Shown here in pieces: positions 1 through 64,000 of a stretch of 64,000 nt of DNA. The position numbers and the translations under genes are program-made. The notes beneath the pieces are model-generated. The model searched no databases and was not told the DNA's origin. It saw only the letters and a program-made list of their open reading frames with translations. Numbering within the stretch: position 1 is the first letter of the stretch; each line of letters begins with the position of its first letter. This stretch comes from Rhodoplanes tepidamans (GTDB lineage: Bacteria > Pseudomonadota > Alphaproteobacteria > Rhizobiales > Xanthobacteraceae), in NCBI RefSeq assembly GCF_030813915.1, contig NZ_JAUSUJ010000011.1, positions 1 through 64,000 of the forward strand. Direction: 5' to 3'.

Positions 1-38
1 GCTCGGCTGCGCCCGGCTGACGCCGGTCTTGAACGGGC

Positions 39-58
39 GATTCGTCATAAGACGAATC
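39..58. repeat. perfect hairpin downstream of the amidohydrolase gene
   Basis: GATTCGTC and GACGAATC form an 8-bp perfect stem around the loop ATAA, about 60 bases beyond the amidohydrolase stop codon. It could terminate that leftward gene or be an operator of a gene to the left of the window. There is no clear U-tract, so the terminator reading is weak. Confidence 0.45.
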
Positions 59-120
59 TTACATCAGCTCGACCCGCCGATTCTTGCCCAGTCTCTCCGC
101 TCGTTGCGCCCTGCCGGCCG

Positions 121-1314
121 TCACACCACGGCGGGCACCTTCGTCGCCGGCGGGGTGTTGCGGCTGCGCGTCGTCCGCACGAGGCCGTCGATGATGGTCA
201 TGCCGATGCCGGGCAGGTCGCCGAGCTGGATCGACTCCAGAAAGTCCTTGCCGGCGGAGTGCTGGGCCTTGTCCATGATCACGAAGTCGGCAGCGCGGCC
301 GACCTCGACCAGGCCGACGTCGAGCGAGCGCATGCGCGCCGTGTTGCCGGTGGCGAAGCAGAAGGCGATCTCGGCCGGCACCTCGCCGAGCGAGGAGAGC
401 ATCGACACCATGCGGATGATGCCGAGCGGCTGCACGCCCGAGCCGGCCGGCCCGTCGGTGCCGAGGATGACGCGCTCCAGCTGGCCGAGCTCGCGGGCGG
501 TGCGCAGCGTGTAGAGCGCGGCGCGCTCGTTGCCGTTGTGGACGATCTCCAGGCCGCGCCGGCAGCCCTCGCAGATGCACCGGATCTCGCGGTCGGGCAG
601 GGCGGTGTGGCCGCCGTTGATATGGCCGACCACGTCGGTGTCCGCTTCCAGCACCATGTCGGCGCCGATCAGGCCGGAGCCGGGGATCGACGGGCCGCCG
701 GTGTGGATGGTCGACTGGATGCCGTACTTGCGGGCCCACGCGACCATCTGTCGCGCATTGGCGCCGTCCTTGACGCCGCCCAGCCCGACCTCGCCGAGCA
801 GCTTCACGCCGGCGGCGGCGAGCTCCCTGAAGTCGTCCTCGACCATGCCGTGCTCCAGCACCGGCGCGCCGGCGTGCAGCTTCACGCCCGCCACCCGGAA
901 CGCGTCGAAGCAGCGCTGCGCCGTGATCGCCATGGCCTTGAGGCCGACGATGTCGCGCGGCCGTCCGGGGGTGTGCACCTCGCCCGCCGAGATCATCGTC
1001 GTGACGCCGCCGTGCAACGTGGAATCGATCCAGCCGAGCTGATTCTGCCGCGGCGTCCAGTCACCTGCGACCGGGTGCACGTGGCTGTCGATCAGGCCCG
1101 GGCTCACCACGGTGCCGTTGGCGTCCACCACCGTGGTGGCGCCCTCGACGTCGACGTCCTTCAGCCGGCCGATCGCGGAGATCCTTCCGTCCACCGCGAC
1201 GATGGTGTCGGCGTCGAGGATCGGGTTCTCCATCGCGCCCGAGAGCAGGAGCCCGATGTTGCGGATGACCAGCTTGGTCGGGCCGGCGGGTCCCGTCGGA
1301 GCGTCGTGAGCCAT
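121..1314 (-). CDS. enamidase-like amidohydrolase
   Basis: A 397-residue metal-dependent amidohydrolase. The N-terminal part has the DSHVHP metal-binding loop near residue 76, followed by a GEVGLGG segment, TIHTGG, GHINGGH and a late GTDGPAGSG, which supply the His and Asp ligands expected in the family. The run from HVHPVAGDW to GEVHTPGRP resembles enamidase of nicotinate fermentation, which opens a cyclic enamide, but the true substrate here is unknown. The start at 1314 is chosen over upstream in-frame codons because AGGAGA lies 5-10 bases before it. The gene is divergent from a ferredoxin-NADP reductase gene and has a dyad operator upstream that it shares with the ABC importer further right, so it probably hydrolyses an imported amide or lactam. 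Confidence 0.85.
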   Translation of the reverse strand: MAHDAPTGPAGPTKLVIRNIGLLLSGAMENPILDADTIVAVDGRISAIGRLKDVDVEGATTVVDANGTVVSPGLIDSHVHPVAGDWTPRQNQLGWIDSTLHGGVTTMISAGEVHTPGRPRDIVGLKAMAITAQRCFDAFRVAGVKLHAGAPVLEHGMVEDDFRELAAAGVKLLGEVGLGGVKDGANARQMVAWARKYGIQSTIHTGGPSIPGSGLIGADMVLEADTDVVGHINGGHTALPDREIRCICEGCRRGLEIVHNGNERAALYTLRTARELGQLERVILGTDGPAGSGVQPLGIIRMVSMLSSLGEVPAEIAFCFATGNTARMRSLDVGLVEVGRAADFVIMDKAQHSAGKDFLESIQLGDLPGIGMTIIDGLVRTTRSRNTPPATKVPAVV

Positions 1315-1376
1315 GGTTTCTTCTCCTCGTTGCTGGACGGACCACGATCGCCCCGCTATCCGGCCCTTTCGGGCCG

Positions 1377-1406
1377 TTGACAAGGCTGCCGCGGCTCCGT
1401 CATATT
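1377..1406 (+). promoter_or_regulatory. candidate sigma70-type promoter of the reductase gene
   Basis: TTGACA at 1377-1382 is followed after 18 bases by CATATT at 1401-1406 (4 of 6 match to the -10 consensus). It points to the ferredoxin-NADP reductase gene. The dyad at 1407-1420 directly follows the -10 box, so a bound regulator would block this promoter. Confidence 0.45.
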
Positions 1407-1420
1407 GTTAGTACACTAAC
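1407..1420. promoter_or_regulatory. candidate operator dyad, copy 1
   Basis: GTTAG-TACA-CTAAC lies between the divergent amidohydrolase and reductase genes. The same dyad with one base changed (GTTAG-CACA-CTAAC) occurs at 7572-7585 upstream of the ABC binding-protein gene, and both are followed by G. Dyads of this size and spacing are typical of TetR- or MarR-type regulators. No such regulator is encoded in the window. Confidence 0.6.
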
Positions 1421-1486
1421 GAATGTCGGCCGCCAAGACGGCGACCGGAACTCCCGGCTTCCTGGAATTCCTCGAAGGTTCGATCC

Positions 1487-2260
1487 ATGAGCAACTTCTT
1501 CGAAGAGCAGGTCCTCGACGTTCACCACTGGACCGACAGGCTCTTCAGCTTCTCGACCACCCGCGACCCCGGCTGCAGGTTCAAGAGCGGCCAGTTCGTC
1601 ATGCTCGGGCTGCCGACCGAGGGCCGTCCGCTCATGCGCGCCTACTCGATCGCGTCGCCGCACTACGCCGACGTCCTCGACTTCTTCTCGATCAAGGTGC
1701 CGAACGGGCCGCTCACCTCGCGGCTGCAGCAGATCAGGCCGGGCGACCGCATCGTCATCGGCCGCAAGGCGACCGGCACGCTGGTGATCGACAATCTGAA
1801 GGCGGGCGAAACGCTGTATCTGCTCGCCACCGGCACGGGCCTCGCGCCGTTCATGTCGACCATCCGGGATCCCGACACCTTCGAGCGGTTCGAGAAGGTG
1901 GTGCTGGTGCACGGCGTGCGCACCGTCGCCGAGCTCGCCTACCGGCAGAAGATCGAGGAGGAGCTGCCGCAGGACGAGTTCCTGGGCGAGATGATCTCGC
2001 GGCAGCTGATCTACTATCCCACGGTGACGCGCGAGGAGTTCCGCAACCGCGGCCGCATCACCCACCTGATCACGACCGGCAAGCTGTTCGAGGACATCGG
2101 CCTCCCGGCGCTCGATCCGGTGCGCGACCGCGTGATGATGTGCGGCAGCCCGGCCCTGCTCGCCGACATGACGCCGATCCTGGAAGGCCTCGGCTTCACG
2201 GAAGGCAACACCGGCGAGCCCGGCGACTACGTGATCGAGAAGGCCTTCGCGGAGAAGTGA
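1487..2260 (+). CDS. fpr: ferredoxin--NADP(+) reductase
   Basis: A 257-residue bacterial-type ferredoxin/flavodoxin-NADP reductase that passes electrons between NADPH and ferredoxin or flavodoxin. The FAD-binding barrel carries RAYSIASP near residue 52. The NADP-binding half has the ATGTGLAPFMS loop near residue 111 and VMMCGSPALL near residue 218. The C-terminus YVIEKAFAEK is the tail typical of the bacterial subclass, and the length is exactly as usual. The gene is divergent from the amidohydrolase gene, and a dyad operator overlaps its putative promoter, so it may be co-regulated with the uptake and hydrolysis genes, perhaps to feed an oxygenase or reductase outside the window. Confidence 0.93.
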   Translation: MSNFFEEQVLDVHHWTDRLFSFSTTRDPGCRFKSGQFVMLGLPTEGRPLMRAYSIASPHYADVLDFFSIKVPNGPLTSRLQQIRPGDRIVIGRKATGTLVIDNLKAGETLYLLATGTGLAPFMSTIRDPDTFERFEKVVLVHGVRTVAELAYRQKIEEELPQDEFLGEMISRQLIYYPTVTREEFRNRGRITHLITTGKLFEDIGLPALDPVRDRVMMCGSPALLADMTPILEGLGFTEGNTGEPGDYVIEKAFAEK

Positions 2261-2263
2261 CGG

Positions 2264-2294
2264 CCCGACCCTCCCCCTGAGGGGGAGGGTCGGG
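2264..2294. terminator. strong hairpin after fpr
   Basis: A perfect 14-bp stem (CCCGACCCTCCCCC with its complement) encloses the loop TGA and starts four bases after the fpr stop codon. It is a good intrinsic terminator stem, without a clear T-run. It is also the first element of a palindromic repeat cluster that runs to 2411. Confidence 0.55.
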
Positions 2295-2329
2295 CGCGAG
2301 CGCAGCTCGCGACCGGGGTGAGGGTTTAC

Positions 2330-2411
2330 GGCGCCCGTCGGATGGCTCGGCACCCCCTCACCCGGTCTCCACGCTTCGCGTGGAGACCGGCCTCTCCCCG
2401 CAGGGGAGAGG
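2330..2411. repeat. intergenic palindromic repeat, family B
   Basis: Two hairpins abut: a 12-bp stem CCGGTCTCCACG around CTTCG (2362-2390) and a 9-bp stem CCTCTCCCC around GCA (2391-2411). They are flanked by CCCTCACCC, and GGGTGAGGG occurs just upstream. A related element lies at 6079-6132. Such repeats are common between convergent genes in Hyphomicrobiales; here they separate fpr and livF. Confidence 0.6.
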
Positions 2412-2462
2412 TGAAGAGAAGGAGCGAGCGGATCCGATTCGGAGCGCCCCGCGCCGCTCTCC

Positions 2463-3188
2463 TCACACCGCCAGATAGGCATCGCGCACATCGGGGCGCG
2501 CCTCGAGCTCGGCCAGCGTGCCGGTGAACTGGACGCGGCCTTTTTCGATGATCACGGCGCGGTCGGAGATCAGCCGCGCGAAGTGCAGGTTCTGCTCGGA
2601 GAGCAGGATCGACAGGCCTTCCTTCTTCATCGCCAGGATGGCGGCCGCCATCTGCTCGACGATCTTCGGGGCGAGGCCTTCGGACGGCTCGTCGAGCAGC
2701 ACCAGCGAGGGATTGCCCATCAGGGTGCGGGCGATGGTGAGCATCTGCTGCTCGCCGCCGCTCATCCGGCCGCCCGGACGCTTGCGCATCTCGGCGAGGT
2801 TGGGGAACAGCTCGTAGAGCTTCTCGGGCTCCCAGGTCGGCGCGCCCTCGCGCGGCTTCTGGCGGCCGACCATCAGGTTCTCCTCGACGGTCAGCTCCGA
2901 GAAGATGCGGCGGTTCTCCGGCACGAAGCCGAGGCCGCGGCGGGCGATTTCGTAGGTCGGGAGAGTCGTGATCTCCTCGGCGTCGAACCACACCGTGCCG
3001 GTGCGGCGCGCCACCATGGCCATGATCGACAGGAAGGTGGTCGACTTGCCGGCGCCGTTGCGGCCGAGCAGGGCGACGACCTCGCCGGTGTGCACCGAGA
3101 ACTCGACGTCGAACAGGATGTGGGCCTGGCCGTAGAAGGCATTGAGCTGGACGACGTCGAGCTGCGACGTCCGCGGGCGTTCGGTCAT
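2463..3188 (-). CDS. livF: branched-chain-type ABC transporter ATP-binding protein LivF
   Basis: A 241-residue cytoplasmic ATPase of the HAAT (branched-chain amino acid/amide) ABC importer class. It has Walker A GRNGAGKST near residue 38, the signature MSGGEQQMLTIARTL near residue 135 and Walker B LVLLDEPSEGL, followed by SEQN as expected for LivF. Its ATG overlaps the stop codon of livG as ATGA, so the two are translationally coupled. It is the last gene of the leftward transporter run. The substrate need not be an amino acid: many HAAT systems import amides, urea or aromatic acids, and the shared dyad upstream suggests the substrate of the amidohydrolase. Confidence 0.93.
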   Translation of the reverse strand: MTERPRTSQLDVVQLNAFYGQAHILFDVEFSVHTGEVVALLGRNGAGKSTTFLSIMAMVARRTGTVWFDAEEITTLPTYEIARRGLGFVPENRRIFSELTVEENLMVGRQKPREGAPTWEPEKLYELFPNLAEMRKRPGGRMSGGEQQMLTIARTLMGNPSLVLLDEPSEGLAPKIVEQMAAAILAMKKEGLSILLSEQNLHFARLISDRAVIIEKGRVQFTGTLAELEARPDVRDAYLAV

Positions 3189-3985
3189 CAGTGAGCCCCC
3201 TTCGACGCGACGCCGGCGGCGTCCTGGTGGCGGGCGTCGTAGACGAGGCCTTCGCCGAGATAGATGGCCTGCACCTCGGGGTCGCGCCGCACCTCGGCCG
3301 GCGGTCCCTCCGCGATCAGGGCGCCGCGCGACAGCACCATCATGCGGTCGGCGTGCTCGAACACCACGTCCATGTCGTGCTCGGTGAACAGCACGCCGAT
3401 GCCCTCGCGCCGCGCGATCTCGGCGGTCAGCCGCATCAGCTCGATGCGCTCCTTCGGCGCCATGCCGGCGGTCGGCTCGTCCATCAGGAGGAGCTTGGGC
3501 CGGTTGGCGAGCGCGATGGCGAGCTCGAGCCGCTTGAGGTCGCCGTAGGCGAGCTCGGCGGCGGCGCGCCCGGCGTACTGGGCCATGCCGACCAGCGCCA
3601 GCAGGCGGTCGGCCTCGGCGGCGTCCTTGGCGGCGCTGCCCCAGAATCGGCGTAGCGCGTGGACGTGGGACAGGAGGGCGACCTGCACGTTCTCGCGCAC
3701 CGTCATCGACGCGAAGGTCGCGGTGATCTGGAAGGTGCGGCCGACGCCCATGCGCCACACCGCACGCGGCGGCTTGCCGACCGTCGGCTCGCCGTCGATG
3801 CTGATGTCGCCGGCGTCGGGCCGGATCTGGCCGTTGAGCATGTTGAAGCAGGTGCTCTTGCCGGCGCCGTTCGGGCCGATCAGCGCGAGGATCTCGCCGC
3901 GGTCGAGGCCGAACGAGACGTCGCGCACGGCCTGCACGCCGGCATAGGACTTGGAGAGGCTCTGCACCTCGAGCAGGCGGGTCAC
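3188..3985 (-). CDS. livG: branched-chain-type ABC transporter ATP-binding protein LivG
   Basis: A 265-residue ATPase, partner of LivF. Walker A GPNGAGKST is near residue 38, Walker B LLLMDEPTAGM near residue 165, and the signature region reads LAYGDLKRLELAIAL, the usual LivG variant. The GTG start overlaps the stop codon of the permease gene as GTGA, and its own stop overlaps the livF start, so livHM-livG-livF form one tightly coupled operon. About 20 extra residues at the C-terminus (after EGLVYDARHQD) are not part of the ATPase core. Confidence 0.92.
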   Translation of the reverse strand: MTRLLEVQSLSKSYAGVQAVRDVSFGLDRGEILALIGPNGAGKSTCFNMLNGQIRPDAGDISIDGEPTVGKPPRAVWRMGVGRTFQITATFASMTVRENVQVALLSHVHALRRFWGSAAKDAAEADRLLALVGMAQYAGRAAAELAYGDLKRLELAIALANRPKLLLMDEPTAGMAPKERIELMRLTAEIARREGIGVLFTEHDMDVVFEHADRMMVLSRGALIAEGPPAEVRRDPEVQAIYLGEGLVYDARHQDAAGVASKGAH

Positions 3986-5955
3986 GGCTGGGCCTCCTGG
4001 CTGGCGGTGTCCCGTGACGGGCCCGCCTGATCGACGACGGACGCGACCACGCCGCCGGCGACCACGGCGGCCACCGCGGCCGCGGCGGCGACCGCCGGCG
4101 CGCGGCCCGCGGCGCGGCGGGCCTCGAAGCGGGCCCGCCAGTCGGAGAGGGTGCCGACGATGCCCTTCGGGAAGGCGAGGACGATGACGACGATGGCGGC
4201 GCCGAGCACCAGCTTCGAGTAGTCGGTCTGGCTCATCAGCCAGATCGACAGCGCCTTGAACACCAGGGCGCCGACGATCGGGCCGAGCACCGTCTCGATG
4301 CCGCCGAGCAGCACCATCACGAGCCCGTCCACCGAGGTCGGGATGCCCATCGCGTCGGGAAACACGCTGCCCTTCAGGAAGGCGAACAGCGCGCCGCCGA
4401 GCCCGGCCGCGGCGCCCGCCATCACGAAGGCGACCCACTGGGTGCGCTTGCGGTCGATGCCGATCGCCTCGGCCCGCAGCTCGGAGTCGCGCGTCGCCCG
4501 CAGCGCGTATCCGAAGGGCGAGAAGATCACCATCTGCAGGAAGGCCAGCGCCGGCACCACGAAGGCGAGCGTCACCCAGAAGAAGGCCGCCGGCGTCGCC
4601 GCGAAGGCGTCCGGCCAGATGCCGAGGATGCCGTTGTCGCCGCCCGTCACCGAGACCCACTGGAAGGCGATCGACCAGACGATCTGCGAGAAGGCGAGCG
4701 TCAGCATGGCGAAGTAGACGCCGGTCAGCGACACCGCGAACCAGCCGACGATCGCGGCGCCGACCGCCGCCAGCACCGGGCCGGCGAGGATCGCCAGCAG
4801 CATCGGCAGGCCGGCCGCCTTCACGGCGAAGGCGGCGCCGTAGGAGCCGAGACCGAAATAGGCGGCGTGGCCGAAGGAGGCGAGGCCGCCCACCGTCATC
4901 AGCAGGTGCAGGCTGGCGGCGAACAGGGTGAAGATCAGCAGCTCGCTGCCGACCGTCAGGGCGTAGTCGGACAGCCACAGCGGCTGCAGCGCGACGACAA
5001 GCACCACCCCGGCGGCGATCATCAGCTCGGTGCGGCCGAGCGGGCGCCACGGTCTCACGGTCGCGCCGGTCGTGGACTGGGCGGGCGGCGGCATCTTGCC
5101 GAACAGGCCCCACGGCCGCACGACCAGGACGATCGCCATCACGATGAAGACGAGGACGAGCGAGATCTTGGGGAAGACCAGGATGCCGAAGGCGTTGAGC
5201 TGCGACACGATGATGGCGGCGACGAAGGCGCCGGTGGTGGAGCCGAGGCCGCCGATCACCACCACCACGAAGGCCTCGACGATGATCCGCAGATCCATCG
5301 AGTGGTTGACGGCGTCGCGCGGGATCTGCAGGGCGCCGCCGAGCGCGGCGAGGAAGACGCCGAGCGCGAACACGCCGGTGAACAGCCATTTCTGGTTGAT
5401 GCCGAGCGCCGCCACCATGGAACGGTCGTGGGTCGCGGCGCGCACCAGCACGCCCCATCGGGTGCGATGGAACAGCACCCACAGGGCGGCGAGCACCAGC
5501 GGCCCGAGGACGATGAGGAACAGGTCGTAGGAGGGAATGCGCTTGCCGAACATCTCGACGGCACCGGCGAGGCCGGGTGCGCGCGGGCCGACCAGATCCT
5601 CGGGCCCCCAGATCAGCAGGACGAGATCCTCGACCATCAGGGTGACGCCGAAGGTGGCGAGCAGCTGGAACAGCTCGGGGGCGTGATAGATGCGCCGCAG
5701 CAGCACCATCTCGAGCAGGCAGCCGATCACGGCGACGATCGCGGCGGCGGCGACGAGCGAGAACCAGAAGCCGAAGGCGCCGGCGAGGCGTTCGGTCAGC
5801 GTGTAGGCGACGTAGGCACCCAGCATGTAGAACGCGCCGTGCGCGAAGTTCACGATGCGGGTGACGCCGAAGATGATGGACAGACCGGAGGCGACCAGGA
5901 ACAACGAGGCCGCGCTCGCGAGGCCGGTCATGAATTGCACGAAGACGAGCTGCAT
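3982..5955 (-). CDS. livHM: fused LivH-LivM ABC permease
   Basis: A 657-residue inner-membrane protein in which both permease subunits of a HAAT importer are joined. Residues 1-290 match LivH (NFAHGAFYMLGAYVAY near the start; the GGLGSTTGA loop). A short polar linker around residue 300 leads into LivM (GLASFGHAAYFGLGSYGAAF, then EAIGIDR and GGIETVLGPI). Such fusions are known in alphaproteobacteria. The last 45 residues are unusual: an Ala/Val-rich hydrophobic stretch followed by a polar tail after the normal LivM end. The gene precedes livG with a 4-base overlap and follows the binding-protein gene after a 280-base gap holding a palindromic repeat. Confidence 0.92.
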   Translation of the reverse strand: MQLVFVQFMTGLASAASLFLVASGLSIIFGVTRIVNFAHGAFYMLGAYVAYTLTERLAGAFGFWFSLVAAAAIVAVIGCLLEMVLLRRIYHAPELFQLLATFGVTLMVEDLVLLIWGPEDLVGPRAPGLAGAVEMFGKRIPSYDLFLIVLGPLVLAALWVLFHRTRWGVLVRAATHDRSMVAALGINQKWLFTGVFALGVFLAALGGALQIPRDAVNHSMDLRIIVEAFVVVVIGGLGSTTGAFVAAIIVSQLNAFGILVFPKISLVLVFIVMAIVLVVRPWGLFGKMPPPAQSTTGATVRPWRPLGRTELMIAAGVVLVVALQPLWLSDYALTVGSELLIFTLFAASLHLLMTVGGLASFGHAAYFGLGSYGAAFAVKAAGLPMLLAILAGPVLAAVGAAIVGWFAVSLTGVYFAMLTLAFSQIVWSIAFQWVSVTGGDNGILGIWPDAFAATPAAFFWVTLAFVVPALAFLQMVIFSPFGYALRATRDSELRAEAIGIDRKRTQWVAFVMAGAAAGLGGALFAFLKGSVFPDAMGIPTSVDGLVMVLLGGIETVLGPIVGALVFKALSIWLMSQTDYSKLVLGAAIVVIVLAFPKGIVGTLSDWRARFEARRAAGRAPAVAAAAAVAAVVAGGVVASVVDQAGPSRDTASQEAQP

Positions 5956-6078
5956 CGGCGGTCACGATCGGGTTGGAGGCCGAGGGGTTTCGGCGAAGAT
6001 CCGCGACGCAGCGCGGCGGTGACGGGACGGCCCGTCGGGCGAACTCTCGAATTCACGGCACGGGGGGAGGGCGCCATC

Positions 6079-6132
6079 ACCTCTCTCCGCTCGCGGGGAG
6101 AGGCCGGATCGCGAAGCGATCCGGGTGAGGGG
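6079..6132. repeat. intergenic palindromic repeat, family B
   Basis: An imperfect stem CTCTCTCCGC/GCGGGGAGAG abuts a perfect 9-bp stem CCGGATCGC-GAA-GCGATCCGG, followed by GTGAGGG. The layout matches the repeat at 2330-2411. It sits between the binding-protein and permease genes of one transporter, where it may attenuate or stabilise the transcript so that the binding protein is made in excess. Confidence 0.55.
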
Positions 6133-6235
6133 GCGTCGCGGCTGAAATGCGAGCCGGCTTCACCCCCACCCCGGGTGCGTGCCGTGCACGCGCCCGCGTC
6201 TCGTCCCTCCCGCGGAGGGTGCTGTCCGCGCCAGC

Positions 6236-7438
6236 TCAGTTCTGCGGGCGCAGCTTCTTCACCTCGGCGTCACTCGGCAGGTACTTGGCGCCGTCGCGAT
6301 AGCTGTAGTCGACCATCACGCCCTTGCCGTCCTTGACGGCGGTCTTGCCGACGAAGGCGCCCAGCGTGGACTGGTGGTCGACGTCGCGAAACGTCACCTC
6401 GCCGAACGGCGTGCCGACCTTCAGGCCCTTGGTGGCTTCGATCAGCTTCTCGGTGTCGGTCGACTTCGCCTTCTTGAGCACCTCGGCGGCCGACTGCATC
6501 AGAGCGTAGCCGACCACCGAGCCGAGCCGCGGATAGTCGTTGTACTTCGCCTGATAGGCCTTCAGGAACGCCTGGTGCGCGGGCGTGTCGATGCCGTACC
6601 AGGGATAGCCGGTGACGAGCCAGCCTTCCGGCGTCTCGCCCTTCAGCGGGTCGATGTATTCGGGCTCGCCGGTCAGGAAGCTGACCACGGTCCTGCCCTG
6701 GAACAGGCCGCGGGTGTTGCCCTCGCGGACGAACTTCACGAGGTCGGGGCCGAACGTCACGTTGAGGATCGCCTCCGGCTTGGTCGCGGCGAGCGCCTCG
6801 ACCACGGCGCCGGCGTCGATCTTGCCCTGCGGCGGCCACTGCTCGCCGACCCACTCGATGTCGGGCCGCTTCTCGGACAGCAGCTTCTTGAACACGCCGA
6901 CGGCCGACTGGCCGTACTCGTAGTTCGGCGCGACGGTCGCCCACTTCTTGGCCGGCAGCTTGGCGGCCTCCTCGGCCAGCATGGCGGCCTGCATGTAGTT
7001 CGAGGGGCGCAGGCGGAACGTGTAGTGGTTGCCCTTCGACCACACCATCGCGTCGGTGAGCGGCTCGCCGGCGAGATAGTAGATCTTCTTCTGCGCGGCG
7101 AAGTCCGCGAGGGCGAGGCCGATATGCGAGAAGAAGGCGCCGGTGAGCATCACCACGCCTTCGCGGGACACCAGCTCGTTCGCCGCCGTCACGGCGTCGG
7201 CCGGCTTGCCGGCGTCGTCCTTGGAGATCACGACCAGCTTGTCGCCGTTGATGCCGCCCTTGGCGTTGATCTCCTCGACCGCGAGCTGCCAGCCCTTGCG
7301 GTAGGGCTCGGTGAAGGCGGGCAGGCCCGAATAGCTGTTGATCTCGCCGATCTTGATGTCGGCGGCGAGCAGCTGTCCGGGCATCGCGAGCGCGAATGCG
7401 GCAGCCAGGATGTGACGGCTCGGAACGGTTTTCGACAC
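6236..7438 (-). CDS. periplasmic ABC substrate-binding protein (LivJ/HAAT type)
   Basis: A 400-residue type I periplasmic binding protein with an N-terminal signal peptide (hydrophobic core AAAFALAMPGQLL, cleavage near AA-DIKIGEI). The first strand IKIGEINSYSG and the closing YRDGAKYLPSDAEVKKLRPQN are typical of the HAAT binding proteins. The GTG start at 7438 is chosen because it leads straight into the signal peptide and has a GAGAGGG box 9 bases before it; the reading frame remains open further upstream but is not coding-like. It is the first gene of the importer group. The dyad at 7571-7586 lies about 130 bases upstream. Confidence 0.9.
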   Translation of the reverse strand: MSKTVPSRHILAAAFALAMPGQLLAADIKIGEINSYSGLPAFTEPYRKGWQLAVEEINAKGGINGDKLVVISKDDAGKPADAVTAANELVSREGVVMLTGAFFSHIGLALADFAAQKKIYYLAGEPLTDAMVWSKGNHYTFRLRPSNYMQAAMLAEEAAKLPAKKWATVAPNYEYGQSAVGVFKKLLSEKRPDIEWVGEQWPPQGKIDAGAVVEALAATKPEAILNVTFGPDLVKFVREGNTRGLFQGRTVVSFLTGEPEYIDPLKGETPEGWLVTGYPWYGIDTPAHQAFLKAYQAKYNDYPRLGSVVGYALMQSAAEVLKKAKSTDTEKLIEATKGLKVGTPFGEVTFRDVDHQSTLGAFVGKTAVKDGKGVMVDYSYRDGAKYLPSDAEVKKLRPQN

Positions 7439-7786
7439 GGCGATGATCCCTCTCTTCGCTCGACTCGACCGACAGCGACCCGGACGCCGGCTCTCGGGCG
7501 CGGACGCGGTGAGCGCCGTGGGGATGTGCGCCGTCGAAGCTGGTCTCGTCGTCCGCGATGGTCGCGAATTCGTTAGCACACTAACGGTATCAAGTCCGCG
7601 CCCGCACGCAAGGACGAAACGAAGGCACCGACGCGCCATTGTTGCATATTGTTTGGACGTGTCACCCGTGAAAAAAGCGAGCCGGCACCGGGCTGTTGCG
7701 TCCATTTGATGAGCGATGGCGCGGGCGCGTGCCTGCTTTTCTCCCAGTTCGCCGCAGTGCGAAAAAGACGGCCCGGGAGAGCCGGC
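7439..7786. other. intergenic region with operator, no gene seen
   Basis: This 348-base gap separates the symporter gene from the binding-protein gene. It holds the dyad at 7571-7586 and an AT-richer patch at 7637-7662. I find no credible coding sequence in it. Confidence 0.5.
7571..7586. promoter_or_regulatory. candidate operator dyad, copy 2
   Basis: CGTTAG-CACA-CTAACG is a perfect 6-bp inverted repeat with a 4-base centre. Reading the minus strand it fills the 17-base spacer after a TTGATA hexamer (7593 to 7588), although the matching -10 box is poor. It is nearly identical to the dyad at 1407-1420. Confidence 0.6.
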
Positions 7787-9190
7787 TCAGGCGGCCGGCG
7801 GGTCGCGGCGCTTCGTCGCGGAGCCGCGCAGGAGACCGATCCCGACGACGCCGGCACTGACCGCGAGGCCGGTCATCAGCGGGTTGATCGGCAGCGGCAC
7901 CACGAGCCTGACCGCGACCGCCGCGGCGGTGCTGCCGATCATCGAGGCGATCGCCCACGGCGCCGACAGCCGGCCGGGGCAGAACACCGCGAGCGACAGC
8001 GGCAGGAAGACGGCGGCGCCGCGCAGCGCCATCGACATGTAGTTCCAGTCGAGCACGTAGGAGTCCAGCGCCGACAGCGCGATCAGCATCGACACCGCGC
8101 CGACGCCGAGCACGCAGGCGCGATTGATCATCAGGATGGTCGCGTCGTCGGTGAGACCGAACAGGCCGCGGCCGATGTCGTTGGCCATCATGGTGCCGAT
8201 GCCGAGCGCGAGCCCGGCGATCGAGCCGACCACCGAGATCAGGATGCCGGCCAGGCCGATGCCGCCGAGGACGCCCGGCAGGTACTGGATCAGATACACG
8301 GGGAGGGCCAGCACCGGCGCGAGCTCGGGATGGCGGGCATGCATGAACATGCCGACCGCGATCGAAGGCAGGCCGATCGGGATGGTGATCAGCGCCGCCG
8401 TCGCGGCGCCGACCGCGGCGACGCGGGTGTCGGACGCGGCGTAGATCGCCTGCACGTAGGTCTGGGTGCAGACCACGCCGACGATCAGCGACATCAGGTT
8501 GTACAGCGTCTCGCCGGCGCCGCGGCCCCACAGGCTGAACCACGGAAAGGCCGGAAACTGCGCGTCGAAGTCCGGCAGCTGGGCGAGCGACACGGCGGCG
8601 TAGAGGCCGGCGATCCACAGCGACAGCCACAGCACCGCCATCTTGAGGATACCGGAGACGCCGGCGCCCTTCAGCCCGCCGAACAGGCCGTAGGCGAGGA
8701 CGAGCGCGACCAGCACGACCGCCGAGAGCCAGGGCGCGAGCCCGAACATCGCGACCATCAGATGGATGCCGGCGAGCGCGCTCGCCACCGCGCTGAACAG
8801 GATGCCGAGCGACGAGACGAGGCTCGCCAGCGGGCCGGCCGAGCGGCCGTACGGGATCGTCAGATATTGCGGGATGGTCTCGAGCCCGCTCCGGCGCAGC
8901 GGCCGGGCGTAGAACACCGCGAGGACGAGGAGCGCGATGCCGGTGCCGAGCGTGAACCACCAGCCCGACAGGCCGAAGGAGGCCGCCATCTGGGCGGTGC
9001 CGACCGTCGAGGAGCCGCCGACCGCCGTCCCCGAGATGCTGCCGGCGATCAGGATGGCGCCGGCCGAGCGGCCGTTCAGGCTGTAGCCCTGGGCGGAGCG
9101 GACCTTGCGCGACGACCAGGCCCCGAAGGCGACCACGAGGAGCACCGTGCCGGCGAGGCCGGCGACCTGGGAGAACGACAGCGAGAGCAT
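7787..9190 (-). CDS. sodium:solute symporter family protein
   Basis: A 467-residue integral membrane protein of the SSS family, with about 13 hydrophobic segments. The N-terminal half has SLNGRSAGAILIAGSISGTAVGGSSTVGTAQ, typical of the first two core helices and the Na+ site, and ETIPQYLTIPYG follows the third. The start at 9190 (MLSLSFS) is chosen since the upstream extension is not membrane-like; no strong ribosome site is visible. It is divergent from a LysR gene across about 245 bases, which suggests that this regulator controls it. The solute cannot be told from sequence. Confidence 0.87.
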   Translation of the reverse strand: MLSLSFSQVAGLAGTVLLVVAFGAWSSRKVRSAQGYSLNGRSAGAILIAGSISGTAVGGSSTVGTAQMAASFGLSGWWFTLGTGIALLVLAVFYARPLRRSGLETIPQYLTIPYGRSAGPLASLVSSLGILFSAVASALAGIHLMVAMFGLAPWLSAVVLVALVLAYGLFGGLKGAGVSGILKMAVLWLSLWIAGLYAAVSLAQLPDFDAQFPAFPWFSLWGRGAGETLYNLMSLIVGVVCTQTYVQAIYAASDTRVAAVGAATAALITIPIGLPSIAVGMFMHARHPELAPVLALPVYLIQYLPGVLGGIGLAGILISVVGSIAGLALGIGTMMANDIGRGLFGLTDDATILMINRACVLGVGAVSMLIALSALDSYVLDWNYMSMALRGAAVFLPLSLAVFCPGRLSAPWAIASMIGSTAAAVAVRLVVPLPINPLMTGLAVSAGVVGIGLLRGSATKRRDPPAA

Positions 9191-9435
9191 TTCGAACGGA
9201 CGCTTGCGGGTGGGGGTGTGTGCAATTTTTGCGATTGTGTGCAGAAGGTTAGTGCACCGCACCATGCTCCGGCGGCGGCGCGGCGTCCAATGCAGCGTTG
9301 CGTTTTTTTAATCGCGAAAATGGATTAGATTGGTTCGTCCGCGCGCGGCGGCCGCCGCCGCGGTTTCCGTTCGTCGCCGCGGAGGCGGGGACGCGGCGGC
9401 CCGCGTCTCCGGGCCCTCGCCGAGGAGAACCCCGC

Positions 9436-10353
9436 ATGGACCTCAAATCGGTCCGCTGTTTCGTCGAGGTCGCCGAGAAGCTGCATTTCGGCCGTGCGGC
9501 CGAGCGGCTGCGGCTCGCCCAGTCGGTGGTGAGCCGGCAGGTCGCCGGCCTCGAGCAGGAGCTCGGCGTGCGGCTGCTCGAGCGGCACAAGCGCGCGCCG
9601 ATCCGCCTCACCGCGGCGGGCGCGCTGTTCCTCGACGAGGCGCGCGCCGCGCTCGCCCGGTTCGAGCGGGCCGAGCTGGTGGTGCGGCAGGCCGGGCGCG
9701 GCGAGCGGGGCCGGCTGGAGATCGGCTACGTCGCCTCCGCCACCTGGTCGGGCCTCCTGCCGTCCGCCGTGTTCCACCATCGGCGCGAGCGGCCGGGCGT
9801 CACCGTCTCGCTCACCGAGATGGAGACCTGGCGCCAGCTCGAGGCTCTGGAGGAGGGCCGCATCGACGTCGGATTTCTCAGGCCGCGGCCCGACTATCCG
9901 CCCGGCCTCGCCGTCCTGCCGCAGCTGCGCGAGCCGATCCTCCTGGCCCTGCGGGCCGATCATCCGCTCGCCGTCGACGCGGGCGCGATCCCGGCGGCGC
10001 GGCTCGCCGACGAGGACTTCGCCGTGCCGCAGGCCGACGACCGCGTCGGCTTCGGCGGCCACACCATGGCGATCGGCCGCGCCGGCGGGTTCTCGCCGCG
10101 CATCGTCCACCATGTGCGCGACTTCATCTCGGTCCTGAACCTCGTCGGCGTCGGGCTCGCGGTCGCGGCGGTGCCGTCGTCGCTGCAGCGGGTGCGGCTG
10201 CCCGACGTCGTCTATCGCCCGCTCGCCGACTGCGAGGTCTTCGCGGAGCTCGTCGCGGCCTTCCGGCGCAGCGGCAACGCCGCCGTGGTGCGCAGCTTCG
10301 TCCGGGTGCTGCGCGCCCGCGGCGAAACCGTTCTGCCGGTGCGTCTGGATTGA
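9436..10353 (+). CDS. LysR family transcriptional regulator
   Basis: A 305-residue LysR-type regulator. The winged HTH occupies residues 1-60 (MDLKSVRCFVEVAEKLHFGRAA, then SQVV-type recognition helix RLAQSVVSRQVAGLEQ), followed by a periplasmic-binding-protein-like effector domain from about residue 90 (GYVASATWSG). The start has AGGAGA 8 bases upstream. It is divergent from the sodium:solute symporter gene, so it most likely controls that gene and itself in response to the transported compound. Confidence 0.9.
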   Translation: MDLKSVRCFVEVAEKLHFGRAAERLRLAQSVVSRQVAGLEQELGVRLLERHKRAPIRLTAAGALFLDEARAALARFERAELVVRQAGRGERGRLEIGYVASATWSGLLPSAVFHHRRERPGVTVSLTEMETWRQLEALEEGRIDVGFLRPRPDYPPGLAVLPQLREPILLALRADHPLAVDAGAIPAARLADEDFAVPQADDRVGFGGHTMAIGRAGGFSPRIVHHVRDFISVLNLVGVGLAVAAVPSSLQRVRLPDVVYRPLADCEVFAELVAAFRRSGNAAVVRSFVRVLRARGETVLPVRLD

Positions 10354-10476
10354 GAACGGCGATACCGCGGCGGCCGGCGTCGCGGCGGGCCCGTTCTCTG
10401 CTCGCGATTTCGGTTGCCACGGTGCTGCGCCGGCGGCACACACGGGCGCCCCCGCCGCACCGCTCCGGTCCCGCTC

Positions 10477-11598
10477 ATGCCCGCCCGCTTCACCGCCGCC
10501 CGCTTCACCGCGCTCGTCGACAGCCTGCCCGCCACCGTGCCCTTCGTCGGCCCCGAGACCCAGGAGCGGGCCCGCGGCAAGGTCTTCCGCGCCCGCATCG
10601 GGGCGAACGAGAACGCCTTCGGGCCGTCGCCGAAGGCGGTCGCCGCCATGCAGGCGGAGGCGGCCGAGGCGTGGAAGTACTGCGACCCCGAGAGCCACGA
10701 CCTCCGGCACGCCGTGGCGGCCGCGCACGGCGTCTCTCCCGCGAACGTCCATGTCGGCGAGGGGATCGACGGCATTCTCGGGCTCGTCGTGCGCATGCTG
10801 GTCGAGCCCGGCATGCCGGTGGTGTCGTCGCTCGGCGCCTATCCGACGTTCAACTTCCACGTCGCCGGCTTCGGCGGGCGGCTCGTCACGGTGCCGTATC
10901 GGGACGACCGCGAGGACCCGCAGGCGCTGGTCGACGCCGTGCGCCGGGAGAAAGCCCCGCTCGTCTACATCGCCAATCCCGACAACCCGATGGGCACCTG
11001 GTGGCCGGCCGGGGACATCCGCCGCATGGTCGAGGCCGTCCCGGACGGCACGCTCCTGCTGCTCGACGAGGCCTATGCGGAGTTCGCGCCCGACGGCGTC
11101 TCGCCCGTGCTCGATCCGGACGATCCGCGGGTGCTGCGCCTGCGCACCTTCTCGAAGGCGCACGGCCTCGCCGGGATCCGGGTCGGCTACGCCATCGGGG
11201 CGCCGGCGCTGATCGCGGGGTTCGACAAGGTCCGCAACCATTTCGGCATCAGCCGGGTCAGCCAGGCCGGCGCGCTGGCGGCGATCCGCGATGCGGACCA
11301 CGTGCCGCGGGTGCGCGGCGCGGTCGCGGCGGCGCGGGACCGCATCGGCGAGATCGCGCGGCGGAACGGGCTGTCGCCGCTGCCGTCGGCGACCAATTTC
11401 GTCACGGTGGACTGCGGGCGCGACGGCGCCTTCGCCCGCCGCGTGCTGCAGGCCCTGGTGGCGCGCGACGTGTTCGTGCGGATGCCGGGCGTCGCGCCGC
11501 TCGACCGCTGCATCCGGATCGGATGCGGCCGGCCCGGCGAGCTGGACATTCTGGCGGACGAGCTGCCGGCGGCCCTCGCCGAGGCGGCGCGGGCGTGA
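10477..11598 (+). CDS. PLP-dependent aminotransferase, HisC-like
   Basis: A 373-residue fold-type I aminotransferase. The N-terminal part has IGANENAFGPSPKAV and the tyrosine-containing YCDPESHDL; NPDNPMG near residue 167 binds the cofactor ring, and RTFSKAHGLAGIRVGYAIG near residue 226 holds the PLP lysine. It resembles histidinol-phosphate aminotransferases, but no other his gene is nearby, so it may act on another amino acid such as an aromatic one. It follows the LysR gene by about 120 bases on the same strand. Confidence 0.85.
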   Translation: MPARFTAARFTALVDSLPATVPFVGPETQERARGKVFRARIGANENAFGPSPKAVAAMQAEAAEAWKYCDPESHDLRHAVAAAHGVSPANVHVGEGIDGILGLVVRMLVEPGMPVVSSLGAYPTFNFHVAGFGGRLVTVPYRDDREDPQALVDAVRREKAPLVYIANPDNPMGTWWPAGDIRRMVEAVPDGTLLLLDEAYAEFAPDGVSPVLDPDDPRVLRLRTFSKAHGLAGIRVGYAIGAPALIAGFDKVRNHFGISRVSQAGALAAIRDADHVPRVRGAVAAARDRIGEIARRNGLSPLPSATNFVTVDCGRDGAFARRVLQALVARDVFVRMPGVAPLDRCIRIGCGRPGELDILADELPAALAEAARA

Positions 11599-11619
11599 TC
11601 CCGCCGGCCGGCCCGGCGC

Positions 11620-11799
11620 TCAGGTCGGGCCGGGTCTGGGCTCGGAGCGCCTGCGGGGCCGGCGGACCTGCGCCGGCAGCGTGCGGGCGAGGTGCAGCAT
11701 CAGGTCGATGGCGGCCGCCCGGATGACGGACCGCTCGGCGGCCCCGAGGCCGCCCGACGGATTCTGTTCATGCTCCGGGCTGTGTCGCCGATCGCTCAT
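11620..11799 (-). CDS. small hypothetical protein
   Basis: A 59-residue ORF starting with MSDRRHSPEHEQ and preceded by GGGAGAA at a good distance. The middle part (SVIRAAAIDLMLHLARTLP) could form one amphipathic or membrane-associated helix; the tail is basic and proline-rich. I do not recognise it. It is convergent with the aminotransferase gene and lies in a GC-rich gap, so it could be a chance frame. Confidence 0.35.
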   Translation of the reverse strand: MSDRRHSPEHEQNPSGGLGAAERSVIRAAAIDLMLHLARTLPAQVRRPRRRSEPRPGPT

Positions 11800-12002
11800 C
11801 CGGATTCTCCCGATTCGCGAGGCGGGCAGGGCGATCGCGGCGGACTGTCCGCCATGGCCGAGAGACGCGTCGCTGCCGGCGGGCCGCTGCCGAGCCGGCG
11901 GAAAACCGATGCTGGACAACCCGGACGGCGGCGCCACGTTCCATGCGGCACACGCGGGGCGGGTATTTCGGTCCGCCGGCTCCGCAGCGGCACGGCCGGC
12001 CG

Positions 12003-12016
12003 TGTGAGGCACCTCA
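12003..12016. promoter_or_regulatory. small inverted repeat upstream of a short ORF
   Basis: GTGAGG-CA-CCTCAC is a perfect 6-bp dyad 50 bases before the start of the small membrane protein at 12067. It could be an operator or a weak hairpin. Confidence 0.3.
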
Positions 12017-12066
12017 CGGTGGGCATCGCGTCCGCCCGGCACTCTCGCGGCATCGAGGAGTGTCCG

Positions 12067-12246
12067 ATGCCGCGTGCCGTCTCCGCCGTGCTGTTCGCCG
12101 TCCTGTGGACCGGCGCGATGCCGTGGGCACGGCGTCCCGACGGACTCGGCCTCGCCATCCTGGTCGCGGCCGGGGCGTTCGCCGGCCTCGCCTGGTACTG
12201 GCTCAGCCGGCCGGCCTGCGGATGCCGCGAGCCGGCGCCGCACTGA
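12067..12246 (+). CDS. small membrane protein, hypothetical
   Basis: A 59-residue ORF with GAGGAG 6 bases before the ATG. It has two hydrophobic segments, VSAVLFAVLWTGAMPW and LAILVAAGAFAGLAWYWL, then a short Cys-containing polar tail. The pattern suggests a two-helix inner-membrane protein. No family is recognised. Confidence 0.5.
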   Translation: MPRAVSAVLFAVLWTGAMPWARRPDGLGLAILVAAGAFAGLAWYWLSRPACGCREPAPH

Positions 12247-12301
12247 ACGGCCCGGCGGGCCCGCCCGGCGCCCGCCCGGCCGTCGGTGCCGTCCGCGGCC
12301 C

Positions 12302-12514
12302 TCAATCGTGGTGGTTGTTGTTGCGGGAGTTGTCCCGGATCGCCAGCAGCCCGTCCTTGATGGCGTTGCGGATGCCTTCCTCGATCAGCGTGCGGGCGAC
12401 GCCCGGCACGCTGGTGCCGTGCGTGCCCTGGCGCACCAGGCGCTCCAGGTAGCCGATCGTCGCCAGCGACAGCGTGATCGGGATTCGGTCGGTCTCGGCT
12501 TTCTCGGTGGCCAT
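12302..12514 (-). CDS. small conserved protein, possibly ribbon-helix-helix-like
   Basis: A 70-residue acidic-then-helical protein (MATEKAETDRIPITLSLATIGYLERLVRQ at the start is summarised here as a strand RIPITLSL followed by helix ATIGYLERLV). A short strand and two helices, the second being VARTLIEEGIRNAIKDG, match the layout of small RHH or antitoxin-like DNA-binding proteins. No toxin gene is beside it. It lies just downstream of the AraC gene boundary on the same strand. Confidence 0.6.
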   Translation of the reverse strand: MATEKAETDRIPITLSLATIGYLERLVRQGTHGTSVPGVARTLIEEGIRNAIKDGLLAIRDNSRNNNHHD

Positions 12515-12555
12515 GACCGAAACGTTAACCCGACCAAATGTGTACGGAAAAGACT

Positions 12556-13629
12556 CTATTTCGACTCTCTGGCGTACCCGGCGCGTGACGTCTCGCCGCC
12601 GTCCGCGTCGGCGCGCGTCCTGCGCCAGGCGGCCGGCGACAGGCCGAAGGCGCGCTTGAAGGCGCGGCTGAACGCCTCCTCGGACTCGTAGCCGACCGCG
12701 TGGGCGATCTGCGCCGCGCTCCTCGCCGTCTCGCGCAGCTGGAGCCGGGCGGTCTCCAGCCGGCCGGCGGTGAGATAGCGGATCGGCGGCATGCCGACGA
12801 GGCGGCCGAACCGCTCGACGAAGGCGGTGCGCGACAGGCCCGCCGCCCGGGCGAGCCGGTCGGCCGACCACGGCGCCGCGAGATCGCGGTGGATGAGGGC
12901 GAGGGCGCGGCCGATCTGCGGGTCGGCGAGGCCGCGCAGCAGGCCGGCGTCGGCGGCCCGCGCCGCGGTGGCGTGGCGCATCGCCTCGGCGAGCAGGAGC
13001 TCGGACAGGCGCGACATCACCTCCGACGAGCCGAGCCGGCCGCTCGCGAGCTCGTTCGCGGCGAACCGCACCGAGGCCTCGATGAGGTCGCGCGACGCCG
13101 CCTCGCGGATGTCGACCTTCAGCACCCGCGGCAGCACCGCGGCGAGCGCGACGTGCACGTCCTCGGTGGCGAGGAAGCCGCAGACCATGCGGGTCTCGTC
13201 GCCGCCGCCGCCGTGGTCGATATGGGCGAGGCCGCCGTCCTCGGCCGGCCGGATCAGCGCGCGGGCGCTGACCGGCACGACGTCGGGCGCGCTCGCCATC
13301 ACGTGGACGTCGTTGCGCGGCAGCAGCACGATCTCGCCGGGCCGCACCTCGAGCGGCGGCTCGCCGTCGATGATCAGCGCGAACCGGCCCGACACCGCGA
13401 CGTGATAGGCGACGAGCTGGGCCGGCGCCTTCAGGAACGGCAGGCAGTCCTCCGCCGTCATCCGGGCCGAGATGCTCCACGGCGCCGTGAAGCGCGCGTC
13501 GAGGAACACGCCGCCGACCAGCCGCACCGAACGCAGCAGGTCGGACAGCGGATCGCCACCGGCCGCGGGCCGCTCCGCCGCAGAGGTGTCGGCCGGACGA
13601 TCGGTCGGGTTTTCGGGCCGGCCGGTCAT
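12556..13629 (-). CDS. AraC family transcriptional regulator with cupin domain
   Basis: A 357-residue regulator. Residues about 30-215 form a cupin-like effector domain (SARMTAEDCLPFLKAPAQLVAYHVAVSG region, then VRPGEIVLLPRNDVHVM). The C-terminal 100 residues carry the two HTH motifs of AraC proteins: WSADRLARAAGLSRTAFVERF and ARSAAQIAHAVGYESEEAFSRAFKRAFG with LSPAAWRR. The cupin belongs to the AraC-binding-like group that often regulates small-molecule metabolism or resistance. It is divergent from the LuxR-type gene at 13705. Confidence 0.88.
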   Translation of the reverse strand: MTGRPENPTDRPADTSAAERPAAGGDPLSDLLRSVRLVGGVFLDARFTAPWSISARMTAEDCLPFLKAPAQLVAYHVAVSGRFALIIDGEPPLEVRPGEIVLLPRNDVHVMASAPDVVPVSARALIRPAEDGGLAHIDHGGGGDETRMVCGFLATEDVHVALAAVLPRVLKVDIREAASRDLIEASVRFAANELASGRLGSSEVMSRLSELLLAEAMRHATAARAADAGLLRGLADPQIGRALALIHRDLAAPWSADRLARAAGLSRTAFVERFGRLVGMPPIRYLTAGRLETARLQLRETARSAAQIAHAVGYESEEAFSRAFKRAFGLSPAAWRRTRADADGGETSRAGYARESK

Positions 13630-13704
13630 TCCGCCGGGACTCCGGGGTCGCTATCGATGCAGGTCCGGGGAGGTGCACTGGGGGCGCAAGGACGACACGT
13701 GCGC

Positions 13705-14979
13705 ATGACTGTCTGTCGCTCCGGATCGCCGCACGGTTCTGCCGTGCCGCGGTCTCACGGGTCGGCCGCCGGCCCGGCCGAGGCTCCGATCATAGCCGGT
13801 TTCGCCGGCCCGCTCGACTCCGGTGCGGCACCGCCCGGCCGGTCCGACGCGGCGCTGTCGGATCTGATCGGCGACGTCTACGACGCCGCTCTCGACGACG
13901 GGCTGTGGCCGGGCGTCCTGCACAAGGCGGCCGCCTTCGTCGGCGGCTGCGCGGCCAGCGTCTACTCTAAGGACTCGGTGCATCGCACCGCCGAGATCAC
14001 CCACGGGGTCGGCATCGACGACGCGTTCAAGCGCTCCTATCTCGACGGCTACGTGAAGATCGACCCGACCACGCCGGGCTTCTTCTTCTGCGGCGTCGGC
14101 GAGGTGGTGAACACGCCCGACATCCTGCCCTACGACGAGTTCCTGCAGTCGCGCTTCTACGCCGAATGGGTGGCGCCGCAGGGGCTGGTCGACCAGGTGA
14201 CGACCGTGCTGGAGAAGTCGGCGACGAGCTACGCCGTGTTCAGCGTGTTCCGCCACGCCCGCGACGGCCTCGCCGACGAGGGCGCCCGCCACCGCATGCG
14301 GCTGCTCGCCCCGCATGTCCGCCGCGCCGTGCAGATCGGCCGCACCGTCACGCTCGGCCGTGCCGAGGCCGCGACCTTCGCGGACACGCTCGACAGCCTC
14401 GTGGCGGCGACCTTTCTGGTCGACGCGACGGGCCGCATCGTGCACGCCAACCGGGCCGGCCACGCCATGGTGGCGGAGGGGACGGTGATGCGGGCGGCGC
14501 GCGGCCGCCTCCTCGCCGCCGACGGCGAGTCCGACCGGCTGCTCCAGGGCACACTCGCGGCCGCGGCCGCGGCCGCGGCGGCGGCGGCCGGAGACGGCGG
14601 CGAGGGCGGCGCCAGCCTGCCGCTGCCCGGGCCGGACGACCGGCATCACGTCGCCCATGTGCTGCCGCTGACCGCCGGGGCCCGCCGCCGGGCCGGCGCC
14701 GGCTACGCGGCCACCGCGGCGGTGTTCGTGTGCCGCGCCCGCATCGAGCCGCCGGCGGCGCCCGAGGCGATCGCCCGGCTCTACGGCCTGACGCCGAGCG
14801 AGCTGAAGGTGCTGCTCGCCGTGTTCGAGGCGGGCGGCGTCGCCGACCTCGCCGCCACGCTCGGCATCTCCGAGACGACCGCCAAGACCCATCTGCGCCG
14901 CCTGTTCGAGAAGACCGGGACCCGCCGCCAGGCCGATCTGGTGAAGCTCGTCGCCGGCTTCGCCCCGCCCGGCCGCTGA
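13705..14979 (+). CDS. LuxR family transcriptional regulator
   Basis: A ~424-residue regulator. A conserved N-terminal segment (LSDLIGDVYDAALDDGLWPGVL) opens a sensory region with PAS-like character (VAATFLVDATGRIVHANRAG near residue 240), and the C-terminus holds a LuxR-type HTH (LTPSELKVLLAVFEAGGVADLAATLGISETTAKTHL). An interdomain run of 11 alanines is encoded by a GCGGCC-type repeat at 14556-14590. The start is uncertain: GTG at 13699 with AAGGA upstream and ATG at 13657 are alternatives. The genes that follow encode envelope proteins and could be its targets. Confidence 0.82.
   Translation: MTVCRSGSPHGSAVPRSHGSAAGPAEAPIIAGFAGPLDSGAAPPGRSDAALSDLIGDVYDAALDDGLWPGVLHKAAAFVGGCAASVYSKDSVHRTAEITHGVGIDDAFKRSYLDGYVKIDPTTPGFFFCGVGEVVNTPDILPYDEFLQSRFYAEWVAPQGLVDQVTTVLEKSATSYAVFSVFRHARDGLADEGARHRMRLLAPHVRRAVQIGRTVTLGRAEAATFADTLDSLVAATFLVDATGRIVHANRAGHAMVAEGTVMRAARGRLLAADGESDRLLQGTLAAAAAAAAAAAGDGGEGGASLPLPGPDDRHHVAHVLPLTAGARRRAGAGYAATAAVFVCRARIEPPAAPEAIARLYGLTPSELKVLLAVFEAGGVADLAATLGISETTAKTHLRRLFEKTGTRRQADLVKLVAGFAPPGR
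14556..14590. repeat. GCGGCC/GCG microsatellite in coding sequence
   Basis: About 35 bases of nearly pure GCGGCC then GCG repeats encode an alanine run inside the LuxR-type gene. Slippage in six- or three-base steps would change the linker length without a frameshift. Confidence 0.7.
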
Positions 14980-15091
14980 ACGCGCGTCGGGCCGCGTCGT
15001 CGTCCGTTCGGATGACGCCGCGGCGCTGCCGGTTGGCCATAAGGGCTCCTGCATGGCCGCGGCCCGGCCGCGGCGCAGGGGAGACGAGGCG

Positions 15092-16402
15092 ATGGTGGCG
15101 CGCAGACAAACGCTGGTCCTGGCCGGAGTCGTCGCGGCGGTGGCCTCCGCCGGGCAGGCGGCCGACATGGCGCCGCCGCTCTCGGTGGCGATGGCATCGG
15201 GCGGCTGGGCCGCGACCTTCGCCAGCGAGGCGCGGTGGTTCTCGTGGTCCGGCACCCGCGGCACGCCGACCACGGTGGCGGCGAACGGCGGCGCCGGCAC
15301 GCAGCTCTACGTGCCGGCCGCCCTGCAGCTCGTCGGCCTGCCGGGCGACGATCTCAAGGTCGAGCTGCTCGCCCGCGGCGGCTGGGTGACGGCCCGACAG
15401 TCGACGGTCGGGCTCGCCGGCGAGGTGGCGACCCCGACCGACACGGTCGCGTCCGGCACCTTCACCTAGCTCGGCTGGCGCGGCGTGCAGCCCTTCGTCT
15501 CGCTCGCCGTCAACATCCCGACCGGGCAGTCCGCGCTGTTCGGGACGGCGGCCAACACCCGCATGGATCCCGATCTCGTCGCGCTGTCGAGCTACGGCGA
15601 GGGCTGGAACATCGGCCCGACGCTCGGCGCCAACGTGCCGCTCGGCGAGCACCTCGTCTTCACGGCGAGCGTCGGCGTCACCCGGCGCGGCAAGTTCGAC
15701 CGCGAGAGCCCGCTGACGCCGGCCGATCCGTCTCTGCCGCCGGCGGCGACGCAGTCGGCGACCACGCTCGATCCCGGCGACGTCGGCACCGTGACGGCGG
15801 CGCTCGCCTGGCGCGACCCGCGCTGGTCGGCGAGCCTGCTCGGCTCGATCTCGGAAGAGACCGAGACGGTCCAGAACGGCGTGACGCTCTACCGCGCCGG
15901 GCGTCGCTACCTGGTCGCGGCGACGCTCGGCCATGTCTGGCAGGGCGGCTTCGGCGCGACCACCGTGACGGCGGCGTTCGCGCACGCGCTGCGCAACGAG
16001 GTGCTGTTCCTCGGCGCCTCGGCACTGGTCACCGAGCCGGCGAGCACCAATTCCGACGTCTACCGGATCGGCCTGCAGCACCTCGTGCCGGTCGGGCCGC
16101 TGTGGCTCGGGCCGACCGGCAGCTTTCTCTATCGCGACGACAATTCCTACGACTCGGTGACGCTGCAGTTCGTGCCCGCCAAGCAGCGCTGGACGGCGGG
16201 CGGCATCGCCTACCTCGCCGCCTCCGACAGCGTGACGATCAACGCCCGGATGGAGCACGTCTGGGTGCACGAGAACGCCCGCGACGCGCTCGACGGCAAG
16301 GTGTTCAGCGTGCTCGCCAACGATTTCGTCGCCGGCTCGGCCGTGCCGGTGGTGTCGAGCCGCGGCTGGCAGATCGCCCTCGGCATCAACGCGAAGTTCT
16401 GA
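15092..16402 (+). pseudogene. outer-membrane beta-barrel-like protein interrupted by an amber codon
   Basis: A 437-codon reading frame with a signal peptide (VARRQTLVLAGVVAAVASAGQA, cut before ADMAPP), broken by TAG at 15467-15469 (codon 126). The frame stays the same on both sides and the protein pattern continues: SGTFT, stop, LGWRGVQPFVSLAVNIPTG. The downstream part has alternating polar/hydrophobic strands (NIGPTLGANVPLGEHLVFTASVGV and more) and ends in INAKF, with the terminal Phe of outer-membrane proteins. One base change (TAG to TAC or TAT, Tyr) would restore it. The ribosome site AGGGGAGACG precedes the start. It may be a recent pseudogene, a phase in a population, or an assembly error. 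The exact family is not recognised. Confidence 0.75.
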
Positions 16403-16415
16403 GAGGAGCGGCGGG

Positions 16416-16751
16416 ATGATCACGACGAGATCCGGACAGGGCGGCGCGGTGATGCGCCGCGTGCTGCTGGCGGCGGGGCTGCTCGTGGTCGGCGGGGATC
16501 CGCTCGCCGCGCAGGCGGGCTGCGGCGAAGGCCGCACCGGCAGCGGCGTCTGCGTCGACGCGACGCTCGCCGAGACGGCCCGGCAGGCCGCGATCGTCTT
16601 CGCCCAGCCGAAGATCTCGCAGGCGGCGTTTCCGGTGCTCCCGGTCCTCGACCTGCGCTGGCGTTATCCGCACCAGCTCCTGCCCGATCAGCTCGGGCCG
16701 GCGCCGACCGGAACGCCGCTGCCGCCGCCACCGCCACCGCCGATCCCGTGA
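16416..16751 (+). CDS. small secreted protein with proline-rich tail
   Basis: A 111-residue protein with AGAGGAG before the ATG. After a polar start comes a hydrophobic stretch (VMRRVLLAAGLLVVGG) with a likely signal cleavage near AQA, then two Cys residues (GCGEGRTGSGVCVD), and a tail TGTPLPPPPPPPIP. The next gene ends with a matching TGTPLPPPP motif. It starts 14 bases after the interrupted barrel gene, so the three probably form one transcript. ATG at 16452 is an alternative start. No family is recognised. Confidence 0.6.
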   Translation: MITTRSGQGGAVMRRVLLAAGLLVVGGDPLAAQAGCGEGRTGSGVCVDATLAETARQAAIVFAQPKISQAAFPVLPVLDLRWRYPHQLLPDQLGPAPTGTPLPPPPPPPIP

Positions 16752-16842
16752 CCGCCACCGAGTCCGTATCGGCTCCACGATCCGCACAACGGGTCGCGCG
16801 CGGAACGCGCCGCCCCCGGTCCACCCGACGAGAGGAGCTCCC

Positions 16843-17286
16843 ATGCGAACACCCGTCCTGGCTCTCGCCATCCTCGCCGCGACGCTCGCCATGGGCGGCG
16901 TCGCGGCCGCCAAGAAGATCAATCTCACGGCGACCGTCACCCAGGTCCGGATCGCCTGCTCCAAGGTCGGCGGCCAGTTCGGCGTCCACATGGACGGCGG
17001 GGGCTACGGCTGCGTGAAGGAGAACTGCAACGGCAAGGGCGGCAAGTGCATCATCGCGTGCGACAACAACAACAACTGCGTCGGCACCTATCCTGGCCGT
17101 GCGGTCGCGGGCAATCCCGTCGTCGGTGTCCTGAACGACACCCGGGCGCCGGCCGGGAAGCACGCTCCGCCGGGCGGCGGCATTCTCGACGCCGGCCCCG
17201 GCTTCTCGCCGCAGGCGCCGGCCGCGACCGGCACGCCGCTGCCGCCACCCCCGGCACCGCCGACCGGCGGCGGAGTCATCTACTGA
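16843..17286 (+). CDS. small secreted Cys-rich protein with proline-rich tail
   Basis: A 147-residue protein with a strong ribosome site (GAGAGGAG) and a clear signal peptide (LALAILAATLAMGGVAAA). The mature part has five cysteines in a compact region (IACSKVGGQFGVHMDGGGYGC, ENCNGKGGKC, CDNNNNC) and a low-complexity tail with TGTPLPPPPAPPTGGG. It is probably a periplasmic or surface-exposed protein with disulfides. The tail is shared with the protein at 16416, which suggests a common binding partner or a common localisation role. Confidence 0.68.
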   Translation: MRTPVLALAILAATLAMGGVAAAKKINLTATVTQVRIACSKVGGQFGVHMDGGGYGCVKENCNGKGGKCIIACDNNNNCVGTYPGRAVAGNPVVGVLNDTRAPAGKHAPPGGGILDAGPGFSPQAPAATGTPLPPPPAPPTGGGVIY

Positions 17287-17449
17287 CCCACTGACCGGCG
17301 GCCGTCCGCCGGATCGGGCGGACCCCGTGGCGGGGCATGTCCCGCCGCCTCGTCTCCAGATGCCATCACCCTGTGTCCCGACCGTGCGGGGCGATCGCCT
17401 CGCATGCGGCGCGATCGAGCCCGACGGTCCAACCGAGGAACCACCCCCC

Positions 17450-18265
17450 GTGACCACACTTCTCGTCGTTCCGGACATCCCCGCGATCAAGCAGCGCCAG
17501 CGCGCCGTCTGGGCGGCCGGCGACTACGCCGTGGTCGGCACCACGCTGCAGATCGTCGGCGAGCGCCTGTGCGAGGCCGTCGACCTGCGCGCCGGCGAGC
17601 GCGTGCTCGACGTCGCCGCCGGCAACGGCAACGCGACGCTCGCGGCCGCCCGTCACTTCGCCGACGTGACCTCGGTCGACTATGTCGGTGCGCTGCTCGA
17701 CCGCGGCCGCGAGCGCGCCGTCGCCGAGCGCCTGCCGGTGACGTTCCGGCTCGCAGACGCCGAGTCGCTCCCGTTCCCGGAGGCGAGCTTCGACCTCGTG
17801 CTGTCGACCTTCGGCGTGATGTTCGCGCCGGACCAGGACACGGCGGCCGCCGAGCTGGCCCGCGTCGTGCGGCCGGGCGGGCGCATCGGGCTCGCCTGCT
17901 GGACGCCGGACGGCTTCATCGGCCAGCTCCTCGCGACGCTCGGCCGTTTCGTGCCGCCGCCGCCGGGCCTCAGGTCGCCGACGCTGTGGGGCACCGCGGA
18001 GCGCCTCGACGAGCTGTTCCCCGACGGCCGCATCAGGGCGACCAAGCGTGTCTTCACCTTCCGCTACCGCTCGCCGGACCACTGGATCGACGTGTTCAGG
18101 ACTTATTACGGGCCGGTGTGCCGGGTCTTCGAGATGCTCGAGCCGGCCGCCCGCGCGGCGCTGCGGACCGAGCTGGTCGCGCTGCTGACCGCCATGAACC
18201 GCGCCGGCCCCGGCAGTCTGGTCGTGCCGAGCGAATACCTCGAGGCCGTCGTGGTCGCGTCGTGA
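17450..18265 (+). CDS. class I SAM-dependent methyltransferase
   Basis: A 271-residue methyltransferase of the UbiE/Methyltransf_11 type. Motif I is VLDVAAGNGNATLAAA near residue 49, followed by the acidic SVDY, the LADAESLPFPEASFDLVLS segment (motifs II-III) and VVRPGGRIGLACW. The GTG start is chosen since GAGGA lies before it and the upstream frame is not protein-like. The substrate is unknown. It is followed by a rhodanese gene on the same strand. Confidence 0.87.
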   Translation: MTTLLVVPDIPAIKQRQRAVWAAGDYAVVGTTLQIVGERLCEAVDLRAGERVLDVAAGNGNATLAAARHFADVTSVDYVGALLDRGRERAVAERLPVTFRLADAESLPFPEASFDLVLSTFGVMFAPDQDTAAAELARVVRPGGRIGLACWTPDGFIGQLLATLGRFVPPPPGLRSPTLWGTAERLDELFPDGRIRATKRVFTFRYRSPDHWIDVFRTYYGPVCRVFEMLEPAARAALRTELVALLTAMNRAGPGSLVVPSEYLEAVVVAS

Positions 18266-18360
18266 CGTGCCGGCTCCGTCTCCGATCCGGCGTTGCGCTG
18301 CGGCGCGCGGACGGCTACAGGCTCTCGAATATCACCCCCACCGGAACGATGGAGTGCGGA

Positions 18361-18756
18361 ATGGCCGGAAGCGTCAAGGAGATGCTGGCGGCGGCGAATG
18401 CCGTGGTGCCGAAGATCACGCCCGACGAGGCGACGCAGATGATGAAGAACGGCGGCGTGCTGATCGTCGACGTGCGCGACGCGCCCGAGCTCGCCAGCAG
18501 CGGCAAGGTGGCCGGCGCCGTCCATGTCTCGCGCGGCATGCTGGAGTTCCGGGCCGATCCGGAGTCGCCCTACCACGACAAGGCGTTCGACAAGGCGAAG
18601 CCGGTCATCCTCTACTGCGCCTCGGGCGGCCGCTCGGCGCTGGCCGCCAAGGTGCTGAAGGACTTCGGCTACGACCGCGTCTACAATCTCGGCGCGTTCA
18701 AGGACTGGGTGGCGGCCGGCGGCGCCGTCGAGAAGCCGCTCGACACCGGCATGTGA
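18361..18756 (+). CDS. rhodanese-like domain protein
   Basis: A 131-residue single-domain rhodanese. It has VLIVDVRDAPE near residue 33 and the active-site loop YCASGGRS with the catalytic Cys at residue 86, followed by AAKVLKDFGYDRVYNLGAFKDW, as in GlpE/PspE-like sulfurtransferases. There is no signal peptide, so it is cytoplasmic. An ATG 12 bases upstream is also possible; the chosen start has GGAGTGCGGA before it. Confidence 0.9.
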   Translation: MAGSVKEMLAAANAVVPKITPDEATQMMKNGGVLIVDVRDAPELASSGKVAGAVHVSRGMLEFRADPESPYHDKAFDKAKPVILYCASGGRSALAAKVLKDFGYDRVYNLGAFKDWVAAGGAVEKPLDTGM

Positions 18757-18774
18757 CGACGCCGGGCGCGGCGG

Positions 18775-19521
18775 TCAGTCGAGCAGCCACCGGAAGGACC
18801 GGCGGAGCCGCGCCGCTCCGTCGCGATCGAACCAGCGCCCGTGCGCGAAGATCACGCGCGCGGGCTCCCAGGCCGCGATCTCGCGGGCCGCGGCCTGCGC
18901 CGCGGGCCGGCGCCGGTTGATGGCGAAGCGCAGATGGGCCGGGGCGCGGCCGTCCGGCGCCGTCGCTCCGGCGAGCCGCAGCAGCGGCCGGGCGATCGGC
19001 CCGATCTTCTCCGGCTCGAGATTCTCGATCAGGTCGGTCAACACCAGAGTGCGGCTCGGGACGTGGAGGAACGCCACCTCGGTCACCCCGAACCCGCCCG
19101 GGACGACGCGCTGCTCGATCTCGCCGGCCCAGGCCGCCGGCGCCGCCGGGCCGAGGTCGTGGTCGAGCCGCACGCCCGAAGTCTTCACGGGCGTTCGCGC
19201 GCGAAGACCCGGCGCCGCCCAGGTCGTCGCGTCCGGGCAGGCGGTGCGCCAGTCCTTCAGGAACGACCAGTGCGCGACGTTGGGCGCCACCAAGTGGCGG
19301 ATCGGCCCGATCGCCTCGATCGCCCGCTGCAGGCCCGGATCGTGCCGGGTCGGCGAGTGCAGCCAGACCTCGCCGCCGCGCAGGCGGACCACGGTCATCC
19401 GCACCGGCAGGGCGAGCCCCATCGCGTGCAGCGGACCGCTGTCGACGATCCACACGTCGTCCGCCACCGGCTTCAGGGTGTCGAGCGGCGGATAGACGGC
19501 GCGATGCGGCTCGTCGGACAC
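18775..19521 (-). CDS. DUF4336 domain-containing protein
   Basis: A 248-residue protein with the hallmarks of DUF4336: VWIVDSGPLHAMGLALPVRMTVVRL, LWLHSPT-type VWLHSPTRHD, HLVAPNVAHWSFLKDW and DLIENLEP. The fold is related to metallo-beta-lactamases, but the usual HxHxDH is absent, so metal-dependent hydrolysis is doubtful. The function of the family is unknown. It is convergent with the rhodanese gene. Confidence 0.85.
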   Translation of the reverse strand: MSDEPHRAVYPPLDTLKPVADDVWIVDSGPLHAMGLALPVRMTVVRLRGGEVWLHSPTRHDPGLQRAIEAIGPIRHLVAPNVAHWSFLKDWRTACPDATTWAAPGLRARTPVKTSGVRLDHDLGPAAPAAWAGEIEQRVVPGGFGVTEVAFLHVPSRTLVLTDLIENLEPEKIGPIARPLLRLAGATAPDGRAPAHLRFAINRRRPAAQAAAREIAAWEPARVIFAHGRWFDRDGAARLRRSFRWLLD

Positions 19522-19645
19522 TCAACCTCCGAGTGATTGTCCAGGCGTGCGGACGCCGACCGGCGTCGCCCCCGCGTTCCGGGGTCAACCGACTCCGGAG
19601 AACGGGGTTCCAGGGACAAAGGGAGCAGACCTTGTCCGCTCCATT

Positions 19646-21871
19646 TCACCGTCTACGCGTGGCCGCGTTCTGAATGACCGTGCCCATGAGCTGCAGCATC
19701 ATCTGCTGCTGTTGAAGCTGGACCTCGCGAGCTTTCGTCGCCTGCTCCTCTTTTGCGACCTCCTGCTGGTAGCATAGGGACGCGCCGGAATGGCCCAATT
19801 CGGCCGCGCGACGACACAGCTCGATCTTGGTTTCGGCGGGGCTGCCCGGCACGACGTGGCCCCGGTCCACCATCTCGGCGAGGCTCACCATCGAATCAGC
19901 GTCGTTCAGTTGCGCGCCGGTCCTGAACATGGCGACGGCCTGGACCGGATCCTTACGGTCCATGTAGTACATCCAGCCTAGATTGTCGAAGGATGCGGGG
20001 TAGCGTCGGCTGGTCAGCTCCTGATGGAGTTGTAACGCACGTGGCCGGTCGGTCCATTGCAGAGCCCGCGCGAGCTGGTACTTGAACCGAAGCTGTTGCG
20101 GGTTTTGTCGCATTGCGATCTCGCAGTATTGGATCGCCTCCGTCGCTTGGCCTTTCAGAACCCCGAATCCGACGCCCTCCCCGACCTTGTTGCGGTCGTT
20201 CGGATTCGCTGCCAGCGAATCGCACATCCGTTCGGCCTCGGATGCTCGGGTCGCCTGCTCCTCCCGTTCACGCCGTTCTTGCTCCTTCTTGCGCTCGAGC
20301 TCCCTGCGAGCAGCAGCATCGCGCTCCTCGCGTTCCCGCCGCTCTCTGTCGATCTGCTCCTGCTGTCGGAGGAGCGCCTCTTTCTTGGCGGCGATCTCCG
20401 ATTCGTAGGCTCGGGCCTCATCGCGGGTGAACTGTTTCAGTGCATCACCGTTGCGTGGGTGGAAACCGGGCCCATCGAAGAACTCGTAGTCGGCTTCCGC
20501 CTTGCGCCAGAACCACAGACGTGGCTGTCCGGTCAATGGATCGAACAGGATCACATTGCTGGAAAAGGTAATTCGATTCGGCACCTTCGGAACCGACGAT
20601 TGTTGCGATTGCCAGTCTCGAGCGATGTCTTTCGTGATCGGCGTCAGCTCCTCTCCGGTCTGAGGATGGAAGCCCATCAGATCGAAAAGCTCGATGTGGC
20701 CCTTCTCGTCTTTGAAGTACCAGACGATCGGCTCACCGGTTCTGAGATCGAAGAACATCGGATCGGGAGACTGGATACGGCGGGGGCGGTTCCCCTTCTT
20801 GTACTCTTCCAACCGCTCGACGACCTCCGCCGTGAGGAGGCGGCAAAGACGGCCTGTCTGCGGCTCGATCTCTCCCGGCCGGTTCCAGTACTTCACCACG
20901 TTCGCCGTATCCCGGGTGATCACGTAACAGCGAGAGCTGTCAGCCTGCTGCTTGTGTGCGCGCCATTCCTTCTGAACGTCGAGATCGACAGGGTTCAGCG
21001 CCTCTCCGGTCTCCGGGCTGAATCCCGCGCGGTCGTAAAAGACGAATCCCCCACCCGCCGCCCGCGCGTACCAGAGGCGCGGCTTTCCCGTCATGCTGTC
21101 GAAGAAGTCGCCTTCGGTCGGATTGTCCAGACGACGTGGAGGCTGGCGGTCGAACTGGGCTCGCCACGCGAGGGGAACGTCTCGATCGACGGGCTGTAAC
21201 TCCTGGCCGTCGGGATGGAAGCCCATCAGGTCGAAAAGCTCGATCGTCCCCTCACGCGTACGGATGTACCAGACGATGGCTTCGCCGGTGAGTGGATCGA
21301 AGAACTCGGGGTCGCGCATGGTCAAGCGGACTGGGCGGCGCCCGTTCTTATAGTCCTGAAGTTGCCTGAGCCGTTCGGCCGTGACCGGGCGACATGGGCG
21401 GCCCGTCTGCTGGTCGATCGTTCCGGGCCGATTCCCGTATCTCACGGGTTCGGCGGGATCTCGGGTCAGAACATAGCATCGTGTCGCGGTCCCCTCCGGA
21501 GTGAAGAAGTTCATCCGCCACGCATAGGCCAGGAGAAGCGATACCCCGACCGACAAGCCGAGAAGCCCTAGTCGCCCCAGTCGGCGCTTCAGCGGCGAGA
21601 AAGAGAAGCACAGTGTGGTCAGGGTCGTCGCCGCAGCGACGACGACGAGAAAGATAGCCTGGGCAAGGTATTCGTCGAGATCGAAGGCTCGCGCGATGTC
21701 GTCGATCCAACCTCGGACCTGGAGGGACCAATACAGGTTCGTTCCTTGGAAGATGAGAAACGCGAAAAGCCCGACGATCAGCACGATCAGCGCGACCATG
21801 ACCGGAAGTGATATCCGGATAGAGGCGACGCTGTTCCATGCACGTCGGATCAAATCAAAAAGGCCGATCAT
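19646..21871 (-). CDS. large membrane protein with duplicated unknown module, coiled coil and Sel1/TPR-like repeats
   Basis: A 741-residue protein of unrecognised family. Residues 20-42, 70-90 and 101-118 are membrane segments. Residues 131-308 and 314-487 are two copies of one module. Each begins CYV-TRD, NRPG-I--QTGR-CR, continues with FFD--TGE-IVWY and GHIELFDLMGFHP-like text, then repeats a shorter FD--TG-PRLWY block ending in GF-P--G-AL. Residues 490-545 are a charged coiled coil; residues 570-705 look like Sel1/TPR repeats (RALQLHQELTSRRYPASFDNLGWMYY; AAELGHSGASLCY). The gene is lower in GC than its neighbours and has an AT-rich upstream region, suggesting transfer. The architecture suggests a membrane-anchored scaffold or sensor. 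No enzyme motif is visible. Confidence 0.8.
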   Translation of the reverse strand: MIGLFDLIRRAWNSVASIRISLPVMVALIVLIVGLFAFLIFQGTNLYWSLQVRGWIDDIARAFDLDEYLAQAIFLVVVAAATTLTTLCFSFSPLKRRLGRLGLLGLSVGVSLLLAYAWRMNFFTPEGTATRCYVLTRDPAEPVRYGNRPGTIDQQTGRPCRPVTAERLRQLQDYKNGRRPVRLTMRDPEFFDPLTGEAIVWYIRTREGTIELFDLMGFHPDGQELQPVDRDVPLAWRAQFDRQPPRRLDNPTEGDFFDSMTGKPRLWYARAAGGGFVFYDRAGFSPETGEALNPVDLDVQKEWRAHKQQADSSRCYVITRDTANVVKYWNRPGEIEPQTGRLCRLLTAEVVERLEEYKKGNRPRRIQSPDPMFFDLRTGEPIVWYFKDEKGHIELFDLMGFHPQTGEELTPITKDIARDWQSQQSSVPKVPNRITFSSNVILFDPLTGQPRLWFWRKAEADYEFFDGPGFHPRNGDALKQFTRDEARAYESEIAAKKEALLRQQEQIDRERREREERDAAARRELERKKEQERREREEQATRASEAERMCDSLAANPNDRNKVGEGVGFGVLKGQATEAIQYCEIAMRQNPQQLRFKYQLARALQWTDRPRALQLHQELTSRRYPASFDNLGWMYYMDRKDPVQAVAMFRTGAQLNDADSMVSLAEMVDRGHVVPGSPAETKIELCRRAAELGHSGASLCYQQEVAKEEQATKAREVQLQQQQMMLQLMGTVIQNAATRRR

Positions 21872-22049
21872 GGCACCGCCAAATGTGAAGCCGCGACAGT
21901 CGATTGGGTCGGATGAGCCGACGACGTATCCTGCCGTGTTGCTCGGCCTTCCTTCAAGTCATGGAAAATGCGTGCAGTCGAGGAAGGCTTTTCTATTATT
22001 CGTTATTTGTCGCCCTTATGCCTATCGACATTCTTGTCGACAGTCGAAT
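21872..22049. other. AT-rich upstream region with a 10-bp direct repeat
   Basis: This gap is markedly AT-rich between 21960 and 22050 and must hold the promoter of the leftward 741-residue gene (TAATAG-like boxes in minus orientation). CGACAGTCGA occurs at 21894-21903 and again at 22038-22047, immediately before the histidine kinase stop codon. Confidence 0.5.
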
Positions 22050-23462
22050 TCAATCTGGGACGGTTTCGAACACCGGCAGGCGCACGGTGGCGCGCAGGCC
22101 GCCGCCGGGGGCGTCGGCGAGGGTCAGGGTGCCGCCGTGCTGGGTGGCGACGCCGTTGGCGATGGCGAGGCCGAGGCCGGCGCCGCCGGTCGCCCGGTTG
22201 CGCGAGGCGTCGGCGCGGGCGAAGGGCTCCAGCATCGCGGCGCGGTCCTGTTCCGGAATGCCGGGGCCGTCGTCGTCGACCGTGACGATCAGCATCGCCG
22301 CCATGTCTCCGCCGCGCGGCGCCACGGTCGCGGCGATGCGGGCGACGCGGCCGTAGCGCAGGGCGTTGTCGACGAGATTCGCGAACAGCCTCCGCAGCGC
22401 GATGGCGTCGCCCAGGACCTCGGCCGCGGCCGCCTCCGGCGCGACCGTGAGGGAGACGGGCGGCGCCGCATCGGCGCCGTCGGCCGCCTTCGGCGTGCGG
22501 TCCGCGACCTCGCGGGCGAGCAGCGGCGCCACCGCGACCAGCTCCTCGTTCACCATCGGCGCGCCGGTGCGGCTGGCGAGCAGCGAATCGTCGAGCAGGC
22601 GGCTCATCTCGTCGAGATCGGCGACGGTGCGGGCGCGCTCCTGCGCGTCGGGAATGAGGTCGGCGCGCAGCCGCAGGCGCGTCACATAGGTGCGCAGGTC
22701 GTGCGAGATGCCGCCCATCAGCGCCATGCGGGCGCGCAGGAGGTCGGCGATGCGCCCGGTGAACCGGTTGAAGGCGCCGATCAGGGCGCGGATCTCCGGC
22801 GCGTTCGTCGCCCGGTCGGGGATCGGCGGCGCCGCGGTGCCGAGCGGCACGCGGTCGACCGCGGCGGCGAGCTCGCGCAGCGGCCGCGCCTCGCGGCGCA
22901 GCAGAAACAGCGCGAGGCCGGCGACCCCGAGGCCGAGCAGGCCGGCCCAGAAGCCGGGCGGCAGGCCGGCGATCGACAGCGCCAGGACGCCGCCGGCGCT
23001 CACCACCAGGGTCTCGCCGCCCTCCAGGCCGATCTCGATCTCGATGGTGCCGGGCGACACCCAGGCGAGCAGGCGGAGCGGGCCGACCAGGACCTCGCTC
23101 GACGGCTCGACCCGCACCCGCACCGGCCGGTCGCCGAGCCGGCCGAGATAGCGGCGCAGGATGAAGTCGACGAGCGGCGCCTCGTACCAGTCGGGCTCGC
23201 GCCCGTCCGGCCGGCGCTCGACGATGCGGACGGAGAGATCGACGCTGTTGGCGGCGCGCAGCACTTTCGGCCAGTCGGATCGCGGCAGGTCGTCGAGCAG
23301 CTCGGCGAGCGCCGCCGCCTGGTCGGGCAGCGGCAGGCGCAGCGCGCTGTCGGTGGCGCGGCTGCGCTGGAGCACGAAGGCGACGACGGCGAGGAGCTGC
23401 AGCGCCACCAGGCTGCCGACGAAGATCGCGACCAGGCGGGCGCCGAAGCCGAGACGCATCAT
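22050..23462 (-). CDS. sensor histidine kinase (EnvZ/OmpR type)
   Basis: A 470-residue inner-membrane kinase. A first membrane helix (residues 8-32) and a second (about 171-190) flank a periplasmic domain of about 135 residues. HAMP follows, then the H-box GGISHDLRTYVTRLRLRAD with the phospho-acceptor His at 254; the usual Pro after RT is Tyr here. The ATPase domain has the N-box NLVDNALRYG, and G-boxes DDDGPGIP and GGAGLGLAI. The gene lies downstream of the response regulator on the same strand with a 43-base gap. Periplasmic signal unknown. Confidence 0.92.
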   Translation of the reverse strand: MMRLGFGARLVAIFVGSLVALQLLAVVAFVLQRSRATDSALRLPLPDQAAALAELLDDLPRSDWPKVLRAANSVDLSVRIVERRPDGREPDWYEAPLVDFILRRYLGRLGDRPVRVRVEPSSEVLVGPLRLLAWVSPGTIEIEIGLEGGETLVVSAGGVLALSIAGLPPGFWAGLLGLGVAGLALFLLRREARPLRELAAAVDRVPLGTAAPPIPDRATNAPEIRALIGAFNRFTGRIADLLRARMALMGGISHDLRTYVTRLRLRADLIPDAQERARTVADLDEMSRLLDDSLLASRTGAPMVNEELVAVAPLLAREVADRTPKAADGADAAPPVSLTVAPEAAAAEVLGDAIALRRLFANLVDNALRYGRVARIAATVAPRGGDMAAMLIVTVDDDGPGIPEQDRAAMLEPFARADASRNRATGGAGLGLAIANGVATQHGGTLTLADAPGGGLRATVRLPVFETVPD

Positions 23463-23505
23463 GGCGGGGCTTTCCGCATGCTCGTCGTGGCTGCGCGGTT
23501 CGTGA

Positions 23506-24222
23506 TCACGTCAGCTGCTTCACGGGGGCGACGAACAGATAGCCGGTGTTGCGCACCGTGGTGATCAGGGTGGTGCCGGGCGCCGCCTGGTCGATCTTCC
23601 GGCGCAGGCGCGAGATGGTCATGTCGATGGTGCGGTCGAACGGCTCGGCGTCGCGCCCGCGCGTCCAGTCGAGCAGCTGGTCGCGCGACAGCACGCGGCG
23701 CGGCCGCTGGACGAAGCAGGCGAGCAGGTCGAACTCGGCGCTGGTGAGCGGCACCGGCGCGCCGTCGCTGGTCTCCAGCTGGCGGGCGTCGAGATCGACG
23801 ACGAAGCCCTCGAAGGCGTAGCGGCGGCTCGCCGCCGCCTCCGGCATGCCCCGGGTGCGCCGCAGGACCGCGCGCACCCGCGCCACCAGCTCGCGCGGCT
23901 CGAACGGCTTCACCAGATAGTCGTCGGCACCGAGCTCGAGCCCGACCACCCGGTCGATGGCGTCGCCCTTGGCGGTGAGCATCAGGATCGGGAGCGCGCT
24001 CCGCGCCCGCAGCCGCCGGCAGATCGACAGGCCGTCCTCGCCCGGCAGCATCAGATCGAGGATCACCAGATCGGGCGTCTCGCGCGCCAGGAGGGCGTCG
24101 AGGTCCGCCCCGCCGGCGGCCGGTGCCACCGCGAATCCCTCCTGCACGAGAAGGCCCGCGACGAGGCGGCGGATCTCGTCGTCGTCCTCGACGATGGCGA
24201 TCAGGGCGTCGGACCGGACCAT
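23506..24222 (-). CDS. OmpR family response regulator
   Basis: A 238-residue regulator. The receiver domain has the acidic EDDDE near residue 12, the phospho-acceptor Asp in LVILDLMLPGEDG at residue 56, and LTAKGD and DYLVKPFEPREL with the conserved Thr and Lys. The C-terminal winged helix (LTSAEFDLLACFVQRPRRVLSRDQLL, then TIDMTISRLRRKI) is of the OmpR/PhoB type. The start at 24222 is preferred to an upstream frame extension, since MVRSDALIAIVEDD is the normal beginning. It forms a pair with the kinase. A small Cys-containing secreted protein is encoded divergently. Confidence 0.93.
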   Translation of the reverse strand: MVRSDALIAIVEDDDEIRRLVAGLLVQEGFAVAPAAGGADLDALLARETPDLVILDLMLPGEDGLSICRRLRARSALPILMLTAKGDAIDRVVGLELGADDYLVKPFEPRELVARVRAVLRRTRGMPEAAASRRYAFEGFVVDLDARQLETSDGAPVPLTSAEFDLLACFVQRPRRVLSRDQLLDWTRGRDAEPFDRTIDMTISRLRRKIDQAAPGTTLITTVRNTGYLFVAPVKQLT

Positions 24223-24418
24223 GCGGCCTTCATAGGCGGGGGAGGGCGCTGCGGACAAGCCTCGGCGGGCCCTCGTTACCAACCGTTACGCGCCGTGACC
24301 AAACGGCGAGAACCGTGACCCGCACGGCACATCCCGGCGACCGGCCGCCCCGAGGATGCGCCGGATCGAAAACGACGGGGCCGGTCCCGCGAGCCGGCCC
24401 CGCATCCGGAGGAGACCC

Positions 24419-24688
24419 ATGCGCAAGCTCCGCCTCGCCTCGACCGTCCTGGTGCTGCTCGGCGGCCTCGGCGCCGCCGCCCAGGCGTTTCCGGCGCCGC
24501 CACCGCCGGCGACCCCGGCCGACGCCGTCGTCCGGGTGCACGGCTGCCACCGCTCCTGCGAGTGGGGCCCCGGGCGCGGCTGGCACCGGCACGGCGCCCT
24601 GTGCACGCCGATCGCCTGCGCTCCGCGGGCCGTCTATCCGGGCCGCTGCTGGGTCGACCGCTTCGGCGTCCGCCGCTGCCGGTGGTGA
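24419..24688 (+). CDS. small secreted Cys/His-rich protein (GCG_CRPN-like)
   Basis: An 89-residue protein with GGAGGAG before the ATG and a signal peptide (RLASTVLVLLGGLGAAAQA). The mature protein has the pattern VHGCHRSCEWGPGRGWHRHGALC, then CAPRAVYPGRCW, ending RRCRW. The layout resembles the short GCG_CRPN-type secreted proteins of Methylobacterium relatives, whose role is unknown. It is divergent from the response regulator gene and could be a target of that system. Confidence 0.62.
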   Translation: MRKLRLASTVLVLLGGLGAAAQAFPAPPPPATPADAVVRVHGCHRSCEWGPGRGWHRHGALCTPIACAPRAVYPGRCWVDRFGVRRCRW

Positions 24689-24691
24689 GGA

Positions 24692-24758
24692 CTTCCGCGC
24701 CTCGGGGCGCGGAAGCGGGTGAGGGGACGTTCCCGTAGTCCCTGCGTCCCCTCACCCG
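24692..24758. terminator. two tandem perfect hairpins
   Basis: CTTCCGCGCC-TCGG-GGCGCGGAAG (10-bp stem, 24692-24715) abuts a 14-bp perfect stem CGGGTGAGGGGACG (24716-24729) paired with 24745-24758 across a 15-base loop. The first begins three bases after the stop of the small secreted protein and probably ends its transcript. The second has the GGGTGAGGGG core of repeat family B. Confidence 0.6.
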
Positions 24759-24876
24759 TCTTCTGTCCGACCGGTCGCCGGCGTCGCGGCGCGCGAGCGT
24801 GCAGGCCGCCGCTTCGCCGCCGGCCGGAATGCGTTATGACGGAACGGGTCCGCCGTTCCACGAGGTTTTCGGTTCC

Positions 24877-25305
24877 ATGCGCCGCACGGCCGTCATCATG
24901 GCGCTCGCGATGCTGCTCGCGGCGGCCGCCGGACCGGCGGCCGCACAGTCACCGCTGCGGGTGCAGGGCCCGCTGCGCGTGCAGGCGCGCGGCGTGATCG
25001 CCGCCTGCGCGGCCGACTACCGGGCGCTCTGCCCGGGCGTGGCGCCGGGCGGCGGCCGCATCGTCGCCTGCCTCAACGCCCAGGCCGAGAAGCTGTCGCA
25101 GCGCTGCTTCCAGGCACTCGCCGCGGAAGGCCTCGCCTTCGCGGCGGCGCTGCGGCTGTGCCGGGCCGACGTCGAGCGTCTCTGCGCCGGCACCCCGCTC
25201 GGCGGCGGCCGTGCCATCTCCTGCCTGCTGGGCAGCCGCGACCGCCTCTCGGCCGGCTGCCGCGACGCCCTGTCGGCGCACGGCTTCGAGGGGGAGGCGG
25301 ACTAG
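24877..25305 (+). CDS. secreted cysteine-rich repeat protein (GLG1-like repeat)
   Basis: A 142-residue protein with a signal peptide (AVIMALAMLLAAAAGPAAA). The mature part holds two cysteine-rich repeats of the type first described in Golgi apparatus protein 1: C-ADYRALCPGVAPGGGRIVACL...QRC and C-ADVERLCAGTPLGGGRAISCL...AGC. Each has four cysteines with the spacing C-x7-C-x12-C. The bacterial members are of unknown function. The start at 24877 is supported by GAGG upstream and by the signal peptide. Confidence 0.78.
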   Translation: MRRTAVIMALAMLLAAAAGPAAAQSPLRVQGPLRVQARGVIAACAADYRALCPGVAPGGGRIVACLNAQAEKLSQRCFQALAAEGLAFAAALRLCRADVERLCAGTPLGGGRAISCLLGSRDRLSAGCRDALSAHGFEGEAD

Positions 25306-25679
25306 AGAGGCCGGCGTTGCCGCGGCTCCGGGCGCGACGCCACATAGGCGGCGCAGGCGAGCAGCCCGGCCGCGACCGCCGCGGCCAGCAGCGGCCCCGG
25401 GCCGGCGCTCGCCCAGAACACGACGAAGCCCGCCGTCATCCCGGTGCAGGCCAGCACCTTGGAGCGGCGCGAGATCGCCCGGTCGTCGCGCCACGCCCGC
25501 AGCGACGCACCGAAGCGCGGATGGTCGAACAGCCACGCCTCCAGCCGCGGCGACGACCGCGCGAAGCACCACGCCGCCGCGATCAGGAAGATGGTGGTCG
25601 GCAGCAGCGGCAGCACGGCGCCGATCAGGCCGATCACCAGCATCAGGCAGCCGAGGCCGAAATAGAACGCGCGCGTCAT
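25302..25679 (-). CDS. YbaN family inner-membrane protein (DUF454)
   Basis: A 125-residue protein with three or four hydrophobic segments. The start FYFGLGCLMLVIGLIGAVLPLLPTTIFLIAAAWCFARSSPR is diagnostic for the DUF454/YbaN family, followed by HPRFG and the basic loop DRAISRRSKVLA. Its molecular role is not established. It overlaps the 3' end of the convergent cysteine-rich-repeat gene by four bases. Confidence 0.9.
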   Translation of the reverse strand: MTRAFYFGLGCLMLVIGLIGAVLPLLPTTIFLIAAAWCFARSSPRLEAWLFDHPRFGASLRAWRDDRAISRRSKVLACTGMTAGFVVFWASAGPGPLLAAAVAAGLLACAAYVASRPEPRQRRPL

Positions 25680-25796
25680 GGGTCCGCCGAGTGTCTTTCG
25701 ACGACGATCGTCGCCCGTCTTTTCGTACGCGGAACAGGTGGGGTGCCGGTTGCGCCCGGGCAAACATCGTGCCGACGGACCGTGTCCGGCCCGCCG

Positions 25797-27086
25797 TCAC
25801 CCGTAGCGGCGCTGCGCCTCGATGGTGAGGCCGAGGCCGACGGCGCCGAAGCGGTCGCCGTCGACGACGGCGGCCTCCGGCAGCACGGCGCGCACGGCGG
25901 CCCGCACGCTCGGCACCAGGCTGCCGCCGCCGGTGAAGAACACGGCGTCGATCGCCTCGGCGGCGAGGCCGGCGGCCGCGATCGTCTCGCGGACGGTGTT
26001 GCGCAGGCGCTCCCCGAGCGGCACCGTCGCGGCCTCGAACTGCGGCCGCGTCGCCGCCGGGTGGAGACCCTTCTCCAGCCAGTCGAGCGGGATCGTCGTC
26101 TCCTCCGCGTCGGAGAGCGCGATCTTGCCGCGCTCCACCTCGATCAGCACCGAATGGCCGCGCCGCATCTCGATCAGGTGGATGAGCCGGGCGAGCAGCT
26201 TCGGCTCGCGCGCCTCGCGCCGGACCAGCTTCAGCTCCGGCAGCACCGCCTTGTCGTAGAGGCGGTTCACGGTCGCCCAGGTGGCGAGGTCGAAATAGGG
26301 GCCGGACGGCACCTCGACGTCGCCGCGGGTCATCAGGGTGCGGAAGCCGAGCGCCGGCATCACGGCGGCGAGCGCCAGCGCGCGGTCGTAGTCGGTGCCG
26401 CCGAGCCGGGTGCCGCCGCTCGCGAGGATGTCGCGCTTGCGCTCGTCGCGGCCGCGCCGGTCGGGCCCGAGCCGCACCACCGAGAAGTCCGAGGTGCCGC
26501 CGCCGATGTCGGCGACCAGCGCCAGCGTCTCGGCCGCGACGCTGCGCTCGTAGTCGAACGCCGCCGCCACCGGCTCGTACTGGAACGACACCTCGGAGAA
26601 GCCGGCCTGGCGGGCGATGTCGGCGAGCGTCGCCTCGGCGCGGCTGTCGGCCGCCGCGTCGCCGTCGACGAAGTGCACCGGGCGGCCGTGGACGACGCGG
26701 TCGAGCGGGCAGCCGGACTGCGCCTCGGCCCGGTGCTTCAGCGTCTCGACATAGGTGCGCACGATCTCCCGGAAGGCGACGCGCCGGCGCAGCAGCTGGG
26801 TCTTCTCGTCGATCAGCGGCGTGCCGAGGATCGACTTCAGCGACCGCATGAAGCGGCCCTGGACGCCGTCCACATAGGCGGCGATCGCGTCGCGGCCGAT
26901 CAGGACGTGGTGGGCGTGGTCGAGCCCGAAGAACACGGCGCTCGGCACCGTGGTGCTGCCGTGATCGAGGGCGAGCAGCGCCGGCGCGTCCGCCCCCGCC
27001 ACGCCGAGCGTCGAGTTCGAGGTGCCGAAGTCGAGCCCGCAGGCGCGGCCGTTCGGCGCGCGAAGGCGCGATGAGGATGAGGGCAT
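25797..27086 (-). CDS. Hsp70-family protein, YegD-like
   Basis: A 429-residue actin-like ATPase of the Hsp70 superfamily, lacking the substrate-binding domain of DnaK. It has the phosphate-1 loop CGLDFGTSNSTLGVA, the EPVAAAFDYE connect segment, the phosphate-2 loop VADIGGGTSDFSVV and the adenosine motif FFTGGGSLVPSVRAAV. This matches E. coli YegD, a putative chaperone with unknown clients. The gene stands between YbaN-like and SRAP genes on the same strand. Confidence 0.88.
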   Translation of the reverse strand: MPSSSSRLRAPNGRACGLDFGTSNSTLGVAGADAPALLALDHGSTTVPSAVFFGLDHAHHVLIGRDAIAAYVDGVQGRFMRSLKSILGTPLIDEKTQLLRRRVAFREIVRTYVETLKHRAEAQSGCPLDRVVHGRPVHFVDGDAAADSRAEATLADIARQAGFSEVSFQYEPVAAAFDYERSVAAETLALVADIGGGTSDFSVVRLGPDRRGRDERKRDILASGGTRLGGTDYDRALALAAVMPALGFRTLMTRGDVEVPSGPYFDLATWATVNRLYDKAVLPELKLVRREAREPKLLARLIHLIEMRRGHSVLIEVERGKIALSDAEETTIPLDWLEKGLHPAATRPQFEAATVPLGERLRNTVRETIAAAGLAAEAIDAVFFTGGGSLVPSVRAAVRAVLPEAAVVDGDRFGAVGLGLTIEAQRRYG

Positions 27087-27174
27087 GACGCAGGGTCCCG
27101 GCCGACGCTGAAGGGCCGGGTTGGATAGTCGATGTCGGTGCTCGCATCAACCCGCGGCGGCGAGAGGGGGCACG

Positions 27175-27960
27175 TCAGAACAGCGAGCCCTGGCCGGGGT
27201 CGGGCTTCGGCCTGGCGGCGCGGCGTGCCCCGGTCGCGGCGCGCTTCGCCGCCGGCTCGGGCGGGACGGCGGCCGGCGCCTCGGCGGGCGCTGCCGTCTC
27301 TACCGGGGCGAGCAGGTCGGGCGAATCGTTGGCCGTGCGGTTGACCGCGGTCGAGACCTCCCACGCCTCCAGGAGATCGTCGGGCGCCGGCGCGATCAGG
27401 GCCGTGGCGGTCGCGGCCTCGGTCGCCGGGTCCAGCCACGGGTCGAACGCCTCGGGCGGCAGGATCAGGGGCATGCGGTCGTGGATCGGCCGAAGCGTGG
27501 CGTTGGCGGTCGTCGTGACGATGCACACCGTTTCGAGCTCCTCGCCGTTCGGGCCCATCCAGGCCTCCCACAGGCCGCCGAAGGCGATCGGGCCGCCGCC
27601 GCGCCTGCGGATGTAGAACGGCCGCTTCGGTCCGCCGCCGGCCGCCTGCCATTCGAAGAAGCCGTCGGCCGGCAGCAGGCAGCGCCGCCGCTTCATGGCG
27701 TTGCGGAAGGCGGGCTTCTCGGTGACCGATTCGCCGCGGGCGTTGATCAGCAGCGAGAAGCCGCGCGGATCCTTCACCCAGGCGGGTATCAGCCCCCAGC
27801 GCATCAGCACGAACTGCCGCGCCCCCTCGAACAGCCGGACCACCGGAACGGGCTGGGTCGGCGCCACGTTGTGGCGGGGTGGGAAGTTCGGCATTTCGCC
27901 GTAACGGAATAGGGCCCTAATCGCCTCGGGCGAGGACGTGATGGCGTAACGACCACACAT
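27175..27960 (-). CDS. SOS response-associated peptidase, YedK/HMCES (SRAP)
   Basis: A 261-residue SRAP protein. The N-terminus MCGRYAI places the catalytic Cys at position 2, exposed after Met removal, where it forms a thiazolidine crosslink to abasic sites in single-stranded DNA. Downstream are the expected RHNVAPTQPVPVV, LINARGESVTEKPAF, RCLLPADGFFEW with the active-site Glu, and the His in IHDRMPLIL. The last 40 residues are a lysine- and alanine-rich tail. It protects abasic sites during replication. Confidence 0.93.
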   Translation of the reverse strand: MCGRYAITSSPEAIRALFRYGEMPNFPPRHNVAPTQPVPVVRLFEGARQFVLMRWGLIPAWVKDPRGFSLLINARGESVTEKPAFRNAMKRRRCLLPADGFFEWQAAGGGPKRPFYIRRRGGGPIAFGGLWEAWMGPNGEELETVCIVTTTANATLRPIHDRMPLILPPEAFDPWLDPATEAATATALIAPAPDDLLEAWEVSTAVNRTANDSPDLLAPVETAAPAEAPAAVPPEPAAKRAATGARRAARPKPDPGQGSLF

Positions 27961-28062
27961 GGCTCGATTGCCGTTCCGATCGGGTTCAGACGTGCAACTT
28001 TTAATGCGCCCTTAACCGGCGACGCCGACAGTTTTCCGAAAAGAGCGCGCGCCTCTCGGTCG

Positions 28063-28593
28063 ATGAACCCGCACCCCAAAGCCTCCCTGGACGAGCTTCG
28101 CGCGCGGGCCCTGGACCCCACGGTGCTGGCGCGGGCGAACATCAATCCGCTCACCCGCCTCGCCACCGATTATCTCAACCACTACAACGAAGTCATCATG
28201 CTGCTCGAGATGCTCGAGTCGTGCCCGGAGTTCGCCCCGGACATCCTCGGCTGGGAGCCGCGCGGCTACGACGAGTACTTCGAGAAATCGCATTTCAAGG
28301 ACAAGGATCTCGCCCGCGTCGCCTGGGAGATGGCGGAGCCGAACTCACGGCGCGAGCTCGAAGGCATGATCGACCACATGAACGCCATCCTGGCGGCGAC
28401 GCTCGACGCCCTGCGGCACAACCTGTCGCCGACGGGCTGCGCGCGGCTGGGGACCGAGGCCTCCGGCTGGCTGAAGCCGCTGGTGGCGCGGGCCGGGTCG
28501 GTGATCAACGGCGAGCACATCATGCCGGCCGCCATGACCGACGAGACGGCCCGCCAGGCCATGGTCGACGCCGTGTTCGAGCGCGGCGCGTGA
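28063..28593 (+). CDS. conserved hypothetical protein
   Basis: A 176-residue soluble protein without signal peptide. It has a helical character, with DYLNHYNEVIMLLEMLESCPEFAPDIL and YDEYFEKSHFKDKDLARVAWE. It resembles uncharacterised proteins found in Hyphomicrobiales. The ATG is not preceded by a strong ribosome site. The Nudix gene starts 14 bases after its stop, so they are likely co-transcribed. Confidence 0.8.
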   Translation: MNPHPKASLDELRARALDPTVLARANINPLTRLATDYLNHYNEVIMLLEMLESCPEFAPDILGWEPRGYDEYFEKSHFKDKDLARVAWEMAEPNSRRELEGMIDHMNAILAATLDALRHNLSPTGCARLGTEASGWLKPLVARAGSVINGEHIMPAAMTDETARQAMVDAVFERGA

Positions 28594-28606
28594 GCGGGGC
28601 GGCGGC

Positions 28607-29047
28607 GTGAGCGGGGACCGCCTCTATCCGGCCCGGCCGTTCCTGGCGGTCAGCGCGGCGGTGTTCCGGTCCGGCCGGGTGCTGCTGGTGCGCCGCGCCC
28701 GGGCTCCGTCGGCCGGGCCGTGGACGCTGCCGGGCGGGGTCGTCGAGACGGGCGAGACCCTGCACGAGGCGTTGGTCCGCGAGATCGCCGAGGAGACCGC
28801 CCTGACGATCGCGCCGGCGGCGCTGGCCGGCCATCGCGAGGTGATCGTCCGCGATGCCGAGGGCCGCACCGAGCGGCATTTCGTGGTGCTGTCCTTCGCG
28901 GCGCGCTGGCTCGCCGGCGAGCCGGTCCTCGACGCCGAGCTCGCCGCCTGCGGCTGGCACGATCCGGCCGCGGTGGCCGGCCTCGACACCACCGAGGGCC
29001 TGGCCGAGATCGTCGCGGCGGCGCGGGCGATTCTCGGGGAGGGGTAG
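28607..29047 (+). CDS. Nudix hydrolase
   Basis: A 146-residue hydrolase of nucleoside diphosphate-linked compounds. The Nudix box runs from GGVVETGETLHEALVREIAEETAL (residues 43-66) with all acidic residues for Mg2+ binding; the Gly near the end of the classical motif is Thr. The upstream strand VLLVRRARAPSAGPWTLPGG is typical of ADP-ribose or MutT-like members. It starts with GTG, 14 bases downstream of the previous gene. Confidence 0.9.
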   Translation: MSGDRLYPARPFLAVSAAVFRSGRVLLVRRARAPSAGPWTLPGGVVETGETLHEALVREIAEETALTIAPAALAGHREVIVRDAEGRTERHFVVLSFAARWLAGEPVLDAELAACGWHDPAAVAGLDTTEGLAEIVAAARAILGEG

Positions 29048-29117
29048 AGCCGGCGATCCGCCTTGCCGCCGACGCGATTGCGTCGCAGAAAGGGGCACCG
29101 ATCCCGCGACCGTGCCG

Positions 29118-29504
29118 ATGACCCGATTCCGCGCGTTTTCCGTCCTCGCCCTGCTGGCCGTCCTGTCGCTCGGGCCGCTCCGTCCCGCGGTGGCCCAGCA
29201 GGCGATTCCGTTCGACGGCGACCTGCGCCGCCTGTCCGAGATCCTCGGCGCCCTGCATTACCTGCGCGAGGTCTGCGGCGCCGCCGAGGGGCAGAAGTGG
29301 CGCAACGAGATGCAGCAGCTGGTCGACGCCGAGGCGCCGAGCGGGGCGCGCCGCGCCCAGATGATGGCCAGCTTCAACCGCGGCTACCGGCTCTACCAGC
29401 AGAGCTATCGCAGCTGCACGCCGGCCGCCGACACGGCGGTCCGGCGCTACCTCCAGGAGGGCGCCAAGATCGCCCGCGAGGTCACGGCCCGCTACGCCAA
29501 CTGA
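29118..29504 (+). CDS. TIGR02301 family secreted protein
   Basis: A 128-residue protein with a signal peptide (AFSVLALLAVLSLGPLRPAVA). The mature part (LRRLSEILGALHYLREVCG, then WRNEMQQLVDAEAP, FNRGYRLYQQSYRSC) is the TIGR02301 family of alphaproteobacteria, function unknown. Two conserved cysteines may form a disulfide in the periplasm. A GTG two codons upstream is an alternative start. Confidence 0.83.
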   Translation: MTRFRAFSVLALLAVLSLGPLRPAVAQQAIPFDGDLRRLSEILGALHYLREVCGAAEGQKWRNEMQQLVDAEAPSGARRAQMMASFNRGYRLYQQSYRSCTPAADTAVRRYLQEGAKIAREVTARYAN

Positions 29505-29728
29505 CGGCCGTGGCGTGGCGGTGACGGTCCGCGACCCGGCGCCGATCCCAACACCGATTCGCTCCGCCTTCTTCCCTCCGCCTTCGGGGCTGCACCGGCG
29601 TGCGGCCGGCGCGGGATTTCCCCCTACCCATTAACCTTTCGTAAAGGATTGGCTGGTCGGGCCCGGTTCATCTGGTAAGACTTCATTAAGAAACATGACG
29701 GCTGGGCACGGGGACCGGGTGGTCGCGA

Positions 29729-29989
29729 ATGTCGATGGCAATGGACGAGACTTCCGAGCCGGGATCGGAGCAGGAGCAGAAGCGGGCGGCGCTCGGCCAC
29801 ATCAAGGAGGCCTGGGCGGAGGCCTGGGCGGACGGCATCGACGGGGATTGCCTGGCGCAGGCCTCGCTGTTCTGCGCTCTCACCGAGCTGGTCTCCACCT
29901 ATGGCGAGGACGCCACGGCCCGGTTCGCCGAGGGCCTGCCGAAGCGCATCGCCGCGGGCGAGTTCTCGATCGTCCTGTCGCGCCAGTAG
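29729..29989 (+). CDS. small conserved hypothetical protein
   Basis: An 86-residue acidic protein, predicted helical (AALGHIKEAWAEAWADGIDGDCLAQASLFCALTELVSTYGEDATARFAEGL). It is soluble and carries no known motif. It stands alone between the TIGR02301 gene and ygfZ. The coding pattern is good, and ATG at 29735 is an alternative start. Confidence 0.68.
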   Translation: MSMAMDETSEPGSEQEQKRAALGHIKEAWAEAWADGIDGDCLAQASLFCALTELVSTYGEDATARFAEGLPKRIAAGEFSIVLSRQ

Positions 29990-30127
29990 GCGCCGCACGA
30001 AGGGCGCCGCGCCGAGGGCGCCGCATCGGCGAGGCGGCGGAGCGCACCGCGCCGCTGCCCGCAATCCGGCCTTGAGCCGGGGGGCGTGCCGCCCTACCTT
30101 TCGGATCGACCCTGGCCCGAAAGAATC

Positions 30128-31033
30128 ATGCAGGCTGCGCCCCTCACCGACCGCGGCGTCGTGCTCGTCTCCGGCGACGATGCCCGCCACTTCCTCAACG
30201 GCCTCGTGACCGCGAACGTCGCGACGATGAGCGCGGCGACGCCGCGCTTCGCCGCGCTGCTCACCCCGCAGGGCAAGATCGTCGTCGATTTCATCGTCGT
30301 GGAGATCCCCGCCGAGGACGGCGGCGGCTTCCTCCTCGACGTCCCGGCCGCGCTTCTCGACGGCCTGCTGACAAAGCTGAAATTCTACAAGCTGCGCGCC
30401 AAGGTGACGGTCGAGGACCGCTCGGCCGCCCTGGCGATCCTCGGCCTGTGGGGCGACGGGGTCGATGCGACCGACGCCGGCGCGGTCGACGGCCTGGTGA
30501 TTCCCGACCCGCGGCTGCCGGCGCTGGGGCTGCGCGCCGTCGTGCCGGCCGGCACGGCCGCGGCGGTCGCCGGAACGCTCGGCGCGACGCTCGCCGACGC
30601 CGCCGACTACGAGGCGCACCGCGTCGCGCTCGGGGTGCCGCGCGGCGGCGTCGACTTCGCCTATGGCGACGCCTTCCCGCACGAGACCGACATGGACCAG
30701 CTCGCCGGGGTCGACTTCAAGAAGGGCTGCTATGTCGGCCAGGAGGTGGTCTCCCGCATGCAGCACCGCGGCACCGCGCGCAGCCGCGTCGTGCCCGTCG
30801 CGGTCGACGGCTTTCCGCCGCCGCCCGGCACGCCGGTGACGGCCGGCGAGATCGCGGTCGGCACCATGGGCTCGGGCACGCAGGGCCGCGGCCTCGCGCT
30901 GCTGCGGCTCGACCGCGTCGGCGACGCCCTCGCCGCCGGTACGCCGCTGATCGCCGGCGGCATCGCGCTGGCGCCGCGGAAGCCCGCCTGGGCGACGTTC
31001 GCGTGGCCGGGCGAGACGGCGGACGCGTCGTGA
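30128..31033 (+). CDS. ygfZ: YgfZ/GcvT family tRNA-modifying/Fe-S repair protein
   Basis: A 301-residue folate-binding protein related to GcvT. The diagnostic motif K-G-C-Y-x-G-Q-E is present as KKGCYVGQEVVSRM near residue 200, with the conserved Cys. The N-terminal part has GDDARHFLNGLVTANV. Members help assemble or repair certain iron-sulfur enzymes, such as MiaB, in a tetrahydrofolate-dependent way. The stop codon overlaps the GTG start of the glycosylase gene, so the two are translationally coupled. Confidence 0.92.
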   Translation: MQAAPLTDRGVVLVSGDDARHFLNGLVTANVATMSAATPRFAALLTPQGKIVVDFIVVEIPAEDGGGFLLDVPAALLDGLLTKLKFYKLRAKVTVEDRSAALAILGLWGDGVDATDAGAVDGLVIPDPRLPALGLRAVVPAGTAAAVAGTLGATLADAADYEAHRVALGVPRGGVDFAYGDAFPHETDMDQLAGVDFKKGCYVGQEVVSRMQHRGTARSRVVPVAVDGFPPPPGTPVTAGEIAVGTMGSGTQGRGLALLRLDRVGDALAAGTPLIAGGIALAPRKPAWATFAWPGETADAS

Positions 31034-31692
31034 CCGCGGCCGCGCATCCCGACGGGCTGAAGCGGTGCACCTGGCCGGGCCAGGACCCGCTCTACGTCGC
31101 CTATCACGACACCGAATGGGGCGTGCCCGAGCGCGACGACCGCGCCCTCTACGAGAAGCTGGTGCTGGACGGCTTCCAGGCCGGGCTCTCCTGGATCACC
31201 ATCCTGCGCAAGCGGGACAACTTCCGGGCCGCCTTCGACGACTTCGATCCGGAGAAGATCGCCCGCTACGACGCGGCCAGGCAGGCGGCGCTGATGCAGG
31301 ACGCCGGCATCGTGCGGAACCGGGCCAAGATCGACGGCGCCGTCCTGTCGGCCCGGGCCTGGCTCGACGTGATGGAGAAGGGGCCGGGCTTTTCCGAACT
31401 GCTGTGGGGCTTCGTCGACGGACAGCCGATCGTCAACCGGTTCCGATCCAGCGCCGAGGTGCCGGCCGAGACGCCGGTGTCGCGGGCGATGTCGAAGGAG
31501 CTCGCCGCCCGCGGGTTCAAGTTCTGCGGCCCGACCATCGTCTACGCCTTCATGCAGGCGGTCGGCATGGTCAACGACCACCTCGTGACCTGCCATCGCC
31601 ACGCGGCGCTCGCCGGCGCCGCGCCGCGGCCGGCGCGGCGGGCGTCGGCACCGAAGCCGGCCTCGAAGCCGGCCCCGCGAAAAAAGACCTGA
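31030..31692 (+). CDS. tag: DNA-3-methyladenine glycosylase I
   Basis: A 220-residue base-excision enzyme that removes 3-methyladenine. It has RCTWPGQDPLYVAYHDTEWGVP at the start, ENLVLDGFQAGLSW-like YEKLVLDGFQAGLSWITIL, and the zinc ligands Cys (RCTW), His (YHDTEW) and HLVTCHRH at the end of the core. The last 30 residues are a proline/lysine tail beyond the usual enzyme. The GTG start overlaps the ygfZ stop as GTGA. Confidence 0.94.
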   Translation: MTAAAHPDGLKRCTWPGQDPLYVAYHDTEWGVPERDDRALYEKLVLDGFQAGLSWITILRKRDNFRAAFDDFDPEKIARYDAARQAALMQDAGIVRNRAKIDGAVLSARAWLDVMEKGPGFSELLWGFVDGQPIVNRFRSSAEVPAETPVSRAMSKELAARGFKFCGPTIVYAFMQAVGMVNDHLVTCHRHAALAGAAPRPARRASAPKPASKPAPRKKT

Positions 31693-31694
31693 CC

Positions 31695-32333
31695 ATGCCG
31701 GCAAAACCCAGATCCGCACCGAAGCCGGTTCCGGCCGAGGGCGAGGCCCCCCGTGCCTGGCAGCGCATGTTGTCGGGGCGGCGGCTCGACCTGCTCGATC
31801 CCTCGCCGCTCGACGTCGAGATCGAGGACATCGCCCACGGCCTCGCCCGGGTCGCCCGCTGGAACGGCCAGACCAGCGGCGACCACATCTTCTCGGTCGC
31901 CCAGCACACGCTGCTGGTGGAGGAGATCGCGCGCCGGCGCTGCGGCGCCGTCGACCGCCGGCTCGGCCTCGCGCTGATGCTGCACGACGCGCCCGAATAC
32001 GTGATCGGCGACATGATCTCGCCGTTCAAGGCGGTGATGGGCGGCGCCTACAAGGCGGTCGAGGGCCGCCTGCTCGCCGCGATCCACCTGCGCTTCGGCC
32101 TGCCGCCGACGCTGCCCGACGAGACGGTGCGGATCGTCAAGGACGCCGACCGCGGCGCCGCCTTCCTGGAGGCTACCCGGCTCGCCGGCTTCGCCGAGGC
32201 GGAGGCGAGGAAGTTCTTCGGCGCGCCGCCGGACCTGCCGGCCCGCGTCGAGACGGATTTCCTGCGCCCGTGGCCCGCCGGCGAGGCGGAGCGGCGGTTC
32301 CTGGAGCGGTTTTCCAGGATCGATGCCGGATGA
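31695..32333 (+). CDS. HD domain phosphohydrolase, YfbR-like
   Basis: A 212-residue HD-fold metal hydrolase. The sequence has HIFSVAQHTLLVEEIA (first His), LMLHDAPEYVIGDMISPFK (HD motif) and VKDADRGAAFLEATRL (last Asp), the arrangement of YfbR-type 5'-nucleotidases and relatives. It starts two bases after the tag stop codon, in what is probably a three-gene operon with ygfZ and tag. The N-terminus has a short proline-rich extension. Confidence 0.87.
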   Translation: MPAKPRSAPKPVPAEGEAPRAWQRMLSGRRLDLLDPSPLDVEIEDIAHGLARVARWNGQTSGDHIFSVAQHTLLVEEIARRRCGAVDRRLGLALMLHDAPEYVIGDMISPFKAVMGGAYKAVEGRLLAAIHLRFGLPPTLPDETVRIVKDADRGAAFLEATRLAGFAEAEARKFFGAPPDLPARVETDFLRPWPAGEAERRFLERFSRIDAG

Positions 32334-32791
32334 GGGCCACATAGGCGCTGACGCGAGGTCCGCGCCCCGGGATCACGGAATTCTGCAAAGCCCCCGCCTG
32401 CGGACGACGACGATCGATGGGCCGTCCCTTCGATCTCGTCTCAGCGCCCATGGATGAGCGGCGCGGCCCGGGCCGATCAGCGCGCCCGGCGCTGTCCTCC
32501 CGCCGGCGGCTCGTGCTTGACACGGGACCCCGGGAGGATCACGGTCGCCCGGTGATGTAATAACATCCCGGTGCGAGCGGGTCGTCCGCCACGCCTCCGG
32601 CCCGCCATCGACGGGCCGGCCGCCGTCCGCCTCCCGGCGGATGGTCCGGGACCAGGATCGCCGCACCCGCTCCACGCCTCCGCGACACGAAGCGCGCCGA
32701 GTGCCCCGACCGTTCGGTCCCGACCGGCATGGCCATGCCGGTGGCGGACGGGCGCGGCCGCTCCGCCGGCGCCGAGCAGAGGAGACGGACG
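32334..32791. other. intergenic region, no gene seen
   Basis: This 458-base GC-rich stretch has several open frames without convincing coding character. It contains a TTGACA box at 32517-32522 and a small dyad at 32554-32567 that may belong to the promoter of the next gene. Confidence 0.45.
32554..32567. promoter_or_regulatory. small dyad upstream of the NifX-like gene
   Basis: GATGT-AATA-ACATC is a perfect 5-bp inverted repeat with an AT core in an otherwise GC-rich region, about 225 bases before the gene. It could overlap a promoter. Confidence 0.3.
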
Positions 32792-33286
32792 ATGCGCATC
32801 GCGGTGGCGAGCCAGAACTTCCGGACCGTGACCGGCCATGCCGGCAAGACGCGCCGGTTCCTGGTGTTCGAGATCGAGAACGGGGGCCCGCCCCGCGAGG
32901 TGGAGCGGCTCGACCTCCCGCGCGAGATGACGATCCACGCGTTCCGGTCCGACGGGCCGCATCCGCTCGACGCCGTCGCCGCCGTGATCGCCGGCAGCGC
33001 CGGACCGGGCTTCGTCGACAAGATGGCGGCGCGCGGCGTCACCGCGGTGGCGACGACCGAGCAGGACCCGGTCGCGGCCGTGGTGCAGTTCCTGGCCGGG
33101 ACGCTGCCGCCGGCCCCGCCCCACGACCACGACTGCGACCATGATCACGAGCACGAGCACGAGCAGGACCATCCGGACGGGACCGGCGACCACGACCGGG
33201 CCTCGGCTTCCGCACAGCCGGCCGCGCCGGCCCGGATGGACACCTGCTTCGACACCGAACGGGAAGGCCGGTATGGCGCCATCTGA
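32792..33286 (+). CDS. NifX/NafY-like cofactor-binding protein with His-rich tail
   Basis: A 164-residue protein. Residues 1-105 match the dinitrogenase iron-molybdenum cofactor-binding domain (MRIAVASQNFRTVTGHAGKTRRFLVFEI; then HPLDAVAAVIAGSAGPGFVDKMAARGVTAVAT). The tail has a dense run of His, Asp and Glu (HDHDCDHDHEHEHEQDH, near residues 110-127), a likely metal-binding segment. GAGGAGA precedes the ATG. Its end overlaps the start of the DUF59 gene by 14 bases, so the two act together, probably in metal or Fe-S cluster handling. No nitrogenase genes are present. Confidence 0.85.
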   Translation: MRIAVASQNFRTVTGHAGKTRRFLVFEIENGGPPREVERLDLPREMTIHAFRSDGPHPLDAVAAVIAGSAGPGFVDKMAARGVTAVATTEQDPVAAVVQFLAGTLPPAPPHDHDCDHDHEHEHEQDHPDGTGDHDRASASAQPAAPARMDTCFDTEREGRYGAI

Positions 33287-33659
33287 GCCCGGCGGGGCCG
33301 CCGACGATCCGCATGTGCTGGCGGCCCTGGCGGACGTCCTCGACCCGGCGGTCGGCATCAACATCGTCGATTTCGGCCTGGTGTACCGGGCCCGCTTCAC
33401 CGTGGCCGGCATCGAGGTGGACATCGGGGTGCCGCCGAGCTGTCCGGCGGCGACCCGGCTCGGCGAGGAGGTCCGGGCCGCCCTGGGGCGCCGCTTCCCG
33501 GAGGTGCGGGCGATCCAGGTGGCCGTGCTGACCGACCGGCCGTGGTCGCTCGACCGGCTCACCGACAACGGCCGGCGGGCGTTCGGCGAGGCGATGGAGG
33601 CCGACGCGGCTGCTGACCCCTGGGCCGCGGCCGCGGTCGGCGCCGGCCGGTTGAACTGA
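33273..33659 (+). CDS. DUF59/MIP18 family Fe-S assembly protein
   Basis: A 128-residue protein of the MIP18 (DUF59, SufT-like) family. The core reads VLAALADVLDPAVGINIVDFGLVYR, then the strand VDIGVPPSCPAATRLGEEV with the conserved Cys of the family. It overlaps the NifX-like gene. Family members assist the maturation of Fe-S proteins. The C-terminus has extra residues after RPWSLDRLT, a motif often seen in metal-sulfur related members. Confidence 0.85.
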   Translation: MAPSEPGGAADDPHVLAALADVLDPAVGINIVDFGLVYRARFTVAGIEVDIGVPPSCPAATRLGEEVRAALGRRFPEVRAIQVAVLTDRPWSLDRLTDNGRRAFGEAMEADAAADPWAAAAVGAGRLN

Positions 33660-33669
33660 TCGCTCCGCC

Positions 33670-34128
33670 ATGATGTCGAACGCGTCGCTGAACGGCGTCC
33701 TGGCCGGCGGTCGTCACCGCATGGCCGTGCGAATCCACCGCGAGGACACGGATTTCTCGGGGATCGTCTATCACGCGAGCTACGTGCGCTTCCTCGAGCG
33801 CGGCCGCACCAACTACCTGCGGCTCCTCGGGACGAGCCAGGGGCGCCTGTGGGACGTCGGCGAGGACAGCGGGGCCGGCCTCGCCTTCGTGGTCCGCGCC
33901 ATGACGCTCGATTTCCTCCGCTCCGCCCGCCTGGACGACCTTCTCACCGTGCTGACCGCGTCCGCCGAGGTGAAGGGAGCCTCGGCGATCCTGGCCCAGT
34001 CGATCGTCTGCGGCGACACCCGGATGCTCGAGGCGCGGGTGCGCATCGCGCTCGTGTCGGAGGGGCGCGCCCGGCCGTTCCCGCGCCCGCTCCGTGCGGC
34101 GATGCGGCCGCCCGACCCTGCGGCCTGA
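33670..34128 (+). CDS. YbgC-type acyl-CoA thioesterase
   Basis: A 152-residue hot-dog fold thioesterase. The motif YHEDTDFSGIVYHASYVRFLERGR is present as IHREDTDFSGIVYHASYVRFLERGRTNYLR, with the catalytic Asp near residue 27. This matches the tol-pal system-associated YbgC family, although no tol genes are near. It starts 11 bases after the DUF59 gene. No strong ribosome site is visible, and ATG codons at 33670 and 33673 are equivalent. Confidence 0.9.
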   Translation: MMSNASLNGVLAGGRHRMAVRIHREDTDFSGIVYHASYVRFLERGRTNYLRLLGTSQGRLWDVGEDSGAGLAFVVRAMTLDFLRSARLDDLLTVLTASAEVKGASAILAQSIVCGDTRMLEARVRIALVSEGRARPFPRPLRAAMRPPDPAA

Positions 34129-34291
34129 TCGAAGCACGTGCATCCGGACCGCAGGCCGGCGGCCCGCCGGCGCGGTCTCGTGGCGCAGATCCTGCCTCGG
34201 ATCGGGCAGGCGGCGGAGCCGAGCCGTGCGGCCTGCACGAAGCCGCCACATCCGGGCGCTAAAGCGGTGCCGAACACGAGGCTTGCGACTC

Positions 34292-34798
34292 ATGATTCAC
34301 GTCTGCTCGCTCGACCGGCTGGCCGAGACCGTCGCGGCGACCGGGGCCCGCCGGGTGGTGACGCTGATCGATATCGGCACGCCGGTGACGCGGCCCGGCG
34401 GCATCGCGGTCGAGCACCATCTGCATCTCGAGATCCACGACATCTGCCTGCCGCTCGACGGCTACATCCATCCGCAGGAGGAGCACGTCGCGCGGCTGAT
34501 CGACTTCGTGCGCGACTGGGACCAGACGGCGCCGCTGGTGGTGCACTGCTATGCGGGCATCAGCCGGTCGACCGCGGCGGCCTTCACGGCGGCCTGCACG
34601 ATCCATCCCGACCGCGACGAGCTCGCCATCGCCCGGGCGCTGCGCACGGCGTCGCCGACGGCCTGTCCGAATCGGCTGATCGTGTCGCTCGCCGACCGGC
34701 TGCTCGGCCGCGACGGACGGATGATCGCCGCCGTGGAGGCGATCGCTCCGCACGAGCCGTGCCTCTCGGCCGTGCCGTTCTGCCTGACGCTGGAGTGA
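34292..34798 (+). CDS. protein tyrosine phosphatase-like protein
   Basis: A 168-residue protein with the CX5R phosphatase loop: VVHCYAGISRSTAAA, Cys at 86 and Arg at 92. The Asp-containing stretch EIHDICLPLDGYIHPQEEHV comes before it and may give the general acid. It belongs to the small alphaproteobacterial DSP/PTP-like group. No signal peptide. The gene stands alone after a 160-base gap. Confidence 0.85.
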   Translation: MIHVCSLDRLAETVAATGARRVVTLIDIGTPVTRPGGIAVEHHLHLEIHDICLPLDGYIHPQEEHVARLIDFVRDWDQTAPLVVHCYAGISRSTAAAFTAACTIHPDRDELAIARALRTASPTACPNRLIVSLADRLLGRDGRMIAAVEAIAPHEPCLSAVPFCLTLE

Positions 34799-34828
34799 GG
34801 GGCGCGCCGGCGCGCCCCCCGGGCGACC

Positions 34829-35374
34829 TCAGTCGGTCGTCTTGATCACGGCGGACTGCACCGGCGGCGGGGCGGCCGGGGCACTGATCGTGGTCGGGCG
34901 CAGGTTGAGCGGCCGCGGGCGGCTCGTCCGGGTCGTGCCGGTCGCCTCCTCGCCGGCCGCGCCGGAGCCGGTCAGGCGGGTGCGCGGGTTCTGCCGGACG
35001 AAGTCGCAATAGGCGAAGCCGAGGCCGGAGATCGAGCCGCGGAAGCTGTGCGCGCTGGTCTGGTCGACGTCGAAGCAGGGCTGGAAGACGAGGCCCTTCA
35101 CCGAGGCGCAGATCGAGCTCGAGCTCACCTTGATGGTGCCGGCCGGCAGGGCGACGAAGCGGGGTGAGCGGCCCTTGATCTGCAGCGTCCCGACCACCGA
35201 GCCGTCATGATAGATGCGGCCGGTGCCGCGGGTTCCCTCGAAGCACGTGTAGGCGAACAGCTTGCCGGCGACGAAGCGGCGCGCCTCGTCGGGCTTCAAC
35301 GGACCCGCTGCCGCCGGAGACGCACCGGCGAGCACGAGCACGATCGGCAGAATGGACAGATGGCGCGCGCGCAT
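34829..35374 (-). CDS. secreted conserved hypothetical protein
   Basis: A 181-residue protein with a signal peptide (LSILPIVLVLAGASPAAA). The mature part, starting GPLKPDEARRFVAGKLFAYTCFEGTRGTGRIYHDGSVVGTLQ, has four cysteines and resembles uncharacterised Hyphomicrobiales periplasmic proteins. The last 45 residues are proline- and threonine-rich. The start at 35374 is chosen since it begins the signal peptide; longer frames upstream are not coding-like. Confidence 0.75.
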   Translation of the reverse strand: MRARHLSILPIVLVLAGASPAAAGPLKPDEARRFVAGKLFAYTCFEGTRGTGRIYHDGSVVGTLQIKGRSPRFVALPAGTIKVSSSSICASVKGLVFQPCFDVDQTSAHSFRGSISGLGFAYCDFVRQNPRTRLTGSGAAGEEATGTTRTSRPRPLNLRPTTISAPAAPPPVQSAVIKTTD

Positions 35375-35477
35375 CTCGGACCCCGTACGGCAGTGAACTG
35401 AAGCAACATCGTCACGCGGGCTTAACCATACCCGGTGGCGATCATGCCGCCAGTTCGTCGATAAAGTCTGAACGCGT

Positions 35478-36464
35478 TTACCCGATCTTGACCACGATTC
35501 TGCCCCGGACCTGCCCTTCGACGATCCGGCGGCCAGCCTCGACAACGCCGTCCAGTCCGATTTCCTCGGTCATCTTGGCCAATTTGCGCCGATCCAGGTC
35601 GGTGTCCAGCCGCTGCCACGCTTCTCGGCGGAGGTGTTGCGGACACATCACAGAGTCGACGCCGAGAAGCGCCACACCCCGCAGGATGAACGGGGCGACG
35701 CTGGTCGGCAGGTCCATGCCGCCGGCGAGCCCGCAGGCCGCGATCGCGCCGCCGTAGCGGGTCATCGACAGGACGTTGGCGAGGGTGGTCGAGCCGACCG
35801 AATCGACGCCGGCGGCCCAGCGCTCCTTGGCGAGCGGCCGGACCTTCTCGGCGAGCTCCTGGCGGGCGATCACCTCGGCGGCGCCGAGCTCCTTCAGGTA
35901 GTCGGCCTCCTCGGGCCGGCCCGTGGAGGCGATCACGGTCCAGCCCAGCCGGGCCAGGATCGCCACCGCGACCGAGCCGACCCCGCCGGCCGCCCCGGTG
36001 ACGACCGCCGGACCGCGGTCGGGGGTCAGGCCGTGGCGCTCCAGCGCCAGCACGGCGAGCATCGCCGTGTAGCCGGCGGTGCCGATCGCCATGGCGTCGC
36101 GCGCCTCCAGGCCGGCCGGCAGCGGGACCAGCCAGTCGCCCTTGACCCGCGCCTTCTCGGCGTAGAAGCCGAGATGGGTCTCGCCGCAGCCCCAGCCGTT
36201 CACCACCACCCGGTCGCCGGGCTTCCAGTCGGGATGGTTCGAGGTCTCCACCGTGCCGGCCGCGTCGATGCCGGCGATCATCGGGAAGCGGCGCACCACC
36301 GGCGCCTTTCCGGTGACGGCGAGTCCGTCCTTGTAGTTGACGGTCGACCACTCGACCCGGAGGGTGACGTCGCCCTCCATCAGCTCGCTCTCGTCGAAAT
36401 CGGCGAGGCCGACGGTCTGGCCCGCCTCGCCCTTGCGGATGACGATCGCCTTGAAGCTCGACAC
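35478..36464 (-). CDS. acuI: acrylyl-CoA reductase, AcuI-type MDR protein
   Basis: A 328-residue NADPH-dependent quinone oxidoreductase-like protein. The start [56 protein letters not shown] and the nucleotide-binding [18 protein letters not shown] are those of YhdH/AcuI proteins, which reduce acryloyl-CoA to propionyl-CoA. No zinc ligands. It starts with GTG. Together with the Mcd gene at 51802, it fits an organism assimilating C2/C3 units through the ethylmalonyl-CoA pathway or detoxifying acryloyl-CoA. Confidence 0.9.
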
Positions 36465-36584
36465 CTGACGCCCCCGGTTCTGCCGCGGCCACCGGGCCGC
36501 TGGTTTCGGGGACCTTATCGGCCGTGAACCGGGCCGGACAAGGGCCGGTCCGGCGACCCCGCTATTCCGGTCGGCCCGCCCGGA

Positions 36585-37862
36585 TCACGCCCGGGCGGCG
36601 GCGAGGCGGGCGACCGGCTTCTCGACGATCGGCAGGTTGATCACCGCCGACAACACGCCGAACAGCACCGCGAGCCACCAGACGAGGTCGTAGGAGCCGG
36701 TGCGCTCGAAGGCGATGCCGCCGATCCACACCCCGAGGAAGCCGCCGACCTGGTGGCTGAAGAAGACGAAGCCCGACAGCATGGCGAACCAGCGGGTGCC
36801 GAACATCAGGAGCACGAGCCCGGAGGTCGGCGGCACGGTCGACAGCCACAGCAGGCCCAGCACGGCGCCGAACACCAGGGTGGCGACGGGGCTCGCCGGG
36901 AGCGAGACGAAGATCGCGATCGCGATGGCGCGGCTGAAGTAGTTGGCCGCCAGGAGATAGCGCTTCGGCCAGCGGTTGCCGAGCCAGCCGGAGGCGAGCG
37001 AGCCGACGATGTTGAACAGCCCGATGATGGCGAGCGTCCAGCCGCCGACCGCCGCGGAGAGGCCGCGGTCGACCAGATAGGCCGGCATGTGAACGGTGAT
37101 GAAGGCGAGCTGGAACCCGCAGGTGAAGAAGCCGAGCACAAGGAGCACGTAGGAGCGGTGGCCCAGCGCCTCGGCGAGCGCCTGACGGAGCGACTGCGGC
37201 GCGGCGTTCTCGCCGGACGCGGCCGCGCCGGGGAGCGGCGCCGCGGCCTCGGCGCGCGGCGTCGCCAGCGCGATCGAGAGCGGCAGGATCATCAGCATGG
37301 CGGTGCCGAACATCAGGAGCGTGGTCTGCCAGCCGAACGCCTGGTTCAGCCCGACCGCCAGGGGCGAGAACAGGAACTGGCCGAACGAGCCGGCCGCCGT
37401 GCCGGCGCCGAACGACAGCGAGCGCCACTCGACCGGCAGCAGCTTGCCGAACGAGGCGATCACCAGGTTGAAGGAGCAGCCGGCGAGGCCGAAGCCGATC
37501 ATCACCCCGGCCGTGATGTCGAGGGCGAGCGGCGAGGTCGACCACGCCATCAGGGCGAGGCCGCCGGCGTAGAGCAGGGCGCCGACCGCGATCACCCGGA
37601 TGGTGCCGAAGCGGTCGGCGAGCGCACCGGCGAAGGGCTGGGCGATCCCCCACAGCAGGTTCTGGATCGCCAGCGCGAGGCCGAACACGTCGCGGCCCCA
37701 GCCGTTGGCCTGCGACATCGGGGTGAGGAAGAAGCCGAGCGCCGAGCGCGGCCCGAAGGCGAGCAGGGCGATGCCGCAGCCGCAGACCACGATCACCAGC
37801 GGGGTGCGCCAGCCGAGGGGCGTGCGGGCCGGATCGAGAACCGAGGGGGCCGGTGCGGACAT
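36585..37862 (-). CDS. MFS transporter
   Basis: A 425-residue, 12-helix major facilitator. The loop between helices 2 and 3 reads GALADRFGTIRVI (family signature), with a second copy GWLGNRWPKRYLL after helix 8. The N-terminal sequence (GFFLTPMSQANGWGRDVFGLALAIQNLLWGIAQPFAGALADRFG) resembles the oxalate/formate-antiporter-like and YbfB-like exporters. AGGAGA precedes the ATG. A LysR gene is encoded divergently and most likely controls it. Confidence 0.88.
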   Translation of the reverse strand: MSAPAPSVLDPARTPLGWRTPLVIVVCGCGIALLAFGPRSALGFFLTPMSQANGWGRDVFGLALAIQNLLWGIAQPFAGALADRFGTIRVIAVGALLYAGGLALMAWSTSPLALDITAGVMIGFGLAGCSFNLVIASFGKLLPVEWRSLSFGAGTAAGSFGQFLFSPLAVGLNQAFGWQTTLLMFGTAMLMILPLSIALATPRAEAAAPLPGAAASGENAAPQSLRQALAEALGHRSYVLLVLGFFTCGFQLAFITVHMPAYLVDRGLSAAVGGWTLAIIGLFNIVGSLASGWLGNRWPKRYLLAANYFSRAIAIAIFVSLPASPVATLVFGAVLGLLWLSTVPPTSGLVLLMFGTRWFAMLSGFVFFSHQVGGFLGVWIGGIAFERTGSYDLVWWLAVLFGVLSAVINLPIVEKPVARLAAARA

Positions 37863-37937
37863 CGGGGGCGTCTCCTGAAGACGACAATCGCGCCGGTTGT
37901 GGTCTCCGGCGCGTTGCGCCGTCATAGCAGGTCCGAT

Positions 37938-37976
37938 ATCATGATTAAAATGAAACATGCTGATGATGATCATGAT
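37938..37976. promoter_or_regulatory. paired ATCATGAT palindromes
   Basis: The 8-bp palindrome ATCATGAT occurs at 37938-37945 and 37969-37976, 31 bases (about three helical turns) apart, in an AT-rich patch between the divergent MFS and LysR genes. This is a plausible LysR binding arrangement. Confidence 0.45.
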
Positions 37977-38003
37977 CGATCGGAATGATGTGGTCGAGGA
38001 AGT

Positions 38004-38085
38004 CGCTCGTCCCCGCGGAGGCGGGGACCCAGGGGCGTCATGTCGTGACGCCTGGATTCCCGCTTTCGCGGGAATGAGCGGAGGT
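38004..38085. repeat. intergenic palindromic repeat, family A
   Basis: CGCTCGTCCCCGCGGAGGCGGGGACCC and GGATTCCCGCTTTCGCGGGAATGAGCG (given in pieces) form two hairpins with a central CAGGGGCGTCATG... spacer. Each arm is close to self-complementary, and the outer ends also pair. Copies of the same type are at 43503-43612, 45963-46041 and 63920-64000. Confidence 0.65.
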
Positions 38086-38129
38086 CGGGGCGCGTTCTGC
38101 GGTCTTGCGACTGGCGCCAGAGCCGGCCG

Positions 38130-39071
38130 ATGAACCTCGAGGACGTCCGCGCCTTCGTGGCCGTGGTCGACACCGGCTCGGTCGGCAAGGCGGCGCTGTG
38201 CCTGAACCTCACCCAGCCGGCGGTGTCGCGCCGCGTGCAGCGGCTGGAGGAGACGCTCGGCGTCACCCTGCTCGACCGCGAGTGCAAGCCCGCCCGTCCC
38301 ACGCGGGCCGGCGACACGGCGTATCGCCGCTGCGTGGCGGTGCTGCGCGCCGCCGAGGCGCTCACCCGCGACAGCCGCTCCACCGTGGCGGCCGGGCCGC
38401 TGCGGGTCGGCCTGACGCTCGCCCTGTCCGAGGCCGTGCTGGCGCCGGCCATCGAGGCGGTGCGCAGCCTCTGCCCGGGCGTGTCGCTGCGTCTCGTCGT
38501 CGACCGCTCGTCGGTCCTGCGCCGGCAGATCGCCGACGGTCAGCTCGACGCCGCCGTGGTGGCCGAGAAGCCGGAGCGGCCGCTCGATCCCGGCCATGCG
38601 ACGCCGCTCGGCACCGAGCGGGTGCTGGTCGTGGTGCCGGCCGACAGCCCGCTGCCGAGCCGGACGACGATCGCCGGGCTGGCCGGGCAGCACTGGGTGA
38701 TCAACCCGGACGGCTGCGGATTCCGGGCCCAGCTCGATCGCGCGCTCGCCGATCGCGGCGCCCCGGTCGAGGTGGTGGCCGAGACCTGGGGGGCGGGCCT
38801 GCAGCTCGCCCTGATCGCCCGCGGCCTCGGCATCGGCCTGATTCCCGAGCGGCTGCTCGCCGAGTCGCCGTGGCACGAGACGGTGCGGGTCGTGACGGTC
38901 GACGACTTCGCCCCGGCGCTGACCGCCTGGATGGTGACGGCCGGCCCGCTCGGCCCGTTCGACGCCGCCATCGAGGCGATCGCCGCCACGGTGCGGGGAT
39001 TTCTGGAGGAGGATGCGATGCCGGCCTCGTTCTCCGCGTCACCTCGCGGATCCCCCTCGGCCGCCGGTTGA
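38130..39071 (+). CDS. LysR family transcriptional regulator
   Basis: A 313-residue LysR-type regulator: HTH in residues 1-60 (VRAFVAVVDTGSVGKAALCLNLTQPAVSRRVQRLEETLG), effector domain after about residue 88 (PLRVGLTLALSEAVL). It is divergent from the MFS transporter gene and probably controls it. The last 20 residues after GFLEEDAMP appear to be a non-conserved extension. Confidence 0.9.
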   Translation: MNLEDVRAFVAVVDTGSVGKAALCLNLTQPAVSRRVQRLEETLGVTLLDRECKPARPTRAGDTAYRRCVAVLRAAEALTRDSRSTVAAGPLRVGLTLALSEAVLAPAIEAVRSLCPGVSLRLVVDRSSVLRRQIADGQLDAAVVAEKPERPLDPGHATPLGTERVLVVVPADSPLPSRTTIAGLAGQHWVINPDGCGFRAQLDRALADRGAPVEVVAETWGAGLQLALIARGLGIGLIPERLLAESPWHETVRVVTVDDFAPALTAWMVTAGPLGPFDAAIEAIAATVRGFLEEDAMPASFSASPRGSPSAAG

Positions 39072-39140
39072 ATCCTGAAATCGTCTCGTCGTACGCTTCC
39101 GCTACACTGGCGAAGCGGCGCCGGATCGGGGAGGGACGCG

Positions 39141-40208
39141 ATGAGCAAGCGTGGTGCCCGACGTGAGCCTGCCACCCCGAAAAAATCGCTGATGCGGCGC
39201 GCGGCGCGCGAGCCCGACACGGTGGAGCTGAGGCAGAAGCCCGCGGTCCGCAGCAAGCCCGCGCGCGCCGAGGTCGTGCGCAGCGTCCGCGCCGGCGGGG
39301 CCAAGACGACGCGTCGCCCCAAACGAAACGGCGGCGCCGCGCCGCCGCTGCAGGGCGAGGTGATGCGCAACGCCGTCGAGAAGGCGGCGATCGAGACGCT
39401 GTGGCCCAAGGTGGCGCGCAACGGCGCGCGAAAGCCGCCGAAGAACTACACATATGTCGAGGAGCTGGCCCGGCTCCAGTACGAGCTGATCAAGCTGCAG
39501 GAGTGGGTGCGCACCCGCGGCCTGCGGGTCGCCGTGGTGTTCGAGGGGCGCGACGCCGCCGGCAAGGGCGGCGTGATCAAGCGCATCATGGAGCCGCTGA
39601 ACCCGCGCATCTGCCGGGTGGTCGCGCTCGGCACGCCGACCGAGCGCGAGCGCGGCCAGTGGTATTTCCAGCGCTACGTCGCCGAGCTGCCGGCAGCCGG
39701 CGAGATCGTGCTGTTCGACCGCTCCTGGTACAACCGCGCCGGCGTCGAGCGGGTGATGGGCTTCTGCAGCGAGCGCGAGTATCGCGAGTTCCTGCGCGCC
39801 TGCCCGGTGTTCGAGGAGATGCTGATCCGCTCCGGCCTGATCCTGGTCAAGTACTGGTTCTCGGTGAGCGACGCGGAGCAGGAGAAGCGCTTCGTCGAGC
39901 GGGCCCGCAATCCGTTCAAGCGGTGGAAGCTGTCGCCCATGGACCTCGAGTCGCGCGCCCGCTGGGTCGACTACTCGAAGGCCAAGGACGAGATGTTCGC
40001 CCACACCGACACCAAGAAGAGCCCGTGGAACGTGGTCGACGCCGACAACAAGAAGCGGGCGCGGCTCAACTGCATCGCGCATTTCCTCAAGCAGGTCCCC
40101 TACGGGCACGTGCAGCCGGCCTCGATCGAGCTGCCGCCGCGCCAGGTCGACGACGGCTATCGCCGGCCGCGGAAGTCGAGCCAGCGCTTCGTCCCTGCCG
40201 TGTACTAG
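39141..40208 (+). CDS. ppk2: polyphosphate kinase 2
   Basis: A 355-residue PPK2 family enzyme that transfers phosphate between polyphosphate and nucleotides. Walker A is FEGRDAAGKGG (134-144), the lid/Walker B region is DRSWYNRAGVERVMGF (193-208), and the core continues with LVKYWFSVSDAEQEKRF and WKLSPMDLESRARW. The first ~95 residues are a basic, Ala/Arg-rich extension absent from typical enzymes. The class I pattern suggests use of NDPs, but the preference cannot be read securely. Confidence 0.94.
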   Translation: MSKRGARREPATPKKSLMRRAAREPDTVELRQKPAVRSKPARAEVVRSVRAGGAKTTRRPKRNGGAAPPLQGEVMRNAVEKAAIETLWPKVARNGARKPPKNYTYVEELARLQYELIKLQEWVRTRGLRVAVVFEGRDAAGKGGVIKRIMEPLNPRICRVVALGTPTERERGQWYFQRYVAELPAAGEIVLFDRSWYNRAGVERVMGFCSEREYREFLRACPVFEEMLIRSGLILVKYWFSVSDAEQEKRFVERARNPFKRWKLSPMDLESRARWVDYSKAKDEMFAHTDTKKSPWNVVDADNKKRARLNCIAHFLKQVPYGHVQPASIELPPRQVDDGYRRPRKSSQRFVPAVY

Positions 40209-40345
40209 GCCGTTCGGCCTCGCGCGCCGCTGGTGTGGTGCGGGCCATCATGGCCGCTCCGCGCCGCCGCCCCCTTGAACCACGATCCGACATGGCGGAC
40301 CGTCGGGCCGAGGGATTTCGGCTCGGCCGGGGAGGATCTGTTCGC

Positions 40346-41356
40346 ATGACGACCACCGAGAACCGCGGGCGGTCCGCGCTCGACCGGCGCGCCGTGATGG
40401 CGGGGGCGGCGGCGCTCGCGCTCGCCGGCACCGGCCGGGCCGGCGCCCAGCCGGCGACGCGGCCCGTGAAGGTGATGGTCGGCTTCCCGGCCGGCGGCGG
40501 CCTCGACACCATGGTGCGGATCATCGGCGAGAAGGTGCGCGAGACGACCGGCACCAGCGTCATCGTCGAGAACCGCCCGGGCACCGCGGGCCGCCTCGCC
40601 GCCGAGGCGGTGGCGCGGGCCGAGCCCGACGGCGCCACCCTGCTCGCGGCGCCGATCGTGGTGACGGCGTTCTATCCGTTCATCTACAGGACGCTGCCCT
40701 TCGATCCGATGGCCGACCTCGTGCCGGTGACGCGCTTCTGCACGTTCCAGTTCGCGCTCGCCGTCGATCCCAGGCTGAAGATCGACAGCGTTCCCGAGTT
40801 CATCGCCTATGCGAAGAGCCATCCCGGCAAGGTGAGCTTCGGCTCGCTCGGCGCCGGCACGCCGTCGCACTTCCTCGGCCTGATGTTCAGCAACGCCACC
40901 GGCACCGATCTGACGCACGTGCCGTATCGCGGCTCGGCGCCGGCGCTCCAGGATCTGGTCGGCGGCTCCATCCAGGCCGTGTTCGACACCACCGCGAGCC
41001 TGATGCCGCAGCACCAGGCCGGCACCGCCAGGGTGCTGGCCGTCACCGGCACGGCGCGCTCGCCGCGCCTGCCCGCGGTGCCGACCTTCGGCGAGCTCAA
41101 GCTCGGCCTCGGCGACATTGAGTCGGCCGATCTCTGGTACGGCTTCTTCGCGCCCGGCCGCACCTCGCCCGACACGGTGGAGCGCCTCGCCGCGACCATC
41201 CGGACGGCGCTCGCCGACGCCACGGTGCGCGAGCGTCTCGCCGGGCTCGACGTCACCGTGGTGTCGGACACGCCGGCCGGCTTCGCCGAGATCGTCAAGG
41301 CCGACCATGCCCGCTGGGGCAAGGTGATCCGGGCGAGCGGCTTCACGCTCGACTGA
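40346..41356 (+). CDS. TctC/Bug family tripartite transporter binding protein
   Basis: A 336-residue periplasmic binding protein of the Bug family. A twin-arginine-like region DRRAVMAGAAALALAGTGRAGA serves as signal peptide. The core has VKVMVGFPAGGGLDTMVR, GTSVIVENRPGTAGRLAAE, and SHPGKVSFGSLGAGTPSHF, all typical. GGAGG precedes the ATG. No TctA or TctB gene is near, as is common for orphan Bug proteins. The MBL-fold hydrolase gene follows after 29 bases, so the two may deal with the same compound. Confidence 0.9.
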   Translation: MTTTENRGRSALDRRAVMAGAAALALAGTGRAGAQPATRPVKVMVGFPAGGGLDTMVRIIGEKVRETTGTSVIVENRPGTAGRLAAEAVARAEPDGATLLAAPIVVTAFYPFIYRTLPFDPMADLVPVTRFCTFQFALAVDPRLKIDSVPEFIAYAKSHPGKVSFGSLGAGTPSHFLGLMFSNATGTDLTHVPYRGSAPALQDLVGGSIQAVFDTTASLMPQHQAGTARVLAVTGTARSPRLPAVPTFGELKLGLGDIESADLWYGFFAPGRTSPDTVERLAATIRTALADATVRERLAGLDVTVVSDTPAGFAEIVKADHARWGKVIRASGFTLD

Positions 41357-41385
41357 GCCGCAGGCGACGAGGCAGGAGGCGGGCC

Positions 41386-42240
41386 ATGCCCATGAAGGTG
41401 ATCCTGCTCGGCACCGGCGGCCCGCGGCCCGACCCGCGCCGCATGGCGACCACGACGCTGATCCGGCGCGGCGACGAGAACATCCTGTTCGACGCCGGCC
41501 GCGGCGTGACGCTGCGCCTCGTGCAGGCCGGCGTGCCGCTCGCCTCGCTCGGGCCGGTGTTCCTGACGCATCATCACTTCGACCACATCGGCGACCTCTA
41601 CGACGTCGTGCTGAACACTTGGCTGGCCGGCCGGCGCACGACGCTCGACATCTACGGTCCGCCCGAGACCGAGCGCGTCGTCGATGCGCTCCTCACCCAG
41701 GTCTACGACAAGGACATCGGCTGGCGCAGCGCCGGCGAGCCGACCTTCGGGGGCTTCGCGCCCGTGGCGGTGACGGACGTCGTCGCCGGACCGGTGCTCG
41801 ACACCGGGCGCTGGCGGATCCGTGCCGAGACCGTGTCGCACGGCGACGGGCTGGGCATCCCGCCGGCCTTCATGGCGCGCTGGACCTGCCTGGGATACCG
41901 CTTCGAGGCGGACGGCAAGGTGATCGCCATCTCGGGTGACACGGTGGCGTGCGACGGGCTCGCCCGGCTCGCCGAAGGCGCCGACCTGCTGGTGCAGTGC
42001 TGCTTCCTCGCCTCGCCCGAGATCCAAGGTGATCATTTCCGTCGGCTGGCGAAGCACACGCTCGCCTGCGGCGACACGGTCGGCCGCATCGCCGCCGCGG
42101 CGGGCGTCAAGACGCTGGCGCTGACCCATCACCGGCCGCGCGGCGACGACGCGATGCTGAAGGCGCTCGCCGACGAGGTGGCGCGCGACTTCTCCGGCCG
42201 GCTGGTGATCGGCGAGGATTTGACCGAGATCGAGGTGTGA
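41386..42240 (+). CDS. MBL-fold metallo-hydrolase, RNase Z/arylsulfatase-like
   Basis: A 284-residue metallo-beta-lactamase fold enzyme. The zinc motif HxHxDH is THHHFDH (61-67). Further ligands follow at SHGDG, SGDT and THHRPRGDD. The opening MKVILLGTGGPRPDP is typical of RNase Z-like and related small-molecule hydrolases; the C-terminal loop favours a small-molecule hydrolase over tRNA processing. It follows the Bug-type gene by 29 bases. Confidence 0.87.
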   Translation: MPMKVILLGTGGPRPDPRRMATTTLIRRGDENILFDAGRGVTLRLVQAGVPLASLGPVFLTHHHFDHIGDLYDVVLNTWLAGRRTTLDIYGPPETERVVDALLTQVYDKDIGWRSAGEPTFGGFAPVAVTDVVAGPVLDTGRWRIRAETVSHGDGLGIPPAFMARWTCLGYRFEADGKVIAISGDTVACDGLARLAEGADLLVQCCFLASPEIQGDHFRRLAKHTLACGDTVGRIAAAAGVKTLALTHHRPRGDDAMLKALADEVARDFSGRLVIGEDLTEIEV

Positions 42241-42711
42241 GCGGCTGAGCTGCGCCTTGCATCCCCGGCCCGGGACGAGGCCGACGCATGCCTTCGCTTC
42301 GCCCGCCGCGCCGACATTCATCTTCACGTAAGCATTGTGGCGGCGCGCGGCGTGGCGGTGCGCGTCTGCATTCGTCGTGATCAGGGGCTGCCGATATTTG
42401 CTCCGTGAAACCGTCATACGAATCACGTAGCCTCGGCGACATGGCGGCTCGTGGATGGTGAATCGATGAGCAGGAAGACGACTCCGACATCACCGGATCG
42501 TCGTCGCGCCGCCCCTGTCGATGTCGCCTCCGGCGACGCCCTCTCCCTCGGCAGACCATCCGGGCCCCGCTCGCCGACCGACACGCCGCCCATCCCGGTG
42601 TCCGGCGTCGAGCCCGTCTACTTCGACCTTCCGTCCTCACCAGAACCTGTCGCGAGACGCGGCGCGCGCGCGCCGGCGTCGTCCCGTCGATTCGGCGAAA
42701 GGAGTCCGTCC
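42241..42711. other. region before phoH; possible N-terminal extension
   Basis: The first part (42241-42450) has no visible gene. From 42451 an open frame runs into phoH in the same frame, but its product is low-complexity and rich in Pro, Ser and Arg. ATG at 42466 and GTG at 42451 lack a good ribosome site. It is either 5' leader or a poorly conserved extension of PhoH. Confidence 0.45.
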
Positions 42712-43464
42712 TTGGGCAAGCAGTCCAGCAAGAAGAAGCGTCGCAGCGACCGATCGGCCGACACGGCCGAGATCATCGCCTTCGCCGGCGCCAAGTTCAC
42801 GGCCGCCCGTGCGCTCCCGCCGATCGCGCCGCTGACGCCCACCCAAGGCGCGTATCTGGCCGCCCTGCGGTCGAGCCCGCAGGTGATCGTCGTCGGGCCG
42901 GCCGGCACCGGCAAGACCTGGATCGCCGCGACCCATGCGGCGGATCTCTACCGCACCCGCAAGATCGACCGGATCGTGCTGTCGCGGCCGAACGTCCCGT
43001 GCGGCCGCTCGCTCGGCTTCTTCCCCGGTTCGCTGAACGACAAGTTCGCGCCCTGGGCGGCGCCCGTGATCGAGGCGATCAAGGAGCGCATCGGCAAGGC
43101 CGCGTTCGAGATCGCGCTGAAGAACGGCGACATCGAGATGGTGCCGTTCGAGGTGATGCGGGGCCGCTCGTGGAAGGACGCCTTCGTGCTGCTCGACGAG
43201 GCGCAGAACACCACGCCGGCCGAGATGAAGACCTTCCTCACCCGGGTCGGCGAGAACTGCCTCACCGTGGTGGACGGCGACGTCAGCCAGTGCGACCTCG
43301 CCGCCGAGTCGGGCCTGCGCGTCGTGATCGACATGATCAGGACCCGGAACCTGCCCGTGCCGGTGATCGAGTTCGGCCGCGAGGACATCGTTCGTTCCGG
43401 CCTCTGCGCCATGTGGGTGGAGGCGTTCGAGGACATGGAGGCGCAGACGCAGCCACGGGCCTGA
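42712..43464 (+). CDS. PhoH family ATPase
   Basis: A ~250-residue PhoH-type P-loop protein. Walker A is GPAGTGKT (62-69), then LSRPNVPCGRSLGFFPGSLNDK, Walker B VLLDEAQNTT (159-168) and GDVSQCDL (sensor). The TTG start at 42712 is proposed because AAAGGAG lies 7 bases before it and the protein length then fits the short PhoH form (MGKQSSKKKRR start). ATG at 42466 would add 82 low-complexity residues. PhoH proteins bind RNA and ATP, and some act in RNA decay; the role here is not known. Confidence 0.87.
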   Translation: MGKQSSKKKRRSDRSADTAEIIAFAGAKFTAARALPPIAPLTPTQGAYLAALRSSPQVIVVGPAGTGKTWIAATHAADLYRTRKIDRIVLSRPNVPCGRSLGFFPGSLNDKFAPWAAPVIEAIKERIGKAAFEIALKNGDIEMVPFEVMRGRSWKDAFVLLDEAQNTTPAEMKTFLTRVGENCLTVVDGDVSQCDLAAESGLRVVIDMIRTRNLPVPVIEFGREDIVRSGLCAMWVEAFEDMEAQTQPRA

Positions 43465-43502
43465 TGTCCGGGGCGAGCGGAGCGAGAGAGCCTGGCGCCG
43501 TG

Positions 43503-43612
43503 CTCCGCTCGTTCCCGCGCAAGCGGGAATCCAGGGCCATACACTGCATCGGTTCGTCATCGGCGCGTCGTGTCGCTCTCGGTCCCCGCTTTCACGGGGA
43601 CGCGCGGCTGGC
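43503..43612. repeat. intergenic palindromic repeat, family A
   Basis: The arms CGTTCCCGCGCAAGCGGGAATCCAG and GGTCCCCGCTTTCACGGGGACGCGCGG (pieces) flank a ~50-base spacer, downstream of phoH and before sbtB. It matches the repeats at 38004, 45963 and 63920. Confidence 0.65.
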
Positions 43613-43618
43613 GTGATC

Positions 43619-43930
43619 TCAGAACCGCTCCGGCCGCACCACGGCGACGTCCGAGACGGTGACGACGCCGATCTGGCGCGACACCAGGGCGAAGACGCCG
43701 TCCAGCACGGCGTCGAGCCGGACGGCGTCGACGACGGTGATCAGCATCACCATCTGCGACGCGGTGCCGATCTGGCCCTCGGCGGTCCAGTCGCCGTGCT
43801 GGCCGTGGCCGGCCAGGACCGGCACCACGGTCCAGCCGCCGACGCCGGTCTCGGCGAGCCGCGCCGTGATCCGCCGCAGCAGCGGCGCCTCCACCACGAT
43901 CTCGATGCGCTTCTTCGGAAAGGTCTGCAT
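43619..43930 (-). CDS. sbtB: SbtB-like PII-family regulator
   Basis: A 103-residue PII-like protein. The ferredoxin-like fold pattern (KKRIEIVVEAPLLRRITARLAETGVGGWTVVPVLAGHGQ, then SQMVMLITVVDAVRLDAVLDGVFALVSRQIGVVTVSDVAVVR) fits SbtB, which binds adenine nucleotides and inhibits the bicarbonate transporter SbtA. GGAGG precedes the ATG. It directly follows the sbtA gene, as in known sbtAB operons. Confidence 0.85.
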   Translation of the reverse strand: MQTFPKKRIEIVVEAPLLRRITARLAETGVGGWTVVPVLAGHGQHGDWTAEGQIGTASQMVMLITVVDAVRLDAVLDGVFALVSRQIGVVTVSDVAVVRPERF

Positions 43931-43959
43931 GGCGAGGCCTCCGGAGGGGCGTGGCCGCC

Positions 43960-44934
43960 TCACGCCGTGATGCGGCCGGCGAGGGCGATGTAGAGCGGGA
44001 TGCCGACGAGCAGGTTGAACGGAAACGTGACGCCGAGCGAGAGGGTGAGGGCGACGGCCGGATTGGCCTGCGGCAGGGCGAGCCGCATCGCGGCCGGCAC
44101 GGCGATGTAGGAGGCCGACGCGGCGAGCGTGATCAGCACGGCCGTGCTGCCCTTCGAGAGGCCGATCGCCCAGGCGAGCCCGCCGGCCAGCACGGCCCCG
44201 ATCAGCGGCATCACGATCGCGAAGCCGGTGACGGCGGGCGACAGGTACCGGCGGCCCTGGGCGAGGCCGCGGCCGGCGACCAGCCCCATGTCGAGCAGGA
44301 ACAGGCACAGCACCCCGGGAAAGGCATCGACCAGGAACGGCTTCAGCAGGCCGGCGCCGCGCGCGCCGGTGACGGCGCCGATCAGGAACGCGCCGACCAG
44401 GATCACGATCGAGCCGTTGAACGCCACCTCGCGCAGCAGCGCGCCGCGGCTCTCGCCGGGCTCGTCGCCGCCGCTCCGGCCGCGCGCGATCAACAGCGCG
44501 GCGACGATGGCCGGTGTCTCCATGGCGGCCGCGACCGCCACCATGTAGCCGTCCCAGGCGATTCCGAGCTGGGTCAGCACGCCGGTGACGGCCACCAGGG
44601 TGACGGCCGAGATCGAGCCGTAGTGGGCCGCCACCGCGGCGGCGTTCACCGGGTCGAGGCGGGTCGTCCCGCGCAGGATCGCGTAGGCCAGGACCGGCGT
44701 CGCGAAGGAGAGCAGGATCCCGGCCGCGAGCGTCGCGACCAGCGTTCCGTCGACCCCGTGATGCGCGACCTCGGCCCCGCCCTTGAACCCGATCGCCATC
44801 AGGAGATAGAGCGCCAGGAGCTTCGCCACCGCCTCCGGCACCGTGAGGTCGGAGCGGGCGAGCGCGGCCGCCAGCCCGAGCACGAAGAACAGCACCATGG
44901 GCGAGAGAAGGTTCTGCAACGCGAGCTCGAACAT
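43960..44934 (-). CDS. sbtA: sodium-dependent bicarbonate transporter SbtA
   Basis: A 324-residue inner-membrane protein with about 10 hydrophobic segments, in two inverted halves. The start LLSPMVLFFVLGLAAALARSDLTVPEAVAKLLALYLLMAIGFKGG and the later AHYGSISAVTLVAVTG (first crossover region) and AASASYIAVPAAMRLALPQANP (second) are those of SbtA. It imports HCO3- with Na+. The small regulator SbtB is encoded 30 bases downstream, and a LysR gene is divergent, as for CcmR/CmpR control of sbtA in cyanobacteria. Confidence 0.9.
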   Translation of the reverse strand: MFELALQNLLSPMVLFFVLGLAAALARSDLTVPEAVAKLLALYLLMAIGFKGGAEVAHHGVDGTLVATLAAGILLSFATPVLAYAILRGTTRLDPVNAAAVAAHYGSISAVTLVAVTGVLTQLGIAWDGYMVAVAAAMETPAIVAALLIARGRSGGDEPGESRGALLREVAFNGSIVILVGAFLIGAVTGARGAGLLKPFLVDAFPGVLCLFLLDMGLVAGRGLAQGRRYLSPAVTGFAIVMPLIGAVLAGGLAWAIGLSKGSTAVLITLAASASYIAVPAAMRLALPQANPAVALTLSLGVTFPFNLLVGIPLYIALAGRITA

Positions 44935-45010
44935 GCGCGGTCGTCCCTCGGAAGCGGCCCGAGGGGCCGGTGAGCCGCGACCCTAGTCACTCTTGAGGCA
45001 TGGCGAAAAT

Positions 45011-45031
45011 TGATAGTACAAAGAACTATCA
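45011..45031. promoter_or_regulatory. perfect 21-bp LysR-type dyad between sbtA and lysR
   Basis: TGATAGT-N7-ACTATCA: two perfect 7-bp arms with a 7-base centre (ACAAAGA), preceded and followed by T. It lies 24 bases before the LysR start and 77 bases from the sbtA start. The T-N11-A core fits LysR-type binding sites. Confidence 0.7.
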
Positions 45032-45054
45032 TTGCCGAACATGATGGTATCGCC

Positions 45055-45927
45055 GTGCCCCGTCCGCTGCTCAATCTCGACCTCGACCTGGTGCGCACCT
45101 TCGTCGCCATCGCCTCGCTCGGCAGCTTCACCCGCGCCGCCGAGACGCTGCGCCGGCAGCAGTCGACCGTGTCGCTCCAGCTGCAGCGGCTGGAGGACGC
45201 GCTCGGCCGCAAGCTGCTCGACCGCAATCCGCGCAGCGTCCGTCTGACCGCCGACGGCGAGACCTTCCTCACCCATGCGCGCCGCCTGCTCGACGTGAAC
45301 GACGAGCTGGTCGCCCGCGTCACCGAGCCGGCCGTGCACGGTACCGTGCGGCTCGGCACGCCCGAGGACTTCGCCTCGCGCCATCTGCCCGAGGTGCTGT
45401 CGCGCTTCGCCAAGGCCTATCCGGCCGTCGCGCTGGAGGTGACGTGCGATCTCACGCTGCATCTGATCGAGCGGTTCCGGCGCGGCGGCTTCGACCTTGC
45501 GCTGATCAAGCGCGAGCGGCTCGCCGGACCCGCCCTCGCTGGTCCCGGCGGCCTGCGGGTGTGGCGCGAGCCGCTGGTGTGGGTGACGGCCGACGCTGAT
45601 GGTGGTCTTCCCGACGGGCCGCTGCCGCTGGTCGTGTCGCCGAGCCCGTGCGTCTACCGCAAGCGGGCGACCGAGGCGCTCGACCGGGCGCGCCGCCCAT
45701 GGCGCGTCGCCTACACGTGCGGCTCGCTCGCCGGCTCGCTCGCGGCCGTACGGGCCGGGCTCGGCGTCACGGTGCTGCCCAAGGACATGGTGCCGGACGA
45801 CCTGCACATGATCGACGGGGCGCCGCTGCCCGGCCTCAAGGACACCGAGATCGCGCTCCTGCAGCGCGACCGCCTGTCGCTGCCGGCACAGCGCCTGAAG
45901 GAGCACATCGTGCGGTCGCTGGGGTAG
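45055..45927 (+). CDS. LysR family transcriptional regulator, divergent from sbtAB
   Basis: A 290-residue LysR-type regulator. The GTG start gives the usual opening PRPLLNLDLDLVRTFVAIASLGSFTRAAETL, and the recognition helix is RRQQSTVSLQLQRLEDALG. The effector domain starts near residue 95 (GTVRLGTPEDFASRHL). A longer frame opens upstream with TTG at 45010. It is divergent from sbtA, and the 21-bp dyad lies between them, so it probably regulates bicarbonate uptake. Confidence 0.9.
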   Translation: MPRPLLNLDLDLVRTFVAIASLGSFTRAAETLRRQQSTVSLQLQRLEDALGRKLLDRNPRSVRLTADGETFLTHARRLLDVNDELVARVTEPAVHGTVRLGTPEDFASRHLPEVLSRFAKAYPAVALEVTCDLTLHLIERFRRGGFDLALIKRERLAGPALAGPGGLRVWREPLVWVTADADGGLPDGPLPLVVSPSPCVYRKRATEALDRARRPWRVAYTCGSLAGSLAAVRAGLGVTVLPKDMVPDDLHMIDGAPLPGLKDTEIALLQRDRLSLPAQRLKEHIVRSLG

Positions 45928-45962
45928 GGGGGCGGCGCGGGGGCATTCCCACGCCCCACGCT

Positions 45963-46041
45963 CGGCTCGTTCCCGCGCAGGCGGGAGTCCAGGAGCCGCT
46001 CGGCGCGTCGCCCCTGGGTCCCCGCTTCGCGGGGACGAGCG
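45963..46041. repeat. intergenic palindromic repeat, family A
   Basis: CGGCTCGTTCCCGCGCAGGCGGGAGTCCAG and GTCCCCGCTTCGCGGGGACGAGC (pieces) frame a ~30-base spacer between convergent lysR and the radical SAM gene. It matches the other family A copies. Confidence 0.65.
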
Positions 46042-46090
46042 GGGCACGAGACGCCCGGCGGTGCCCGACGGCACAGCGCAGCGCGGCGAG

Positions 46091-47884
46091 TCACTCCGCC
46101 GCGACGATCTGCGGCTGCGGCGGCCCGCGGGTCAGCGCCTCGACCTTGCGCAGATGGGCGACGCCGCGGCGGGCGTCCTCGCTGTGCGTGAACATCGCCA
46201 GCGTCTCGGTCTCCTCCTCGGTGACCGGGGTGAGGGCGAGGTCCGTGTAGGGCCGGCGGGCCTGCTCGCGCTTCGCCCGGCGGCGCAGGAGGTCGAGGTC
46301 GATCCAGTGCTTCACCATTTGGGCATGCTTCGAAGCGATCTCCCAGGCGAGCCGGGGATAGAACGACCATGCCGGCTCGATCGGCAGCCCGGGGCGGCGG
46401 TCGCGCCGGTGCTTGAGCCGGAAGCCGCCGACCTGCAGCGGGTGCACCTTCTCGATGCGCAGCGCCGCCGAGAAGACGAACAGCACGGCGAGCAGGCGCG
46501 ACAGGCCCATGCCGGTGGCGGCGCCGCGGCGGAAGATGGTGAGCGCGTGCGCCGGCGTGTAGTAGGCCTCCCACGCCTCGCGATAGATCGCCTCCCACTC
46601 GGCCTTGCTCATCTTCGGATGCGCCGTGGTGACGTGCTCGAGATCGTACTTGTTCATGTCGGGGTCCATGGCGACCCCCGTGGTCCACAGCGCCTTGTGG
46701 TCCTCCGAGCCGGGCAGCGGCGTGAGGAAGAAGAACTCCAGGATGTCGAGCGGCAGCTCGCGCTTGATGATCTCGATGTCGGCGCGGATCGAGTCGGGCG
46801 TGTCGCCCGGGAAGCCGAGAATGTAGCCCGCATAGGTCAGCACGCCGGCCCGCTTCCAGGCGAGCAGCATCTTGCGGTACTCGGTGATCTTGTTCTGCCG
46901 CTTGTTGGCGGCCATCAGGTTCGCCGGGTTGATGTTCTCCAGCCCGATGAACACCCGCGTCACGCCGGCGCGGCGCGCCTTCTCGATGAAGTTCTCGATC
47001 TTGTGGCAGAGCGTGTCGACCTGGATGACCAGGCGGACGTCGATCCCCTCCTGCTCCCGGATCCTGATGATCCGGTCGAAGATCGCCTCCCAGTCCTTGT
47101 TACGGGCGAAGTTGTCGTCGGTGATGAAGAAGCGCTTGATGCCGTGCGCCCAGTGGCGGCGGATCAGCGCCTCGACGTCGTCCGGCGAGCGGCGCCGCGA
47201 CTTGCGCCCCTGCACGTTGATGATGGTGCAGAACGAGCACTGGAACGGGCAGCCGCGGCCGGCGTCGAAGCTCGCGTGGTGATCGAACACGCGCCCGACC
47301 GTCTCGCGCGGCAGGAAGGGAACCGGCGCGCTCTCCAGCCCCGGCAGGTCGTGCATGTAATCATAGACCGGCTCCAGCCGGCCCGCGGCGGCGTCGGCGA
47401 GCACCCGGTCCATGCGCCCCTCCGCCTCTCCGGCGAACAGGCTGATGCCGAGTTCGAGCGCCTCCTGCAGGTCGGCGGGGCGTTCGGGCAGCATGGCGAT
47501 CTGGCCGGAGACGTGGAAGCCGCCGATCATCACGGGAACGCCCGCCGCACGCAGCGGCCGGGCGATGTCCATGGCGCGCGGGAACTGGTTCGACTGCACG
47601 CCGACGAGCCCGACGAGCCCGAAGCCGCCGTGGCGTTTCATGCGGGCGACGATCTCGTCGACCCGGATACGGGTGTTGGTCTCGTCGACGGCCGTGATGT
47701 CGAAGGTGACGTCGGGCCCGAGCACCTGTCGCTCGGCCGCGTCGGCGGCGAGCGCATGAACGCAGGCGAGCGAGTTCGCCGGGATCGACGAGCGCAGCCA
47801 CTGGATGACGTAGCCGTCATCGTCGTAGTGCGACGGCTTGATCAGCACGAGCTGGAATCGTCGCGCGGCACCGGTCGCAGCCAT
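46091..47884 (-). CDS. B12-binding domain radical SAM protein
   Basis: A 597-residue radical SAM enzyme. The N-terminal ~150 residues form a cobalamin-binding-like Rossmann fold (LVGLVGVQSNQFPRAMDIARPLRAAGVPVMIGGFHVS). The cluster motif is C212-x3-C216-x2-C219 in RGCPFQCSFCT, followed by FFITDDNFARN and GLENINPANL. The C-terminus has about 150 further residues with basic and aromatic clusters. It resembles hopanoid- or pigment-related B12 radical SAM proteins but the substrate cannot be assigned. Confidence 0.9.
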   Translation of the reverse strand: MAATGAARRFQLVLIKPSHYDDDGYVIQWLRSSIPANSLACVHALAADAAERQVLGPDVTFDITAVDETNTRIRVDEIVARMKRHGGFGLVGLVGVQSNQFPRAMDIARPLRAAGVPVMIGGFHVSGQIAMLPERPADLQEALELGISLFAGEAEGRMDRVLADAAAGRLEPVYDYMHDLPGLESAPVPFLPRETVGRVFDHHASFDAGRGCPFQCSFCTIINVQGRKSRRRSPDDVEALIRRHWAHGIKRFFITDDNFARNKDWEAIFDRIIRIREQEGIDVRLVIQVDTLCHKIENFIEKARRAGVTRVFIGLENINPANLMAANKRQNKITEYRKMLLAWKRAGVLTYAGYILGFPGDTPDSIRADIEIIKRELPLDILEFFFLTPLPGSEDHKALWTTGVAMDPDMNKYDLEHVTTAHPKMSKAEWEAIYREAWEAYYTPAHALTIFRRGAATGMGLSRLLAVLFVFSAALRIEKVHPLQVGGFRLKHRRDRRPGLPIEPAWSFYPRLAWEIASKHAQMVKHWIDLDLLRRRAKREQARRPYTDLALTPVTEEETETLAMFTHSEDARRGVAHLRKVEALTRGPPQPQIVAAE

Positions 47885-48158
47885 GGCTGTCCCCCTCCTG
47901 GAGCGATCGTGCGTCAGTGGAGATACTTAAGCTCGGTCCGGGAGATGAAGGCAAGCTGCAACTTGGAGTAATACGATCGTACCAGTCCGGCGCGCCTGTC
48001 CGGCCGGAGCGGTCGCGCCCCGCCGTGGAGCAGACGGCCGGTGCGGTTCGCGCCCGCTCACGACGGTTCGCAGGCCGGCATACGATGGTGTCCGGAAAAC
48101 GCGAGAACGCCGCGGCGGCGGGGCCGGCGCGGCGCGACTCGGGTCCGGACTGTCGTGA

Positions 48159-50108
48159 TCAGAGCCGGTCGGAGATCTTCTCGGCCGGCGGCGGCAGCGA
48201 GGCGTCGCCCCAGGCCGGGCGGTCGGCGCCGTCGCCCCACTTGCGCGGGCGGTAGAAGGTGTGCACGCCGATCTTGTCGAGCTTGTGCATGGTCCGCACC
48301 CACCACGGCCGCACCCAGTAGGCGTGGTAATGGGTCGCCTTGCCGACGTCGGGCAGCCAGTGCTTGCCGTCGAGCGTCTCGGTCGCGACGCGCTGGGCCC
48401 GCTCCCAGGCGTCCGGCTCGGTGATCTTGTCCTTGATGCCGTCGCACGCGAAGGTGAACTGGCACGACAGATGCCGGTGGGCGTTCTGATAGACGACGCC
48501 GCAGACGTCGGTCGGATAGTAGCCGGAGAACACGCGGTTCATCACCACCTGGGCGACCGCGATCTGGCCGCGCAGCGGCTCGCCGCGCGATTCGAAGTAG
48601 ACGGCGTCGGCGAGGCACTTCTCGGCCTTGGCGCGCTCGCCGCCGTAGAGGCCGAGGCGCTCGGCCGGGCTGCGCAGCGCATGGCCGCCGCCGAGCACCA
48701 CCTCGCCCTTGCGCACGATCGTCTCGCCGCCGTCGGGATCGATGGCGGCGCTCAGGGTCTCGGGGCTCGGCGTGATCTCGTCGAGGGCGGCGAGGTCGCC
48801 GTCGTGGTCGGGCGCCAGCGACACGCGGTCGGGCGACCACGGCTGCAGAGCGCCGGCCGTGTCGGCGAGCGGGGCGGCACCGAAGTAGACGCTGGCCGTC
48901 ATCAGGTTCGGCGACAGCGCCTCGCCGAGCGTCGGCACCGCCTCGTCGGAGTGGAACGGCTCGCTGTCGGCGTGCGGAATCGTGACCTGCGGGATCGCGG
49001 CCTGCGCCGCGTCCTCGGCCGGTGCCGCGTCGGCGGCCGGCGGGCCCTGCAGGTCGGCCTTCGGGGTGACGCTGCGCGGCAGCACGATCTCGCTGCCGGC
49101 ACTGGCCAGCATGAAGCTCCGCGGCGCCGGCTCGGCCGCGGGCTCCGCGGCCGCTTCGGCGGTGGTCAGGGCGGGCGCAGCCTGCGGCGCGGGTGCCGGG
49201 ACCGTCGCTGCGGCGGTCCGCTCGGCGACGATGGTTTCGGCGGCCGGCTTGCGGGCGGCCGGGGTGGCGACCTCGACCTTGGCGGTCCGCCGCGGGCGCG
49301 CCGTCCGGGTCGGCTCCGGCGTGCCGCCGAGCCAAGCCATCGACGCGCCGCTGAAGGCCTCGGCGGGCGGCGGCGGCAGCTCGGCGACCGCGGCCGGCGA
49401 TTCGGTGGCGGCCGGCGCGGGCGCCGGCTCTGCCGGCGCGGCGTCGCCGGCCTCGCGGATGGCGGCTGCCATCTCGGCGGCGGCGCGCTTCTCGGCCTGG
49501 GGCAGCACCACCGGCCAGCCGGTGCGCGCCTTGGCGGGCGGCGCCGCGGTCTCGGCGGAAGCCGCGTCGGGCAGGGCGGCGACGACGGCCGGCGGCTCCG
49601 GCGCGGTGAGCGGTGCGGCGGCGGCGCGGGTCGCCTGCTCGCGGGCGATCCATTCGGCGACGGCCCGCGGCACCATCCGGTCGCCCTTGCGGGCCCGGTT
49701 GACGACGTCGCGGTCGAGCGCCGGCGGCCGTTCGGACAGGTCGAACAGCGCACGGCTCGCGGTCGAGCCGGTGAGCAGCTCGCGGTCGGCCTTCAGGTCG
49801 AGGCTCGCGACCCGGAAGCCGGCCGGCTCCGGGATCGCCGTGCCGACCGGGCGCGGGAACGAGAAGGTGGCGGCGTGGAAGGTGCCGAAGGGCGAACGGG
49901 CCTGCTCGCGCGCGAGGTCGCCGCCGGCGCTGCGGCCGGCGATCAGCGAGGAGAGGTCCTGATAGGCGACGGAGCTCGGGATCGCCGCGAAGGTCAGCAA
50001 GGCGAAGCCGAACGGCGCAGCGACGGCGCCGTGGCGTTTCAGCGAAGATCGCACCAGTGAGCCCAACAGGCCGTCCCCAAGGCGATTGCGAACCGGAATG
50101 CGAACCAC
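48159..50108 (-). CDS. cell wall hydrolase, SleB-like
   Basis: A 649-residue protein with a membrane or signal segment near the start (VAAPFGFALLTFAAIPSSVA). A long low-complexity Ala/Pro-rich middle (residues ~150-400) leads to a C-terminal hydrolase domain from about residue 515: KCLADAVYFESRGEPLRGQIAVAQVVMNRVFSGYYPTDVCGVVYQ, then CQFTFACDG, with the Glu of YFESRGE as expected catalytic residue. Homologs cleave the peptidoglycan glycan strand. The long disordered region may span the periplasm. GTG start; no strong ribosome site. Confidence 0.88.
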   Translation of the reverse strand: MVRIPVRNRLGDGLLGSLVRSSLKRHGAVAAPFGFALLTFAAIPSSVAYQDLSSLIAGRSAGGDLAREQARSPFGTFHAATFSFPRPVGTAIPEPAGFRVASLDLKADRELLTGSTASRALFDLSERPPALDRDVVNRARKGDRMVPRAVAEWIAREQATRAAAAPLTAPEPPAVVAALPDAASAETAAPPAKARTGWPVVLPQAEKRAAAEMAAAIREAGDAAPAEPAPAPAATESPAAVAELPPPPAEAFSGASMAWLGGTPEPTRTARPRRTAKVEVATPAARKPAAETIVAERTAAATVPAPAPQAAPALTTAEAAAEPAAEPAPRSFMLASAGSEIVLPRSVTPKADLQGPPAADAAPAEDAAQAAIPQVTIPHADSEPFHSDEAVPTLGEALSPNLMTASVYFGAAPLADTAGALQPWSPDRVSLAPDHDGDLAALDEITPSPETLSAAIDPDGGETIVRKGEVVLGGGHALRSPAERLGLYGGERAKAEKCLADAVYFESRGEPLRGQIAVAQVVMNRVFSGYYPTDVCGVVYQNAHRHLSCQFTFACDGIKDKITEPDAWERAQRVATETLDGKHWLPDVGKATHYHAYWVRPWWVRTMHKLDKIGVHTFYRPRKWGDGADRPAWGDASLPPPAEKISDRL

Positions 50109-50630
50109 GTGCTTTACCGATCGTCACCGCGACCGGTAAAAAAGCGGTTTGCACGTTCGCAACACGTCAACCATGCTGCGGGAGCACGGTTAACGTCGTG
50201 TTAACGAACGGCGCCGTCGCGCGCCGAGGCGCACGACCGAGCCGGCCGCGCGGCAGGCGGGCCGCACGGACGTGATCACGTCGTGTCTTGCTGAGCGATC
50301 CGGAGAAGCTGATCGCCACCGGGCGAGCGATGATGGCAACGGCGCCGGTCTTGCGCCGGATCGTCGCCATCATCGCGCCTCGGCACCCCCACACCCCCGT
50401 GCGTCGGCGGCAAGTCGATTTACGAATTTGTAACCAAGACTAAGGCGGCACTTTGGCGGCGCGGTCCGGTGCTTGCCGGAGCCCCTCCGGGGGCCGGACG
50501 AGGAGCGCGCAGATGCCCGTGGAATCGGGCCGAAGTGAGTTTCCACAGGCTCCGGCACGAGCCGTTCAGGCGTGCATACCGATCGCGGTCACCCGGCGTC
50601 CGCCCGGCGTGCGGTTCGTGTTCGCCGGGA
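50109..50630. other. intergenic region with one strong hairpin, no gene seen
   Basis: This 522-base gap lies upstream of the cell wall hydrolase gene and downstream of the YihY-like gene. It holds an imperfect long dyad at 50326-50375 and an AT-richer patch near 50405-50450. No convincing coding sequence or RNA gene is seen. Confidence 0.5.
50326..50375. repeat. long inverted repeat
   Basis: GCGATGATGGCAACG (50326-50340) pairs with 50361-50375 at 14 of 15 positions; the inner GCGCCGG/TGCGCC adds further pairing. It is a possible terminator of the YihY-like gene or a structured RNA. Confidence 0.5.
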
Positions 50631-51518
50631 TCACGGCTCGCGTCGCGGCGGCGCCGCGGCGCTCGGTTTCTCGCGCGCCGCGTTCCGGCACCTGATCACG
50701 GCCTGGTTCAGCGCCGCGCCGTACACGAAGATGGTCGCGGTCCAGTACAGGAACACGAGCGCGATCATGGCGGAGGCGAGGCCCGCATACATCGAGACGT
50801 AGGTGCCGGCGAACTCCGACAGATAGCGGCCGAAGAGGACGCCGGTGATCAGCCACATCGCCAGCGTGACGGCGATGCCGGGGGCGATCTCGTCGAGGCT
50901 GCGCCGTCCCGCCGGCAGCCACTTGTGGATCAGCGTGAGCGCGACGACCAGGACGATGCTGGCGATGCCGAAGCGCGCCACCGTGAGCGACACCTCGAAC
51001 TGACGCAGATTGGGAAACCACGGCACCAGCCGAGCGAAGATCAGCGGGCCGAGCACGATCAGGAAGGCGAGCACGATCAGGCCGAGCGCGCCGACCACCA
51101 CGTAGGCGATCGATTCGAGCCGCAGCAGCCACCACGATCGCGTCTCCACCACCTCGTAGGACCGGTTCAATCCGATGCGCAGGCTCTCCACGCCGCTCGA
51201 CGAGAAGTACAGGGCGAGTGCCGCCCCGATGGTGAGCAGCCCGCCGTGCGAGGTCGTCAGCACGCTCTCGATCTCGCTGGCGATCGGGGCCGACACCTCC
51301 TCGGGCCATGCCTCCAGGAGCAGCAGCGCGGCCTGGTCGGCGAGGTCCTGGGTGCCGAAATAGCCGGTCACGGCGGTGATGAAGATGAGGAACGGGAACA
51401 GCGACATCAGGGTCGACAGGGCGATGTGGCTGGCGATCGCCCAGCCGTCGTCGCGGCTGAAGGCGAGGAAGGCGTCGGCCGCGATCCGGGCCGGAAACCT
51501 CAGAAGGCGCAACCACAT
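50631..51518 (-). CDS. YihY/BrkB family membrane protein
   Basis: A 295-residue inner-membrane protein with six hydrophobic helices. The start FLAFSRDDGWAIASHIALSTLMSLFPFLIF and later ALYFSSSGVESLRIGLNRSYEV and YVSMYAGLASAMIALVFLYWTATIFVYGAALN are typical of the YihY/BrkB family. Members were once annotated as RNase BN; their role is unclear. The gene is divergent from mcd with a 283-base gap. Confidence 0.92.
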   Translation of the reverse strand: MWLRLLRFPARIAADAFLAFSRDDGWAIASHIALSTLMSLFPFLIFITAVTGYFGTQDLADQAALLLLEAWPEEVSAPIASEIESVLTTSHGGLLTIGAALALYFSSSGVESLRIGLNRSYEVVETRSWWLLRLESIAYVVVGALGLIVLAFLIVLGPLIFARLVPWFPNLRQFEVSLTVARFGIASIVLVVALTLIHKWLPAGRRSLDEIAPGIAVTLAMWLITGVLFGRYLSEFAGTYVSMYAGLASAMIALVFLYWTATIFVYGAALNQAVIRCRNAAREKPSAAAPPRREP

Positions 51519-51801
51519 GACGTGAACCGGCCTCCCGAGCCCGCGCGCTGTTTCGTCTCGCGCCGGCCGGAGAATTCCCTCTCCACGCAAGTGCGAAAAG
51601 ATGCCATCATTAGACCATGTCCGGGCGGGGTGCGAACCCGGTCGCCGCAGAGACATGCGATCACGATAAGAACCGCGAGAGCGCGATCCGGGTCCAACGG
51701 CCCGCCGCGCTCGAGGGGCGGACGTTTTTTCAACAAGTGCCCGTCGCGGCCCCGAGACCTTCGTCCCGGGCAACGCGCGATGCCGATTTCCGGAGAAGCC
51801 C
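51519..51801. other. divergent promoter region between yihY-like gene and mcd
   Basis: No gene is seen in this 283-base gap. It contains AT-richer stretches at 51590-51675 and a T6 run at 51725 and must hold the promoters for both genes. No dyad stands out. Confidence 0.4.
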
Positions 51802-53475
51802 ATGTCGTTAGCCGCCGAGCGTTCCGACTCCGACCCCGATCTCGTCACCCTGGCCCATGCGGCTGCCGCGGCGCTGGACGCTGTTCTGGCCGATGCCGTC
51901 CGCAGCGTGCGGGCCCGCGTCGCGGCGCCGGCGCCCGGCGGCAAGCCGTTCGACCGCGAGCAACGCGCCACCCACGGCCTCGCCTGGCTCGCCACCTATG
52001 CCGAGGCGGTGCGCCAGCTCGCCGCCTATGCGGCCCGCATGAGCGAGGCCGGCACGCTCGGCGAGATCGAGGATCTGGTGGTCCGCATCGGGCTCGGCGA
52101 ATACGTCGCCCAGGTCGCCGGCGGCATCCCGATGAGCCAGGGCGAGTTCGTGCGGCCCGCCGATCTGGGACTCGACACCGCCGACGTGCTGCGCCGGCTC
52201 GGCCCCTCGCTCGACGCGCTGGCGGCGACCGGCAACACGCCGGAGAACCGCGCCCGCCTGGTCGAGCTGATGCGCCAGCACCACGGCGCCACCGTCGGCG
52301 ACTGCGGCCTCGAGGAGACCTACGAGCAGATCCGCGAGGAGATGCGCAAGTTCGCCGACAGCGAGGTGATCCCGCACGCCCACGGCTGGCACCGCGCCAA
52401 CGCCTACATCCCGATGGAGACGGTCCAGCACATGGCCGATCTCGGCGTGTTCGGCCTGACCATCCCGGAAGAGTACGGCGGCATGGGCCTCGGCAAGGAG
52501 TCGATGTGCGTCGTCTCCGAGGAGCTGTCGCGGGGATACATCGGGGTCGGGTCGCTCGGCACCCGCTCGGAGATCGCCGCCGAGCTGATCCTGTGCGGCG
52601 GCACCGAGGAGCAGAAGCAGTACTGGCTGCCCAAGATCGCGTCGGGCGAGATCCTGCCGACCGCGGTGTTCACCGAGCCGAACACCGGCTCCGACCTCGC
52701 CTCGCTGCGCACCCGCGCCACTCGCGAGGGCGACGTCTACGTCGTCAACGGCAACAAGACCTGGATCACCCATCCGGTGCGGGCCGACCTGATGACGCTG
52801 CTGGTCCGCACCAACCCCAAGGATCCGGGCTACCAGGGCCTCTCGATGCTGCTGGCCGAGAAGCCGCGCGGCGACGACGCTGACCCGTTCCCGGCCGAGG
52901 GCATGTCCGGCACCGAGATCGAGGTGCTCGGCTATCGCGGCATGAAGGAGTACGAGATCGCCTTCGACGGCTTCACGGTGCCGGTCGCCAACCTGCTCGG
53001 CGGCGTCGAGGGGCAGGGCTTCAAGCAGCTCATGCAGACCTTCGAGGCGGCCCGCATCCAGACCGCGGCGCGCGCCATCGGCGTGGCGCAGGCGGCCATG
53101 GAGGAGGCGCTCGCCTATGCCGAGACGCGCGTCCAGTTCGGCCAGCCGATCGTCGCCTTCCCGCGCGTCTCCGACAAGATCGCCATGATGGCGGCGGAGA
53201 TCATGATCGCGCGCCAGATCACGTACTTCGCCGCCAAGGAGAAGGACGAGGGCAAGCGCTGCGACCTCGAGGCCGGCATGGCCAAGCTGCTCGCCGCCCG
53301 CGTCGCCTGGGCGGCGGCCGACAACGCGGTGCAGATCCACGGCGGCAACGGCTTCGCGCTCGAATACCGCATCTCGCGCATCCTCTGCGACGCCCGCATC
53401 CTGTCGATCTTCGAGGGCGCCGCCGAGATCCAGGCCCAGGTCATCGCCCGCCGCCTGATGGACACGCGGAACTGA
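51802..53475 (+). CDS. mcd: (2S)-methylsuccinyl-CoA dehydrogenase
   Basis: A 557-residue flavin-dependent acyl-CoA dehydrogenase. The length exceeds common family members by about 170 residues because of an N-terminal domain (HGLAWLATYAEAVRQLAAYA; GEYVAQVAGGIPMSQGE; GNTPENRARLVELM), which is the hallmark of methylsuccinyl-CoA dehydrogenase of the ethylmalonyl-CoA pathway. The catalytic core has GVGSLGTRSEIAAELILCGG, FTEPNTGSDLASLRTRA and EYRISRILCDARILSIFEGAAEIQ. GGAGAAG precedes the ATG. The enzyme makes mesaconyl-CoA during acetyl-CoA assimilation without isocitrate lyase. Confidence 0.93.
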   Translation: MSLAAERSDSDPDLVTLAHAAAAALDAVLADAVRSVRARVAAPAPGGKPFDREQRATHGLAWLATYAEAVRQLAAYAARMSEAGTLGEIEDLVVRIGLGEYVAQVAGGIPMSQGEFVRPADLGLDTADVLRRLGPSLDALAATGNTPENRARLVELMRQHHGATVGDCGLEETYEQIREEMRKFADSEVIPHAHGWHRANAYIPMETVQHMADLGVFGLTIPEEYGGMGLGKESMCVVSEELSRGYIGVGSLGTRSEIAAELILCGGTEEQKQYWLPKIASGEILPTAVFTEPNTGSDLASLRTRATREGDVYVVNGNKTWITHPVRADLMTLLVRTNPKDPGYQGLSMLLAEKPRGDDADPFPAEGMSGTEIEVLGYRGMKEYEIAFDGFTVPVANLLGGVEGQGFKQLMQTFEAARIQTAARAIGVAQAAMEEALAYAETRVQFGQPIVAFPRVSDKIAMMAAEIMIARQITYFAAKEKDEGKRCDLEAGMAKLLAARVAWAAADNAVQIHGGNGFALEYRISRILCDARILSIFEGAAEIQAQVIARRLMDTRN

Positions 53476-53774
53476 GGAGCAGGTCGCGCCGACGCGTGTT
53501 CCGTTTCGTCTTCGCCCGGAGGAGCCCGCGCCTCGGCGTCTCGACGGGCGCGGGCGGGCGTCGGCCGTCGATCCCGGTTCGGCCGGTGGGCGATGGGTCG
53601 GATCGCTGCCGGCCTCCGGCGTGACATGGCCACCCTGCGTGAGATGGCCACAGGTGCGAGGTGCACTCCCGTGGAGCGCTCCTCGCCGTGCGATCGAGGT
53701 TCGATCGAAGCGTTCACTCTCACGTCGGCGGCGTCCGCCGGGCGCGGGGCGGCAAGGCGCGGTCCGGTCGCTTC
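53476..53774. other. intergenic region, nothing identified
   Basis: This 299-base stretch separates mcd from the convergent GGDEF-EAL gene. I see no gene, repeat or clear terminator. Confidence 0.4.
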
Positions 53775-55862
53775 TCAGGCCACTGCGACGATGCGGTCCC
53801 CGGCGAGCAGCTCGGCGACCTCGGCCGCCGGCATCGGGCGGCCGAACAGAAAGCCCTGCGCCTGGCCGCAGCCATTGCTTCTCAGCATGTAGAGCTGCTC
53901 CGCCGTCTCCACGCCCTCGGCCGTGGTGATCATGCCGAGCCCGTTGGCGACCTCGACGATTCCGCGCACGATGGTTATGCAGTCGAGGTCGTGTGGCAGC
54001 TCCTTCACGAACGAGCGGTCGACCTTGACCTTGCTGAACGGGAAGCAGCGCAGATATTTGAGCGACGAGTAGCCGGTGCCGAAGTCGTCCACGGCGATCC
54101 GCACGCCCATGCTGCGGAGCTCGCTCAGCGTCTCGTGGATGAGCTTGTTGTCCTCGAGCACGACGGTCTCGGTGATCTCGACCTCGAGCCGATGACCCGG
54201 GAAGCCGGAGCGCTCGAGCGCCTCGCGGGTCGTGTCGACCAGCTTCGAGTTCCGAAACTGGACCGACGACAGGTTGACGGCCAGCGACACGTCGTTCGGC
54301 CACAGCGCGGCCTCGGCGCAGGCGTGGTGCAGCACCCATTCGCCGATCGAGGCGATCAGGCCGGTTTCCTCCGCGAGGGGGATGAAGTCCGCCGGGCGGA
54401 TCAGGCCGCGCTCGGGGTGGTTCCAGCGCACCAGCGCTTCGAATCCCTCGATCCGATTGGTGGCGATGTCGGTCCACGGCTGGTAGTGGATGACGAACTC
54501 GTCGCGGGCGGCGGCGCGACGCAAGTCGTCCTCGAGATCGCGGCGGGCCTTGATGGCGGCGTCCATCGCCGGCTCGTAGAAGCGGAAGGTGCGACGCCCG
54601 TCGTTCTTGGCATTGTAGAGCGCGATGTCGGCCTGGGTGAGCAGATCGTAAGGGTCGAGCGCGCGGTCGGTCGCGACCGCGATGCCGACGCTCGCCGACA
54701 CCCGGACCTGCTGGTCCTTGATCACGTAGGTGGAGCTCAGCTCGTCGACGATGCGGCTGGCGAGCGCGCTGGCGTCGGCGGCCGAGTCGACGGGGTCCTG
54801 GAGCAGGGCGAACTCGTCGCCGCCCATGCGGGCGACGGTGTCGGTCCGGCGGACACACCGTCGCAGGCGCTCGGCGACGATCCGCAGCAGACTGTCGCCG
54901 ATCGGGTGGCCCAGCGTGTCGTTCACGGCCTTGAAGCCGTCGAGATCGATGCAGTGCAGGGCCACGCCGCGGCCCGGGGCCCTTCCGCTTGTGAGCGCCG
55001 AATCGAGGCGCTGGTGGAACAGCGTCCGATTGGCGAGATCGGTGAGCGTGTCGTGATGTGCAAGGTGGACGATGTGGGCCTCGTTGCGCCGTCGCTCGGT
55101 CACGTCGATCATGGCGACCAGCACGGCGGCGCGGCCGTCGTACTCGATCGAGCAGGAGTGGACGCAGACCTCGATCGGGGTGCCGTCGGCCGTGCGGTGG
55201 TGCACGACTTCTTCGTCCGCAGCGTTCAGTCCGAATCCGTCCAGGTCGTCGCTGCCCTCGTTGTCGACGAGGGCGTCCGTGGTCATCGCGAGCAGCTCGG
55301 CGCGATCGTAGCCGTAGAGTGCGAGGAACGCCCGGTTGGCGGCGAGGAATCGCTGGCTCTGCGCCTCGATCACCGCCAGCGGGATCGGATTCGCCTCGAA
55401 CATCCGGTCGAGCGTGCGGGTGCGCGGCGCCGCGATCTCGACGTCGGTCGCCCTGATCAGCAGGCCGCCGTCGCGCGTCCGGCGTTCCTCGATGCGAGCC
55501 CGCCGGTTGCCGGCGAGCGTCAGATCGTAATCGGTGTCGTGTCCGTGCTGGGCGATGCGTTCGGCCAGCCACGCGTCCTCGCGGCCGATCGCGTCGGTGA
55601 AGCAGGCGCGCGCCAGCCCGTCCCGGAGCCAGTCCATGAACGACTGCCCGGCCCGCGGCGCGACGCCGGCGTCTCCGGTGAGCGCCGCCCAGCGCGGGTT
55701 CCAGGCGACCAGCCGGTTGTTTGCATCGAACACGGCGAGCGCCACCGGGGCCGCCTCGAACGCTGCGACTGCCGCGTGCGGCGGGCACGAGACGACATCG
55801 GCCGTCGTCGAGCCATCGGGCTCCGCGCTCACCTCTACTCTCTGTATAGCCAGGCTAGTCAC
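53775..55862 (-). CDS. PAS-PAS-GGDEF-EAL cyclic-di-GMP protein 1
   Basis: A 695-residue soluble protein. Two PAS-like regions (30-140, 150-270) precede the GGDEF domain (270-435, motif RMGGDEF at 345-351, I-site RxxD at 338-341) and an EAL domain (445-690: EGFEALVRW, ITETVVLED, DDFGTGYSS, EGVET). Both catalytic motifs are complete, so it may both make and degrade cyclic-di-GMP. GTG start with AGGTGA upstream. It is the first of three related genes here. No membrane segment is seen. Confidence 0.92.
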   Translation of the reverse strand: MTSLAIQRVEVSAEPDGSTTADVVSCPPHAAVAAFEAAPVALAVFDANNRLVAWNPRWAALTGDAGVAPRAGQSFMDWLRDGLARACFTDAIGREDAWLAERIAQHGHDTDYDLTLAGNRRARIEERRTRDGGLLIRATDVEIAAPRTRTLDRMFEANPIPLAVIEAQSQRFLAANRAFLALYGYDRAELLAMTTDALVDNEGSDDLDGFGLNAADEEVVHHRTADGTPIEVCVHSCSIEYDGRAAVLVAMIDVTERRRNEAHIVHLAHHDTLTDLANRTLFHQRLDSALTSGRAPGRGVALHCIDLDGFKAVNDTLGHPIGDSLLRIVAERLRRCVRRTDTVARMGGDEFALLQDPVDSAADASALASRIVDELSSTYVIKDQQVRVSASVGIAVATDRALDPYDLLTQADIALYNAKNDGRRTFRFYEPAMDAAIKARRDLEDDLRRAAARDEFVIHYQPWTDIATNRIEGFEALVRWNHPERGLIRPADFIPLAEETGLIASIGEWVLHHACAEAALWPNDVSLAVNLSSVQFRNSKLVDTTREALERSGFPGHRLEVEITETVVLEDNKLIHETLSELRSMGVRIAVDDFGTGYSSLKYLRCFPFSKVKVDRSFVKELPHDLDCITIVRGIVEVANGLGMITTAEGVETAEQLYMLRSNGCGQAQGFLFGRPMPAAEVAELLAGDRIVAVA

Positions 55863-56255
55863 AATTGGTCACCTAGTTTTCCAGAGTGTTTCTATAACAC
55901 GTTGCGTCACCAGATTTATCACAAGTAAATACCGTGCTTAAGGGCTGGTGAGTATGTGTCTGTGGTTTGAAGTCACGGTAAATGAAGAGAAGGGGATCCT
56001 GCTTCGGACGTGACATTTCCGCGATGCTGCCTGCTTTCCTCTTCAGTTTCGACGAGCGTCGTCGAGCAGAAGACGTCCGCAAGCTGACGACCCAGAAGTA
56101 CTTTGAGTAAATTTAAATCATTCGCTGACGCGCGCGCTTCTGGTCGTCGGGTCGGTCCCGCCGTGTCGCGGATGTCGAAGCGGTCTGTACGCGAGGAATT
56201 CATGCTGGGTCGCCTGGTTGATCGCATCCGGCCGCCGTCTCGCCGCTGCCGGTGC
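55863..56255. other. AT-rich intergenic region between GGDEF-EAL genes
   Basis: No gene is seen in this 393-base gap. It is AT-rich at both ends (55862-55930 and 56100-56135) and contains a perfect dyad TCGACGA-GCG-TCGTCGA at 56049-56065. It must hold the promoter of protein 1 and the 3' end of protein 2. Confidence 0.5.
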
Positions 56256-58406
56256 CTAGGCGGTGATCCGGGTCTCCTCGCGCAGCAGCGTAGCGGCCTG
56301 CGGGGCGGGCATCGCGGCGCCGAACAGGTGGCCCTGGGCATGCGTGCAGCCGTTGCCGCGCAGCACGTAGAGCTGCTCGGGAGTCTCGACGCCCTCGGCC
56401 GTCGTCATCATGCCGAGCCCGTTGGCGAGCTCGACGATGCCGTGGACGATCGTGACGCAGTCGAGATCGTGCGGCAGCTCGCGCACGAAGGAGCGGTCGA
56501 TCTTGATCTTGCTGAACGGGAACCGGCGCAGGTAGCTGAGCGACGAGTAGCCGGTGCCGAAATCGTCCATGACGATGCGCACCCCCATGTTGCGCAGGTC
56601 GTACAGAATGTCGCGGATCAGGTTGTTGTCCTCGAGCAGGAGGGTCTCGGTGACCTCGAGCTCCAGCCGGTGCGCCGGCAGGCCCGACGCGACCAGTGCC
56701 TCGTGCACCGACTGCACCAGCCCGCCGCTGCGGAACTGGACCGGCGACAGGTTGATGGCGAGGAACACGTGGTTCGGCCATTTCGCCGCCTCGGTGCAGG
56801 CCTGGTGCAGCACCCGCTCGCCGATCGCCGAGATCAGGCCGATCTCCTCGGCCAGCGGGATGAATTCGGCCGGGCCGATCGGCCCGTTCTCGGGATGGGT
56901 CCAGCGCAGTAGCGCCTCGAATCCCTCGATCCGATTGCTCGCGAGGTCGATCCAGGGCTGGTAGTGCACCTCGAACTCGTCGCGGGCGTAGGCGGCCCGC
57001 ATGCTGACCTCCAGGGCGCGCCGTGCCTTCAGCTGGACGTCCATCTCGGGGGCGAAGAAGCAGTGGGCCCTGCGGCCGCCGCCCTTCGCCTGGTAGAGGG
57101 CGATGTCGGCCTGGGTGAGCAGGTCGTTCGGGTCGTGCGAGGGGCTCGTCGCCAGCGCGATGCCGATGCTGGCCGAGAGCTGGATCTCGTTGCCGTTGAT
57201 GACGTAGGGGGCGCTGAGCGACTCGATGACCCGGATGGCGAGCGCGCTCGCCTCCTGCGGGGCGCAGACGCCCTCCTGGATCACGGCGAACTCGTCGCCG
57301 CCAATGCGCGCGACGGTGTCTTCCTGGCGGACGCAGCGGCGCAGACGCTCGGCGACGATCCGCAGGAGGCCGTCACCGACCGGGTGGCCGAGGCTGTCGT
57401 TGACGTTCTTGAAATGGTCGAGGTCGACGCAGTGCAGCGCGACGCTGCCGTTCGGATCGCGCTCGCGGGCGAGCGCCTTCTCCAGGCGCTGGTGGAACAG
57501 GGTCCGGTTGGCGAGGTCGGTCAGCGCGTCGTGATGGGCCAGGTGGGTGATGTGGGTCTCCTGGCGCCGGCGCTCGGTGACGTCGAGGAGGGCGACCAGC
57601 ATGGCCGGCCGGTTTTCCCACGCGATCGGCCGTGCATAGACGCAGACGTCGATCTCGGCGCCGTCGGCGCGGCGGTGGCGCCAGATCCAGTCGCCTTCGG
57701 AGTCGGCGTCGGCGCCGCCGGGCATCGTCCCGGGCCGCCGCGGGTCGGGCCAGCCGGTCTCGTGCGCCGTCATCATCAGGAGCTCGGCGCGCCCGTATCC
57801 GTACAGAGCCGTGGTGGCGTCGTTGACGGCGAGATATCGCCCGCTGGCGCGGTCGAGCACCGCGAGGGCGATCGGGTTGCTGTCGAACAGCCGGCCGAGC
57901 GCGTGCTCGCGGCGCTTCATGTCGGTGATGTCGACCAGCGCGACGAGCGTCCCGGCGGTCGTGCGCCGTTCCTCGACGCGAAGCCAGCGGCCGTTCGCCA
58001 GCCGATGCTCGTGGGTGCTGTCCTCGCGCCGGTGCAGCGCCATCCGGATCCGCAGCCAATCCTCCTCGCGGCCGACGGCGTCGGCGTAGATCCCGGCGGC
58101 GAGCGCGACGCGCAGCCACGCCTCGAAGGTCAGGCCGGCCGGCGACGGTCCGTCCTGCCCCGAGACGATCTCGACGTACCGGCTGTTCCAGCGGGCATGG
58201 CGATCGTCGTGGTCGAGCAGGGCTAGTCCCATCGACGCCGCCTCGAAGGCCTTTATGGCGAGGTCGTCGCCATCCGGGGACGTCGCCGCTGCGACCGCCG
58301 GTTCTGTCGATCCCTCCGTGTCATGGTGCTGCGATCCGGACAGATGATCGGGCGGGTCGGCGGGCGTAGCCTTCACCAGAAAGGCGTGGAAACCGTCGAG
58401 CAGCAT
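56256..58406 (-). CDS. PAS-PAS-GGDEF-EAL cyclic-di-GMP protein 2
   Basis: A 716-residue soluble protein, paralogous to protein 1 (closely similar PAS, GGDEF and EAL regions). Motifs: VRQEDTVARIGGDEF (I-site RQED and GGDEF), EGFEALLRW, VTETLLLED, MDDFGTGYSS, EGVET. Shared PAS sequence GREEDWL, RWLRVEERRT, DITD-KRRE, AVND, YGY with protein 3 shows that the three arose by duplication. The start at 58406 (MLLDGFHAFLV) is chosen over a longer frame upstream. Confidence 0.9.
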   Translation of the reverse strand: MLLDGFHAFLVKATPADPPDHLSGSQHHDTEGSTEPAVAAATSPDGDDLAIKAFEAASMGLALLDHDDRHARWNSRYVEIVSGQDGPSPAGLTFEAWLRVALAAGIYADAVGREEDWLRIRMALHRREDSTHEHRLANGRWLRVEERRTTAGTLVALVDITDMKRREHALGRLFDSNPIALAVLDRASGRYLAVNDATTALYGYGRAELLMMTAHETGWPDPRRPGTMPGGADADSEGDWIWRHRRADGAEIDVCVYARPIAWENRPAMLVALLDVTERRRQETHITHLAHHDALTDLANRTLFHQRLEKALARERDPNGSVALHCVDLDHFKNVNDSLGHPVGDGLLRIVAERLRRCVRQEDTVARIGGDEFAVIQEGVCAPQEASALAIRVIESLSAPYVINGNEIQLSASIGIALATSPSHDPNDLLTQADIALYQAKGGGRRAHCFFAPEMDVQLKARRALEVSMRAAYARDEFEVHYQPWIDLASNRIEGFEALLRWTHPENGPIGPAEFIPLAEEIGLISAIGERVLHQACTEAAKWPNHVFLAINLSPVQFRSGGLVQSVHEALVASGLPAHRLELEVTETLLLEDNNLIRDILYDLRNMGVRIVMDDFGTGYSSLSYLRRFPFSKIKIDRSFVRELPHDLDCVTIVHGIVELANGLGMMTTAEGVETPEQLYVLRGNGCTHAQGHLFGAAMPAPQAATLLREETRITA

Positions 58407-58451
58407 GAAACGGGTCCCCCTCCGGGCGGCGCGATTAAGCAGGCGTCGCGG

Positions 58452-58476
58452 TGTGCTAGTACCCAAAAATAGCACA
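58452..58476. promoter_or_regulatory. AT-centred dyad upstream of protein 2
   Basis: TGTGCTA-N11-TAGCACA, two perfect 7-bp arms around GTACCCAAAAA, 46 bases before the chosen start. It is a possible operator or leader hairpin. Confidence 0.45.
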
Positions 58477-58600
58477 ATCGGGTTAGGTTGCATTTTCTAT
58501 TACAAGTAGTAATTAACGGTGTATTGATGAACAGCGTGCATTGCACGAGAACGGCAGGGTCCGCCGCGACTTGGGTCGCGGCCTCGGCGCCGGTCATGCG

Positions 58601-58655
58601 TCGCGGTGTGGCGGCTCGCCAGCAGAGCCTCGGCGGCGCCGGCCGGCTCGGCGCC
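58601..58655 (-). pseudogene. relic of a GGDEF-EAL gene 3' end
   Basis: These 55 bases match the 3' end of the protein 3 gene (60079-60133) at about 46 of 55 positions. On the minus strand they encode AEALLASRHTAT, compared with AEALLASRRTAA at the protein 3 C-terminus. No upstream domain of that gene is present, so this is what remains of a fourth copy or of a duplication junction. Confidence 0.55.
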
Positions 58656-58829
58656 GCTGATCGCAGGCCCGGGGCGTCGACCGATCAGCAGGACGGCGCC
58701 CGTCCGCGGCGGTGGCGGCGATCCGGCCTCCCCGATCCCGCGGCGCCGCGAGCCGGGTGACAGGCATCGGCCGCGAGCACAGCGAGTGCGTGTCGTGTTG
58801 CCGTGTGATCCGATCAGGGGGAGATGGCA

Positions 58830-60020
58830 ATGCCCGAGTACATGATCCTCCGCAATCTCGCGACGCCCCGCACGGCCAGCGGTTTCGAGCGCTTCGGTCC
58901 GGCCGCCACCGTGGCGGCACCGACTCCTCCCGAGCCTCGCGTCGAAACCCGGGACCTGTCGCTGCGGGACGCCCTGAACGCGACGCGCGAGTCCGACGTG
59001 GCCGCGGTCGCGATGCCGATGCCGATCCGGCTCGTGCGGCCGCTGGAGTCCGCTGTGGGAGCCGCAGCGCCCGGCGATGCGTGGGGCATCGCTGCCGTGA
59101 AGGCCGACACGTCGCCGATGACCGGCGACGGCGTGGTCGTCGCCGTGTTGGATACCGGCATCGACAAGGCGCACCCGGCCTTCGCCGGTGTCACCATCGT
59201 CGAGAACGACTTCTCGGGATCGGGGAACGGCGATCGGCAGGGCCACGGCTCGCATTGCGCCGGGACGATATTCGGCCGCGACGTCGACGGCAGGCGGATC
59301 GGAATCGCCCGCGGCGTGAAGAAGGCGCTGATCGGAAAGGTGCTGGGCGACGACGGCAGCGGCTCCTCGGACATGATCTTCCGCGGCATCCAGTGGGCGC
59401 TCGACGAGGGGGCGCATGTCATCTCGATGTCGCTCGGGTTCGATTTTCCGGGCATGGTCAGGCAAATGGAGCAGGCGGGGCTGCCGACCGAGCCGGCGGT
59501 GTCGCGCGCCCTCGAGGCCTACCGGTCGAACTTGCGGTTCTTCGATGCGCTGATGCAGATGGTCAGGGCCCGCGCCGCCTTCCTGGACACCGCCGTGGTC
59601 GTCGCCGCCACCGGCAACGAGAGCGAACGGCGCGGGGCGCGTCCGTACACGATCGCGGCGTCGCTGCCCGCCGCTTCGGAAGGCATCGTCTCGGTCGCGG
59701 CGCTCGGGCAGGGGCAGGGCGGCACGCTCGACATCGCACCGTTCTCGAACACCATGGCCCAGGTCGCCGCGCCCGGAGTCGACATCCTGTCGGTCCGGGT
59801 CGGCGGCGGGCTGCGCGCCCTGAGCGGCACCAGCATGGCCTGTCCGCACGTCGCCGGCGTCGCTGCGCTGTGGTGGCAGGCGCTGCGGTCCTCCGGCGCG
59901 CTCAGGGCGAGCGCCGGTCTCGTCATCAGCAACATTCTCGCTCACGCGCGGACCGACGGCCTGGCGCCCGGTCTGGACACGGAGGACTACGGAGCCGGAA
60001 TCGTGACGGCTCCGCAATAG
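58830..60020 (+). CDS. S8 family serine peptidase
   Basis: A 396-residue subtilisin-like peptidase without signal peptide. The triad is Asp108 (VVAVLDTGI), His139 (GHGSHCAGT) and Ser335 (LSGTSMACPHVAG), with the oxyanion Asn in ATGNE at 263. An N-terminal ~80-residue part may be a propeptide. The ATG at 58830 is preferred, since AGGGGGAG lies 6 bases upstream; 58824 is too close to it. It is encoded opposite to the flanking GGDEF-EAL genes, next to a relic of one, so it may have been inserted there. It resembles bacteriocin- or PatA/PatG-like peptidases only loosely. Confidence 0.88.
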   Translation: MPEYMILRNLATPRTASGFERFGPAATVAAPTPPEPRVETRDLSLRDALNATRESDVAAVAMPMPIRLVRPLESAVGAAAPGDAWGIAAVKADTSPMTGDGVVVAVLDTGIDKAHPAFAGVTIVENDFSGSGNGDRQGHGSHCAGTIFGRDVDGRRIGIARGVKKALIGKVLGDDGSGSSDMIFRGIQWALDEGAHVISMSLGFDFPGMVRQMEQAGLPTEPAVSRALEAYRSNLRFFDALMQMVRARAAFLDTAVVVAATGNESERRGARPYTIAASLPAASEGIVSVAALGQGQGGTLDIAPFSNTMAQVAAPGVDILSVRVGGGLRALSGTSMACPHVAGVAALWWQALRSSGALRASAGLVISNILAHARTDGLAPGLDTEDYGAGIVTAPQ

Positions 60021-60069
60021 GGCGTCCGAGGGAGCCGAACGAGCGCCGCCCTGCGACCAGCGGGAGGCC

Positions 60070-63000
60070 CTACGCCGCCGCGGTGCGGCGGCTCGCCAGC
60101 AGCGCCTCGGCGGCCTCCGCCGGCATGGCGCGACCGAACAGGTAGCCCTGGCCGAGCGTGCAGCCGATGGCGCGCAGGATCTCCTGCTGCTCGACCGTCT
60201 CGACGCCTTCCGCGATGGTGCTCATGCCGAGGCCGGCGGCGAGCTCGGCGACACCGCGCGTGATGGTCAGGCAGTCGATGTCGTTCGGCAGCTCGCTGAC
60301 GAAGGAGCGGTCGATCTTGATCTTGTCGAACGGGAAGCGGCGCAGATAGCCGATCGACGAGTAGCCGGTCCCGAAGTCGTCCATCGCGATGTGCACGCCG
60401 AGCGCCCGCAGCGCGTGGAGGGTGGAGAGATTGGTGGCGTTGTCCTCGAGCAGCACCGTCTCGGTGATCTCCAGCTCGATCCGGGCCGGATCGAAGCCGC
60501 TCGCGCCGAGCACCGCCTGCACGGTCTGCACGATGTCGCCGCTGCGGAACTGGACCGGTGACAGGTTGACGGCGAGCTTGATCGGGGCCGGCCAGCGTGC
60601 CGCGTCGGCGCAGGCCCGCTGGAGCACCCATTCGCCGAGCGGAACGATCAGGCCGATGTTCTCGGCGAGCGGGATGAACTCGGCCGGCGACACCGGGCCG
60701 CGCTCCGGATCGGTCCAGCGCAGCAGCGCCTCGAAGCCGTCGATGCGGCCGGTGCGGAGATCGACCCAGGGCTGGTAGTGCACCTCGAACTGCCCGAGCT
60801 CGTGGGCGGCCCGCAGCTGCACCTCGAGGGTGCGGCGCGCCCGCAGCTGGACGTCCATCTCGGTCTCGAAGAAGCAGTAGCTGCGGCGGCCGCGCGCCTT
60901 CGCCCGGTAGAGCGCCATATCGGCGTGGTTGAGCAGCTCGTCCGGGGCCCGGCTGCCCTCCTCGAGCGTCGTGGCGATGCCGACGCTCGGCGTCACCGTG
61001 ATCTCGTGACCATCGATGACGTAAGGCGCGCTGATCACGGTGATCAGGCGTTCGGCGAGGCCTCTGGCGTCGTCGGCCGCGGCGATCCCGTCCTGGATGA
61101 CGGCGAACTCGTCGCCGCCGATGCGGGCGGCCGTGTCCTGGTCGCGCACGCACTCGCGCAGGCGGTCGGCGACCTGCTTCAGGAGCCGGTCGCCGACCGG
61201 GTGCCCGAGCGTGTCGTTGACGTCCTTGAAGCCGTCGAGATCGATGCAGATCAGCGCGATGCCCCTGCCGGGCGTACGCGGCTGGCCGATCGCGTGCTCG
61301 AGGCGGGCCCGGAACAGCGTGCGGTTGGCGAGCTCGGTGAGCCCGTCGTAATGGGCGAGGTGGCGGATGTGCGCCTCGTCGCGCCAGCGCTGGGTGATGT
61401 CGATCAGGGCGCCGAGCTTGGCGGGGCGGCCTTCCCAGGCGAGCACGCGGGTGTAGGCCTGGATCAGGATCTCGCTGCCGTCGGCGCGGCGATGGCGCCA
61501 CACCCGCTCGCCGCGGGCGCAGCGGGGCGACCGGGCCGACGCCCGGATGGCGTCGTGGTCGGCCGGGTCGCGCAGGTCGAGCAGGGTCATCGTGAGGAAC
61601 TGCTCGCGGCTGTAGCCGTAATGCGTGACCGCGGCGTCGTTCACGGCGAGGAACCGCAGCGTCTCGGAGTCGAACACCCACATGGGAACCGGGTTGGCGT
61701 CGAACAGCAGGCGGAACGACTGCTCGCTGCGCTTCAGGTCGGTGATGTCGATGCGGATCCCGATCGAGCCGCCGTCGCTGGTGCGGCGCTCCTCGACCCG
61801 GAGCCAGCGGTTTCCCTTCATGCGCTGCACGTGGCTGCCCGCATGGGCCCGGAAGCTCGCCATCCGCTCGGCCAGCCACTCCTCCTCGCGGCCGACCGCG
61901 GGCGGGATCAGGCCGAGCTTCAGCCGGGCGCGCAGCCGCTCCTCGAACCGCATGCCGGGGGTCAGCGGCAGCGGATTGCCCGCGTAGAGGTCCTCGTACA
62001 GCCGGTTCCACAGCACGAAGCGGTCGTCGGCGTCGAAGAAGGCGAGGCCGACCGGCACCGCCTCGATCGCCTCGCGCAGCCGCTCGTGGGCGGCGCGCGC
62101 GTCCGCGGAGGCGCGTTCCGCCTCGGCGCGGGCGTCGCGCAGCGCCTGCTCGCGCCGGCGGTTGTCGTGCAGCAGGGCCTGCAGCGACCGCGACAGCGAC
62201 TCCACCTCGGCGTAATCGCGGACCTCCGGCAGGTCGACGTCGTGGAAGCGGCGCGCCGCGTTCGCCCCTTCGGTGAGACGGACCAGCGGGTCGGCGATGC
62301 GGCGGGCGAGGCCGAGCGCCAGCATCATGGCGATCGCCAGCGCGACGGCGGAGATCACGGCGCCGCGGCCGATCTTCAGGTCGGTCCGGGCCAGCACCTT
62401 GGCGCGTTCGACGGCGGCGACGATGCGGGCTCCGGACTGCGGAACCTCGACGACGCCGTAGATGCGGGCGGGCCCGCCGGGCGGCGCGGTCTCGATCCAG
62501 CCGCCCGGTGTTCGCATCAGGGCCTGCAGGCTGTCACGGTCGATCGGGGCGGGATCCGGCGGGGCGTCGCCGGACCGGTAGCTCGCCATGGCGGTGCCGG
62601 TCCGGTCGATCAGCCAGAGGCTCACCTCGGAGCTGCTCGGGAGCTGCCGGGCGAGATCCTCGAGCCAGGTCGGCAGCAGGACCGCCCCGATCAGCCGGGT
62701 CACGGCGCCCTCGTCGTTGAGGACGGGCAGCATGGTGATGCTGATCAGCGAGCCGGTCACCCGGCTCGAGATGAAGTCGCCGACCACGAAGCGCCGTTCG
62801 GCCATCGCTTGGCGGTAGTAGGCGCGATCGGAGAGATCGAGGCCGGTCCCGCCCGGCGTCGTCGAGCAGACCGCGATGCCATGCGGGTCGAGCGCCATCA
62901 GGCCTTCGGCCCACGGACGGGTCCGCTCGATCTGCGACAGGAACCGGCCGCAGGTCTCCGCCGTGCCATGGATCACCTCCGGGACGAAGGCGACGATGTC

Positions 63001-63225
63001 CAGCAGGGTGCGTGATTCGAGCAGCACCTCCTGATAACGCAGGGCGGCGCGGCGGGCGAGATCCTCCACCTGCAGGCCGGCGGCGTCGACGACCTGGATG
63101 CGCTCGCGATGGATGGCGGCCGCCATGGCGGCCATCAGCGGCAGCACGGCGACCAGGATCAAACCCAGAAGCCGCGCCCGAATACCCGAAAATCGCCGGG
63201 TCGATCTGGGTAAGCCGTCCGTCAT
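60070..63225 (-). CDS. membrane sensor PAS-GGDEF-EAL cyclic-di-GMP protein 3
   Basis: A ~1051-residue protein. A transmembrane helix near residues 15-40 and another near 285-310 flank a double Cache-like sensor domain (RAYYRQAMAERRFVVGDFISSRVTGS is typical). HAMP and a coiled segment follow, then two PAS regions, GGDEF (ARIGGDEF, I-site RDQD) and EAL (DGFEALLRW, ITETVLLED, MDDFGTGYSS, EGVET), all complete. It is the membrane-anchored paralog of proteins 1 and 2. The ATG at 63225 is chosen; a GTG 12 bases upstream is possible. Confidence 0.93.
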   Translation of the reverse strand: MTDGLPRSTRRFSGIRARLLGLILVAVLPLMAAMAAAIHRERIQVVDAAGLQVEDLARRAALRYQEVLLESRTLLDIVAFVPEVIHGTAETCGRFLSQIERTRPWAEGLMALDPHGIAVCSTTPGGTGLDLSDRAYYRQAMAERRFVVGDFISSRVTGSLISITMLPVLNDEGAVTRLIGAVLLPTWLEDLARQLPSSSEVSLWLIDRTGTAMASYRSGDAPPDPAPIDRDSLQALMRTPGGWIETAPPGGPARIYGVVEVPQSGARIVAAVERAKVLARTDLKIGRGAVISAVALAIAMMLALGLARRIADPLVRLTEGANAARRFHDVDLPEVRDYAEVESLSRSLQALLHDNRRREQALRDARAEAERASADARAAHERLREAIEAVPVGLAFFDADDRFVLWNRLYEDLYAGNPLPLTPGMRFEERLRARLKLGLIPPAVGREEEWLAERMASFRAHAGSHVQRMKGNRWLRVEERRTSDGGSIGIRIDITDLKRSEQSFRLLFDANPVPMWVFDSETLRFLAVNDAAVTHYGYSREQFLTMTLLDLRDPADHDAIRASARSPRCARGERVWRHRRADGSEILIQAYTRVLAWEGRPAKLGALIDITQRWRDEAHIRHLAHYDGLTELANRTLFRARLEHAIGQPRTPGRGIALICIDLDGFKDVNDTLGHPVGDRLLKQVADRLRECVRDQDTAARIGGDEFAVIQDGIAAADDARGLAERLITVISAPYVIDGHEITVTPSVGIATTLEEGSRAPDELLNHADMALYRAKARGRRSYCFFETEMDVQLRARRTLEVQLRAAHELGQFEVHYQPWVDLRTGRIDGFEALLRWTDPERGPVSPAEFIPLAENIGLIVPLGEWVLQRACADAARWPAPIKLAVNLSPVQFRSGDIVQTVQAVLGASGFDPARIELEITETVLLEDNATNLSTLHALRALGVHIAMDDFGTGYSSIGYLRRFPFDKIKIDRSFVSELPNDIDCLTITRGVAELAAGLGMSTIAEGVETVEQQEILRAIGCTLGQGYLFGRAMPAEAAEALLASRRTAAA

Positions 63226-63432
63226 CGCCTGCCCCACCTACCCGGGAACCATCGCCGACGGGCTACCTCACTCGCCTTAAGGGTCGAGGCTAATCAATCG
63301 TTAACGGCCGTTATGTTTGACAATCAGTTGTGTCGATTGCGGAGCGGTTCGGTTCCCTGCGCGACGGTTGACCCGGCCCCTGGCCGGCCTATGCTTTTTC
63401 GGGCTTGCCTTCACGTCAGGAGAGGCGACCCC

Positions 63433-63882
63433 ATGACCAAGCTCAGCATTCCCCACGACGCCTTCGTGTTCGTCGGTGACGGCCGCAAGGCGCTCTTTCT
63501 GCGCAACGAGGGGGACGAGAAGTTCCCCAACCTGCGCACCGAGCGGGTCTTCGTCGACGAGAATCCGCCGGCCCACGAGCAGGGCACCGACGCCCCCGGC
63601 CGGGCCTTCGCCAGCACCGGCAGCCGACGCAGCGGCGTCGAGCAGACCGACTGGCACGAGATCGAGGAGCAGCGTTTCGCCAAGGATGCGGCGGCGACGC
63701 TCCACCGCCTGGTGCGGGACCGCAAGGTCAAGGCGCTGGTGATCGCCGCGCCACCCAAGACCCTCGCCGAGATCCGGCGCGCCCTGCACAACGAGGTGAA
63801 GGCCCGGGTGGTCGCCGAGATCGACAAGGATCTCACCAAGCTGCCGCTCTACGAGATCGAGAAGCACCTGGCCGCTGCGTAA
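63433..63882 (+). CDS. host attachment family protein (AtsE-like)
   Basis: A 149-residue soluble protein. The start HDAFVFVGDGRKALFLRNEGDEKFPNLRTE and the later RFAKDAAATLHRLVRDRKVKALVIAAPPKTLAEIRRALHNEVKARVVAEIDKDLTKLPLYEIEKHL are diagnostic of the host attachment protein family, first linked to plant-cell attachment in Agrobacterium. AGGAGAGG precedes the ATG. The molecular role is unknown. It is divergent from GGDEF-EAL protein 3, which is consistent with an attachment or biofilm function. Confidence 0.9.
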   Translation: MTKLSIPHDAFVFVGDGRKALFLRNEGDEKFPNLRTERVFVDENPPAHEQGTDAPGRAFASTGSRRSGVEQTDWHEIEEQRFAKDAAATLHRLVRDRKVKALVIAAPPKTLAEIRRALHNEVKARVVAEIDKDLTKLPLYEIEKHLAAA

Positions 63883-63919
63883 GAGCCGCACTCTGCGGAG
63901 CGCCGTCGCTCCCGCCGGC

Positions 63920-64000
63920 CGCTCGTCCCCGCGCAAGTGGGGATCCAGGGGCGGCACAGGGTGCGTCCGAGATCCGGGCCCTGGATCCCCGCTCGCGCGG
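63920..64000. repeat. intergenic palindromic repeat, family A, cut by window end
   Basis: CGCTCGTCCCCGCGCAAGTGGGGATCCAGGGG and CCCTGGATCCCCGCTCGCGCGG (pieces) frame a ~30-base spacer. It is the fourth copy in the window and runs to the last base. Confidence 0.65.

Follow-up and report, generated by a model that had tools for sequence, protein, structure and literature searches.

Introduction

TIR and caspase domains act in bacterial immunity and cell death, and the sensing in most of the TIR and caspase systems studied so far is intracellular. Prokaryotic metacaspases include proteins with Sel1/TPR repeats and membrane helices, and Sel1 was counted in 6.0% of the prokaryotic metacaspase sequences of one survey (PMC3501461). 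In the membrane-associated EACC1/caspase conflict system a caspase is combined, close to the membrane, with many different C-terminal parts (PMC7159879). The Sel1-like protein ExoR regulates the ExoS-ChvI system through binding to ExoS (PMC7327166).

The protein considered here is encoded in a 64,000-nucleotide stretch of Rhodoplanes tepidamans DNA, which as a whole is called the window. It or its relatives resemble described systems in part. Its tail is like that of the Sel1/TPR solenoid proteins (6ork and others), but its repeat units have no solved sequence relative in the PDB at E≤1. Three of its relatives (L100, L140 and L141) are of the Sel1/TPR metacaspase kind, whereas the window protein has no caspase domain (no C14 match at E≤10) and its repeat is absent from the available portion of the survey's description. 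The caspases of the same three relatives match the NCBIfam model caspase_w_EACC1 at E 4.9e-19, 1.4e-24 and 1.2e-24, with scores of 69-87 bits that lie below the 140-bit cut-off. The window protein also differs from the EACC1/caspase system in lacking the caspase domain that relatives L100 and L140 have. The EACC1 partner gene was found in none of five genomes, a search in which 14 controls gave no match either. Finally, the window protein differs from TIR-domain receptors and effectors in having no TIR domain in a Pfam search, whereas its relative L062 has one.

The gene and its surroundings

An ORF of 741 amino acids plus stop makes up the whole gene (19646..21871, minus strand; ORF list and translation). 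The preliminary description had given these coordinates correctly; the strand is minus, and the plus strand of 19646-21871 is interrupted by stops. All features of the protein given below therefore lie on the minus strand. Its base composition is unlike that of its neighbors, as had been noted before: the GC content is 0.613 in the gene and 0.712 in the window, and third-codon GC is 0.745, compared with 0.96 and 0.94 for the genes on either side. Both values are low for this location.

When the window is compared with the sister genome G001 (L156), the matches of positions 19515 and 25323 lie only 187 positions apart, so that 5.8 kb with the gene is either extra here or lost there. Besides the gene, this segment (19516..25322) carries small ORFs and an EnvZ/OmpR-like pair, and the genome comparison places the gene in an accessory location. 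Another 5.8 kb or so (window 12576-18358), again between matching flanks, is likewise absent from G001. The EnvZ/OmpR-like pair is just upstream on the same strand (kinase 22050-23462, regulator 23506-24282) and has its counterpart in a single 2133-bp stretch of genome G005, at about 75% DNA identity. The gene itself is absent from the 6 kb of G005 that was compared; this genome is only 58% complete.

No conservation among the neighbors of the other copies was apparent by eye. Integrase or transposase genes are near L039, L046, L048 and L062, four copies that were picked as mobile-looking and so give no rate. A plasmid gene and a phage gene were both considered and set aside: searches of 72,556 plasmid records with a unit of L038, and of 50,697 phage records with the whole protein, found nothing. 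An Hsp70-like protein (window 25797-27086) is encoded some 4 kb upstream, and another (L050, 4080-5393) directly precedes a homolog; the two cases together may be chance. In L047 a SIR2-like protein with a STAND NTPase, resembling ThsA models (8810-11212), is encoded about 1.5 kb from the homolog. In L041 a TIR_2 gene (2861-4579) is about 1.5 kb upstream of the single-unit homolog, with two ORFs between.

Repeat units and predicted structure

The two modules (residues 127-311 and 309-492) are 47% identical over 184 columns in a pairwise alignment, with a score of 437 against a best of 60 in 1000 shuffles, which bears out the duplication first read by eye. Each module contains two units of the FD..TG type. 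Units 2 (residues 185-241; 21149..21319) and 3 (251-311; 20939..21121) are delimited by sequence comparison, the unit alignment and profile and the full-length model. Units 5 (368-426; 20594..20770) and 6 (437-491; 20399..20563), the helix of the last continuing into the coil, are delimited by the same evidence and by the module model. All six pairwise comparisons of these four units scored 97-170 against shuffle maxima of 45-53, and their alignment has 12 invariant columns.

Four units had been counted in the preliminary description. The likeness of these four stands, but the total is probably six, since the models show three units per module. At the start of each module the CYV-TRD...NRPG...QTGR-CR block resembles a further unit that has diverged: unit 1 (residues 130-178, Cys132/Cys160; 21338..21484) and unit 4 (313-361, Cys315/Cys343; 20789..20935). 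Both were placed by profile comparison, by their cysteines and by the models, for unit 1 through its alignment to module 2 and the full-length model. The sequences lend modest support to the CYV blocks as units. Against a 29-unit profile, nine of 14 CYV segments scored higher than any of 2800 shuffles (of which 1757 were reported), while the two blocks of the window protein itself fell below the best shuffle. Comparison of the CYV and unit profiles gave a probability of 70% (E 4e-5 for a single comparison). The duplication of the module may be ancestral: in a tree of modules, module 1 of the window protein groups with module 1 of L052 (94/90), but holding together the two modules of each protein was not rejected (p 0.087 and 0.094).

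An AlphaFold2 model of module 2, built with nine other rows, has a mean pLDDT of 86.5 and a pTM of 0.61. The fold is compact and repeated, the outcome that the preliminary description had named as support, and consists of three successive repeats of a hairpin and a helix (strands 7-10 and 18-21, helix 40-50; strands 76-79 and 85-88, helix 106-117; strands 145-148 and 154-157, helix 175-183). The full-length model (8 rows; mean pLDDT 80.6, pTM 0.35) has the hairpin and helix six times (132-175, 201-241, 267-311, 315-358, 384-426 and from 453 on). The two predictions used the same method and overlapping rows and thus are not independent, and with a pTM of 0.35 the full-length model does not give the arrangement of the parts. 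From the last repeat on it shows one long helix (483-554), the solenoid and a helix at 695-740. The charged part of the long helix (residues 492-547; 20231..20398) is taken as the coiled coil that had been proposed, from the single helix in the model and from composition.

No known domain matched the unit at E≤0.001 in Pfam, NCBIfam, PHROG or the PDB. The nearest PHROG entries over the units were 29402 (E 0.089) and 31769 (E 0.2), and outside the tail Pfam, NCBIfam and PHROGs gave weak matches only. Matches of the units to Son of sevenless (phmmer, E 0.06 to 0.93) were taken as chance. Foldseek found no fold match for the module at E≤0.001, either in the PDB or among the viral models of BFVD. 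The unit recalls the WW pattern by eye; this was not adopted, as the Foldseek WW pair came only at rank 30 (E 3.2). A search of the open-licence literature with the domain words found no paper on the combination of repeat, coil and tail, a search in which a nameless repeat cannot itself be a query. As judged from sequence comparison, the FD..TG unit is a real repeat without a match in the databases searched.

The C-terminal tail

The tail (residues 548-741; 19649..20230), marked by CDxLAANPxD and ending in the C-terminal helix, had been called Sel1/TPR-like, and this assignment holds: it belongs to the Sel1/TPR repeat superfamily and is of a known type. Single-sequence Pfam matches of the tail were below the cut-off. 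A profile of the last unit, coil and tail (A7) matched 6ork at E 2.4e-13 over profile positions 148-260 of 301. The tail part of the same profile matched 31 other PDB chains at E≤0.01, the named ones being Sel1 or TPR proteins, and the full-length model shows the tail helices in series.

Such tails are found in many genomes. Tail-type matches occur in 60 of 296 family genomes at E≤1e-12, mostly as the tail only, and the tail alone was matched on nine plasmid records, of which two carry the annotation caspase family protein. Several tail-bearing ORFs start caspase-like by eye, and L140 and L141 of these were domain-scanned.

Membrane anchor and cysteines

Three hydrophobic stretches (residues 22-40, 73-91 and 98-116; 21524..21808) are taken as membrane helices from hydropathy, loop charges and the helices in the model, in agreement with the three first proposed. 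The third just passes (1.66, threshold 1.6). It is above the threshold in nine of 13 three-helix forms and below it in L046, L047, L048 and L103. The number of helices matters, because with two the repeats would be on the cytoplasmic side. Charges in the loops of the window protein (K/R against D/E) are 3/0 at the N-terminus, 2/5 in the first loop and 3/0 between the second and third helices, a pattern that speaks for repeats on the outer side. Just behind helix 3 the charge is neutral or net positive, which does not speak for an outer place. Among the relatives, L061 has the units without a helix, and the helix of the TIR protein L062 is weak (best 19-residue hydropathy 1.5).

Cysteines point to the outer side. 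Cys550/583 of the tail are present in 27 of 27 rows. Cys686/700 are both present in the window protein and L100, while L038 has a similarly spaced pair shifted by one column, and they were gained as a pair. The cysteine count is even in 21 of 23 proteins, odd in L062 and, when the cysteine of the presumed signal peptide is discounted, in L041; these are counts over related rows with hand-set cut points, L040, L043, L061 and L143 (4 of 27) being left out. Such apparently paired cysteines favor a site outside the cytoplasm. Thus we infer, with this support, that the repeats and tail are periplasmic. Over 13 rows, conservation is 0.456 in the membrane region as against 0.574 in the modules and 0.563 in the tail.

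Distribution and architectures of the relatives

The window's own genome is among those counted, and each genome count is a minimum, as scoring reached only some of the candidates in many genomes. The unit profile was found in at least 19 of 391 family genomes and in at least three of 200 phylum genomes, one of them doubtful; within the genus it was found at least in the window's own genome, alone of six. The module profile was found in at least eight of 198 family genomes, the four-unit profile in at least two of 385 class genomes, and the six-row module profile in at least five of 397 order genomes, one doubtful. Among the matches listed, the holders include Rhodopseudomonas infernalis and at least eight Bradyrhizobium records, two of the copies (L049 and L053) being broken; from these holders the order is taken as Hyphomicrobiales. 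Two weak matches were not taken as family members, although these tallies include them: G693 (E 0.009) and G1170 (E 0.0077), the latter an ORF that by eye looks ATPase-like. The family does not consist of degenerate copies only: 12 intact relatives with the architecture of the window protein were read, as against broken copies in L040, L049, L053 and L102.

The window protein and these 12 relatives have three hydrophobic helices, one or more CYV modules, the coil and the tail; two full modules were seen in the window protein and L052 only, among the proteins read. Other relatives join the same parts to varied partners, which the preliminary description had anticipated. L062 has a TIR_2 domain (E 3.3e-21), the weak helix, two units, the coil and the tail. 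L100 has a signal-peptide-like stretch, Peptidase_C14 (E 2.3e-14), one unit, the coil and the tail. A further form has a signal-peptide-like start, an unnamed domain, one unit, the coil and the tail. Signal peptides were judged by eye and hydropathy, and hydropathy backs the start of this form in L042, L043 and L044 and not in L041. The unnamed domain may be FlgT-like, a likeness that no database match backs. L039 has a hydrophobic region and units with a different C-terminus, which looks NTF2-like by eye and has no database match.

Units also occur in frame in L061 (5685-7631), where they precede the tail and follow a DUF6538 match that is weak (21.6 bits, with a cut-off of 27). DUF6538 is found at the start of some integrases. 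The 456-residue relative L101 (5169-6536) combines a diverged unit with another C-terminus and, as judged by eye, has a hydrophobic N-terminal region. The tail without detected units is found behind a caspase, one helix and coil in L140 and L141, and behind a lone helix in L144 and L145. In L142 (1764-4211) a T4SS-DNA_transf coupling protein (E 1.1e-56) runs into a helix, a coil and the same TPR tail. L143 (2524-6279) was assigned by likeness to L142 as a type IV secretion coupling protein with this tail.

The tail of the window protein is closest to that of the caspase protein L100 (56%). In trees of the last unit and tail the two form a pair (93/86 with 21 rows; 92/85 with 19 rows, that is, without the long rows L040 and L041), as they do in a tail-only tree (85/79). 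A single clade of the three-helix forms was rejected (p_AU 7.95e-6 with 21 rows, 1.16e-5 with 19 rows). This grouping was set in advance; the choice of two further groupings, and of dropping L040 and L041, came once the first tree had been seen. Of the two further groupings, the three-helix, TIR and DUF6538 forms without the caspase form were rejected as a group (p 0.0009; 0.008 with 19 rows), and the three-helix and caspase forms, set against the TIR and DUF6538 pair, were not (p 0.19; 0.47 with 19 rows). The starred branches, taken alone, could be accounted for by a single origin of the three-helix form. Because the three-helix clade is rejected and the window tail is nearest to a caspase protein, the computation indicates that N-termini have been swapped, and a swap involving the caspase form is supported by the sequences compared.

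Discussion

We give a probability of roughly 0.47, somewhat below one half, to the reading that the window protein is a membrane-anchored periplasmic sensor or scaffold, a member of a family with exchangeable N-termini. The three N-terminal helices would anchor the protein in the inner membrane, with the six repeats, the coiled coil and the Sel1/TPR solenoid on the outer (periplasmic) side. The family chassis of repeat, coil and solenoid would take a multi-helix anchor, a TIR domain, a caspase, or a signal-peptide-like stretch with an unnamed domain. The repeats, the solenoid or both may bind an envelope partner or ligand, and the coil may bring subunits together. In the TIR or caspase forms the N-terminal part would then transmit a signal, and in the window protein it would hold the complex at the membrane. 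Ligand binding, oligomerization and signaling are roles that we infer only.

The protein might instead be a plain cell-envelope scaffold, in which tail and repeats tether periplasmic division, polar-growth or peptidoglycan proteins without an immune or signaling role, the TIR and caspase fusions being side branches. The lower conservation of the membrane region relative to the modules and tail would suit this, but the patchy distribution among family and genus genomes and the absence of the segment from the sister genome argue against it, and we regard it as somewhat unlikely. The same weak conservation of the membrane region tells against a defense or cell-death effector, in which the three-helix part would replace the TIR or caspase domain and harm the membrane once the outer part detects an attack. 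The TIR domain, the caspase and the three-helix part do share the N-terminal place on a related chassis, the L100 caspase matches the PADLOC caspase model (2.4e-13), and the ThsA-like gene of L047 and the TIR_2 gene of L041 are close to homologs. However, those neighbors were chosen by eye and give no rate, and the window protein itself matched none of the families of PADLOC-DB component models at E≤0.1, so that an effector appears improbable.

A periplasmic regulator of the EnvZ/OmpR-like pair, acting by analogy as ExoR does for ExoS, would fit the kinase and regulator genes just upstream and would have a precedent in a Sel1-like protein. But the pair is present in G005 without the gene within the limits given above, third-codon GC is 0.96 in the kinase as against 0.745 in the gene, and no such pair was seen by eye beside other copies; we consider this role very improbable.

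The membrane-anchored sensor or scaffold reading can be carried further, to a Hyphomicrobiales family of transmembrane receptors resembling Toll-like receptors. An extracytoplasmic sensor of repeat, coiled coil and Sel1/TPR solenoid would be connected across the membrane to interchangeable cytosolic TIR or caspase outputs, the three-helix protein would be output-less or membrane-acting, and the repeat that does the sensing would represent a new domain. This extension, which we think unlikely, draws on a single TIR form and a single caspase form that carry the repeats, the latter probably secreted, and on two membrane caspase forms in which no units were detected.

The family brings to light a small, confidently predicted repeat, without a match in the databases searched, that recurs with TIR and caspase domains. 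If the repeats sense at the envelope, they would allow a direct study of how bacteria link damage to the envelope, or an attack, with TIR or caspase outputs.
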